Made by a program: the position numbers and the translations under genes. Of a stretch of 64,000 nt of DNA, positions 1 through 64,000 are shown piece after piece. The notes under the pieces were generated by a model. That model was given only the letters and a program-made list of their open reading frames with translations, had not been told where the DNA came from and ran no database searches. Source of the DNA: Dastarcus helophoroides (Eukaryota > Arthropoda > Insecta > Coleoptera > Bothrideridae); contig CM053327.1 of assembly GCA_028583605.1 (NCBI GenBank), positions 36,143,126 to 36,207,125 of the forward strand, written 5' to 3'. Position 1 is the stretch's first letter, and each line of letters opens with the position of its first letter.

Positions 1-781
1 CACGCAGGCGCCCCGCGGTGCTCCTCGGGGTCAATTTTGAATATAACACGACTGAAAAGTTGGCAAAAACACCTCTAACTTGGCCATAAATCACGACGAG
101 AATGGGGTGATTCGTTTTCTCGCGAAATGCGTTAAACACTTAAGTTCCTAGTACAGAGCGAGTGTGGAAAAGTAGGTTAAGTGGCGACGCCAACAGGTCC
201 TTCTCGAGATAGCGGGTTGTGATAAAACAGAGCCATCGGCGACACTGATATCGCCTTAAAGTCATCGTTTTTATCTGGTGTCATTAATCTTTCGACGGTG
301 CCGTTGGTAGACATTTACGCCGCGCCCGAATCTGCCCCGGACAAGTGTATTTGCGAATACGTTCATAGCCCGCATTAAATCTCGACGGGATTCGACTCTT
401 AATCTCAACAATTTCTGCTTGTAGTGGCTGCTAAACGGGCAAGTAAAAGCCTAATCCAGGAAACTTCGCACTGCTGGATATGCGCATAAAGCTTAGAGGT
501 CTGACTCCATTTCGGCGGCATATTCGTAAGGGGAGATGACAGGATCAACTTGGAGAACCGCACGAAACAATTTCTAGGCGAAATCTAGGGCAATCTGATG
601 TCTTGTCTTCGAATTAAGGGCATTCGGTAATTCAACTTGTGGAAAGTTAGGAGTATGCAACGAAAAACCCCTCAAATCAAATCTGAGATCTGACTTCAGT
701 GAAAGCAACTTGAAACACTTTCATAATTTCTTACTTATACTCTATTACAAATCTTAAGAGCTTCAAAGTTACTTTCTAGTT
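1..781. other. Unassigned non-coding sequence left of the first hAT-like element
   Basis: Moderate GC and free of the TTTCGAAA-type repeats. I looked here on the minus strand for the next Atg16 exon and found no WD40-like peptide or convincing splice pair. Confidence 0.5.
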
Positions 782-789
782 GTTAAAAC
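782..789. repeat. 8-bp target-site duplication, left (gttaaaac)
   Basis: Identical to 6547-6554 and immediately outside the terminal inverted repeat of the element at 790-6546. Confidence 0.85.
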
Positions 790-1318
790 CAGTGGCGGCT
801 CGCACATAGACTTTATGGAACTGCAGCACCCCCAGTTTCCCCTTGAAATTACTGATAACTCTTAATATAATGACTTTTTTCAAAATTTTAACTTCTTGAT
901 AATTTCGAGTTTTTTCTAAATTTTGGCTCTCCTGTAAAAAATTTGAAATTCTTTAGAAAGTTTACCTTTTTTTATAAATTTAAGCTCTACTTGAACTGTT
1001 TTTGATAACATCGAGTTTTTTATCAATTTTTTGTTTTCAAAATTTTAGCTTCTTGTCGAAAGTTGACTTTTTTGAAATTTTGAACTTTACCTAAACATTT
1101 TGGGTTTTTCAAAATGTTTTTTTTACTCCGATTTTTGAAATCGATTAAAAATTGTGACTTTTCAAATTTAGGATTTTTTCCAATATTGCCGTTTTTTTTG
1201 GAAAAATTTCTCAAAATTCCATTCATTGAAAATTCTTTTTCATATTTGAAAAATATCGAGTTTTTTAAAAGCTCAACTTTTTTTTAAATGATGGATTTTT
1301 TAAAACGTTATATTTATT

Positions 1319-1485
1319 CAAATACTTGTCCCCTGAAACCAGTTTTCTCTGTGCAGATGACAGCTTGGCTATCGAAACGCGTTAGAGCAATCTTTGTTGT
1401 GTTTTTTAATCTTTCTTGGTTTCAGGGGACAAGTTCTGTATTTCAATTTTTGATGATAACCAAGGACCAGTCCGTTCCACCAAAA
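1319..1485 (+). mobile_element. Foldback family 1, copy A (truncated at 5' side)
   Basis: The right terminus is complete and ends ccgttccaccaaaa. The left part is truncated within cttgtcccctgaaacc. The 11-bp word ttatatttatt flanks it at 1308-1318 and 1486-1496. A degraded hammerhead-like motif lies near 1342-1386: GAAACGCGTTAGAG is kept, but the first core reads gtgcaga instead of ctgaaga. Confidence 0.8.
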
Positions 1486-2189
1486 TTATATTTATTTTTC
1501 AAATTGTACCTCATTCCGGCTTTTCTCCGACTTACAAAAATTTTTGAAAATCGATTTTGTTAACAATTTTGACTTTTTTTTTCAAAATGTCGATATTTAT
1601 TAAATCTCAACATTTTTTGAAATCTTCGAACATTTCGTGAACTATTTATGAAAATGCGCCATTTTTTTTAAATATTGAGACTTTTTGAAAAGTCGACTTT
1701 TCTAAGTCGAATTTCTTTTTCATAATTTCCATTTTTCGAACATCTTGATTTTTTAAATTGTATATTTTCTTTAAAAATTCCTCTCGTCGAATTTTTGACA
1801 GCTGATTTTTTTTTTCAAAATTTTGAATTTCAAATATTTCTGCTCTCAAAAATGTTGCCTTTATATGAAGCTTTTAATTTTTTTGAAAATTTAGATATTT
1901 TTAAATGTTGACTTTTTTAAATTTCGACGTATATTGAAATTTTCGAAATTTTCTTCAAAAATTCCACTCTTTGAAAATTTGAAGTCCGATCCTTTGAAAC
2001 CTAATTTTTTTTCAAAATTTTTAATTTCAATTATTTCGAGTTCCAAAAATGTCGCCATTTAATCAAATTTTCAATTTTTTTGAAAATTTCGATATTTCTA
2101 GATGTCGACTTTTTTAAATTTCGACATCTTTTGTAATTCTAATGCACAGACCAATAGGCTTAAACATTTATTAGATTGGAAGTTTGGAA

Positions 2190-2232
2190 ACCAAAAACCG
2201 GTTTCGATCTTGTTAGATCTCGTCAGTTTGGT
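2190..2232 (-). ncRNA. Hammerhead ribozyme on the opposite arm, canonical core
   Basis: Read on the minus strand: accaaa, CTGACGA, GATCT-aaca-AGATC, GAAA, CCGG, TT, tttggt. Stem I (6 bp) and stem II (5 bp) are perfect, and the cleavage dinucleotide is UU. It differs from the partner at 2486-2528 at N7, in the stem II loop and in the cleavage base, none of which breaks the fold. Confidence 0.85.
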
Positions 2233-2485
2233 ATATCCAACTCAAATGCTAACAAATGTTCCGACAAGTAAATACTAAAGAATTCACAAACGTCAAGCGT
2301 GTGACTCTTATTACTACCACTTATTGGTCCATAGAGAAACTATGGCCATCGCCAACAATGTCGTATGCAAGTAGAATGGAACCTAGACTAAAAATTCATG
2401 ATAGTACTAAGAGGCACACGCTTGACGTCCGTGAATTCTTTAGTACTTACTTGCCGGAACATTTATTAGCATTCAAGTTGGATAT

Positions 2486-2528
2486 ACCAAACTGATGAGA
2501 TCTAGCAAGATCGAAACCGGTCTTTGGT
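2486..2528 (+). ncRNA. Hammerhead ribozyme, canonical core, minimal stem III
   Basis: Parts in order: stem I strand accaaa (2486-2491), core CTGATGA (2492-2498), stem II GATCT with loop agca and AGATC (2499-2512), core GAAA (2513-2516), palindromic CCGG with closing T (2517-2521), cleavage base C at 2522, and return strand tttggt (2523-2528), exactly complementary to accaaa. Every conserved hammerhead position is present, including the G10.1-C11.1 pair and a UH cleavage dinucleotide. The two-pair stem III predicts activity mainly as a dimer, as in Penelope-like elements. Confidence 0.88.
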
Positions 2529-3279
2529 TTCTAAACTTCGAATCTAATAAATGTTCAAACCTATTGGTCTGTGCATTAGAATCCTTGTCTTCTGGGAAAT
2601 GTTTCCTAGAGAGCAACCGCATCACTAGGTGGCAGTGTTTCAATTGTAGGTAGTTCAGCCACCTATGATTCACTATACACGCCTGGAGGGCTGCATAAAT
2701 TTGTAGCCTCGGTTGCATTATACTTGCATCTTTTGTAATCTTCGATATTTTTCGTCGACTGGTTTTAAAAACTTCAAGTATGTCAAAAATTTTGCAGTAT
2801 ATTTTGTAAAGTTTGAATTTTTTCTAGTTTCGCCTTTTTTTTTCAAAATTTAAATTTTTCTTTAACTTTTTTGAAATTTTTCACCATTTTCTTCGACTAG
2901 TTCTGTGTATTGAGATTTCTTCGAATATTTAGGCTTTTTTAAAAATTTTGACTTTTTTGAACATCTTGGCAGTTTTTCAAAATCTTTACTCCAATTATTT
3001 TGAAAATGTCGATTTTTTTGAAAGCTGGATTTTGTTTAAATTTTTGATTTTTTTCAAATCCTACCTCTTCCCCGAATGCTGTTCTTCACTTTTTTTCAAT
3101 TTTCAATTTCCTTTGAAAATTTTGTTTTTCTTAAAAATTTTGATTTTCTTAAAATTTTTGATTTTCTTAAAAATTTTGATTTTCTTAAAAATTTTGACTT
3201 TGCCGAAAATTTAAAAATCTCTACATTTTTAAAATCTTCTGGCTATTTTCGTTGACTATTTTTTAAAATGCGCCACTTT

Positions 3280-5110
3280 TTTAAATTTTTAACGTTTTTT
3301 GAAAAATGACGATTTCTGACAAATTGTTAAGATTTTATTTTATAATTTTGACTCTTTGAAGATCTTTTTGAAAATTGCGACATTTAAAAAAAATCGACCC
3401 TTTGAAAATTTTTACGTTTGTTGAAAATGTCGAGTTTTCTTGAACGTTTTTGAAATTCCCCTGCCTATTTTCTTCGACTAGTTTTTTGTTTAGGTGTTTT
3501 CGAAATTGTCAGCGTTTTATTGGAAATTTTGATTTTTTTTTAATTTTGGTAATTTTTCAAACCTTCACCCTTTTGAAATTTCTTATTTCTTTAAAAATAT
3601 GGAGTTTTTAAAAGCTGGATTTATTTCAAAATTTAGACTTTTTTTTGAACATATTTCATTTTTTTTCAAATCAAATTTTTAATTTCTTTCAAATTATCTA
3701 TTTTAGAATCCTGCTCTTCACTTTTTTCCTATTTTCAGTTTTTTTAAAAATTTCGATTTTCTTTAGCATTCCTATTTTTCTGTAAATTTAAAAATCTCAA
3801 CATTTATTCAAATTCATGACTGTTTTCATTGACAATTTTTTAGAACTCGATATTTTATAAATTTTCCATTTTTTTTTATTTTGACTGCTAACAAATTGTC
3901 GAAATTTTTTCATAACTTCGACTTTCTGACAAATTGTCAACATTTTTTTTTTATAATTTCAACTCTGAACATTTTTGGAAAATGCGACATTTTTTTTTCT
4001 AAATTTCGACTTCCTGAAAATTTATACGTTTGCTTGAAAATGTCGAGTTTTCTTCAACGTTTTTGAAATTCCCTACTATTTTCTTCGATTAGTTTTTTTT
4101 GTTTAGGTGTCTTCGAAATTGTCAGCGTTTTTTTGGAAATTTTGATTTTTTTTAATTTTGGTAATTTTTCAAATCTTCAACTTTTTGAAATTTCTCATTT
4201 CTTTGAATATATGGAGTTTTTAAAAGCTGCACTTTTTTCAAAATTTCGACTTTTTTTAAATTTTTTATGTTTTTCAAATCTTACCTTTTTTAGAATTCTG
4301 CTCTTCACTTTTTTCCAATTTTCAGTTTTTTTGAAAATTTCGATTTTCTTTAACATTCCTATTTTTCTGTAAATTTAAAAATCTCGACATTTATTCAAAT
4401 TTATGATTGTTTTCGTTGACAATTGTTTATAAATCGATATTTCTTAAATTTAATTTTTTTTTTAAATTTTGACTTAACAAATTGTCGAAGCTTTTTCATA
4501 ACTTCGTTTTTCTAACAAATTGTCAACATTTTTTTTAATAATTTCGACTCTTTGAATATATTTTTGAAAATTGCGACATTTTTTTTAAATTTCGACTTTT
4601 TGAAAATTTTTACGTTTGTTCAAATGTCGAGTTTTCTTAAACGTTTTTGAAATTTCCTACTATTCTCTTCGATTAGTTTTTTTTGTTTAGGTGTTTTTGA
4701 AATTGTCAGAGTTTTTTTGGAAATTTTAATTTTTATTTAATTTTGGTAATTTTTCAAACCTTCAACCCTTTGAAATTTCATATTTCTTTGAAAATATGGA
4801 GTTTTTAAAAGCTGCACTTTTTTCAAAATTTCGACGGTTTTTGAAATATTTCATTTTTTTTTTCAAATCTTACCTTTTTTTTAGAATTCTGCTCTTCACT
4901 TTTTTTCAATGTTCAGTTTTTTTGAAAATTTCGATTTTCTTCAACATTTCTATTTTTTCTGTAAATTTAAAAATCTCGACATCTTTTCAAATTCATGACT
5001 GTTTTCGTTGACAATTTTTTAGAACTCGAAATTTTTTAAATTTTCAATTTTTTTTTAAATTTTGACTGTAACAAATTGTCGAAATTTTTTCATAACTTCG
5101 ACTTTTTAAA
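3280..5110. repeat. Tandem repeat, ~600-bp unit, three copies
   Basis: The word gtttaggtgt recurs at 3489, 4101 and 4685, acaaattgtcgaa at about 3890, 4477 and 5068, and atggagtttttaaaagct at about 3600, 4211 and 4796. The unit is made of the same T-rich TTTCGAAA words that fill this element, so the short reading frames in it are composition artefacts. Confidence 0.75.
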
Positions 5111-5976
5111 CATCTTGACTTTCTTGAAATTTGCAATTTCTTTTTCAAAAATTTATAAAAATGTCGAGTATTTGTAAAATCAGGACCTTTTTCATAATTT
5201 AGAGTCCTGAAATTTTCGATTTTTATCAAAGCTCCAATTTATTTTCCGATTTAAAACAAAATTTAATGCCTTTAAAGATTCGGATATTTGTAAAAATTTT
5301 TAATTTTTGGCGAACTTTTTATTTTTAAAATATTTTGATTTTCTTCCAAAATTTTTAGTATGTTTAAAAATTTCCCTACTTTTTCAAAATTTTGGTTTTT
5401 TTTTTAAAGATTTCGATTTTTTTTTAACGTTTCGATTAAAATCTCTTTATTTTTTTAAATTGTTGGTTATTTTTGTCAACTATATTTCAAAACGTTTTCA
5501 GTATTTTTGTAAATTGTGATAACTTTTTTCAAAATATTTCCATTTTACACATTCAATTTATATATATTTAATGTCAAATTATAAATTAACAATTTTTACA
5601 TTTTCAAAAAGTTATTGACGCTATTTTGAAAGTTTCATTTTAAATTTTAATTCTATTTTTCGAAATTTTAAGTTTTAAATCTGTTTTAATACCAGAGTTA
5701 TTTCGAGAGTTCTTTTTCCAAGGTTGAATATTTTGTTCTATAAATTTCGACTTTTTTTCCGAAATTTGGAATTTTATCTTCACATTTCGATGTTTTATCA
5801 CTTTTTTTCGACTTTAATCCTGAAGTTGAATAATTTTTATTGAAATATTGTTAAAACCTTTGTTGCAAGTTTGAAGATTTCATCAAAATTTGGAATTTTA
5901 TCGTCAAATTTCGATGTTATATTACTTTTTTTCGACTTTAATCCTGAAGTTGAATAATTTTTATTGAAATATCGTT

Positions 5977-6218
5977 TGATGGAACGGACTGGTCCTTGGT
6001 TATCTTCAAAAATTGAAACACAGAACTTGTCCCCTGAAACCAAGAAAGATTAAAAAACACAACAAAGGTTGCTCTTCGATAGCCAAGCTGTCATCTTCAG
6101 AGGGAAAACTGTTTTCTCTCTGAAGATGACAGCTTGGCTGTCGAAACGCGTTAGAGCAACCTTTGTTGTGTTTTTTAATCTTTCTTGGTTTCAGGGGACA
6201 AGTTCTGTGTTTCAATTT
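5977..6218 (-). mobile_element. Foldback family 1, copy B
   Basis: A near-palindrome: left arm from tgatggaacggactgg, right arm ending in tttcaattt, meeting at about 6113. It is flanked by the 13-bp duplication ttgaaatatcgtt (5964-5976 and 6219-6231). The surrounding DNA is locally duplicated, and the sister unit at about 5840-5880 preserves the uninterrupted site (ttgaaatattgttaaaacc), which proves insertion. The right arm carries an intact hammerhead-like motif; the left arm has lost aacgcgtta from its copy. Confidence 0.85.
6116..6156 (+). ncRNA. Hammerhead-like ribozyme motif in foldback copy B
   Basis: Stem I ctct (6116-6119) pairs with agag (6153-6156). The core CTGAAGA (6120-6126) is followed by an extra T, then stem II GACAGC-ttg-GCTGTC (6128-6142), GAAA (6143-6146), CGCG and TT (6147-6152). 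All catalytic-core residues fit CUGANGA..GAAA..UH. The single unpaired T between A9 and stem II departs from the consensus and could lower or abolish activity. Confidence 0.65.
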
Positions 6219-6546
6219 TTGAAATATCGTTAAAACCTTTGTTGCAAATTTGACGATTTCATTCAAAAATGCCTATAAAATAATTTCAAATTTTTAATTT
6301 TTTTACCAAAACCTCGATTAATTTTTACCGGTTTCTGGAAAATAAAATCCTTTTTTTAGAAACTACAATTTTAATCTTTTAATTTCGACTGTTTTCCGAA
6401 AATGTGCTAAAATTATGTAGAAAATAAATTTACAATATGATAAAAAACTTATAAAAATTTAAAAATAAATCAGTCTGAATTTGACATAAAAGCTGAATAT
6501 TTTCTGGAGCAGCACCCCCATTTATTTTAGCTAAAAGCCGCCACTG

Positions 6547-6554
6547 GTTAAAAC
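6547..6554. repeat. 8-bp target-site duplication, right (gttaaaac)
   Basis: Identical to 782-789; closes the hAT-like element. Confidence 0.85.
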
Positions 6555-6594
6555 GATTGTTAACATTTCACCTTCAGTGATCAAATCGGGTGAA

Positions 6595-6780
6595 ATTAAA
6601 GTGTACAAGCAAGAAGTTTATCTGTGGTTGAGCACTAAGAAAGGATTTTTCGAAATTCAGTCCCTAAGGGGATGAAAATGGGCATTAAATTTTACGACGA
6701 TTAGCCCTTCGAGTTGCATACTCTCGACAAATAAAACAAATGATTGTATTTAAAACTGGCAACAGACTTTGACTCTTGCA
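6595..6780. mobile_element. Helitron-like or related element scrap
   Basis: Contains gagcactaagaaaggattt, then a cagtccctaaggggatgaaaatggg stretch (6651-6675). Similar wording recurs at 23840-24050, 39500-39590 and 49140-49685. It is a dispersed remnant with no coding capacity; the class is inferred from the copy at 49140. Confidence 0.4.
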
Positions 6781-7139
6781 AAAACAAAATATCTTTAAAG
6801 TAAATTATAATCGAAAAAATATAAAATTGGATAAAGCAACACATAAAATACGTCATAATATCTTGAAAAGAGAACATTTGGTTGGAAGTTCATCATTTTT
6901 GAATTGAGAAACGTGGTTTGAGGAAAGTAGAATGGTTCCTTAGTGATCAGAAATTTCGCTGAGTACACAACTAGTCTTCGTATAGAAGTGAAAGGATTGG
7001 ATTTTAATTTTAATTTCAATCTTTAAATTTGTTTCCTCAAATTTTCACTTCTCCACTGAAAATTTGGAAAAAAGAGTCAAAATTTTAAAATGGAAGTCAA
7101 ATTTTTTTAAATAAGCATTTCGTATTTGCCAAAGAAGAT

Positions 7140-7310
7140 CTTGATTGGATATTATAAAGAAAATTTTAATTGCTAGATTGGAAGGTTGTTTTTTAGACAG
7201 GTAACTAGACTGGAAGGTTGTTTTCTGGACAGGAAATTTTTTTCTAGACAAGAAGTTTGTTTGCTAGAGGTGGAGTTTATTCGCTAGGCAAGGTAGTGGA
7301 TTAGCTGGAG
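7140..7310. repeat. Short imperfect tandem duplication
   Basis: The phrase ctagactggaaggttgtttt and variants recur at about 7172 and 7206, followed by further ctagacaagaag/ctagaggtgg-like words. It lies just downstream of the last Atg16 exon seen and has no coding content. Confidence 0.4.
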
Positions 7311-7327
7311 TCAAGAACTCAACTTAC

Positions 7328-7412
7328 CTCAAAGAAGTAACGATTTGGTTCATCCTGAGGTCCAAGAGCTTGAGTGTGTCGTCTCTGACGCAGCACAGTA
7401 GGTACTTGGCAT
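7328..7412 (-). CDS. Atg16: Atg16 exon encoding WD40 blade 5 (partial gene)
   Basis: This 85-nt exon completes an Asp codon (G from the previous exon, AT here), encodes AKYLLCCVRDDTLKLLDLR followed by MNQIVTSL, and leaves two bases at its end. The pattern LL.C.RDD.LK..DLR is the fifth blade of the ATG16L1 propeller. The acceptor is ttttgcag above 7412 and the donor is GTAAGTT at 7327-7321. The intron separating it from 8312 is 900 bp. The next expected exon (blade 5 to 6, with a CG.DW.R-type motif in relatives) is not recognisable between 1 and 7327, so the gene continues off the left edge. Confidence 0.92.
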
Positions 7413-8311
7413 CTGCAAAACAAAATCGACCGAAAGGGTAATGTAAGTGTCGACATTAGAGTGGATCCAGAAGCGAACAATAAATTTATGCGGCTTAATA
7501 CAGTGGGAGAGCGCTGTCGCAAATCCGCCATTAAATCACCAATAAACATCACAATCAAATCCACTTCCAACTTAATGCAGCGAAGTCCGCTTAATGAGCA
7601 AGCGGCGGATTAAAATTTATGCATCGACTAACAGTTGCAGGTCCTTGTTATCGGGTGTTGTTTTTATTTCCGTTTCGGGCGTGCCCGAACGTGAGGAAGC
7701 TAGATTTATTTTATCAGGTGACAAAATTTGCATAATTAGTTTGCATTAGTGCGAATCGGGAATTCGCTCACACAATGAGCACCACTTCAATAATGACCAT
7801 TTTATTCCATTCGCCTTCGGAATAAAACACTCCTAAACTTTTCGAGCATTAACAGAAATTTACATTTACAATTAGCTCTGCTGATTTTATGTTTAGATTG
7901 GATCAGCTGGTTAATTTAACACTAGTGGCGTCCTCTATTCAAATTTCCAAGAATAGAAGATAAACTCGCGCTGGAATGGAAGACGTATAATCAAATAAAT
8001 CTCGGTGACAGAACTTGAGAATTATTAGCTTTGGGTACTTTCCAATTATACCATTTAAGTAGCCTTTTAGACTGCATTTATTGGTGATCGGCTAAGATTC
8101 TCTTAAACAACTTTTCAAAATATTCTGCATTGTCCTGCGATTTCACATTTTCTTCTGGAATCGTTACTAATTTCGTTGGCGTAACTTAAAGATTGCAATC
8201 GACTTTTTTAATCATCTTAGTGAAAGAAATAATATTTGACTTTCAAATCCTGCTGAATTGTAACCAATTTTTGATTTATTGATTCAGAGAGATATAGGGG
8301 AGTAATATTAC
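7413..8311 (-). other. Atg16 intron between blade 4 and blade 5 exons
   Basis: A 899-bp intron with GT donor at 8311 and AG acceptor at 7413. It is free of the large repeat families that fill the rest of the window. No other gene is seen in it. Confidence 0.85.
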
Positions 8312-8491
8312 CTCTTGTTAAATCCAACGATGTGACTTTGCCGTTGAGTACGATACTGTTGGCGCTGGCCTCCGATCTGGTGTCCCAAAATCTGATACTC
8401 TTGTCGAAATGGCCGCTGATGATCGTCGTACCAGAACTGTCGACCGTCACCAGATCGTTGCAACTCGAGCCGGCGAATTTCGTCTCAGTAC
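8312..8491 (-). CDS. Atg16: Atg16 exon encoding WD40 blade 4 (partial gene)
   Basis: This 180-nt exon starts with two bases that complete a Cys codon split from the exon at 30299-30419, then encodes 59 residues plus one base. It contains FAGSSCNDLV, SGHFDKSIRFWD and LNGKVTSLDL, the hallmark strings of ATG16L1 blade 4 (FAGSSCND and SGHFDKKIRFWD in vertebrates). The acceptor is tttgcacag before 8491 and the donor is GTAAT at 8311-8307. A longer open frame (8217-8738) runs into both introns, but its flanks do not resemble Atg16 and the splice sites define the exon. The intron to the previous exon is about 21.8 kb and holds hAT-like, LINE, foldback and satellite DNA. Confidence 0.95.
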
Positions 8492-9501
8492 CTGTGCAAA
8501 CAAAAAGCAACATCGTCGTCACATAAGGCTGGTAAACGATTGTCGGGTGTTTATTGTTAGAAACGGCAATAAATCTCGAATAATTTATGGTACGGAGGCG
8601 TCCGGCTAGAAATCGCGTGTTTTTGCTAATGAATCGCGAAAACACGGGTGCTATTTCTTTAAAATCAAAAAGGACATTGATCACACCAAACGCAAGCTCA
8701 TTAACGTAACGGGAATTTTTTTTTTGACGCGGGGACACCTCTAATTAAATTTGTTAGTGATAATTATTTTTCAAATGTTTTAAGCATTTTAGTGGTTTAA
8801 TTACTAAGGAATTTATGCACCGAATGACCTTAAGGTGCAGAAGCTTAAATTCCATCCAAGATTGTCGACGATAAAACTAACCGAATGTTGTAGGAGCAGC
8901 TACTTCACATAAAACAGTTTCAGGTTGTAAATGAGAAACGTAAATTCGTAGAGATTCGGGAAATTAGCCTTAGAGGCGCCTTTTTACGAAACCGAATAAC
9001 ATTTAGATAAAATTTTTAATTTGTTGATTGATCGAGTGCTAACGCAGCGGCACGATTAGTTTTGACCAGTGGCGGCTGGCGTATAAGCACTGTGGAACTG
9101 CAGCAGCCCTAATTTCGCTTACGAGTTTTTTTCTCAAAATTTTTTTAACACTTCATTACAAAATATTTTGTAGAAATTGATTTCCTTTTTATAGAAATTT
9201 TAGGTTTCCTTCACGAATTTGCGACATTTAAAAACATATTTTTTTTAAATTTTGATCAAAATCCACATTTTTAGAAACTAATTTTTATAAAAGTATTCAG
9301 AAAGAAACCGATATTTCGAGCAGCAATTAAAATGTTAAGAAAAAACTCAAATTTCTTTGAAAATGTCAACATTTTGAGAAAATAATTACAATTTCAAAAA
9401 AAAATTAGATCCAACCCATCTCGCATTTTACTATTTCTCTAAAATGATTCTAATGCATAGACCAATAGGTTTGAACATTTATTAGATTCGAAGTTTGGAA
9501 G

Positions 9502-9542
9502 CCAAAGACCCGTTTCGATCTTGTTAGATCTCGTCAGTTTGG
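9502..9542 (-). ncRNA. Hammerhead ribozyme, slightly decayed stem III
   Basis: On the minus strand: accaaa, CTGACGA, GATCT-aaca-AGATC, GAAA, CGGG, TC, tttgg. Core, stem I and stem II are intact. The stem III palindrome CCGG has become CGGG, leaving only the pairs next to the core. Confidence 0.7.
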
Positions 9543-9641
9543 TATATCCAACTCGAATGCAAACAAATGTTTCGACAAGTAATTATTAAAGAATTCACGG
9601 ACTTACTCGTCAGAACATTTGATAGCATTCGAGTTGGTTAT

Positions 9642-9684
9642 ACCAGACTGACGATATCTAACAAGATCGAAACCGGTCTTTGGT
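9642..9684 (+). ncRNA. Hammerhead ribozyme, mismatch at first stem II pair
   Basis: accaga, CTGACGA, TATCT-aaca-AGATC, GAAA, CCGG, TC, tttggt. Stem I has one G-U pair. The first stem II pair is T against C, instead of the G-C seen in copy 1. Core residues are all retained. Confidence 0.7.
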
Positions 9685-11039
9685 TTCCAAACTTCGAATC
9701 TAATAAATGTTCAAACCTATTGGTCTGTGCATTAGAATCCTTGTCTTCTGGGAAATATTTCCTAAAGAGCAACCGCTTCGCTAGGTGGCAGTGTTTCAAC
9801 TGTTGGTAGTTCAGCTACCTACGATTTACTATACACGCCTGAAGAGCGGCATGAATTTGTAGTCTAGGTTGCATTCTACTTGCATTTCTCTTAACAATAA
9901 GTTAATATGTATCTGGAATTTTTCCCTCAAATCTCATTTTGTATAAGTTTTAAGAAAGGAATCAATATTTGGAACCGGAATTAAAATGTTAAGAAAAAAA
10001 CTCAAATTTGTTTGAAAAGTGTCAACATTTTGAGAAAATAATTACAATTTCAAGAAAAAATCGAAATCTAATTCATCTCGCATTTTACTATGTCTAAAAA
10101 ATAAGTTAATACGGTATTTTCGAATTTTTACCTCAAATCTCATTTTGTATAAAAATTTTGAGTTTTTTTGAGATATTTCGACTTTCTTTAGGAAATTTTG
10201 ATTTTTTCATGCAAGTTTCCATTTTTCCTAAATATTTAATAAAAAAAATTTTTTTCGAAATCTCTATTTTTCCTACAAGTGCTGTTCTTAAAATTTCTTC
10301 TAGAAATTCCAACTTCTCCAGATTTTTCTTCATGTTCCTCTAATTTGCTTTAAAAATGTCAAGTTTTTTCACGACACTATAATAATTTAAAGTTCATTTT
10401 ATTTGGTAGTTTTGACACAAAATGTTTGGGAAAAACCCTGAAGGCTCTATAAAAATTTCAACATTTTGGGAAAAACAAAAAATTTCGACTTGTAAAGATA
10501 TATCAATTTTTTTGTTCAAATTTCGTTTTTTCTTCAAGAAATTCTGCCTTTTTTTCCTAAGAAATTTGTGTTTTTCTCTAAACACTTTATGCAAAGAATT
10601 ATTTTAGAAATTTTGACTTTTTCTGGAGATATTGTCTTTAAAATATTTTTTCTTGTAGAAATTTTGATTTCTCTCTATTTGTTTTGATAACTTCAAAGTT
10701 TTTATAACGAAATTTTAATATTTTACAGTTCATTTTATTTTGTAATTTTGCTAAGAAACTAAAAATTGTTAAGTATAGATTTAGGGAAAATAAACTTCAA
10801 ATCTGCATAAAAATAAGGAAACTTGGGGAAAAATATTGAAATTTCAAGAAAAAATGGACCTTGTAAATTTCAATCTTTTTTAAAATTTGATATTTCCCTA
10901 AAAAAATTACAACTACTGTAGGACCAAAGAAAATTCTAAATCGGAATTTCCAATTTTTCTAGAAATGTTAAATTTATTCCTGAAATTCTAAACTTCTAAT
11001 TTAAAATTCAAATTTTGATAAAAAAAATTCGAAATTATA

Positions 11040-12310
11040 GATTAAACTCAAAATTTCAAGAGAAAGAAGATCATATTGCTAGAAAATGTTGAAATTTCTT
11101 GTTCATAAACATTTTAAAAAAATAACCTTTTCGGAATTAAAGAAAAAAATTTTTTTTGAAATGAATTGTCAAAAATATTCTTTTAATTTCGTGGGAATTA
11201 TTGAAATTTTTAATAAAAAGAGTCAACATTTTTAAAAGAGTCACAAAATTTCGAAATTAAAATGAATCAAAATGTTGAAAAAAATTCATTAACAATTTAC
11301 TGCTCTAATTTAATTTTTTTCTAGTAATTTTGAAGTTCCAGGGAAATTTAAAAAATCAAATATTCCAGCTTGAAGCCAATTTTTTGAGATTAAAATTCAA
11401 AATTTTGGCAATTTATTTGTACATAAAAGGCAAGTTTTTTTTGGGAATTTGTTTCGAAACTGCACAATTTTAAAAATAGAAATTTTTGATAATAATTTTT
11501 TTAATTCGAGTTATTTCGAAATTTTACTGAACAATATATAAATTTAAAATGAAAAACATTACCACTTCTAAAAAATAAAGCCAAAGCTATTAGAAAAGTC
11601 GAATTTAAAAAAAAAAGTACAAATTTTAAAAAATATTGAAATTTTCGTAAAAAGTCAAATTTTCAAAAGAAAATAGGAATTTCGAAAAAAAATTCAATTT
11701 TTAAAATGGTTGATATTTTCAATAATTTTGGGAATGTGAATAAAAGACAAATTTTTGGAAAAATGTCGACATTTAAAATAAATTGCAGAGTTTTAAATTA
11801 AATTTTCAAAGAAGCTGAATTTTTTTGAACATTGGAGAAGACTCAAAATTATCAAAAAATTCGTAATTATCAAAAAAGCTCAAAATTTGAAAAGAAGAAG
11901 AAAAAGAAGATCATATTGCTAAAAAAAGTTGAAATTTCTTATTTATAAACATTTTAAAAAAAATAATCTCTTCGGAATTAAAGAAAAAACATTTTTTTTT
12001 AAATGAATTAACTGTCAAAAATATTCCTATAATTTCGACCTTTAAAGTGGGACTTATTAAAAGTTTTAATAAAAAGAGTCAAACACTTCTAAAAGAGTCA
12101 CAAAATTTCGAAATTAAAATGAATCAAAATGTTGAAAAAAATTCATTAAGAATTTACTGGTATAATTTAATTTTTTTCAAGTAATTTTGAAGTTCCAGGG
12201 AAACTTCAAAAATCAAATAGTCCAGCTTGAAGCCAATTTTTTGTGATTAATATTCAAAATTTTGGCAATTTATTTGTACATAAAAGGCAAGTTTTTTTTT
12301 TGGAAATCTG
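11040..12310. repeat. 840-bp tandem duplication
   Basis: gatcatattgcta recurs at about 11069 and 11909, followed in both by the same order of words (cattttaaaaaa, ggaattaaagaaaaaa, gaagttccagggaaa, ttggcaatttatttgtaca). It lies inside the element at 9067-15751. Confidence 0.7.
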
Positions 12311-12500
12311 TTTCAAAACTGTACAATTTTAAAAATAGGAATTTTTTTATTAATTTTTTAAAATTCGATTGTTATTTTGAAGTTTTTCTCGAAAAATATA
12401 AATTTAAAAAGAAAAACATTACACCTTTAAAAAATTAAAGCTAAAGTTATCAGAAAATTCGATTTTAAAAAAAAAGAGTCAAATCTTAAAAAAAAAATGT

Positions 12501-13235
12501 TTCAAAACTTTGCACAATTTTAAAAATAGTAATTTTTGATATTAATTTTTTAAATTGGAGTGTTATTTCGACATTTTTCTGAACAGAATATAAATTTAAA
12601 ATGAAAAACATTACCACTTTTAAAAAATAAAGCTAAAGTTATCAGAAAATTCGAATTTTTTTTAAAAGGGTCAAATCTTAAAAAAAATGTTTCAAAACTT
12701 TGCACAATTTTAAAAATAGAAATTTTTGATATTAATTTTTTAAATTGGAGTGTTATTTCGAAATTTTTCTGAACAGAATATAAATTTAAAATGAAAAACA
12801 TTACCACTTTTAAAAAATAAAGCTAAAGTTATCAGAAAATTCGAATTTTTTTTAAAAGGGTCAAATCTTAAAAAAATGTTTCAAAACTTTGCACAATTTT
12901 AAAAATAGAAATTTTTGATATTAATTTTTTAAATTGGAGTGTTATTTCGAAATTTTTCTGAACAGAATATAAATTTAAAATGAAAAACATTACCACTTTT
13001 AAAAAATAAAGCTAAAGTTATCAGAAAATTCGAATTTAAAAAAAAAAGTCAAATCTTAAAAAACATGTTTCAAAACTTTGCACAATTTTAAAAATAGAAA
13101 TTTTTGATATTAATTTTTTAAATTGGAGCGTTATTTCGAAATGTTTCTGAACAGAATATAAATTTAAAATGAAAAACATTACCACTTTTAAAAAATAAAG
13201 CCAAAGTTATCAGAAAAAGCGAAATTTTTATAGAA
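12501..13235. repeat. Tandem repeat, ~189-bp unit, four copies
   Basis: ttcaaaactttgcacaattt starts at about 12501, 12691, 12880 and 13069. The copies differ mainly in A-run and T-run length, so expansion is recent. The reading frame at 12550-12807 is a by-product. Confidence 0.85.
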
Positions 13236-14019
13236 AGTCAAATTTTCCAAAGAAAATAAGGATTTCGAAGAAATTTTCAATTTTGAAAACGGTCGACATT
13301 TTTCATAATTTTGGGAATGTGAATAAAAGACAAATTTTTGGAAAAATGTCGACATTTAAAATAAATTGCAGAGTTTTTAATTAAATTTTCAAAGAAGCTA
13401 AATTTTTTGAATATTGGGGAAAACTTAAAATTATCGAAAAATTCGTAATTATCAAAAAAGTTGAAAAGGTAAAATTTCGAAAAAAGTCGAAATTTTTAAT
13501 AGTTCAAGTTGAAAAAGAATCTTTTCTTTTAAGTCGAAGATTTAATTGGAAGTATTTAAAAAAATGTATATATAAAATTTTTAGAAAAGTTCAAACTTTT
13601 AAAAAAAAAGTCGAGTTTTCAAAAAGATTCGAAATTTTGAAAAAATTCGAAGTTTTGAAATGGAGTCGAAATTTTTCGAAATATTAGTGGAAAATTTCAA
13701 TAAAAGGTTTTAAGAAATATCTGACTTAAAAAAATCACAATTTTCAAATAAAGGATTGACAGTTTGTAAAAAATGTCAAAATTTTTAAAATAGTTGAAAT
13801 AAAAGTAGTTAGTTTTTAAATTTTCCAAAAATTTTAAATTCCGAAGAATGACCAAAATTTTGCAAAATTCGAACATTTTGCAAAAGGCCAGAATTTTCAA
13901 CAAAGTGGGAATTAAAATAAAAAGTCGAAAATTTCAAAAAAGTGCAGGTTTAAGTAAAGGTTAACATTTTCAATAAAGAAAGTCGTTTGTTGACAAGGCC
14001 AAAATTTTCAAAATCTTTT

Positions 14020-14985
14020 AAATTTCCAAAAGAAGTGAAAATTTTGCGAAAAAATAAATTTTCAAGAAAAAATGGTCGAAATTTTATAGTCGAAATTAAA
14101 AATATTAAAATTTGCAAAATACTTCAGCCATTTTATCGAATTGACGAACTAATTCGAAATTTTAGAAAAGTTTAAATTTTGAATAGTTGGGAAATTTGCA
14201 CTCAACTATTCAATATAAACCAAAATTTTCGAAACTGGAATATCAGATAGATCAAGGTTTTCAAAAGTCGAAATATTGAGAGATTAAAATTTTGGAAAAA
14301 GTTTAAATTTTTGGTAGTAAAATTTTGAATCAAAGTGAAAATTTTGCCAAAAGAGAAATTTTCAAGAAGAAATGGTCGAAATTTTATAGTCGAAATTAAA
14401 AATATTAAAATTTGCAAAATACTTCAGCATTTTTATCGAATTGACGAACTAATTCGAAATTTTAGAAAAGTTTAAATTTTGAATAGTTGGGAAATTTGCA
14501 CTCAACTGTTCAATATAAACCAAAATTTTCGAAACTGGAATATTGAAAACAAGAGAAAATTATCAGATATATCGAGGTTTTCAAAAGTGGAAATATTGAG
14601 AGATTAAAATTTTGGAAAAAGTTTAAATTTTTGGTAGTAAAATTTTGAATCAAAGTGAAAATTTTGCGAAAAGAGAAATTTTCAAGAAGAAATGGTCGAA
14701 ATTTTATAGTCGAAATTAAAAATATTAAAATTTGCAAAATATTTGAGAATTTTTATTGAATTTACGAACTAATTCGAAATTTTAAAAAAGTTTAAATTTT
14801 GAATAGTTGGGAATTTTGCACTCAACTGTTCAATATAAACCAACATTTTCGAAACCGGAATATTGAAAGCAAGAGAAAATTATCAGATAGATCAAGGTTT
14901 TCAAAAGTCGAAATATTGAGAGATTAAAATTTGGGAAAAAGTTTAAATTTTTGGTAGCAAAATTTTTAATCAAAGTGGAATATTT
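14020..14985. repeat. Tandem repeat, ~300-320-bp unit, three copies
   Basis: The word agttgggaa begins at about 14185, 14485 and 14805, followed by gcactcaact and caatataaacca. The second and third copies carry a ~20-bp insertion (ttgaaaacaagagaaaatta type) missing from the first. Minus-strand frames at 14202-14417 and 14510-14737 are shadows of it. Confidence 0.8.
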
Positions 14986-15752
14986 TTTTAAAAAGTTGAA
15001 ATTTTAAGTGAAAAAAATTAAAATTTTGAAAGAATGTCGAACATTTTATAAAATTTTCAAAAAAATCGAAATTTTGAAAAAATTTCGAAAATTAAGAAGT
15101 AGCGAAATTTTCAACAACAAAAATCAAAAAATAACCGAAACTTTGCATAAAAAATTCGAAATATTGAAAAATAGTTGAGATTTAAATAAAAACATTTCGA
15201 CTGGTTTTTATTATTATTAAGAATCGAAATTTTAAATAAAAAAATTAAAATTTTCCAAAAAAAATTATAAACGAGGATAAAATTTAGAAAAAAATCGAAA
15301 ATTTAAAAAGTCAAAAGTCCAGTTTTGGAAAAATTTACATTTTCAGAAAAAGTAAGAATTTTTCAATGGTAAAAATGTTAAAAAAATGTAATAATTTATT
15401 TTTAAAAATAAATTACAAAAAAACAGAAAATCGAAAAGTCTAAATATTTACGAAAATACGGAAATTTTTAAAAGAGTTTTAGCAGTTTTTTAGAAAAGTC
15501 AATACTTAAAAATAAAATAAGGTCGAAATTACAAGAAAAAATCTAAATTTTGCAATACGGTCGAAATTTGGCAAAAATCCAACCTTTCAAAAAACGCGAC
15601 ATTATTAAAAGTTTTCATTGTCAAGTTTTCAAAGAAATCTAAAATTTTTGAAAAGTAACTTTCTGAAAATGTGGAAATTCTCAGTCGAAATCTTACAAAT
15701 TTTAAAACGCTAAGCAGCACCCCCATTAGTTTTGGCTACGAGCCGCCACTGT

Positions 15753-16755
15753 CAGTGGTGGCTGGTCTTAAAGAGCGCAAGAGCGCGCGCTCCTCGTGAA
15801 ATGAGCGATCTATTCTTTTCGGTTTAATGTAAAAGACTTGGATTTATCACATTTTAAACACAAAATAATGATATATTAATTAACTAATAATACTTGTGAG
15901 TGACTTGGAATAAAGTACTCAAACGTTTGATTCCATTATATCAAATATTATAAGGAAATTTAAATAAGTTGGTGCGCGCAGAATTATGCACCTACCGTGG
16001 CTGTCGTGCGATGCCTATCAATGGCCTCCACGTTAAAGCTACCCGTGGTGCGCCGCTCCGCGCTTATGCGCTATTGCCAAATGGTGAGTACGAGTCAGAG
16101 TTTGGAGTGTGTATTCACGGTTTATGATGTTAAATGCGCAGGTGCCGGCTGATCTGATTGCGGTTGTTAATTGTGCCGCTTACAGACCTAATTGCCAATA
16201 GTACCGCTATTCACAAAGAGATAGCAGTACCCATTCTAGAGTGTAATTATTAATTTGTAAATTTGGATTTAAACAATTTTGATGAGAAGGTAATGAACAC
16301 TTTATTTCTTTAAAAGATCATAGAGCGGATTTTGTTTAAAAACAATAATTTTTTGTGTTTTTGTAGAGTTTAATTAAAATATATTTCATTTTCAAATGCA
16401 CTTTTCATGAAAAGTGATATAATTTTATTCCTATGAAAGCAAAAAATTTTAATCAAGTAACCCAGAGCCGTAACGACGTCCAACCGCGCAGAGTACTTTA
16501 AAGGGGAAATGTCGATAATGTCTTTTTGTACTCGATAAAAATAATTTAGAGATGATAACCCAAAAATATTTTGGAGGTTATAAGATGTTAATTAAATTTA
16601 ATTCGTAAAAATACTATTAAATATCACACCTTTTGTATCACTTTTGTTTCTCTTAATTATAATACCTTGCTATGGCACTGGAGTCGCCTAAACTCTCAAC
16701 TACTAATATTTTTGCATCTGCGCACCCCCTGTCAAAAAGTCACAAGCCGCCACTG
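15753..16755. mobile_element. hAT-like MITE, ~1.0 kb
   Basis: Begins CAGTGGTGGCT and ends AGCCGCCACTG, matching the ends of the two larger elements with one change, and has gcgcacccccgt-like words inside the right end. It abuts the right end of 9067-15751 with one base between. No matching 8-bp duplication is found (gccactgt against gtatatat). The interior is unlike the TTTCGAAA filler and has no transposase. Confidence 0.65.
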
Positions 16756-18590
16756 GTATATATTAAATGTCTTGAATAAAGCTTGTTATAAAATAAAACG
16801 AATGAATTCGGTTTGTACTAAATATACACTACAAAACACACACGAAATGTAGAGGTTGACAACAAGACTAACAAATTGCATTATAAGTTAATATCTAGGG
16901 GATTTACCGAAATGGAAAGTTCTAATGTAATGTACATCCACTGTAACAAAGATGTCGCTGCAATATACACATTAGCAAATAAAAGGAGCTGCCTTTACAT
17001 CTCCATATAAGAGCTATGGTTGGTATTGTCGTTATCTGCCTATGCCTTTGCCTTATGGGCCACCTACATGGGAATATTGTGATGGAGTGTGACTGTTCAC
17101 TGGAATATTACCGTATTCGTGTTAACTTTGCAATAACCTTGAATTAATTTTAAAAGTTGGTACCCTTTTTTAATGATCGAAAAGGAAAACAAAGTATTAA
17201 TAAAGCGAAATACTGTGTCTGCTGAAAAATTTATTTTATTTAGGAGTAATATTTTTTTCTGATTTTGCTAGGGTAGGTAATGCCTTTTTGCCTTCATTGT
17301 ATGCCCGCCATTGTTATACACAGAAGGTAAAAACAAGTTAATCATTATTAAGTGATATTTTTGGCTTCAAGAGTCTCCAAGAAGTCGTTGGATGATTCAT
17401 TTTTTTAGCTTGATAATCCGCAGAGCGCGATAACGAATTAAAGAAGACAGTTAAAGTGAACCATGCGGAATTATTTGTATTCCTACATTTTACAGACTTT
17501 TCAAAATGTTGACGTTTTCACAAGATTACTCATTTGACTCTGATTTTCCAAATTTCCAATATTTTTTTTGAAATTAATGTTATTTGGATGTCTACTTTTT
17601 TCGTTTTTTTAAATATGAGACAATTTTAATAAAAATAGGAAAATTTAGACAAAAATATTTCATGGAGATAGCGAATGTTTTTCATATGTACAAGACATTC
17701 GAGAAATTTAATTATACCAGAATTTATACATTCAATAAGCTTTTATCGATTGTAATATACAGAAGCTAGGATTTCAAATCCAATTTAAAATTCCTGACGA
17801 ATAAAAGTCTAGAAAGTGCTAAGTATTAAAAATAAATTCCCCCTGACGGCATATTTCTGCTCTCCCGAGTCTATTAAAAGCCAAATTACCAATCTCGCCT
17901 AATATAGTCAAACGCACAATAAAACTACTTAATGGCACTTATATTCTAGCCTCTCCTCTTCTTCGACAGCAGATTAAAAGTTGACGAAGTCGGGGAGAAG
18001 GCGACGCACGTTCCTTCTTCGCATTGGGGGGGAAAATCGATGTCGGCCACAAATTCGGTGTCAGGACTGTGTCACTAACTTCACTAAATTGATTTTAAAT
18101 TAAATTATGCCCCGACATTTTTCAGTACTTATCTGTATTCAGCATGTAGCCCACTTTCGGTTTGCATCGGGGCAGAAGTGAAATTAATGGCTTAACGCGC
18201 ACAATAAGAACACATTTTACTTTATGGAACTTTTAACTATGTTTCTCTCGCCTTGAGATATGGCCTTCCACTTCAACAGTCTCGAAACGGAATGCATTAT
18301 CTATGAATTACGTTCGATGCTTTAACACTTTCATTATTGCGGTTTAAAAGTTTACGATTCTAGCAAATTCGTATCTAAATCGGCGGGGAATTGCCAGCAC
18401 GGAAGCCGCTGTTTTTCAATTAAACCACAGTTTTTCGAATTAAGAACGCTTCCAGCGGAGACCCGACAAATTGCGTTTTGAATTGGGATGAAAAAACAGT
18501 AGGAAAAATTAAATCGACAGTTCTTTGTATAATCGCAGTCAACCTAGATACACTACGATTAATTACTTTTTGTAAATTAACTTGTTTTCA
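16756..18590. other. Intron sequence without recognised genes
   Basis: Mixed-composition intron DNA. A single phrase at about 17362-17410 (ggcttcaagagtctccaag, then ttggatgattcattttttt) resembles one monomer of the 150-bp satellite at 54.9-56.9 kb. Nothing coding is recognised. Confidence 0.45.
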
Positions 18591-18599
18591 TTTGAAAGT

Positions 18600-19915
18600 T
18601 CATATATGGATGACTCTGTCATTTGATATCCAGTTTTCTCGCTGACAGGTCGTCGTTGGTGAGGCTAGGATTGTGTCATTGGATATCTCAAAGGCTTTCG
18701 ACAGAGTCTGGCACCGATCTCTTCTCGCCAAATTAACATCTTATGGTTTTCCTTATGGACTCTGTCATTTGATATTCAATTTTCTCGCTGACAGATCTCT
18801 TCAGGTCGTCGTCGATGGCATCTCATCCGAGAGATTTGCGATTAATGAAGGGGTACCTCAGGGGTCTGTCCTGTCTCCTACTCTGTTTTTGTTTCACATA
18901 AACGATCTCTTAGCTTCAACTTACAATCCGATGTGGAGGTAGGATGATAGTAGTCCTGGTATCATTCTTTTTTTTTTTTTCTATGACAAACCTGTCGCTG
19001 CTTCAGATGGAGGGAATAGCAGATATTGATAATTAATTGGGATCTCGTAACCGTTCTCGAATGGAGCAACAAAAATCTGGTAGAACTTCAACACCTCAGA
19101 AACTCAGGCCGCGGTTTTCTCTAAAAAAACATCAAGTGATAGTACAACAAAGATACTCATGGGCAGTAAAATCCTTCTAATGGGATCTAATCAGTCTATT
19201 CTAGGAGTAAATGTGAACATCAACTTTTCTTGGGACGATCATGTGCGCGCCATTGCCAAGTCCGCTTCTCAGAAGCTAGGCTTTCTTTTTAGGGCTAAAA
19301 ATTACTTTACATTCTGATCAACTGCTCACTCTATACAAAGCTCGAGTTAGGCCAACACTGTTCTCATGTTTGGAGTTCAGCCCCAAAGGCACATTTAGGC
19401 TCTTCTGGATTCAATTCAAGGAAGCACAATTCGCTTAATTGACTGATAAGAGTTTGGAGTTTCGCTCTAAAATACACTTTGGCTCTTTAAGACTCAATTG
19501 AAAGAAGAGCTATTCGCCTAATTGATGACGGGAGTTAAATCGATTCTCTGGAGCACAGGCGAATGATTGGTGACTTATCTATTTTCTACAAATACTTTCA
19601 TAGGGAGATTGCTCGCAGGAACTAATAGGATTGATCACTTCCAAAGTTAAGATTTTTAAGGCATAGAAGACAGTCAGAGGCAGCAACTTCCTGTATGGTC
19701 CAGCTTGACACAGTGAGGACTTGTCTATGGTCTCTCTCTTTTCTATAGAACTTCCAAGCTATGGAATTCGTTACCGAACGGAATATTCCCAAAAAAATTA
19801 CAAATTATTCTTGTTTAAGAAGGCGGTTTATCGCCATCTATCCTTGTTTCTGCATTTTACACGTAGTGGTCTGAAAGGGGTTGCACTTTGCAAGTAGATT
19901 GAAATTAAAAAAATT
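18600..19915 (+). pseudogene. Non-LTR retrotransposon (LINE family A), reverse transcriptase remnant
   Basis: The frame at 18673-18942 encodes the reverse-transcriptase palm: motif A SLDISKAFDRVWH, then GVPQGSVLSPTLF and INDLL. A stop codon follows directly, and the next codons read DDS, so the catalytic aspartate pair is present but cut off. Downstream frames are broken but keep C-terminal strings (IGDLSIF-like, RTSKLWNS-like) shared with the copies at 24064-24600 and 43108-43310. The 3' end is A-rich near 19900. The 5' side includes a rearranged duplicate of the ctcgctgacag segment at about 18600-18655. The protein would have copied element RNA into DNA. The family resembles Jockey/CR1-type insect LINEs; the clade is not assigned. 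Confidence 0.88.
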
Positions 19916-19929
19916 CTTCTTCTTAGCTT

Positions 19930-20265
19930 TGGTAGAATCTGTATATCTTGAAGAGGAATTGAGGAAACTTACTATCAAAGGGAAACTTTGAAGAACCCCC
20001 AAATCTTAGAAAAAAGTCGTGAAAGAACGTACAAAATTAAACGCTAATTATTGGTGTGTTTTGAAGAGGAATTGAGAAAACTTACTATAGAAGGGAAACT
20101 TTGAAGAACCCCCAAATCCATAAAAAATCCTGGAAGAACGTGCAAAATTAAACGGTATTTATTGGTATGTTTTGAAGAGGAATTGAGGAAACTTACTACA
20201 GAAGGGAAACTTTGAAGAACCCCCAAATCCTAAAAACATCGTGGAAGAACGTGCAAAATTAAACG
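19930..20265. repeat. Tandem repeat, ~110-bp unit, three copies
   Basis: gaagaggaattgaggaaact begins near 19951, 20060 and 20173, each followed by gggaaactttgaagaaccc. Decayed variants continue to about 21740 (gagaaatctcaag, ctaaagagagat). A LINE fragment is embedded at 20556-20798. Confidence 0.75.
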
Positions 20266-20555
20266 GTAATGATTGGCAATTTAAGAAAGTTTTCAAAGAA
20301 ACTTAATCCTAAAGAGGAAACGGCAAATTCTGCAGATATTCAAGGGAAGGTAGAAAGCATTCATTATTTAATAAAAATCTCGAAAAACAACAAAATCCTG
20401 GAGAGCAATTTGGAAGTGTCAGTAACTTTTGGGCAGTATTTGGTAGGGATTAATTTCTGGATAAATCAGCATATACTAAGACAAAATTAGGAGCAACCTA
20501 TTATTAAGGAGAAATCTTAAAGAATTTATGAACCATAAGTCTCGTAGGGATATGG

Positions 20556-20798
20556 ACAGGTCACTGTCGATTAAACAAACACCTCCACAGAATGAGAATT
20601 ATAAACGACCCGAGCTGCAGAGGGTGTTTAGAAGAAGATGAGAGTGTCGAGCACGTGATGTGTCACTGCCCGGCACTAGCATCAATCAGAGGATCCACGC
20701 TGGGGGACTTCTGGCCTAGTGTGGCCAGTTTGAGAAGGGCGCATCCAAGGGACGTTCTTCAGTTTCTCAACAAGGTTGCGTGGCTGAATGAATGACCA
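20556..20798 (+). pseudogene. LINE family B C-terminal fragment with RNase H-end Cys/His motif
   Basis: One open frame reads TGHCRLNKHLHRM, then CRGCLEEDESVEHV and CHCPALASIRG, ending WLNE. The arrangement C-x2-C-x8-H-x4-C with a CP follow-up is typical of the C-terminus after the RNase H domain of insect Jockey, I and R1-type LINEs. No reverse transcriptase is attached, so it is an isolated 3' fragment. It may belong to the same family as the fragment at 62836-64000, which covers a different part of the protein. Confidence 0.8.
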
Positions 20799-20799
20799 A

Positions 20800-23458
20800 G
20801 GACACCTCAATCACGGAGATAGCACAATGGGCCCGGAAAGGGTGGCCTAAGTGCTGGCCTAAACTTTAGGCAACCCACAACCAATCCAGAATCCAGAAAG
20901 TCTGTAAAATTAAGGAGTAAATGGTGATAATTTGAGAAATTTCAGAAAACCTCAAAATGATAACGAGAGATCTGTTTGAATCTATCTGTCTTAGAGATCA
21001 ATTGAGAAAACTTTAAAATTCTAAATGGAAAACTACAAAAGTCTGTAGATCTTCAAGGGAAGTTGGGGAGCATTTATTATTAAATAAAAATCTTGAAAGA
21101 CGTAAAAATCCTGCAGAGCGATTTGGAAGTGTCAGTAGATCTTAAAAAGTGTTTGGTAGGGACTAATTACTGGATAAATCAGCATATACTAACAGAAAAT
21201 TGAGGCGAATCTATTGCTAAGGAGAAATCTCAAGGGATTTCTGAACCACAAGTCAGTAAAATTAAAAAGTAAATGGTAGTAATCTGAAGAAATTTTAAAG
21301 AACCCCAAAATGGCAATAAAAGATCTGATAAGATCTGCATGTCTTAAAGATCAGTTAAGGGAACCTATAACTAAAGAGAGACCTCGAGAAATCTCAAGAA
21401 ATCTCCAAATCCTAAAAAAGAGCGTGGAAGAATGTGTAGAATTAAAAGGTATTTGGTGAGAATTTATTATTAAAGAAAGATATCTTATCTAAGAAACTTT
21501 AAATTCTAAAGAGAGATATCTCTAAGAACCTCCAAATTCTAGAGAAAGGTTTGGAAGAGCTGGTAAACTTTAAATTCTAAAGAGATATATCTCTAAAAAC
21601 CTCCAAATTCTGGGGAAAGGTTTGGAAGAGCTGGTAGACGTCTAGGAATATTTGGTAGGGACTTATTACTAAAGACTGATTTCGAAGAATCTCTAAATTC
21701 TAAAGGAAAGATCTGGAAAAATGGGTACATAATAAAGGACAATTTGGGGGAACTGAATACTCAAAGATGGCACAGTATCAAGGAACTACAGTTTCGTCCA
21801 CAGCAGACGTCTCTATGGTGGACTACCCCTCTCATGAAATTTGGCTTTGCCTTCAGGTTTGCTTGGAGAAGAGTTTTACTTTTATTATAGTTGACATACT
21901 AACTTAGTTTGTCCTAAACTGTGAGTTCCATCGATGCAAAATGGCTTCACCTCTGAAATGGAAACACTACCGAGTTCCACTGCTTTTCTCTCCTCAATCT
22001 CGTACCAGTTATTGCAGCTTTTTTATCATTTACCCTCAGGAATTCTTAGTATACGATCTTAAAATTGGTTGGCAGATTTCTCATACGACGTATGCATCCA
22101 ATAAGAAAGAATTCTTCGAGAAGCCTCTAAAGGGCTGAATCTGTGTGTCAAAGTTGCACGGTCTTAACAAATAAATCATATTATTAAAAGTTGTCCAAAT
22201 TAGTGAATTGTTGTAAAATATGGTAACTGCTCAGTTTGAATGACATCTTCCCCTTCTGTAAATTCCTAAAATATTGACATCCCTTAAAGAGTACGGTTTC
22301 GTAAAAAATAATTTTAAGAGTGTGTTGCCTTCGTATTCTTTGACGTTTCGATCGGCTTCGTATTCCAAAATGTTGGCACTCGTTACCAAAACAAAGCACT
22401 TTTAAAGAAATAGTCTTCTGTGGGAAAACACAAGAGGATACCTAATAGCTCATGAACATGAATACGATATCAGAACGCCCCAGACGACTTGTATCTAATT
22501 TAATTCTTCAGTTAATAGCTGCGTTAAATAATCGCCTAAATTATGTATTAAACGCATCCAATTTTTTATAATTAAATTTACTAAAGAGCACATAAAATTC
22601 TGAATTATAATCCTTACATAAGGTTAACTAATTAACGCATAATCACCGCCGTAATTATGGGTTTTAAGTAATACATGAAAAATATTCGTTTACGGTTCTC
22701 TTTGATGCATTTTGTATAATGAAGTCATTAGGAAATAAATTGAAAATGAGTACATTATTATTATGTTATTAAATAAGTTTTGAATTTGAATTATGCGACG
22801 GATTTTATGTCCACTTCATAAAATCTAACAGAACTGGCGTAATGAATTTGGTTTTACGACTTCGATCACAAAGATGCCGTGTACAGTTTGTATACAGTTA
22901 GCATTGTTCCCGAATGCTGACTGCCCAGTTATTAGACAGTACGTAGGATAATAACCGATGAAGACATGTAATAATACGTCATAAATATTCATTCAAATAT
23001 AGTTAACTTCGGTTCTGTAATGAATGACACTCTTAACTTATGTCCTGCTAGGGTTAACAGCATGAGAAAATATCTTGTAGCTGGAATGAACCAAGGAAGT
23101 TTGATCCGTATTTTCCTTTATTGTTCTGCAACTTCGAAGACTTAAAAAACAGTGCGGGCAAACTTAAACCTTTTCACATCGTTACATGTCATCAGTTAGT
23201 ATTTGTGGACATTTTAACAGTTTCATTTAACCGAATAACTGAACAACTTATTCACGTATTCATATAGCGCAATTTACAACTAACTTAGGGGGCGATTACT
23301 GGCTTATATTGGTATTTCACACATACTAGAATATTCGATGTATCGAAGTCTCGAATAAACAATTACGTATCTTTTTAATACTTGCTTGTAAACATTCGAT
23401 AGACGTCTCGAACTAATAAGTAATTTCTTCGGCTGCTATCAAGTGAATAGGTTCTAGC
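20800..23458. other. Decayed repeat tail and AT-rich intron sequence
   Basis: 20880-21740 holds degenerate copies of the ~110-bp repeat words. The remainder is AT-rich with no gene. The frame at 21941-22138 has no recognisable domain and no supporting splice or homology evidence. Confidence 0.45.
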
Positions 23459-23470
23459 AAACATCTAGTA

Positions 23471-23726
23471 TTTTTTTTTAGGTGGAACGGACTGGTCCTT
23501 GGTTATCTTCAAAAATTGAAATACAGAACTTGTCCCCTGACACCAAGAAAGGTTAAAAAACGCAACAAACGTTGCTCTAACGCGTTTTAGCCAAACTGTT
23601 ATCTTCAGAGAAATACAGTATCTCTCTGACGATGACAGCTTAGCTGTCGAAACGCGTTAGAGCAACGTTTGTTGTGTTTTTTAATCTTTCTTGGTTTCAG
23701 GGGACAAGTTCTGTATTTCAATTTTT
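23471..23726 (-). mobile_element. Foldback family 1, copy C
   Basis: Left terminus ggtggaacggactgg; right side truncated at tttcaattttt. Two inverted arms meet near 23615. The flanks aaacatctagta (23459-23470) and aaacatttagta (23727-23738) match at 11 of 12 positions. The right arm keeps an intact hammerhead-like motif; the left arm copy is degraded. Confidence 0.82.
23622..23662 (+). ncRNA. Hammerhead-like ribozyme motif in foldback copy C
   Basis: ctct, CTGACGA, extra T, GACAGC-tta-GCTGTC, GAAA, CGCG, TT, agag. N7 is C here and A in copy B, a change allowed by the CUGANGA consensus. One base also changes in the stem II loop while the stem is unchanged. Confidence 0.65.
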
Positions 23727-23829
23727 AAACATTTAGTAAACAACTCTGAACTTTTAACTTTGAACTTTTAACAACTTTGAATTTAAAAGTTAGAATTTTG
23801 AGGAAGAAACTTGAAATCTATTTAATAAA

Positions 23830-24050
23830 TCTCTAGCACTGACTGACAAAAAACGCAAAGCCTAAATGTGTGGCTCTAAAAAAAATAAAATTTTGCCCAC
23901 GAATTGTTAGCATAACGTAAGTGAGCACTAAGAGAGGATTTTGCAAAATTCACCTTCTAAGAGCCTAAAAATGGGCACTTAAAACCAAAAAATGTTATGC
24001 AATGAATAATACACGCGGTTGTATTTAAAGCTGCCTATACGCGTTGAGAG
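23830..24050. mobile_element. Helitron-like or related element scrap
   Basis: actgactgacaaaaaacgc, a run of attttgcccacgaa, then gtgagcactaagagaggatt and aaaaatgggcactt. The order matches the copy at 49140-49685, so this is a truncated member of the same dispersed family. Confidence 0.5.
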
Positions 24051-24063
24051 CTGACGTCGTTAT

Positions 24064-24600
24064 TTTTTTTTTTTTTTAAGTGTAATTCACTCGCAAAGGG
24101 TAAACCCATTATGTTTTTAAAGCACTGCGAGTAGGATGCGGAAACAAGGATAGATGGCGATGAACCGCCTTCTTAAACAAGGATAAGTTTTAATTTTTGC
24201 GAAAAATTCCTTTCGGTAACAAGTTCCATAACTTGGAAGTTCTATAAAAAAAAAGAATCTTCATAGACAGAAGTCCTCACTTTGTCAAGCTGGACCGCAC
24301 AGGAATTTGCTGTCTCCGACTGTCTAGTATGCCTCAAGTACCTTGCCCTTGGGGGGATCAATCCTGTTAGTTCCAGCGAGCATCTTCCGTGATAGTACTT
24401 GCAGAAAAGAGACAAGTCACCAACCATAGGCCTATGCTCTAGTGTTTCGAGAGAATCGGTCAGACTTTCGTCATCAGTTAGGCGAATCACTCTTCTTTGA
24501 ATTGAATCCAAAAGAGCTAAAGTGTGTTTTGGGGCTGAACTCCAAACATGAGAACACTATTCAAGTGTTAGCCTAACTTGAGCTTTGAGATGTGAAATGA
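24064..24600 (-). pseudogene. LINE family A 3' fragment
   Basis: Minus-strand frame 24242-24511 reads MDSIQRRVIRLTDD, LEHRPMVGDLSLF, YYHGRCSLELTGLIPP and VRTSVYEDSFF, the C-terminal region of the same LINE family as 18600-19915. A T-run at 24063-24078 on the plus strand is its poly-A tail. The fragment starts within the C-terminal coding region, a typical 5' truncation from incomplete reverse transcription. Confidence 0.85.
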
Positions 24601-27600
24601 AATGAATGTATCTCCAGTTTCCACACGAATTTATCCGCCTTTTTTTCAAGAATTCTTTTTTTTTTAATATGAATTTCTAAATATTTAAGTTTTAAACTCC
24701 AAATTATTGCTTTAATTTGGTCCTTCCGTTATTGAACATTTTTTCTTAGACATCTTGAAGTTTTTACTCAAAATTTCGACATCATTTCTTTTGCCAAAGC
24801 CAAAAAAGTTGTCACAATAACTCGAAACTTTGGAAAAATTTTAACATTTTCAAAAAAAAGGGAAAATCCTGAAAAATTCTAAAATTGGGAAAGTCGAAAT
24901 TTTGAAAAAATCCAATTTTTCAAAAAAGTGAGAATTCTAAAAAAAGTGGAACTTTCCAATGTTTCACATAAAAGTCACAGCTTCGATAAAAAGTTGAAAT
25001 ATTGGAAAGTCCATTTTTTTTTAAAAAAAAGGTCGATTTTTTTTAAGGGAAAACTTTGAGAAATAGCCTTAAAGAACCCCTCAAATAATTCGATCTTTAC
25101 CTAAGGAAAAGACATTTGAATATTTTTTTAAGTATACATGTATAATTTTAAAAATGGTAACGTTTTACGAAAAAATGACGAAATCGAAAATGTGATATTT
25201 TAAAAAAAAAATGAAATTTTCGGTAAAACTGAATATTTAAATAAGGCCAATTTTTTAAAATAATTCAACCTTCCAAAATCGAAATAGAAATTTTAGAATT
25301 GAAACTTTCAGGGAAAATTAAAATTTTGATAAAATTAAAAATTTTGTAATCAAAATTTTCTAAAAAATGTTGAAATGTTTACATAAAATACAAAGTTTCA
25401 AAGAACATTTTAAATTTTCAAGAAAAAAGTAAAAAAATAATAAAATATTGACATTCTTCAAATTATTTGAGTATTTCTTAAAAGTAACTGAAGAAGTCTC
25501 AATTTTTAAGAGAGTTAAGATTTTGAAAAATAATCCAAAATTTCAAAAATGGTAAAAGTTTTAAAAAAATCTCGAGTTCAAAAAAATTGAAGAATTTTCA
25601 GCCAAATTTTTAAAATAACCTAAATTTTAGAAAAGTAAATTTACTGAATGGCTTTTGTAATAAAGTTGGCTTTTAACAGTATTAAGAAAACCGAAATTTT
25701 CTTAAAAAGCCGACATTTTTGATTGCTGAGATTTTGGAAAAAATCCGAACATATTTTTTTAAAGGTGAAAACTTTGAAAGTTTCTAAATAAAAAAATTTG
25801 AAAAAAATGTCAAGGCCTTCAAAATAGAGTCAAAATTCCAGAAAACAATTTGTTGTTTAATCGACTTTTAAATTAAATCAAAATTGTCGAAGTCTTAATA
25901 TTGCAGGAAAGCCAAAATTAGAAAAAGCGAAACTTTAAGAAAAAAGACGAAAATTTTGAGCAGTTGATATTTGGAAAAGAGCAATTTTGGTTTTTTTTTA
26001 AGTCGAGACTTTCAAAAATGGCACGTTTTGGAAAAAAGTCGCAATTTTGCAAAAATATTGCCGCTTAAAAAAGTCGAAATTTTAACAGAGCTCACATTTT
26101 ACAAAAAGCGAAATTTAAATAAGTATTCAAATTTTAAAAAATTGAAATTTTGAAAATAGGGACAATTTGAAAATGGGCGAAAATTTAAAAAACTGAAATT
26201 TTTAAGAGTTTAGCTTTCAAAAATTTTATATTTCTAAAAAAGTAAGAATTTTCAAAGAATGAAAGTTTAAAAAATGTCGAAAGTTTTAAAAAAAGTCATG
26301 ATTTCAAAAAGACTACACTAGAAAAAATTTAAACTTTGGAAAGTTGAAATTTTCAAGAAAAATTAGAATTTTGAAAAAACCAGAAATTTTTGGAAAAGTT
26401 GGTCGAAGCCTTGAAACGTAAACAAAGGTCAAAATCAAAAAAAAATAAATAAATATAATTAAAACTCTGAAAAGTTGAAATTTTTGCAAAATCGAAATAT
26501 AAAAAAGTAAAATTTGTGGAAGAATGGAAACCCTGAAAAGAAGTCAAAAGTTTCAAAAAAAAGTCTAAATTTTCGAAAAAATCTAAACCTTGAAAAGTCA
26601 AAAATTTTCATATCGAAATTTCAAAAAATTCGGTATTTTAAAAAAAGATGTGGCCGCTTTAAAAAAATTGAAATTTTAAATAAGAGTTCAAATTTAAAAA
26701 AAAGCGATTTTTTTAAGACATCAGAAGTTTGCAAAATCGAAATTTTGAAAAACAATTCAAATTTAAAAAATTTTAAACTTCTAAAAAGGGAAATTTTAGT
26801 AAAGAGGCAAAAATTCGAAAAAAATGTCGAAAGTTTCAAAAAAGAGTTAATATTTTAAAAGGTTAAACTTTAGAAAAAAATGTAAACTTTGGAAAGTTGA
26901 AATTATTGAAAAATTGGAATTATGAAAAAACTAGACATTTTCGGAAAAGTTGGTCGAAAATCCGAAACGTAAACAAAAGTCGAAATCAAAAAATAAAGTA
27001 AAATTTGTTGAAGAATGGAAAGCTGAAAAAAATGTCGATATTTTTAAAAAGAATTTTCACACAAAATCGAAATTTTAAAAAAATATAATATTTGAAATGT
27101 CGCCGCTTTAAAAAAAATCAAAATTTGATATAAGAGTTCAAATTTAAAAAGGTGACTTTTTTTTAAAGAAATCAAAAGTTTGCAAAGTCCAAATTAAAAA
27201 AATTATTCGAATTTAAAATTTTGAAAAAGGGAAAATTTTGAAAAAAGGCAAAAATTTAAAAAATGTCGAAAGCTTCAAAAAAAGTCAAGATTTTAAAAAG
27301 ACTAAACTCTGAAAAAAAATTAAACTTCGAAAAGTTGAAATTTTTGAAAAATTGGAATTTAGAAAAAACCGGGAAATTTTTGGGAAAAGTTGATCGAAAT
27401 CTCGAAATGTCAACAACAGTCAAAATCAAAAATAAAGTAAAATGTATGGAGGAATGGAAAATCTGAAAAAAAATGTCGAAATGTTCCAAAAAAAAGGTCG
27501 AAATTTTCAAAAAAAATCTATATTTTCGAAATAATTCTAAACCAGATAAAATCGAAATTTTCAAAATGGTACAAATTTTTGAAAATGTCTAAACTTAAAA

Positions 27601-29479
27601 GAAAAGTCGAAATTATGAAAAAAAAGCGAAAATTTAAGAAACTGATGTTTTTAGAACAGTTTAACTTTCAAAAATTCTACATTTTTAAAAAAGTCAGAAT
27701 TTTCAGAGTTGAAGATTTTAAAAAATATGGAAATTCTCAAGAGAAAAATCAAGACTTTAAAAGGGCCAAATTTTGGAAAAAAATGTAAACTTTGAAAGGT
27801 TGAAATTTTTGAAAAATTGGAATTTTGAAAAAACTAGAAATATTGGGAAAAGTCGGTCGAAACATCGAAACATAAACAAAAGTCGAAATCAAAAAATAAA
27901 GTAAAATTTGTCGAAGAATGGAAAAGCTGAAAAAAAATGTCGAAATTTTCAAAATAAAAAGAAAGTCTCAGAAAAAATCTAAATTTTCCACAAAAAAATC
28001 TAAACCTTGAAAAGTCAAAATTTTCAGATGAAATAGAAATTTTTAAAAAAGCAGCGAAAAGCGAAAAAGTCGAAACTTAAAAAAGAGTCGAAATTTTGAA
28101 AAAAAAGCGAAAATTTAAGAAACTGGTGTTTTTAGAACTGTGTATATAATATTCTACATTTTTAAGAGTCAGAATTTTTAAAGAGTGGAAGTTTTTAAAA
28201 GATATGGAAATTTTCAAAATAAAAATCAAGACTTTAAAAGGTCCAAACTTTGGAAAAAAATGTAAACTTTGAAAAGTAGAAATTTTTGAAAAATTGAAAT
28301 TATGAAAAAACTAGAAATATTGGAAAAAGTCGGTCGAAACCTCGAAACGTAAACAAAAGTCGAAATCAAAAAATAAAGTAAAATTTGTCGAAGAATGGAA
28401 AAGCTGAAAAGTATGTCGAAATTTTCAAAAAAAAGACAGTTTAAAAAAAAATCTAAATTTAAAAAAAAAAATTTAAACCTTGAATAGTCCAAATTTTCAG
28501 ATAAAATCGAAATTTTCAAAAAAGTACAAATTTATGAGAAAGTCGAAACCTAAGAGAGTCGAAATTTAAAAAAAAAGCAAAAATTTAAGAATTAAGAATT
28601 AAAGAAAATTAAAAATTCAAAATTTTCAAACAGTGGAAGATTTTAGAAAGCATCGAAATATTCAAAAGAAATCAAGATTTTAAAAAGGCCAAACTAAAAA
28701 AAATTGAAACTTTGAAAAGACGAAATTTTAATAAAAATGGAAATTTTGAAAAAAAAAACTAGAAATTTTGGCCAAAACGAAAGGTAAAAGTCGAAATAAA
28801 AAAAAAACACAAATTTTTTTGAAAAACTTAAAAGCTGAAAATATGTTGATATTAAAAAAAAAAGTCTGAATTATCAAAAAAAATCTAAAGCTTGAAAAGT
28901 CGAAATATCTAAAAAAATCAAAAGTTTTAAAAACGTAAAAATTTTTCAAAAGTCGACATTTCGAAAAAGTAAATTTGCAATAAAATCGGATTTCGAAAAA
29001 ATACAACTTTTTAAAAAACTCGACATCAAAAAATTTGAGTTCTCAGTTTTCAAAGAAATCTGAAATTTTCGAAAAGTAAATATTTGGAAAAAAATGGAAA
29101 TTACCAGAAAAATCGAAATTTCGACATTTTCAACTTTTCTGCTAATTTTACAAACGAAAATTTCAGAAAATTTGGTATTTCCAAAATATAAAATGTTTAA
29201 TAAAGAGAAAAATGATAAAAAAGTACCAGGTTTTCAAAAGAATCAAAATATATTCAAATAAGGAGGAATTTTAGAATAAAAAAAGTTTCAAAAAGGAAAA
29301 ATTCGGAAAAAGTTCGAAATTTTCAAACTTAATTTCGAGAAAGTTGAAATTTTAGGAGTCGAAGAAGAAAAGGTTGACATTATAAAAGAAGCGGATATTT
29401 TAAAATGTCGAAATTTTCGAAATAAGTTGAAATTTTCAGTAATAATCGAAGTCTTCAAAAAAGTTGGAGTTTTCAAAAA

Positions 29480-29480
<1 letters not shown>
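24600..29480. repeat. A-rich GAAATTTT quasi-repeat tract with ~440-550-bp tandem unit
   Basis: Dense in variants of gtcgaaattttgaaaaa on the plus strand. A higher-order unit is visible from the phrase cgtaaacaaaagtcgaaatc near 26416, 26967, 27405, 27868 and 28348, followed each time by ataaagtaaaatttg and gaatggaaa. The many open frames rich in Lys/Asn (plus) or Phe/Ser/Leu (minus) follow from composition; none has a domain. It resembles the interior of the hAT-like elements, but I find no hAT ends here. Confidence 0.75.
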
Positions 29481-31809
<2,329 letters not shown>

Positions 31810-32410
31810 TATATGTATATTTTCATTTAACTACAACAACTGGGCGATCGAATTTCCAAATTAAATTTGATATTTGGAAACAGATCCACACTTTGGAAAA
31901 TCGCATCTGAAAGAAAAACCGCAACTTTTGAAAAACGACGAAATTTTGAAAAAAAAAACCGAAATTGAATTTTGTGAAAAAAGTGGCAATATTCAAACAA
32001 TTGTAAGACGAATTTAGAAAAAAAAAATCGATTCATAAAAATATTTCTCTCATAATTTTTAGGTTTACTTAAATTTTGTCATAATTTTGAAATTTACAAG
32101 AAATCTTTTTCTGCAAACTCACTAAAAATATTATTGTCAGAATCTTTAGATTTTTAGTAAAATGTCGATTCAAATTTGGAAAAATTAAAGAACTTTGAAA
32201 AAAGGTCGAAATTTTGAAAAATTGTAAGTAGAAATTTCCAGACACATCACATTTTGAAGTACAAATTAGAATTTATAGAATAAGACAAATTTCCAAAAAT
32301 TGAAATACAAAATTTTGGTGGAACGGACTGGTCCTTGGTAATCTTCAAAAATTGAAATACAAAACTTGTTCCCTGAAACCAGGAAAGATTAAAAAACACA
32401 AGAAAGGTTG

Positions 32411-32451
32411 CTCTAACGCGTTTCGACAGCCAAGCTATCATCTTCAGAGAG
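32411..32451 (-). ncRNA. Hammerhead-like ribozyme motif, left arm of copy D
   Basis: On the minus strand: ctct, CTGAAGA, extra T, GATAGC-ttg-GCTGTC, GAAA, CGCG, TT, agag. Stem II holds one T-G wobble; the core is intact. Confidence 0.6.
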
Positions 32452-32465
32452 ATACAGTACAGTAT

Positions 32466-32506
32466 TTCTCTGAAGATGATAGCTTGGCTGTCGAAACGCG
32501 TCAGAG
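32466..32506 (+). ncRNA. Hammerhead-like ribozyme motif, right arm of copy D
   Basis: ttct, CTGAAGA, extra T, GATAGC-ttg-GCTGTC, GAAA, CGCG, TC, agag. The cleavage dinucleotide is UC rather than the UU of the other copies, which still satisfies UH. Confidence 0.6.
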
Positions 32507-35500
32507 CAACCTTTGTTGTGTTTTTTAATCTTTCTTGCTTTCAGGGGACAAATTTTTTATTGAAACTACAAATCTTAAATCCTTGTCTCCTGAATTTCAA
32601 TTTTTGAAGATAACTAAGGACCAGTCCATTCCACCAAAAAAGAGACGAATTTCGAGATACATTAAATTTTCAGAAAGTCAAATAAAAAATATAAGAAATT
32701 ATCAAAAAATGGTGAATATTAAAAAAAATGATTTCGAAAAAAATAAACAGTCGAAATTGCTCGAAGAAAATTCAAAATTTTCGAGAAAAAATTCAATTTT
32801 AAAAGGAAAAAGAAAATTTTTTGAAAATAACTTCGAAAGAGTCGAATTTCGAGAAAAAAACCAATTTTGGAATAAAGTTCGAATTTCTAGAAAATGACAA
32901 ATAAAAACCTAACCTTTCGGAAAACTCCGTAATATTTTGAAAATTCTAATATTTCTAAAGGTCAAATTTTGTGAAAAAAGTTGCAATTTTAACAACAAGT
33001 CGAAATTTTGAGAAATTGGTCCACTGTAAGTGGAGATTTTCATAAACATAAAACATCTCATTTTGAAGTACAAGTTAGAATTTCTAGAATAACACAAATT
33101 TTGAGAAATATTATATTTTCGGAAGGATCAAATTAAGAAAATAAGAAAATTTCAAAAAATCCCGAATAATAAAAACATTTATTTTGAAAAAATTAACGAT
33201 TTTTGAAAAAATATCGTCGAAAGATCGAGAAAGAGATCGAAATTTCTCAAAGAAAATTTAAAATTTTTGGGAGAAAATTCAATTCTAAAAGAAAAAAAAA
33301 AGAATTTTAAAAAATAATTTGGAAAGAGTAGATGTTTCGAAATAAAAAACAATTTTGAGAAAAAGTTCGAGTTTCTAGAAAATGAAATAAATAAAAACCT
33401 AACCTTTCGGTAAACCCTGTAATATTTTGACAATTAATTTAATATTTCCAAAGATCAAATTTTCTTAAGAAAGTAGCAATTTTTACAAAAAGTCGAAATT
33501 TTGGGAAACTGGTCCACTGTAAGTGGAGATTTTCATAAACATAACACACCTTATTTTGAAGTACGAGTTAGATTTCTAAAACAAGACAAATTTTGAGAAA
33601 GATTAAATTCTCGGAAGGTCAAATTAAGAAAATAAGAAGCTTTCAAAAAATGTCGAATATTAAAAACATTGATTTCGAAAAAATTAACGATTTTTCCAAA
33701 ATATTGTCGAAATGTCGAGAAAAAGATCGAAATTTCTCGAAGAAAATTCAAAATTTTCTAGAGAAAATTCAATTCTAAAATGTGAAAAGAAGAATTTTTA
33801 AAAATAATGTTGAAAGAGTCGAATTTGGAAAAAAGTCGAATTTCGGCAAAAAAAAACAAATTTAGGAAAAGTTCGAATTTCTAGAAAATGAAATAAATAA
33901 AAACCTAACCTTTCGGAAAACCCAGTAACATTTTTACAATTTAATATTTCCAAAGGTCAAATTTTCTTTAAAAAGAAGCAACTTTTACAAAAAGTCGAAA
34001 TTTTGGAAAACTGGTCCACTGTAAGTAGAGATTTTCGTAAACATAACACATCTCATTTTGAAGTACGAGTTACAGTTTCTATAATAAGGACAAATTTTGA
34101 GAAAGATTAAATTTTCAGAAGGTCAAATTAAAAAAATTAGAAATGTTCAAAAAATGCCGAATATTAAAAACATTGAATTCGAAAAAAATTACGATTTTTT
34201 AAAAATATCGTCGAAATGTCGAGAAAAAGATTGAAATTTCTCGAAGAAAATTCAATATTTTCGAGCGAAATTTAATTCTAAATGGAAAAAAAAAGAATTT
34301 TGAAAAATAATTTCGGAGAGTCCAATTTCGAAAAAAAAAAACAAATTTGGGAAAAGTTCGAGTTTCTAGAAAATGAAATAAATAAGAACCTAACCTTTCG
34401 GAAAACCCTGTAATATTTCGACAGTTTAATATTTCCAAACGTCAAATTTTCTTAAAAAAGTTGCAATTTTACAAAAAATCGAAATTTTGGGAAACTGGTC
34501 AACTATAAGTGGAGATTTTCATGAACATAACACATCTTATTTTGAAGTACGAGTTAGATTTCTGGAATAAGGCAAATTTTGAGAAAGATTAAATTTTCGG
34601 AAGGTCAAATTAAGAAAATAAGAAACTTTCAAAAGATGCCGAATATTAAAAACATTAATTTCGAAAAAATTAAGGATTTTTCAAAAATATCGTCGAAATG
34701 TCGAGAAAAGATTGAAATTTCTTCAAGAAAATTCAAGATTTTCGAGAGAAAATTCAGTTCTGAAAGGAAAAAGATAATTTTTAAAGAGTCAAATTTCGAG
34801 AAAAAAAACGAATTTTGAGAAAAAATTCGAGTTTCTACAAAATGAAATAAATAAAAATCCTTACCGTTCGGAAAACCCTGTAATATTTTGATAATTCTAA
34901 TATTTCCAAAAGGTTAAATTTTGTATAAAAAGTAGCAATTTTTACGAAAAGTCGAAATTTTGAGAAACTGTCCCACTGTAAGTGGAGATTTTTATAAACA
35001 TAAAACATCTCATTTTCAAGTAGAAGTCAAAATTTCGAGAATAAGACGAATTTTGAGAAATATGAAATTTTCAGAAAGTTTAATTTAAAAAAAATCAGAA
35101 AAAAGCGAATATTGCTAAAAGGAATTTTGAAAAAAATAATGAATTTTGAAAAATATCGTCGACATGTCAAAAACAGGGTCGAAATGTCGAAAAAAGAGTC
35201 GAAATTTCTAAAAGAAAGTTCAATTTTAAAAGTAAAAAGGAGAATTTTGAAAGAGAAAAGGGGAATTTTCAAGAATAAAACGTAATTTCGAAAGACGAAT
35301 TTCTAGAGGAAAACTCAATATTAGGAAAGTCGAAATTTTAAGAAAACCAAATTTAAAATAAATATCCAACCTTTCGGAAAAACTCTAAAAATGTTGAAAA
35401 TTTGAAAAATGTCAAAATATTTTTAAAGATCGAATTTTGTGAAAAAAAGTCGAAACTTTCACCAAAAAGTCGAAAATTTGAGAAACTGTTTTCACTGTAA

Positions 35501-38350
35501 GTCGAGATTTTTATAAACATAATACATCTTATTTTAAAGAATTTTGAAAAAATTTGAAGAATAAGACGAATTTTGAGAAATGTGAAATTTTCAGAAAGTT
35601 AAATTTAGAAAAAATCAGAAAAAGCCACATTGTACTGAAATGAATTCTTGAAAAAATGATTGTTGACAAATATCGTTAAAATGTCGAAAAAAAGGGAGGA
35701 AGTTTCTAAGAAAAAACTTAGAATTTTCAAAAGAATGTTCTATTTTGAGAAATAAAATACGAGAATTTTCAAGAATAAATCGTAGAGAAGAATTTTGAGA
35801 GAAAAACTCAATATGGGAAAAGTCAAAATTTTTAGAAAACCAAATTTTAAATAAAACTCGAACCTTTCGAGAAAACTCGAAAAATGTTGAACATTCGAAA
35901 AATATCAAAATATCTTTAAAGATCGAATTCTGTGAAATAAGTCGCAATTTTCATAAAAAGTCGAAATTTTGAGAAGTTACCCTGTAAATGGAGATTTTTA
36001 TAAACATAAAACATCTACTTTTGAAGTACAAGTCATAATTTCGAGAATAAGACGAAATTTTGAGGAAATATGGAATTTTCCAGAAAGTCAAATGAAAAAA
36101 AAAAACAGAAAAAGCCGAATATTGCTGAAATGAATCTTGAAAAACACAATGATTGTTGAAAAGTATCGACGAAATGTCGAAAAAGTGTGGAAACTCCTAA
36201 AAGGAAACTTGGAATTTCCAAAAGAAAATTCAATTTTGACAGAAAATAAGGAGAATTTTCGAGAATAAAACGTAATTTCGAAAGACGAATTTCGAGAGGA
36301 AAACTGAATATTGGTAAAGCCGAAATTTTTAGAAAACCAAATTTAAAATAAAACTCCAACCTTTCGGAAAAACTCTAAGAATGTTGAAAATTCGAAAAAT
36401 GCCAAGATATTTTTGAAAATCGAGTTTTGTGAAAAAAAGTCGCAATTTTCACAAAAAGTCGAAATTTTGAGAAACTATTTCAGTGTAAGTGGAAATTTTT
36501 ATAAACATAAAACATCTCATTTTAAAGTACAGGTCAAAATTTCGAGAATAAGACGAATTTTGAGAAATATGGAATTTTCAGAATGTAAAATTTAAAAAAT
36601 AATAAGAAAAAGCCAAATATTTCAGAACCGAATTTTAAAAAACTTAATGATTGTTGAAAAATATCATCGAAATGTCGAAAAAGTGTCGAAATTTCTAAAA
36701 GAAAACTTGGAATTTTCAAAAGAAAGTACAATTTTGAGAGAAAAAAAGGAGAATTTTCAAGAATAAATCGTAATTTCGAAAGAGACGAATTTCGAGAGGA
36801 AAACTCAATACTGAGAAAATCGAAATTTTTATAAAACCAAATTTAAAATAAAACTCCAATCTTTCGAGAAAACTCGAAAAGTGTTGAAAATTCGAAAAAT
36901 GTGAAACTATCTCGAGATCGAGATCGAGTTTTGTAAAAAAAGTCGCAATTTTCAAAAAAAGTGTCTAATTTTGAGAAAAAAAAACCTCAATTTTCAGTTT
37001 TCTCCCTTATTTATGTAGTTACTTTATATATAAGGCGAATTTTGAGATAAAAGTTAAAATGTCGGAAATCAAATTTTAAAAATCGAAATTTTTAAGAGGA
37101 AAAGTGACGGAATTTTGAAAGAAAAAATGATTTTTGAGGGAAGAGTCCAAAATATAGAATTTTGAGAATAAACCCGAAATTATGAAAAGGACGAATTTAA
37201 ACTAATTTTAAATGAAATAGTCGAAATCTCAGAAAAGTTAGCTATCGAATTTTGAAATAAAAATTTCGAGAATCAGGCAAAATTTAAGAAACCAGTCAAC
37301 ATTTTTGAAAAGTGATATTGTAAAGGATCGAAAATCTTCAGAGAAGTCCGATGTTGAGATTAAATAACGGAATTTGGAAAATAAAACGAAATTTCGAGAA
37401 AAACTACGAAACGGAGAAAAAGGTCGAAATTTTCCGGAGAAGGTCAAATGTTAAGAAAAAGGTACAATTTTGAAAATGGTCCTTTATGAAGATAAACGAA
37501 TTTTGGAGAAAAAAAATCAAATTAAATAAAAAACAAATTTCGAAAAAAAAAATGTTTGTATTTCCAGGAACATACATAGACGAATTTTGAAAAAAATATC
37601 GAATTTTCGAACTTTGAAAAAAATATCAAATTTTCGATTTTTTTAAAATTCGTTTTCATTTCTGGAAATTTAGATTTTTTCCTCGGATTTTTGAAAAACA
37701 AAGACTGATTTATAAAATTGAAAATTTAGAAAAAAAGCTTGAAATTTAGTAAAGACTTGAAATTTCCCAGAAGAGTCAAATTTTATCGAAATTTTGAAAA
37801 AAAGCCAAATTTTGGGGAAAATAAGATTTCTCGAATTTTGTCTCGACTGTTCCAATCAGACGCGGGCGATTTTCCCCATCATAAGTCAGAAAATGTCCAA
37901 TAAACATCGAAATTTAAAAAAAACAAATTGGACCACAAAGCTATATTTGATTAAGCGATTTTTTTCGACATTTTTGTTCCTTTACAAAATTTTCACAAAA
38001 TCATCAAAATTTCCAGATAACTAATTTTAGTTTTTTATCAAAAGTCGACTAAATTTCGAGGAAAAAGACAAATCTTGATAAGTCGAAATTTTCGTAAAAT
38101 TAAAATTTAAAGAAAAGTCGAAATTTTCGGAGAAAAACGAATTTTGAGAAATGGTGAAATTTCGAAAGAAAGGACGATGAATTTTGAGATACAAATTTGT
38201 AATTTTGGATTCTGATAAGAAAAGTGGAATTTTAGGAATAAAAAATTTCAAAAGAGAGACAAGTTTGGTGAAAAGAGAGTTAAGTCGAAATTTCGATAAC
38301 TCATGGAAAGGACGAATTTTGCAGAAATGAATATCTTTTAAAAAAAGCAT

Positions 38351-40388
38351 CCTCAGTTGAATTTGTCTAGCTGCATAAGCCAGGGGGGGAAGGGGAAACT
38401 GTCCTACCCTGGCCTACTCTAGCTAGAGAGCAATAGACCAAATTAAATAATTATTACTTATTTGACATTTTATCCAAATTTTCTTGTGTTATAATTAAAA
38501 AATAAAGAAATGTCTATTTTCAAATGAGCACCTTTTTCTACAATCAATCCCAATATTTATGGAACTGATTGTATTGATAATTGAAATACAAATTTTGTCC
38601 CTTGAAATCAAGAAAGATTAAAAAACACAACAAAGGTTGCTCTAAAGCGTTTCGACAGCCAAGCTATAATCTTCAGAGAAATAATCAAATTGTATTAATG
38701 TCACAGGTAAAAAGCATTCATTCGCAATGAGTCGATGGCTAACAAAGATTGTCTCCGATCGCGTTAAAATGTTTGATTCCAACCGCAATTACTGCATTGC
38801 GTGCAATTTAATAAACCAATGCTAACTCCGAAAATTTTTAGGTAAATGAAATAATGCAAAAAAAATTGATCTGCATTTTATCCTTCGGCTAAATTAGGTT
38901 TTATATAAAAAAATTAATGCTATATGGATCAAAAAGCCTACTTTAAAATCGAGTTTTATAAACATCGATAATCCTCCCTCCTGACTGGCGAAGAATCTGT
39001 TTGGACAACCAGGTAATTATTTCATTTGCAGGAATAGCAGGCTGAAAATAGTTTTTTTTCTCAGTTCATTCCCCTCGTGCAAACGGAGACTTGTTCAATG
39101 CAGCAAATGGCCCATCTTGCGATTATTTTCATTAAAATCGTCTGATTCAGCCGGCGAGTCTATGAATTTCCCAGATTAGAATGAATAAAGGGTTAATCTC
39201 GAGCTCGACTGTGGTATTAATTAAGAAATAATTTATTTATCGCGATTGGCCTTATCTCGAATTAAGAGCCCAGATATAGCGCATGGTAATGACTCTTGGT
39301 TATTCACCTTGATAATTAATAGCTGACTTTATGCTGGCGCTCCTTTATTTTTGCACTGTTCAGGTGAAATATAAGAAATTTGTTTCTTTTTGTCCCTTTT
39401 CCCCAGTACTATGTTTATTGTTTGTGTATGTATATAAAAGACAAACACCACTTACCTCGTCATTTATTGAAATTGAAATAAGTACTTCATCTGACGAGAC
39501 CATCGCCTAAGAAAAGATTTTTTCGAGACTCAGTCCCTAAGGGGGTGAAAATATGTATCAAATCTTAGATGCGATGATTTAGTCACTTCTGAGAATCAAG
39601 TGGAGATCTCAATTTAATTTTTAAATATTAAATTCTAGGGCTAGAGAAAAGTGAAAATTCTAAATGTTTTTTTTTCAAATTAGGAAAATTAGGGAAACTA
39701 GAAAAAATTAAATCATGAAGCAGATACGTTTTAAATAAGTTAAAGGTTAATCTCAACTTAATCCCTCTCCCAACAAATTTTAATCCTTGTGATATTTATT
39801 TAATTATACTAGATAGTTCTCTTATGCAAATTCGAATACACTTACTACCTTGTTACGTTTAGTTGTCCACATCCTATAATTAACTTTAAAATGAAACATT
39901 TTATCCCTATACGGCCATATTGGACATATAAATTATAATGACATAGATTATTGGCTTCGCGCCATGAATATATTCTTTGTATATAGTAAACGTGCATCGT
40001 TATCAGCATTGATAATTTCCTGCTGTTGATGGCGTCGATATGGTCACTTTGAAATCACCAGTTCATAAGCTAACTGATGCGTATGAATTTAATTGGGGTG
40101 AATTTCACATATTACAGTGTCAGGACAATTTGCAGAATTATTAAATCAAATTGTAAATAAATTTCATTCGGGGGTGATTCCCCGCTAAAACGATGCTTAT
40201 GCAACCAGTCGCACTTTCATATGTTTACTCATCTTTGGTAATTATCAAATAGCGACAACGGTTTGCATATTTTGCCTAACATTTTCCTCCATGGTGTCCT
40301 CTGTGACCCCGCAAGAATTAACAAAAAATAATTTTCAAAGAACTTCCCAAAAGTAATTCTTAAGCAGGAATTACGTAAAGTAATTCTT
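38351..40388. other. Mostly non-repetitive sequence without genes
   Basis: Contains foldback copy E (38579-38688) and a short scrap at 39500-39590 (cagtccctaagggggtgaaa) of the family seen at 49140. No exon is recognised. Confidence 0.45.
38579..38688 (-). mobile_element. Foldback family 1, copy E (single arm)
   Basis: Starts at attgaaatacaaattttgtc and ends inside the hammerhead region at cttcagagaaataatcaa. It is flanked by attgtattgat (38568-38578) and attgtattaat (38689-38699), 10 of 11 identical. The ribozyme copy is decayed (aaagcg for aacgcg, and a broken stem II). Confidence 0.75.
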
Positions 40389-40399
40389 AAACAAGTTTT

Positions 40400-40490
40400 T
40401 TTTTGGTGGAACGGACTGATCCTTGATTATCTTCAAAAATTGAAATACAAATCTTGTCCCTTTGGTTTCAGGGGACAAGATTTGTATTTC
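40400..40490 (-). mobile_element. Foldback family 1, copy F (91 bp, minimal)
   Basis: Only the outer parts of both arms remain: tggtggaacggactgatcc to aatcttgtccc, then tttggtttcaggggacaag to ttgtatttc. It is flanked by an exact 11-bp duplication aaacaagtttt (40389-40399 and 40491-40501). The ribozyme region is absent, yet the element was inserted in this form. Confidence 0.82.
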
Positions 40491-40820
40491 AAACAAGTTT
40501 TATTTAAAAATCATTGTCAACCAAGATTTACCTGCACATAACTCTCGTAGAAGAATTATCTAAAGTAATTCTCCAATGAGAATTATCGAAATAATTCTTA
40601 AAGAAAAATGATATAAACGTAAATGTTAAACCAGAATTATAAAAAAACAATTATAATATGTATTAAACCGGAATTAGAAAAACTAATTCTCAAACGAGAA
40701 TTTGAAATTAAAAATAATTCTTCCAAGAGCATTATCCACAAAATAGTCTCCAAAAAAATTGTCTAAACCTAATTCTTAAAGGAGAATTGCCTAAAAATAA
40801 CTCTGAAAGTTTCTTAAAGT

Positions 40821-40961
40821 ATCTCTCTCAAGATGATAACTTAGCTATCGAAACGGGTTAGAACAACTGTTGTTGTGTTTTTGAACCTTTCTTACTTTCA
40901 GGGGACAAGATTTGTATATCAATTTTCGAAGATAACAAAGAACCAGTCTGTTCCACCAAAA
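40821..40961 (+). mobile_element. Foldback family 1, copy G (right half)
   Basis: Runs from atctctctcaagatgat through gaaacgggttagaac to the complete terminus tgttccaccaaaa. The hammerhead-like motif is decayed in the first core and in stem III. No flanking duplication was recognised. Confidence 0.7.
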
Positions 40962-43107
40962 ATTATTTAAACATAATCCTAAAATTGGATTTATTAAATT
41001 CAGATTTAATAATTCCTTATTAATTCGGAATTAACCAAAGATATTCTCAAACGAGAATGGTCCACAAATAATTTTCACATGAAAATTACCTTGAAATAAT
41101 TCTGAAACAGGAATTAACTAAAAATCATCTTGATTCATTTTACTTAGGCTATAATTCTCAAAGAACAATTATCTAAAAATAATTTTCCGACGAGAATTAT
41201 CTCAAATAATTCTCCGACGAGAATTATCTCATATAATTCTCAGAGCAAATCATCTGAAATAATTCTCCGTACGAGAATTATCTCACATAATTCTCCGACG
41301 AAAATTATCTCAAATAATTTTCCGACGAGAATTATCTCAAAATAATTCTTAAACTAAAATGATTCAAACATTAATTTTAAATCAGAATTATCAAAAATAA
41401 TTCAAACATTTATTAAACCAGGATGACCTGAAGAAGGATCAAATAATAAATATATAAAAATAATCCTTTCAAGGGAATTACTTACACATAATTTATTCTA
41501 AAACAAACAAAATTACCCAAAAATTATTTCCGAAATGATAATAGGCTAAATATTAAACGAGAATTACCTAAACATAATTTATAAACCGGAATTATCAAAA
41601 CTGATTTTAATAATTCTTGAACAAGAATAACGTAAAAAAATTCTCAAGATAGAATTGGTTGCAAATAATGTTCACAAAAGAATTATCTAAAACTCCACTG
41701 CAACTGACAATTACATGGACATAATTCTAGAAGGAGAATTACATGGACATAATTCTGGAAGGAGAATTACATAGACATAATTCTGGAAGGAGAATTATAA
41801 AAAATAATTCTTAGAGAAGAATAGCCCTAAGATTACTTCTTAAAGGAGAAATTATCTAAATATAATTCTCAAACCGAAATTATCAAACTCAATTCTAAAA
41901 CAAGAATTACCTAAAGTAATTCTTAAACAAAAATAATTCTCACAAGAGAATTACCAAAAAATAATTCTCACAAGAGAATTACCAAAAAAAATTCTCAAGC
42001 AAGAACTATTAAAACTTCTTTTTATAATTCTTATAGATGAATCACCCCGATGAATTACCCAAAGTAATTCTCAAACGAAAATCATCTAAAAATAATTCTC
42101 ACAAAAGAATTACCAAAAAATAATTCTCAAGCAAGAACTATTAAAACTTCTTTTGATAATTCTTATAGATGAATTACCCAAAGTAATTCTCAAACGAAAA
42201 TCATCTAAAAATGATTCTCACAAGAGAATTACCAAAAAATAATTCTCAAGCAAGAACTACTAAAACTTCCTTTGATAATTCTTATAGATGAATTACCCAA
42301 AGTAATTCTCAAACGAAAATGATCTAAACATAATTCTCTGAAGAGAATTACCAAAAAATAATTCTCAAGCAAGAACTATTAGAACTTCTTTTGATAATTT
42401 TTATAGATTAATTAGCCAGATGAATTACCCAAAGTAATTCTCCAACTAAAATCATCTAAAAATGATTCTCACAAGAGAATTACCAAAAAATAATTCTCAA
42501 GCAAGAACTAATAAAACTTCTTTTGATAATTCCTATAGATGAATTACCCAAAGTAATTCTCAAACGAAAATCATCTAAAAATAATTCTCACAAGAGAATT
42601 ACCAAAAAATAATTCTCAAGCAAGAACTATTAAAACTTCTTTTGATAATTTTTATAGATTAATTAGCCAGATGAATTACCCAAAGTAATTCTCAACCGAA
42701 AATCATCTAAAAATAATTCTTACAAGAGAATTACCAGAAAATAATTCTCAAGCAAGAACTACTAAAACTTCTTTTGATAATTTTTATAGATGAATTACCC
42801 AGATGAATTACCCAAAATAATTATCAAACGAAAATCATCTAAAAATAATTCTCACAAGAGAATTATCAAAAAATAATTCTCAAGCAAGAACTATTAAAAC
42901 TTCTTTTAATAATTCTTATAGATGAATCACCCAGATGAATTACCCAAAGTAGTTCTTAAACGAAAATCATCTAAAAATAATTCTCACAAAAGAATTACCA
43001 AAAAATAATTCTCAAGCAAGAACTATTAAAACTTCTTTTGATAATTCTTACAGATGAATTACCCAAAGTAATTTTGAAACGAACATCATCTAAAAATAAT
43101 TCTCTTC

Positions 43108-43310
43108 TGTCTAGGGAGGCTCTTTTTTCTATAGAACTTCCAAGCTATGGAACTCGTTATCGAACCGAATTTTCCCCAAAAATTACAATCTATCCTTGTT
43201 TAAAAAGCGGTTCATCACCATCTATCCTTGTTTCCGTATCCTACTCGCGCTGCTTTGAAGGTATAATAGGGTTATCCTTTGCGAGTGGATAGAAAATGAA
43301 AAAAACAGGA
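43108..43310 (+). pseudogene. LINE family A 3'-end fragment
   Basis: The words ctatagaacttccaagctat, ggaactcgttatcgaa and caccatctatccttgttt match the 3' region at 19740-19850 and, inverted, at 24120-24250. It ends in an A-rich stretch (gaaaatgaaaaaaaca). It is inserted into the TAATTCTC domain. Confidence 0.8.
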
Positions 43311-43998
43311 ATTCTGGATCTGCACATTTTACCCTTGATTGCAAAGTGAATTTTAATTCCGTTCTTCGTCACGAATGTCAAATGCTTTCACAAGTCATTT
43401 AAGGCTTTTATTAAATTTTATAAATCTTCTACCTTACAGTCATATGGTCATCGTTCTCTGTTGCAGCAATCGATAGAAGCAAGCTTTTTGGAGGCGCCGA
43501 TATCGCTGGAATAATGCGAGATATTTTGAGATTTCCTGGTTGGTCCCCCTAATCTCTATCCATCTAACTTTGTTGATTGGATTATTGAATGTCGTACGCT
43601 TAGCGACATCTCCTAATTACCTTTAGGTATTTCATTAGCACATACCAAACTACATTGCGAATCTCAGATCGAGTTTGGCATTATTCTTGTGCCGATGCAG
43701 GATCTTAGATAAAACACCCTCTCACAGGATCTTATAAGCGTAATTATTTTAATTAATGGGGGCTCCTTGGATGCCACTGTAAAATAGCAGGTATTTATTA
43801 TTTGGTTTTCAAGTCGTATGAATATTGCGGAATCTATCAGCGATTTCAAGTCATTTCGTTTTCCGAGTAGAATCTCTAATCAAAGACGAAAGATGTTCTC
43901 TCTAAAAGTAAGGAAAATTTTAAAGCAGTGGGGCGAAGCAAAAGCTGATTGCTATTTAACATATAAGTCAGCGAGAGAATTTTACCCTAGGATGTCAA
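43311..43998. other. Unassigned insert between LINE fragment and resumed array
   Basis: Normal-composition sequence with no repeat words of the surrounding domain and no recognised coding content. It may have come in with the LINE fragment (3' transduction or a second insertion). Confidence 0.4.
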
Positions 43999-44644
43999 CA
44001 AATAATTCTCAAACGAAAATGTATCTAGAAATAATTCTCAGATGAGAATTACTTATAGAAAAATAATTCTCAAGTTAGAATTAGTTATAGAAAAATAATT
44101 CTCAAATGGGAATTATCTGAAAATAATTTTCAAGGAAGGATAATCTAACAATGATTTTATCAAACGAGAATTAGCTATATTTTAAATGAAAATGATTTGC
44201 AATAATTCTCGAACGCGGATTGCTCAAAAATAATTCTCAAACGATAATTATTAGGAGAAATAATTCTCAAATTCATAATTATCTAGAGAAACAATTCTCA
44301 AATAAAAATTATCCGAAAATAATTCCTAGGAAAAAATTATTATACGTAAATAAACGAAACGTTTTTTCTAAACAAGATTTTTTTGAAAATATTTCTCGAA
44401 CGACAATTAGCAAAAATAATTCCCAAATAGGAATTACTTGAATATATTCTTCAAAGACGAATTATATATAATAATTCTTAATAACGATATTACCAAAAAT
44501 AATTTTCCAAATGAAGATTACCTAACAATAATTCTTAAAAGAAAATTACCTAAATATAAGTTTTCTAACGAGAATTATCTAAAAATAATTCTTAAACAAG
44601 AATTAACTAAATATACTTATCAAAGCAAAAATAACTAAACCTAT

Positions 44645-47600
44645 AACTGGCAAATTCGCTTCGTCTCCTTATTCTTACTAATATATAAATGCGAAAGTGT
44701 GTTTGTTTGTCTGTTTGCCCATCTGTTTGTCCGCCTATTTGTCCGTCTGTTTGTACGCTTCAGTGTTGTCAGATTTAGTGGACTTTCTCGATGTTCTGCT
44801 CTCGTGCATATGGCACGACTCATTTTCTATGTAAATAAATTCAAAACCTCGGCAATGACAACATGACGATGGCGTCATCGAACGAATGAGGGTCCAAAAT
44901 TAATGTCGCTTTGCAGGTGGGATTCTTTTAGAGGTAGTCTGACAGTTTGACAACTTGACATAACGACGTATTAGGGCGCATCTTCTGCTCTTCTCGGCTT
45001 CTCTGCGGTGATAGTTGCCAAATTTCTCGTATTTTACGGGTTCTTCCATATTTTGGTAAATCAGTATTTGGAATGAAATCTCCCGTATTTTAAAGAGTGC
45101 GACGGTAACACATATTTAATAAATAGGAAAGCATATTTTAGTCGGCAGTACCATCTAGTGCAGAGACAAAAAAAACATTTAAACAAATAAATTGATCCGA
45201 CGATTCCAGTAAGTTCACCTCGTCTTCTTATTCTTATTAATATATAAATGCGACAGTGTGTTTATCTGTCTGTTTATATGCTTCTACGTTGTCAGATTTC
45301 GCGCACTTTCTCGATTTTCTACTCTCGAGGATATGGCACGAATCATTTTCTACGTAAATAAATGCAAAACTTGACAATGACAACACAATAGCGGCGTCAT
45401 CTAACGATGAGGGTTTAAAATTAATGTTACTTTGCAGGTAGGATTCTTTTAGAGGTAGTCTCATAGTTTGACAGCTTGAGATAACGTAATAGGGTGCATC
45501 TCCTCCTCTTCTCGGCTTCTCTTCGGTGATAGTTGCCAGATTTCTCGTATTTTACGGGTTTTTCCATATTTTCGTAAATCAGTATTTGGAATGAAATCTC
45601 CCATATTTTAAAGAGTGCAACGGTAACACATATTTCATAAATAGGAAAGCATATTTGATCAGCAGTAGCATCTAGTGTAGAGACAAATAAAAACATTAAA
45701 ACAAATAAATTGATCCGACGATTCAAGAAATTAACTTCGTCTTCTTGTTCTTATTTATTGTAAATGCAAAAGTGTGTTTGTCTGTCTGTTTGTATGCTTC
45801 AATGTTATCAGATTTCGCGCACTTTCTCGATTTTCTACGTCCACGCCTATGACACGAATCATTTTCTATGTAAATAAATGCAAAACTTGACAGTGACAAC
45901 ACAACAGTGGCGTGATCCAACAATGAGGATTTAAAATTAATGTTACTTTGCAGGAAGGATTCTTTAAGAGGCAGTCTGACAGTTTGACAGCTGGAGATAA
46001 CGTGATAGGGCGCATCTCCTCCTCTTTTCGGCTTCTCTGCGGTGATAGTTGCCAGATTTCTCGTATTTTACGGGTTCTTCCATATTTTGGTAAATCAGTA
46101 TTTGGAATGAAATCTCCCGTATTTTAAAGAGTGCAACGGCAACACCTATTTCATAAATAGGAAAGCATATTTGATCGACAGTACCATCTAGTGCAGAGAG
46201 AAATAAAAATATTAAAACAAATAAATTGATCCGTCAATTCAAGAAATTCACTTCGTCTCCTTATCCTTATTAATATATAAAGTGTGTTTGTCTGTCTGTT
46301 TGTTTGTTTGTTTCAATGTTGTCAGATTTCGCGCACTTTCGCGATTTTCTACTCCCACGCCTATGACACGAATCATTTTCTATGTACATAAATTCAAAAC
46401 TTGACAATGACAACACAACAGCGGCGTCATCCAACGATGAGGGTCCAAAATTAACGTAGCTTTGCAGATGGGACTCTTTTAAAGGTAGTCCAACAATTTG
46501 ACAACTTGACATAACGTGTTAGGGCGCATCTCCTCCTCTTCTCGGCTTCTCTCCGGTGATAGTTGCCAGATTTCTCATATTTTAAGAGTTATTCCATATT
46601 TTGGTAAATCCGTATTTAGAATGAAATTTTCTGTATGTTAAGGAGTGCAACGGTAACATATATTTCATAAATAGGAAATCATATTTGATCAGCAGTAGCA
46701 TCTAGTGCAGAGACAAATAAAAACATTAAAACAAATAAATTGATCCAACGGTTCAAGAAATTCACTTCATCTTCTTATTCTTATTTATTATAAATGCGAA
46801 AGTGTGTTTGTCTGTCTGTTTGTATGCTTCAATGTTGTCAGATTTCGCATACTTTCTCGATTTTCTACTCGCACGCCTAGGACACGAATCATTTCTATGT
46901 AAATAAATGCAAAACTTGACAATGACAACACAACAGCGGCGTCATCTAACGATGAGGGTTTAAAATTAATATTACTTTGCAGGTAGGATTCTTTTAGAGG
47001 TAATCTGACAGTTTGACAGCTTGACATAACGTGATAGCGCGCATCTCCTCCTCTTCTCGGCTTCTCTGCGGTGATAGTTGCCATATTTCTCGTATTTTAC
47101 GGGTTTTTCCATATTTTGGTAAATCAGTATTTGGAATGAAATCTCTCGTATTTTAAAGAGTGCCACGGTAACACAAATTTCATAAATAGGAAAGCATATT
47201 TGATCGGCAGTACCATCTAGTGCAGAGAGAAATAAAAGTATTTAAACAAATAGATTAATTCGTCAATTCGAGAAATTCACTTCATCTCCTTATACTTATT
47301 AATATATAAATGCGAAAGTGTGTTTGTCTGTCTGTTTGTATGCTTCAATGTTGTCAGATTTGGCACACTTTCTCGATTTTCTACCCCCACGCCTATGACA
47401 CGAATCATTTTCTATGTAACTAAATGCAAAACTTGACGACGACAACACAACAGCCGCGTGATCCAACGATGAGGGTTTAAAATTAATGTTACTTTGTAGG
47501 TATGATTATTTTAGAGATAGTCTGACAGTTTGACTGCTGCGTATTTTGGAGAGTGCAACGGTAACACAAATTTCATAAATAAGGAAGCATATTTAATCGG

Positions 47601-48321
47601 CAGTACCATCTAGTGCAGAAACAAATAAAAACATTAAAACAAATAAATTGATCCGTCAATTCAAGAAGTTCACTTCGTCTCCTTATCCTCATTAATATAT
47701 AAATGCGAAAGTGTGTTTGTCTATCTGTTTGTACGCTTCAATGTTGTCAGATTTCGCGCACTTTCTCGATGTTCTACTTCCACGCATATGGCACGACTCA
47801 TTTTCTATGTAAATAAGTGCAAAACTTGACAATGACAACACAACAGCGGCGTGAGAGGGTCCAAAATTAATGTAACTTTGCAGGTAGGATGCTTTTAGAG
47901 GCAATTAATGTAACTTTGCAGGGTGGATGCTTTTAGAGGATAGTCTGTCAGTTTGACAGCTTGACATAACGTGGTAGGGTACATCTGCTCCTCTTCACGG
48001 CTTCTCTGCGGTGACAGTTGCCAGATCATCCACATTTTACGGGTTCTTCCATATTTTGATAAATTCGTATTTAGCAAGGAATCTCAAAATTAATAAAAGA
48101 GATCTCTTGCATTTTAAAGAGTGCAACGGTAACACAAACTACATAAGTAAGAAAGCATATTTGATCCACAGCACAAGCGAGACAAACTAAAAACATTAAA
48201 ACAAATAAATTGATCCGTCAATTCAAGAAATTGAAAAACTGTCTTTCACTTTGGACAGTTTTTCTGTTGAATCTCAAATCATTCACTTAAATCCGCAGAC
48301 GAAGTCGCGGGTAATAGTTAG
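44645..48321. mobile_element. Helitron-like element as a ~515-bp tandem array, seven units
   Basis: The phrase gtgtgtttgtctgtctgttt and variants begins near 44696, 45254, 45770, 46277, 46800, 47316 and 47710, each unit continuing through gtcagatttcgcgcacttt, the acaacagcggcgtcatc segment, gcatctcctcctcttctcgg and gaatgaaatctcccgtatt. The right boundary has ccgcagac-gaa-gtcgcgg (48293-48310), a GC hairpin followed by ttag at 48318-48321, comparable to a Helitron 3' end (hairpin then CTRR). No Rep/helicase is present, so it is non-autonomous. The minus-strand frames inside, for example 45427-45726, recur only because the unit is repeated. Confidence 0.7.
48233..48264. repeat. Perfect 11-bp inverted repeat (hairpin)
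   Basis: gaaaaactgtc (48233-48243) and gacagtttttc (48254-48264) are exact inverse complements around a 10-base loop, just before the 3' end of the Helitron-like array. It may be a second subterminal hairpin of that element. Confidence 0.6.
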
Positions 48322-48930
48322 ATATAAAAATACGAATGAAATAGACAACATTTGATAAAATTATGACAATTCACAGTGAATTATTTTAATATTTTATGCA
48401 TCAGCAATAGAAAAGTAAATTTTGTGAAATTCAGCTAAATGTTTACAAAATGCTTCAGATTCTTATCGGATATTTTAAACGTTTTTCTCAAGTAAACACG
48501 CGGACAGAATGGGCTCGGATATAGGAAAATTCCTGGAAGATCGTGTGTGCTGACTTATTGACGTTTTTAATACGGGCGTGATAAAATTCCACTGCTTCTC
48601 ATGATGTGGGTTTCACGATTGTTTATGGTCCGTTCGACTCAGGACGCAAGCTTTTTCTAAAAAAAAATATGTTATTTAATCCATCAGCAACATTTTGTCA
48701 ATATTGCAATACGCTTCTTGGAGCAGAAGCCACATCTGTTCGGTTAGGCTTATAAAGATTTTTTGTTCGAATAAAAAAAACCGAAACTATAGTTGTGGTG
48801 GTAAATATTTTGAACTTTGGCACGTTTAACTGTTTAATTACAGAACATTTTATAGTTATTTGTCGGAAAAAACTCATTAAAAACTTTAAAAAAGTTAAGT
48901 GTTTCATAAATACTTTTGTAGATTTTTTAT
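48322..48930. other. Unassigned sequence between repeat domains
   Basis: No recognised gene. The frames at 48698-48907 and 48795-49025 overlap on opposite strands and have no domain. Confidence 0.4.
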
Positions 48931-49139
48931 GTAAGAGTAATTCGCAGGCAAGTTATATGGAAATAATATTCAAGTATTATCTAACAGTCGTCCTTAAACA
49001 AGAATTGGCTGAAAGTCAATCTTAAACGTGAATTACCTAAGCATTATTAAAAAGCGATTACACAAAAGTAACTTTTAGATTACAATATATAATAATGATT
49101 CTTGAAGGAGAATTATCGTTTTAATAAAACTCTTATACT

Positions 49140-49685
49140 GACTAATAGACAACACACAGTCTAAACGGGTGACTCTACACGAATGAAATTTTGCACACGA
49201 AGGTTACGTATAAGGTATGTGAGCATTAAGAAAAGATTTTTCAAAATTCAACTTCTAAGGGTTTAAAAATGGGCACTGAAACCCTAAAAGAGGTAGACAA
49301 TAAATAATACCTTCTCTATGCCACTGAAAGTAATTGGCGTTAACTCATCGCTTTGACGTATGACATTCTCGCCAATGTGCGGCGATGTTTATTTTGCTTA
49401 TCGCATTTCTTATCCGTGTGGCCATGCGGCGGTAAAACAGGAAAACTGCTGCAGAACGAAATAACGTTGATAATACATGACGTCGTTTTAAACACAATTT
49501 GACAGATTCAAGGGTGTTGATGTATCAAAATAGAAATGTCGACCGGAGAAGAAAAAGATTCAAAACACACGAGGTGAAAAGGAGAATATGCGCAGAGCAA
49601 GTTACCCAAAAATTAACTTCTTAAAGTTTGAGAAAAATCTAATGGTTTCTGAAATGTAATCTGATCGGGTACACGGCTAGTATTA
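49140..49685. mobile_element. Helitron-like remnant ending gtacacggctagt
   Basis: Contains actgactaatagacaacaca, attttgcacacgaag, gtgagcattaagaaaagatt and aaaaatgggcactgaaacc in the same order as the scrap at 23830. It ends gggtacacggctagta at about 49667-49682, a CTAGT-type end often seen on insect Helitron-like elements. It sits inside the TAATTCT domain. Confidence 0.5.
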
Positions 49686-50224
49686 GAATAATTCTTAAAC
49701 CAGAATTATTTAAAAATAATTCTTAAACGAGATTTACCGAAAAAAGTTGTTGCACGAAAAATATCTCACACAAATCTCAAACAAGAAATATACAAAAATA
49801 ATTATCGAATAAAATTCTTAAGGCAGAAATATCTAAACAAAATTTTTATTACAACATAATTACGAAGAAATAACTTTTAAGCTAGAATCATATAAGAACA
49901 ATTATTAAACGAGAATTATCTAAAAATAATTATAAAATATGATTTAACCTAAAGTAATATTATTGCAAAAGAGTTACTTTAAGCAATTTGCAAACAAGAA
50001 AATACACAAAATAATACTCGAAAATTTTTTAGAGATAATTATTTAAATCTAAGTCTTAAACAAAAATTATCTAGAAATTATTCTCAAATGAGAAACAATT
50101 TGAAAATACTCCTACGAGAAATACCCAAAGATATTTCGAGCGGGAATTCTCCAAAAGTAATTCTTAAGTGAAAATTATTTAAAATTTTTTCTCAAGCAAG
50201 AATTATCAAAAAATATTACTTAAT

Positions 50225-53200
50225 CAAGAATTGTTGTCAGGAGAAAATTAACTGAAGGTCCTTAAACGATAATTACCTAAGAGTAATACTTCAAACGAGA
50301 ATGACCAAATAGTAATTCTTAAACGAGAATTACTTAATCAAAAATTGATATCAGGAGAAAATTACCTAAAGGTCCTTAACCGATAATTATCCAAGAGTGA
50401 TACTTTAAAAGGGAATTACCAAAGAGTAATTCTTAAACGAGAATTACGAAATAGTAATTCTTAAACGAGAATTACCAAATAGTAATTCTTAAACGAGAAT
50501 TACTTAATCAAGGATTGTTATCAGGAGAAAATTACATGAAGGTCCTTTAACGATAATTATCCAAGAGTAATACTTTAAACGAGAATGACCAAATAGTAAT
50601 TCTTAAACGAGAATTACTTAATCAAGAATTGATATCAGGAGAAAATTACCTGAAGGTCCTTAACCGATAATTATCCAAGAGTAATATTTTGAACGGTAAT
50701 TACCAAAGAGTAATTCTTAAACGAGAATTACGAAATAGTAATTCTTAAACGAGAATTACCAAATAGTAATTCTTAAACGAGAATTACTTAATCAAGGATT
50801 GTTATCAGGAGAAAATTACATGAAGGTCCTTTAACGATAATTATCCAAGAGTAATACTTTAAACGAGAATGACCAAATAGTAATTCTTAAACGAGAATTA
50901 CTTAATCAAGAATTGATATCAGGAGAAAATTACCTGAAGGTCCTTAACCGATAATTATCCAAGAGTAATACTTTAAACGGGAATTACCAAAGAGTAATTC
51001 TTAAACGAGAATTACGAAATAGTAATTCTTAAACGAGAATTACCAAATAGTAATTCTTAAACGAGAATTACTTAATCAAGGATTGTTATCAGGAGAAAAT
51101 TACATGAAGGTCCTTTAACGATAATTATCCAAGAGTAATACTTTAAACGAGAATGACCAAATAGTAATTCTTAAACGAGAATTACTTAATCAAGAATTGA
51201 TATCAGGAGAAAATTACCTGAAGGTCCTTAACCGATAATTATCCAAGAGTAATACTTTAAACGGGAATTACCAAAGAGTAATTCTTAAACGAGAATTACG
51301 AAATAGTAATTCTTAAACGAGAATTACCAAATAGTAATTCTTAAACGAGAATTACTTAATCAAGGATTGTTATCAGGAGAAAATTACATGAAGGTCCTTT
51401 AACGATAATTATCCAAGAGTAATACTTTAAACGAGAATGACCAAATAGTAATTCTTAAACGAGAATTACTTAATCAAGAATTGATATCAGGAGAAAATTA
51501 CCTGAAGGTCCTTAACCGATAATTATCCAAGAGTAATACTTTAAACGGGAATTACCAAAGAGTAATTCTTAAACGAGAATTACGAAATAGTAATTCTTAA
51601 ACGAGAATTACCAAATAGTAATTCTTAAACGAGAATTACTTAATCAAGGATTGTTATCAGGAGAAAATTACATGAAGGTCCTTTAACGATAATTATCCAA
51701 GAGTAATACTTCAAACGAGAATGACCAAATAGTAATTCTTAAACGAGAATTACTTAATCAAGAATTGATATCAGGAGAAAATTACCTAAAGGTCCTTAAA
51801 CGATAATTATCCAAGAGTAATAGTTTAAACGGGAATTACCAAAGAGTAATTCTTAAACAAGAATTACCAAATAGTAATTCTTAAACGAGAATTACCAAAT
51901 AGTAATTCTTAAACGAGAATTACTTAATCAAGGATTGTTATCAGGAGAAAATTACATGAAGGTCCTTAAACGATAATTATCCAAGAGTAATACTTTAAAC
52001 GGGAATCACCAAAGAGTCATTCTTAAATGAGAATTACCAAATAGTAATTCTTAAACGAGAATTACCAAATAGTAATTCTTAATCGAGAATTACTTAATCA
52101 AGGATTGTTATCAGGAGAAAATTACATGAAGGTCCTTTAACGATAATTATCCAAGAGTAATACTTCAAACGAGAATGACCAAATAGTAATTCTTAAACGA
52201 GAATTACTTAATCAAGAATTAATATCAGGAGAAAATTACCTGAAGGTCCTTAAACGATAATTATCCAAGAGTAATACTTTAAACGGGAATTACCAAAGAG
52301 CAATTCTTAAACGAGAATTACCAAATGGTAATTCTTAAACGAGAATTACCAAATAGTAATTCTTAAACGAGAATTACTTAATCAAGGATTGTTATCAGGA
52401 GAAAATTACATGAAGGTCCTTTAACGATAATTATCCAAGAGTAATACTTTAAACGAGAATGACCAAATAGTAATTCTTAAACGAGAATTACTTAATCAAG
52501 AATTGATATCAGGAGAAAATTACCTGAAGGTCCTTAAACGATAATTATCCAAGAGTAATACTTTAAACGGGAATTACCAAAGAGTAATTCTTAAACGAGA
52601 ATTACCAAATAGTAATTCTTAAACGAGAATTACCAAATAGTAATTCTTAAACGAGAATTACTTAATCAAGGATTGTTATCAGGAGAAAATTACATGAAGG
52701 TCCTTTAACGATAATTATCCAAGAGTAATACTTTAAACGAGAATGACCAAATAGTAATTCTTAAACGAGAATTACTTAATCAAGGATTGTTATCAGGAGA
52801 AAATTACATGAAGGTCCTTAAACGATAATTATCCAAGAGTAATACTTTAAACGGGAATCACCAAAGAGTCATTCTTAAACGAGAATTACCAAATAGTAAT
52901 TCTTAAACGAGAATTAACGAATAGTAATTCTTAAACGAGAATTACTTAATCAAGGATTGTTATCAGGAGAAAATTACATGAAATTCCTTTAACGATAATT
53001 ATCCAAGAGTAATACTTTAAACGGGAATTACCAAATAGTAATTCTTAAACGAGAATTACCAAATAGTAATTCTTAAACGAGAATTACCAAATAGTAATTC
53101 TTGAACAAGAATTACTTAATCAAGTATTGTTATCAGCAGAAAATTACATGAAGGTCCTTTAACGATAATTATCCAAGAGTAATACTTTAAACGGGAATTA

Positions 53201-53325
53201 TCAAATAGTAATTCTTAAACGAGAATTACCAAATAGTAATTCTTAAACGAGAATTACCAAATAGTAATTCTTAAACGAGAATTACCAAACAGTAATTCTT
53301 AAACGAGAATTACCTGAAAATAAAA
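50225..53325. repeat. Higher-order tandem array, 284-bp dimer (170 + 114 bp)
   Basis: The phrase tcaggagaaaattac occurs near 50236, 50351, 50521, 50635, 50805, 50919, 51089 and 51203 and onward, with spacing alternating 170 and 114 bp. The 170-bp unit carries three hairpins, the 114-bp unit one, and they differ at fixed positions (gatatcagg with acctgaagg, against gttatcagg with acatgaagg). About ten dimers; strict alternation is lost after about 51770. Copies are nearly identical, so expansion is recent. It is not CRISPR: the units are tandem with no unique spacers. Confidence 0.9.
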
Positions 53326-53640
53326 AAACTAGCATTATCTTAGGTACATATTTCTCCAACAATAAATAAACAAATAATTCGGAAAGTTGAATTACTGAAA
53401 ATGATAATTAAATGAAAATTACCTGAAAGTACTATCAAGGAAATGTACCTGAATATAATTCTTACGTAATAATTTCCCTGGAACAATTCCCATCATCTAA
53501 ATGCAATTTAAAAATCAAAATTATCTAAAAATAATTTTGAAACGTGATTATTTGAAAATTAGTCTTAGAAAGACTTATCTGAAAAATCTTCTTGAACTAG
53601 AATTATATAAAAGAATTTTGTGAAAATAATTCTCCGATTC

Positions 53641-54900
53641 CAATTACGTATACAGTGTGACCCATCGTAGACTACCTACCAGAAAAAATGCCCCAAATTT
53701 CCTATGCGGGGATGCCATCCCCCAAAATATTTCAAATGGGAATGGGGATGAAGCAATACGTCATCAAAAAGAGTTTTTGATTCTCTATAAACTACTTGGG
53801 CTCTATTTTTTGAAACGGGATAAATTTCTCTAGAAGTTACGAACTCTTCAAAGTTTCATTAATACATATTTACTCGAAATGTTCGTGACTTTGGATAGTT
53901 GATTTTTTCACTTAGTGATCAGTAACTTTGTAAAGTTTCTTTACTTAATTTTCCATTGGAAATATCGCCTCTATAGTTCGATTATTTCACTAAAGTGACC
54001 GGACACTCGGTATACGGGTACAGTCGTTGTGTCACGCGCCTAGCTGACTCCAAATCGCAACACGTCGGATATTATGCCGCAGTCAAGACGCCAAATGTGG
54101 AAAATCATTTGATGGCAGGCGACAATGGTTTTATAGAATAAGAAAACACTTTCGCCTCGGTAAATACGTACGACAATATGAAAGTACAAACTCTCCTCCT
54201 TCCCTATATGGTTGTGCCATTATGGACGCCCGGTCACTCGACAAACAAGCTTATAATTTATGCCCATATAAGCTCGAAGGATTTTTACCTAAACGCTCAA
54301 TCTAATATCGCGAAAGCCCAGGAAAAACTCCTAATCGGACAAGGATATTATTTCATCGCCTAGCAGGTGGCACTTTAATCGAACTCCTTCTTCATTCCGC
54401 CTGGGCATGTATATACGTTGCGAGGAAAGTGAAATTTGCATTTTGTTTACGCGCACACCATATATCATATTAATTATAATTAAAATAATTATCTACGAGT
54501 GGGTATATTCAGAGAGATTCTCAGGGAAACTAATATTGCAAATTACGCACAGCTCGGGACCTTTATTAAGCGTGTAAATCATGTCGTAACCTAACCGGGA
54601 ATGATTTTTTCTCTTATGTTGCCATCGGGGACATCCGCGATAAAATAAAGCGGGACGAAGCAAAGTAAAGAGATTTTTTTAACCCATATTGAAAGTTGCA
54701 GATATACGAGATGTCTCAGTGTTAATATCATATACGCGATTATTTTTTTTAATCTATCTACGTAGATTTCCGATGGAAAAAATATTTTCAAATTATATGC
54801 TTTTCTAGCTGTCATTAACTCTAAGTGGCCTTCACATCACTAGATAATGCAGCAGCTGTATCATTGTTTAGGTTATGTATAAATGAAAACGTGCAAATCT
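53641..54900. other. Non-repetitive sequence without recognised genes
   Basis: Includes open frames at 54178-54363 (plus) and 54591-54815 (minus) with no domain and no splice support. I do not call them. Confidence 0.45.
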
Positions 54901-56935
54901 TTAGGTGACTTTAGGTGACTCCAAAAGCCTCAAAAAAGTTCTTGGATGATTCGCTTTTTTCCAGGAAAATAGACCCATTGCATAATATTGTGAAATCGCG
55001 AACTGTGCGAAACATTTTGAAAAAAAACTGAAGAATTCTGAGGGGATCTTAGGCGACCCCGAAAACCTCGAAAAAGTCCTTGGAATATCCACTTTTTTGC
55101 ATGGAAACAGACCTATAGAGATAGCGAACTGCATAATATTGTGAAATGGCGAACAGTGCGAAACATTTTGAAAAAAACTGAAGAATCCTAAGGTGATCTT
55201 AGCTGACCCCGAAAGCCTCGAAAAAGTTCTTGGACGATTCGCTTTCTTGCATGGAAGTAGACTGATAGAGATAGAAAAACCGAAGAATCCTAAGATGATC
55301 TTAGGTGACCCCGAAAACCTCGAAAAAGTCCCTGAACAATTCGCTTTTTCGCATGAAAATAGACCCACAATGATAACGAATTGCATAATAATGTGAAATC
55401 GCGAACACTGCGAAACATTTTAGAAAAAACTGAAGAATCCTAAGGTGATCTTAGGTGACCCCGAAAGCCTCGAAAGAGTGCTTGGAATATTCGCTTTTTT
55501 GCATGGAAATAAAGCTATAGAGATAGCGAATTGCATAATATTGTGAAATCGCGAACAGTGCGAAACATTTTGAAAAAAACTGAAGAATCCTAAGGTGATC
55601 TTAGGTGACCCCGAAAGCCTCGAAAAAGCTCTTGGACGATTCGCTTTCTTGCATGGAAATAGACTTATAGAGATAGCGAATTGAATAATATTGTGAAATC
55701 GCGAACAGTGCGAAACATTTTGAAAAAAAAAACCGAAGAATCCTAAGATGATCTTAGGCGACCCCAAAAGCCTCGAAAAAGTTCTTGGAAGATTCGCTTT
55801 TTCGCATGAAAATAGACCCATAATGATAACGAATTGAATAATAATGTGAAATCGCGAACACTGCGAAACATTTTGAAAAAAACTGAAGAATCCTAAGGTG
55901 ATCTTAGGTGACCTCGAAAGCCTCGAAAGAGTCCTTGGAATATTCGCTTTTTTGCATGGAAATAGACCCAGAGAGATAGCGAATTGCATAATATTGTGAA
56001 ATCGCGAACAGTGCGAAACATTTTGAAAAAAACTGAAGAATCCTAAGGTGATCTTAGGTGACCCCGAAAGCCTCGAAAAAGCTCTTGGACGATTCGCTTT
56101 CTTGCATGGAAATAGACTTATAGAGATAGCGAATTGCATAATATTGTGAAATCGCGAACAGTGCGAAACATTTTGAAAAAAAAACCGAAGAATCCTAAGA
56201 TGATCTTAGGCGACCCCGAAAACCTCGAAAAAGTCCCTGGACAATTCGCTTTTTCGCATAAAAATAGACCCATAATGATAACGAATTGCATAATAATGTG
56301 AAATCGCGAACACTGCGAAACATTTTGGAAAAAACTGAAGAATCCTAAGGTGATCTTAGGTGACCCCGAAAGCCTCGAAAAAGTTCTTGGACGATTCGCT
56401 TTTTCACATGAAAATAGACCCATAATGATAACGAATTGAATAATAATGTGAAATCGCGAACACTGCGAAACATTTTGAAAAAAACTGAAGAATCCTAAGG
56501 TGATCTTAGGTGAACCCGAAAGCCTCGAAAGAGTCCTTGGAATATTCGCTTTTTTGCATGGAAATAGACCCAGAGAGATAGCGAATTGGATAATATTGTG
56601 AAATCGCGAACAGTGCGAAACATTTTGAAAAAAACTGAAGAATCCTAAGGTGATCTTAGGTGACCCCAAAAGCCTCGAAAAAGTTCTTGGACGATTAGCT
56701 TTTTTGCATGGAAATAGACTTATAGAGATAGCGAATTACATTGTATTGTGAAATCGCGAACAGTGCGAAAGATTTTGAAAAAAAATGAAGAATACTAAGG
56801 TGATATTAGGTGCCCTCGAAAGCCTCGAAAAAGTCCTTGGACAATTCGCTTTTTCACACGAAAATAGACCCATGGTGATAACGAATTGCATAATAATGTG
56901 AAATCGTGAACACTGCAAAACATTTTGAAAATAAC
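54901..56935. repeat. Satellite array, ~150-bp unit, about 13 copies
   Basis: gcgaacagtgcgaaacatttt and variants recur near 54997, 55151, 55401, 55552, 55703, 55853, 56009, 56153, 56304, 56454, 56604, 56756 and 56906. Most spacings are 150 bp; one unit near 55260 is ~100 bp. Because 150 is a multiple of three, the minus strand stays open over several units (54901-55386, 55420-56139, 56118-56669, 56736-56969), spelling a repeating 50-residue string with SRLSGSPKITLGFFSFFQ and CSRFHNI. No start context, splice signal or known domain supports translation. Confidence 0.88.
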
Positions 56936-59900
56936 TGGGTGTAAGTGATATGAAGTGGGTAATATTCAAATGAGATTTTCCGATGACCTCTACAAACGAA
57001 TTTTGTGAATCTATGAGAACAACACGTGATGACGATGAAACCTTCTTAAAATAACCGACGAATTAAAAACGGAATGGGATTGTTCAAAACGGGACATATG
57101 GACAATAAAGGTTTTAAAATTCAGCAGGATCGAATAAATTCATTAAGTTCGAGCTAGCGGCGATCGAAGAAATGTTTTTTTTTCTTCTGTTATATGAAAC
57201 TCGTTATTAAACAAAAAAATGAGGTTTCATTGTAGGTGGTCCCCAAGTTAATATCTGAATAAAACTTTGCAAAAATTTTTAGCATTAACAAAATATGAGG
57301 CGAAAAAGTTGGCGCTTGACAAATCACCGTGTCCATCTTTTGTATTTGGCATTTTAAGAATTAAACGCCCAATTTGATATAATAAAGCGGCCACAATTAT
57401 TACGATCTCCCATAGACGGTGAATTTTTTCTATCGTTGGAAGAATCATCTCGCAACAATAGCCGCATAAGTGAGAGTGTGAAAGAGACGAAATGATTAAA
57501 GTAACAGCATCCTGATTGAAAGCCTGGGGCATTCTCTAAGAACAAACGTCCTTGCGGTCGCAGATGGTGCATTTGACCTGTCGTCGGCACCTGACGTCAA
57601 AATCATTTCATATTTTACCATAAGTCTAATTTTGTACATCAAAACCAACGATCCGCGATCCACTCGAGTGGTACTGTGAGCCATTATGCTTTGAATAACC
57701 TGAATAATTAGCCACTGAAGAATCAGGAATTTATAGACGGTTTTAGTGGAAGATGCAAGATAATACGTGGTAATATGAATTCAATTATCCGGTTTAATAC
57801 TTTACAAAGTATTAGTAAAACTAGATTGTAAATAAGCTATAATTAGTATTAATTTCTGAAATCAAGTGCACTATAAATTTCTGGATAATATCTAGCGAAT
57901 CCAGAACCATAGGTGGTTACTAATAAACATTTAATTACAATAACATGAATAATTTTCAATATTCATCACAGAAAGCAAATAAAAGGTAAATCCCATGAAA
58001 ACCTGAAGGATCACATGAGCTAGTGTTGACTCCCACTCTTCCAGATATAAATTAAGAATTCGTGTTGCTTTCAAGCGAATGTTGCTAGGCCTGATAAAAA
58101 GAAAATAAGAAAAAACCAAAAACTACCAATGATTCTGATTGGCCATTTTCTAAATTTCTAGAGCATAGCAAATCAGAAATTCTTGTAAGTTTCGTAGAGC
58201 TATTTTTCGATTTTTTTAGCAAAATAGAACAGCTGGAAACAATACAGCTTTATTGTTACTATTTTTACTGTCTTACATCTCCAACTAAACCGAAATGACA
58301 CTTCGGGTTACAAAATCAATCAAGCAATAGAGAAAAGCCCCCGGAGCACCATCTCTTGTATCTGTATTTAATAATGACAGAACCAAACGCCGAGCGGGCC
58401 CATAAAAACCTAACAATTTCGTAATAAACGGTATCAATAAATCGCGTGTCCGTGACGCTCCTCGTGGTGACCGCCACGGGTCCAAACGGCGGATTTACAC
58501 CCTTATTAGTATAACGGATGGGCGGACGGTGTCGTTTTTGTTTGCCGCCAAGATATTTCATTGTAGCGCTCGGTGCGACCTTCTCAACTCGTTAGATAAA
58601 TCAGGAACATCGCCAACAGGAGTTCAACCGGCGTCCTGCCGCTCCGCGACCGCCGCTGAACAACGTCCCGACTTTTTTTCTTCTCCCACCCCCGTTAAGG
58701 GCACAATTACTTTCAGTTGTTGATACTTTAACAGCTACTTTCCTTTCGTCTGTTTTCAGCTAGGTTGCCAAAGAAATCAAAACGGTTATGAGTTTCAAAG
58801 CGGGAAATCTAAACAGGTTGCAGTTGATTCGCGAGTCGTTACGAGGTGAAAAATGAGTTTTTAATGAAACTCGAGATTCTTAAGATTTCATTGTTGGCGA
58901 GGAAAATTAAATTACCCTGTTAATTGACTTACAAGGTGATTTCTTCGAGTAAATCATCATTATTACAACGAGGAATGCGATCGAGATCTCGTCCTTTTTT
59001 TTTGGCTGCAGAAAGGCATTCTTTAAAAGTACGCGATATAATGCATAATGCTATTGTGTACTTTCACTGAATGCGGCGGCTGGAGTACTTCTTTAAAGTA
59101 CTCTCTAACAGCTGGTGCATAACTTGTACAGTTAGGCGGTAGCCGAGAGAAAAGTCTGTTGCATCTCAGATGAATGTGCGTTACGGTAAAGCTCTGCTAA
59201 GAAAGGCGACAATTAGCTTTGAGAGCCAGAATGCATGTAAATTTGTTCTCGAGCTGAAAGTGAAACAGTTCGGGGATTTACAGCGAACAGACTTCCGCGC
59301 CTCCTGGCTACGAAGTGAAGTTTTCTTAGTGGAAAGTAAAACCATTATTTATCACTAAATTAATCATCCCATTGACAACTTAGTGTGATAACTTTGGACT
59401 CATACGTCAGCTTCCTCTATCAGAACAAACTTTTGTTAGGCAACATCTATTTTGGTGTAACTTTTAGTGCCCTCTATCTTCATAAAAACGTGTATAATTT
59501 TATACTTTTTAATGTTCAGTTGTATTTTATAAAAGCAATAATCTCTAGTTGTAATTTTAGTATTTATAGCTGCTTATTAGTAGACGCAACATGGGATATC
59601 TTAATTTAAGCCAATTATGCTAAACACAATATTTAAGGCGTCTTATAACACATATGGTGTTTAAACTTTTATAAAAATTATAAGGTGCGTGATGTTCGAC
59701 CGCAATCACAACCACCGCACATACATTTAGGAAATTTGAAAGAACAACGAGACGAATAAAATTAGCAGCTGTCAAAACGTGATTACCCCCAAGGCTGAAA
59801 TTCAACTTCTTGATTTGTTTCTTGCAAAAGTTACGAGGTGCAATCGATCTAGAAGAAATTATGCGAATGAGAACAAAACGAACAAAGCGGTGATCCATTA

Positions 59901-59974
59901 AAAAATTTGAATATCTAAAGAAATTCAAATCAAGTACACGTACATACATGGTAAAACAAAGTAAAGATATTTGT
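56936..59974. other. Non-repetitive sequence; no gene recognised
   Basis: The open frames at 57248-57684 (three overlapping frames, minus), 58285-58561 (minus) and 59170-59358 (plus) have no family resemblance I can name. 58380-58690 is distinctly more GC-rich, with CpG-containing words such as gaccgccacggg and ctccgcgaccgccgc, and could be a conserved non-coding or promoter-like segment. Confidence 0.45.
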
Positions 59975-62390
59975 AGCGGGCCTCCATTGATAGCACTATC
60001 GATTTGCCAGTCGAGGATAGCCCACGCAGTTAAGGATGTTTAGGGTGGTGCCCACACAATCAATGGAGCCTCACCACATCAAAGGTAGGGATCCGTTTCT
60101 ATCTTATATTCATCCCTGAGGGTAATGGTTGTGTTTTCGTTATTTTCAGGCCCCCAAAATGTACTAGCAATGTCCTTCATAAAGAAATCGAATAGAAACA
60201 CGTAGGGAAGACTAGGGTAATGCAAACCGCTTTTTTATTTCGGCTAAAAACTCGCAAAAATATTGTTTTCGATAAATTTCAAAGCTTGAACTTGTAGTAC
60301 AACTAATAACCTCTCTTTCGGTCGCATCATTTTGGTTAAATTGTATCAAATTATACAACTTATATCAGTTGGAGCAAATATTGCATTTTGCGATTTTGAC
60401 AAATATCGGGGAATTGCAGACCACTTTGTAAATCGATTAAGAATGGAAAAATGTGGTAGAAGAACTTTTTATTTTTGATTCAAAATGACAGAAGATTTAT
60501 TATTGAAGAGAAACAAAGTGAAGTGGAGTGAGAAATGGCAATGAAAATTAGATTGAAACGCAATGTTCAAACTGCGAAGTAACTTTCGGGCACTTTCATT
60601 AATAACGCTATCGTTTTGCCACTCGAGGCATAGCCCTTGTTGTCAAGGATATTTAGAGTGGTGCTTCCTACAATCAATGGAGGCCGCACCACATCAAAGA
60701 TAAGGATACGTTTTTATCTTTTATTCGTCTTTAGGGATAATGGTCGTGTTTTCGTTATTTTCAGGCTCCTAAGATGTACTCAGAAATCGTGTTATAGCAA
60801 TGTCCTTCATAAAAAAATCGAATACAACCAGGTGAAGGTAAACACTCCCAAGAATTTTTTTTTCTGAAAATTGCAAAGCTTGAGTTTGTAGTACAACTAA
60901 TAACCTCTCTTTGGGTCGCAGCACTTTGGTTAAATTGTATCAAATTATACAACTTATGTCAGTTGGAGCAAATATTGCATTTTGCGATTTTGAAAAATAT
61001 CGGGGAATGACAGACCACTTTGCAAATTGATTAAGAATGGAAAAATGTGGTAGAAGAACTTTTTATTTTTGATTCAAAATGATAGAAGATTTATTGAAGA
61101 GAAACAAAGTGAAATGGAGTGAGAAATGGCAATGAAAATCAGTTCGAAACGCAATGTTCAAACTGCGAAGTAACTTTCGGGCACTTTCGTTGATAACGCT
61201 ATCGTTTTGCCATTCGAGGATAGCCCTTGTTGTCAAGGATATACAGAGTGGTGCTTCTACAATCAATGGGGCCGCATCACATCAAAGATAGGGATACACT
61301 TTTAATTTTTATTCATCCCTGGGGATAATGGTCGTGTTTTCGTTATTTTCAGGCTCCTAAGATGTACTCAGAAATCGTGTTATAGCAATGTCCTTCATAA
61401 AAAAATCGAATAAAACCAGGTGAAGGTAAACACTCCCAAGAAATATTTTTTTCTGAAAATTTCAAAGCTTGAGCTTGTAGTACAACTAATAACCTCTCTT
61501 TGGTTCGCAGCATTTTGGTTAAATTGTATCAAATTATAAACTTATATCAGCTGGAGCAAATATTGCATTTTGCGATTTTGACAAATATCGGGGAATTACA
61601 GACCACTTTGTAAATCGATTAAGAATGGAAAAATGTGGCAGAAGAAGTTTCTATTTTTGATTCAAAATGACAGAAGATTTATTATTGAAGAGAAACCAAG
61701 TGAAATGGAGTGAGAAATGGCAGTGAAAATCAGTCTGAAACACAATGTTCAAACTGCGATGTAATTTGCAGCCACTTTCATTGATAACGCTACCGTTCTG
61801 CCACTCGAGGATAGCCCTTGTTGTCAAGGATATTTAGAGTGGTGCTCCCACAACCAGTGGAGCCGCACCACATCAAAGATAGGGATACGTTTTTATCTTT
61901 TATTCATCCTTGGGGATAATGGTCGTGTTTTCGTTATTTTCAGGCTCCTAAGATGTACTCATGTAATAACAATGTCCATCATAAAGAAATCGAATAGAAA
62001 CAGGTAAGGATAAAAACTCGCAAAAATATTTTTTTGTACACATTTCAAAGCTTGAGTTTTTAGTACAAATAATAACATTTCTTTGAGTCGCAGCACTTTG
62101 CTTTAATTATATTAAATTACACAATTTATGTCATTTGGAGCAAATATTGCATTTTGCGATTTTGAAAAATATCGGAGAATTACAGACCACTTTGCAAATT
62201 GATTAAGAATGGAAAAATGTGGGAAAAGAACTTTCTATTTTTGATTCAAAATGATAGAAGATTTATTATTAAATGACAGAAGATTTATTATTAAAGAGAA
62301 ATAAAGTAAAGTTGAGTGATAAATGGCAATGAAAATCAGTTCGAAGCGCATTGTCCGAAGTGCAGCAATTTGCGGTCATGCCAACGCATG
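59975..62390. repeat. Tandem repeat, ~600-bp unit, four copies
   Basis: The words gatagccc and aaggat followed by tagagtggtgc occur near 60017-60045, 60630-60663, 61220-61255 and 61810-61850. Each unit continues through gtgttttcgttattttcagg, caatgtccttcataaa, ggttaaattgtatcaaatta, tgcattttgcgattttga, gattaagaatggaaaaatgtg and gagtgagaaatggcaatgaa. The first and last units are the most diverged. The frames at 60637-60867, 60761-60952, 61063-61266 and 62269-62562 are by-products. Confidence 0.85.
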
Positions 62391-62835
62391 CCAAATGAAC
62401 AGCTCGATAGCACCCATCGTAATGGATGGTATTTTGACTGTTCATCTTTTTTTGGCACATTTTTTTAACAATATATGAAGAAATCAATGTCTTCTTGGGC
62501 GTCACACAGTTAAAGACTGTTGCTTCTTCTGTGATATTTTCGAAACGAAGAGATATCATCAATTAATTTTTCGAATGTTCAAAATTATAAATATGATAAT
62601 ATGAACAATAAATATGTTCGCCGTTATTTAATAATTTAATCAAAATTCTCTACAGAAGAGCATCTAACCTCAACATTGTATATTTACATTAACAAAATTA
62701 TTGTACCAAAAAACTACTAAAAATTTCGAAAAAAAAAAACAATGTGTTGAAAATGTGCATCAAAAATCACTTATAGGCATCAAATACACGTAGTTTCTGA
62801 AATGTAAGGAATTAAGTGGTCCGTAATTCCTCAAA
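62391..62835. other. Short AT-rich spacer
   Basis: AT-rich sequence between the 600-bp array and the LINE remnant; nothing recognised. Confidence 0.4.
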
Positions 62836-64000
62836 TGCTCTTTTCTACAATATGGAAGCATATGAATACCACAATACAAACCTTGAGAAAAATTTCATAT
62901 CTGAGTCGAAGTCTGAAACTGGAAAGAGCCTGGAGAAATCATCATAAACGGTGACATCAACTCGGCAGCGAAAAGACTCGAAAAGACCATAACAGATTCC
63001 ATTCTGGCAGTAACCTAAAATTTCTGGCGCAAGACATGAAGGGAACCACTACCAAATCACTTGGTGGAGTTGATCAGGTGAAAAAATCGTACCAGGAAGA
63101 GGGCTAGACGGACCAATCTGCAAGCAGATAAGGCGGAAGTCAACAAACTCAGCCACGAGCTCAGGTAAAAACTTAAAGAGTAAGAGATTTCTAAGTTTCA
63201 GGAACACCTAAGAAGCTGTAACCTCGAAAACTCCTCTGACCTCTGGCGAACAGCCAAAGTTCTAAGAGGTGATAGAAAACCCGATTGACGGACTCCAGGG
63301 AATGGCTTACTCAGTTCAGGATAAGGCCTCAGCATTCGCTGAGACCTTTGAAAGACAATGCGAGGCTACTCTTGAGGGAGTGAATCTAAGCTTCGTAGAG
63401 AGAGTGGAATAAAAGGCCCAAGATCTAAGTCGAAGTTCTAAGGGGGGATAGAAAACCCGATTCACGGACCCCAGGGAGTGGCTTACCCAGTTCAGGATAA
63501 GGCCTCAGCATTTGCTAAGACCTTTGAAAGACAATGCGAGGCTACTCTTGAAGGAGTGACTGTAAACTTCTAAGAGAGAGTGGAACAAGAGGCCCAAGAT
63601 CTCCAGGAGGAAAAACCAGATGTAGAAGAAGGCATCAGACCAACTGCTCTTTTCTACAATACGGAAGCACATAAGTACCACAATACAAACTTTGAGATAA
63701 ATTTCATATCTGAGTCGAAGTCTTAAGAAACTGGGAAAAGCCTGGAGAGATCATCATAAACGGTGACATCAACTCGGCAGTGGAAAGGCTCGAAAAAACC
63801 ATAACAGATTCCATTCTGACAATGACCTAAATTTTCCGGCGCAAGGAAGGAAGGAAGGAAGGAAAGAAGAAAGGAAGGAAGGAAGGGAACCACTACCAAA
63901 TCACTTGGTGGAGTTAATCAGGAGAAAAAATATTACCAGGAAGAGGGTTAGACGGACCAATGTGCAAGCAGACAAGACGGAAGTCAACAGACTCATCCAC
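62836..64000 (+). pseudogene. LINE family B fragment: endonuclease-to-RT linker, internally duplicated
   Basis: Broken frames carry IIINGDINSAVERLEKTITD and PLPNHLVELIR followed by RTNLQADKAEVNKL and SDLWRTAKVLRGDRKP, then YSVQDKASAFAETFERQCEA. This order (end of the endonuclease domain, Arg/Lys-rich linker with W..AK, then the pre-RT segment) is that of Jockey-type LINEs. An ~809-bp duplication places tgctcttttctac at 62836 and 63645, and a ~176-bp segment (aaaacccgatt..ggcccaagatct) is repeated at 63270 and 63446. Multiple stops and frame breaks; a pseudogene continuing past the right edge. Confidence 0.8.
63842..63890. repeat. GGAA microsatellite
   Basis: A run of ggaa units with two gaaa interruptions, in the second copy of the duplicated LINE segment. 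The first copy at the matching place (about 63030) has only acatgaaggg, so the expansion followed the duplication. Confidence 0.85.

Follow-up and report, generated by a model that had tools for sequence, protein, structure and literature searches.

A hammerhead ribozyme sequence in a putative foldback retrozyme of Dastarcus helophoroides with ends of the Penelope type

A complete type I hammerhead sequence lies in a small foldback element of the beetle Dastarcus helophoroides, and the question raised by this locus is what kind of element carries the hammerhead and how that element came to be inserted as its own mirror image. Here, we analysed the surrounding 64,000 nucleotides of contig CM053327.1 (hereafter, the window), together with the 539-Mb genome, which is assembled in 50 contigs. 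The hammerhead, at positions 2486-2528 (+), reads ACCAAA CTGATGA GATCTAGCAAGATC GAAA CCGGT C TTTGGT. The core (CUGANGA ... GAAA), with C2522 as H17 at the predicted cleavage site, is accompanied by three stems: stem I, which is open, is formed by ACCAAA/TTTGGT, stem II by the five base pairs GATCT/AGATC, the pairing of which is kept, and stem III by the palindrome ACCGGT. A first-pass annotation of this DNA had listed these conserved positions in the same order, including the pairing of the outer strands accaaa and tttggt, and all were found.

A search with Rfam, which the annotation had proposed as a check on the interval, came out on both sides. At gathering thresholds, no match was returned for the whole window, whereas at a relaxed threshold RF02275 (Hammerhead_HH9) matched 2474-2545 (+) over the full model, with 37.8 bits against a gathering score of 52 (E = 4.8e-8 for a 541-base stretch, 5.7e-6 for the whole window). 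The sequence resembles RF02275 in its complete core and in a stem I that continues beyond the internal loop, and differs from it, apart from the score, in five positions missing from stem-loop III. The covariance model strongly backs the hammerhead by E-value, yet under Rfam's own cut-off. The word 'textbook', used in the annotation, suits the sequence and is excessive on two counts, since the gathering score is missed and stem III is minimal; axolotl retrozymes with a minimal stem III are described as cleaving poorly as monomers (Cervera and de la Pena 2020, PMC7229834). Minimum-energy folding of 2486-2528 recovers stem II and the greater part of stem I, and pairs the CUG of the core with the CGG of the ACCGGT side, so that the core is not open. 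Read from the letters, the hammerhead sequence is real and is confirmed at exactly 2486-2528; its catalysis is predicted.

The foldback setting proposed for the hammerhead also holds, since 2486-2528 sits in the right arm of a foldback that spans 2138-2729; the annotated extent covered one of two hammerheads and missed the second, the tail to 2729, the tandem parent and the Penelope-type ends. The features of this element and of a second copy in the window are listed here, with monomer positions referring to a 377-bp unit and A and B to a short and a long end, all described below:

2125..2137, left copy of the target-site duplication CATCTTTTGTAAT (flank comparison)
2138..2400, minus strand, left arm, a retrozyme segment bounded on the outside by the short end A, at monomer about 225-230 (mapping to monomer)
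2190..2232, minus strand, second hammerhead, with a CTGACGA core and U at 2196 as the predicted cleavage base (sequence and Rfam HH9)
2399..2400, head-to-head inversion junction with a 2-nt overlap (microhomology; segment mapping)
2399..2729, plus strand, right arm, a retrozyme segment from monomer 45 to 377 that ends at the long end B, CTTGCAT (segment mapping)
2457..2556, plus strand, extended stem I, GAACATTTATTAG... / ...CTAATAAATGTTC, flanking the hammerhead (inverted-repeat and fold analysis)
2486..2528, plus strand, the reported hammerhead, with predicted cleavage after C2522 (sequence and Rfam HH9)
2583..2729, plus strand, the 'tail' (A-to-B region), at one outer end only (segment mapping)
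2727..2739, right copy of the target-site duplication CATCTTTTGTAAT (flank comparison)
9443..9885, second retrozyme foldback, with the A end on the left and the B end on the right (hammerhead matches in both arms)

Each mirror-image arm of the foldback carries a hammerhead sequence, in the plus orientation in the right arm and in the minus orientation in the left, where RF02275 matched 2173-2244 over the full model (34.8 bits, E = 5.3e-5 for the whole window). The inverted repeat itself, 2136-2319 and 2399-2582, consists of arms of 184 nt that are 91% complementary; on the monomer, the element first runs along the minus strand from 342 to about 225 and then along the plus strand from 45 to 377. 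Ten base pairs of the target duplication are unambiguous, because the CAT with which it begins also terminates the element at its other end. No open reading frame of at least 120 amino acids overlaps 2136-2729. When folded as one RNA, the whole foldback is predicted to form a long hairpin (-326.5 kcal/mol) with the hammerhead base-paired to the other arm, so that cleavage of transcripts from such loci would have to outcompete the hairpin. The second copy, 9443-9885, has weaker hammerhead matches at 9484-9555 (-) and 9630-9701 (+), of 28.4 and 28.9 bits.

Other features of the window were noted alongside. MicroRNA matches obtained with relaxed Rfam thresholds fell on or near foldback hairpins, below their cut-offs, and were treated as chance. 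An open frame at 8217-8738 (-) has a weak match to the THOC3 beta-propeller (31 bits against a cut-off of 305), and is probably an exon or a fragment of a host gene. Long tandem arrays occupy 54979-56937 and 41930-53314 (periods of about 150 and 453 bp; 132-454 bp and others), and minus-strand open reading frames at 54901-56669 fall in the array at 54979-56937.

A chance occurrence, which the first-pass annotation had judged very unlikely from the core, the stems and the palindrome, is also countered by the frequency of the hammerhead in the genome: the strict core pattern CTGANGAGATCTAACAAGATCGAAA has 3,929 matches (1,937 + 1,992), and none in the 539-Mb genome when read backwards. For another CTGATGA pattern, with looser stems, the counts were 161 + 142 (303 in all) against 4 + 1. 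Among 54 distinct 30-nt strings of several families, from the 100 listed of these 303 matches, stem II was paired in 174 of 216 cells, against a mean of 157.9 and a maximum of 170 in 2,000 shuffles. Many looser-pattern places belong to a further dispersed hammerhead-like family (CTGATGAGGCCAAGGAAGGCCGAAACYGGTCTATGG and variants; loci L002, L005 and L007, at position 1501), to which the retrozyme monomer has no match in these three loci except for one 20-nt stretch in L005.

The parent form is found in locus L012, where head-to-tail units of 377 bp, about 99% alike, are arranged as 5.3 units on the minus and then 2.0 on the plus strand, with eight hammerhead places that match Rfam HH9. One of these units serves as the monomer ruler: position 377 is the last base of CTTGCAT, the CTGACGA core is at 139 and cleavage is after 169. 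The monomer has a GC content of 0.42, and of 128 mapped segments 30 exceed one unit by more than 10 nt. A hammerhead inside tandem repeats of 150-450 bp, the absence of coding capacity and target duplications of more than 4 bp are the marks of a retrozyme, and all are found here. The foldback arms are head-to-head copies of this 377-bp tandem monomer, which would be a non-LTR retrozyme of the metazoan type. A tandem array of a retrozyme variant was also seen in L039 (952-2592), where monomer 298 is followed by 197 again several times, as a rearranged unit. Among 41 units other than the search match itself, the cleavage base H17 is the most variable of 111 positions (A in 28, C in 11, T in two, G in none). 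The hammerhead allows A, C or T at this base, and not G. No purifying selection on the ribozyme core was visible among the copies, in which the core and its surroundings gave the same value (0.038 and 0.038).

To describe the insertions as a population, we compiled 77 of them from 67 sources, namely loci L002-L028, taken from the looser-pattern matches listed and hence biased to CTGATGA cores, loci L029-L078, which lie on one stretch of contig C1, and the window. Before counting, we removed duplicates (L001, L004, L006, L037, L041, L049 and L054) and insertions whose flank was already represented, as well as segments shorter than 30 nt and clusters that were shorter than 100 nt or lay 60 nt or less from a locus end (the last rule removes L012). 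Thirty-nine insertions are head-to-head foldbacks and 38 are one-directional; none of the 77 sampled is tail-to-tail. In L029-L078 alone, 25 of 53 are head-to-head. Among the 100 strict-pattern matches listed, neighbours within 500 bp are arranged minus-then-plus in 11 cases and plus-then-minus in one; in that one pair, C1:2307333(+)/2307464(-), the cores face each other 131 bp apart, and it may be a tail-to-tail insertion.

The outer ends of the foldbacks follow a rule. One is the short end A, which is spread over monomer 221-236 in the A/B foldbacks, and the other is the long end B, which lies at 377 in 19 of the 30 and, in the remaining 11, at 374-376 or 1-10. In seven of the 39 foldbacks, an end fell into neither class; among the 32 with both ends classifiable, 30 pair A with B, two are A/A and none is B/B. 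When the same ends were paired at random, A/B pairs had a mean of 16.2 and a maximum of 28 in 20,000 trials; for L029-L078 alone the count is 18 of 20, which was reached by 6 of 20,000 random pairings. One-directional copies (n = 38) terminate at A in 21 cases, at B in 11 and elsewhere in six. Target duplications of at least 8 bp flank 36 of the 77 insertions, of which 26 are foldbacks (n = 39) and 10 one-directional (n = 38); when flanks were mismatched, 63 of 1,540 pairings had such a repeat. The duplications of the 30 A/B foldbacks range from 6 to 15 bp, and 25 of these foldbacks have one of 8-15 bp.

Head-to-head copies, a tail at one end and short duplications are the marks of insertion by Penelope-like elements (PLEs), and all are shared by the retrozyme with PLEs that have inverted pLTRs and a tail (Arkhipova et al. 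2013, PMC3846280). In rotifer PLEs, as described there, a tail of 31 bp is optional on one of the two inverted repeats, the head-to-head arrangement is the most frequent, and duplications of 8-10 bp accompany several copies and are absent from others. In the lizard element PAc, according to PMC11167929, the PLE protein cuts and extends both strands, and the tail is the interval between two start sites of reverse transcription; PAc also resembles the retrozyme in having a hammerhead in its repeat.

A search of the same genome for GIY-YIG domains gave at least 91 matches over the cut-off among the 150 scored of 1,070 candidates, and 12 loci (L079-L090) were compared with about 1.5 kb of flank. 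Six of them (L080, L082-L086) form family 1 and five (L081, L087-L090) form family 2; L079 is something else. A GIY-YIG domain scored above its cut-off in L080 and L082 of family 1 and in L088 of family 2, and in L085, of family 1, RVT_1 was found with 28.1 bits (E = 1.9e-6), just under the Pfam cut-off of 29.6; Penelope-like elements combine these two domains. Both families are likely to be Penelope-like elements, family 2 being known here from its GIY-YIG end alone. Two of the six family 1 loci, L080 and L082, were resolved as foldbacks, and both are head-to-head; one end lies at ...CTTTGGAC, and the other extends 38 nt beyond it to ...GTGCTTTAGT, which gives a tail of 38 nt. The repeat at the end of family 2 has a hammerhead-like core (CTGAGGA or CTGAAGA ... 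AAACGCGT), and is also present in the window, with CTGAAGA/CTGACGA cores and stem III ACGCGT, where at least three copies are head-to-head foldbacks:

5976..6223, family 2 terminal-repeat foldback, minus arm with the tail (B) and plus arm without it (A), with a 13-bp duplication, TTGAAATATCGTT
23481..23732, foldback of the family 2 terminal repeat, with the B end on its left and the A end on its right
32317..32551, foldback of the family 2 terminal repeat with its B end on the left, the plus arm of which was traced only as far as reference position 103

In the first two of these, a 27-nt tail is present on one side only. More copies of the family 2 terminal repeat were seen at 1335-1481, 38579-38683 and 40818-40957; Rfam did not call the family 2 terminal repeat in the window a hammerhead. 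The ends of the retrozyme share one layout with those of families 1 and 2, one of which is in this very window. Two differences from PLEs stand against this likeness. The retrozyme tail, of about 141-156 nt, is much longer than those of family 2 (27 nt) and family 1 (38 nt), and lies outside the 27-40 nt of the tailed PLEs compared here (PMC3846280; PMC11167929). Moreover, the retrozyme has no long open frame, and its monomer nowhere matches the 12 GIY-YIG loci L079-L090 over 20 nt or more; among these loci, no recognition sequence common to the retrozyme and a helper PLE was found.

How do the two arms arise? Inverted repeats of rotifer PLEs have been proposed to form by snap-back, in which a single cDNA or an antisense template folds and copies itself, which makes the first arm the template of the second (PMC3846280). 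The junctions lend this some appeal. They overlap by at least 3 nt in 17 of 39 foldbacks, against 5.3% for random exact-match junctions, a comparison of measures that are not identical because BLAST ends tolerate mismatches; many have small loops (e.g. monomer 118/129, 118/131 and 117/126), and four of the 39 (L009, L045, L068 and L078) have overlaps of 27-36 nt at positions that fit the hammerhead's own stem I. At nine two-state marker positions that define subfamily haplotypes, the arms are alike in several foldbacks (8/8 markers in L017, 5/5 in L078 and 8/9 in L040), and when all loci are pooled the two arms carry the same state in 68 of 92 marker cells, against 54.6 in permutations; rare variants of the left arm recur in the right in 11 of 145 cases, with 3.2 expected. 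However, in L029-L078 marker agreement falls to 37 of 60, against 36.1 permuted, and arms diverge within a foldback (mean 0.063) nearly as much as between foldbacks (0.069; n = 35). In L061, which has a 12-bp duplication, and in L031, L048 and L063, the arms differ at several markers, and in L045, with a 13-bp duplication, at both of its markers. Since the arms of some foldbacks belong to different subfamilies, they were likely copied from two RNAs. For several foldbacks, then, a cDNA copied onto itself is unlikely, while others could have formed in this way. Snap-back also leaves unexplained why A stands at one end and B at the other; the arm comparison disfavours it as the general route, and we consider it unlikely as an account of the family.

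Mobilisation by another target-primed reverse transcriptase would fare somewhat worse. LINEs leave variable target duplications, and inverted copies by twin priming, which in its classical form involves two adjacent, hardly overlapping parts of the template. The arms described here overlap over much of the monomer, which speaks against twin priming, and the fixed pair of alternative 3' ends is the signature of a PLE tail, present in the two GIY-YIG families of this genome and in published elements (PMC3846280; PMC11167929). LINEs have been named beside PLEs as possible retrozyme helpers (PMC7229834); nevertheless, a LINE helper appears improbable here. A MITE or foldback DNA transposon with a hammerhead in its terminal repeats by chance, to which the inverted arms of 184 nt and the flanking duplications would be suited, is rejected as very improbable, since the duplications vary from 6 to 15 bp where a fixed length is expected, the outer ends are unequal (A and B) where equal termini are expected, inner ends and junctions vary between copies, 38 of 77 insertions are one-directional, and tandem arrays exist.

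The reading that we favour, and regard as probable, is that the element is a non-autonomous hammerhead retrozyme in foldback form, the RNA of which was likely reverse-transcribed into both strands of a staggered break by a PLE protein. Tandem arrays of 377-bp units would be transcribed, and the type I hammerhead is predicted, by analogy with published retrozymes, to cut the RNA to monomers that a host ligase circularises. A PLE protein with GIY-YIG and RT domains would then cut the target with a stagger of about 8-15 bp, of which the observed duplications may be the trace; the free 3' ends may prime cDNA at site A or site B of the RNA, one on each side of the foldback, in keeping with the A/B pairing; and the two cDNA 3' ends may be joined through the short matches seen at the junctions, giving a head-to-head inverted repeat.

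As for the template, the hammerhead cleavage site falls inside 104 of 128 segments, and a linear monomer cut by the hammerhead is therefore not the usual one; the usual template is a circle or an uncut multimer, with no preference between the two. Non-consensus bases recur in the neighbouring unit of the same arm in 73 of 237 cases, where 21.4 would be expected, and in many arms none recurs; this is compatible with circles as well as with uncut multimers and does not decide between them. A possible enrichment of cDNA ends at the cleavage site (inner ends, 5 of 78, with 1.7 expected) was set aside and is not taken as evidence, because three of these five ends come from the junctions at stem I.

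Folding suggests how A and B might be brought together. In the predicted circular fold of the monomer, 218-222 pairs with 373-377 and 227-231 with 365-369, with probabilities of 0.60-0.89, so that the two sites are predicted to face each other across one stem, from which a single complex could start at both. The A-B pairing was kept in the segment's own fold in 55 of 56 sampled spanning segments, against 13 of 56 shuffles; because the sampled segments are related to each other, the agreement shows conservation and does not count as independent proof. Folding of PLE tails gave no clear answer as to whether A and B face each other. A stronger form of the favoured reading, which we put forward tentatively and hold to be rather less likely than its alternatives taken together, is that retrozymes are parasites of PLEs, that two reverse transcriptions take place on the two target strands, often from two RNAs, and that the division between A and B is obligatory. 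Under an obligatory division, an RNA stem bearing A and B might be gripped by a paired PLE enzyme, and one strand would start at A and the other at B because the sites oppose each other on one RNA stem. PLE insertion in vitro is reported to be independent of hammerhead cleavage (PMC11167929).

The comparison with retrozymes and Penelope-like elements, drawn in the first-pass annotation from the minimal stem III, is upheld by the 377-bp tandem parent and the Penelope-type ends. Metazoan non-LTR retrozymes are described as tandem repeats of about 170-400 bp with a type I hammerhead, a GC content under 50%, target duplications of more than 4 bp and many copies, co-existing with PLEs, which are called a 'strong candidate' for their helpers on the grounds of shared hammerheads, tandem copies and co-occurrence (PMC7229834). 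The element described here resembles them in hammerhead type, repeat size, GC content, duplications, copy number and the presence of PLEs, and differs from those described there in that about half of the sampled insertions are foldbacks with fixed unequal ends; neither 'inverted' nor 'head-to-head' occurs in the main text of that paper. The W-element satellites of Schistosoma mansoni, as presented in PMC8490949, are mobile, with target duplications and some functional type I hammerheads; they share satellite-like hammerhead repeats, duplications and, in some elements, inverted repeats with the retrozyme, but these inverted repeats flank miRNA and snoRNA subunits, and head-to-head hammerhead arms or paired unequal ends are not part of that account. 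Among the matches listed from the open-licence literature, by titles and the starts of abstracts, there was no paper on foldback retrozymes. Inverted PLE copies themselves are already known; as far as the literature was searched, what is new is that a retrozyme bears a scar of the PLE type, how often it does so, the rule by which A pairs with B, and foldbacks with arms of different subfamilies.

Since the scars of the retrozyme match those of GIY-YIG families in the same genome, the idea of a PLE helper can now be put to the test. The integration reaction of PLEs is poorly known, and the A/B pairing rule places a constraint on it that had not emerged from the in-vitro work. Finally, insertion of the PLE type would explain how hammerheads end up inside hairpin elements, co-linear transcripts of which would form long double-stranded RNA.
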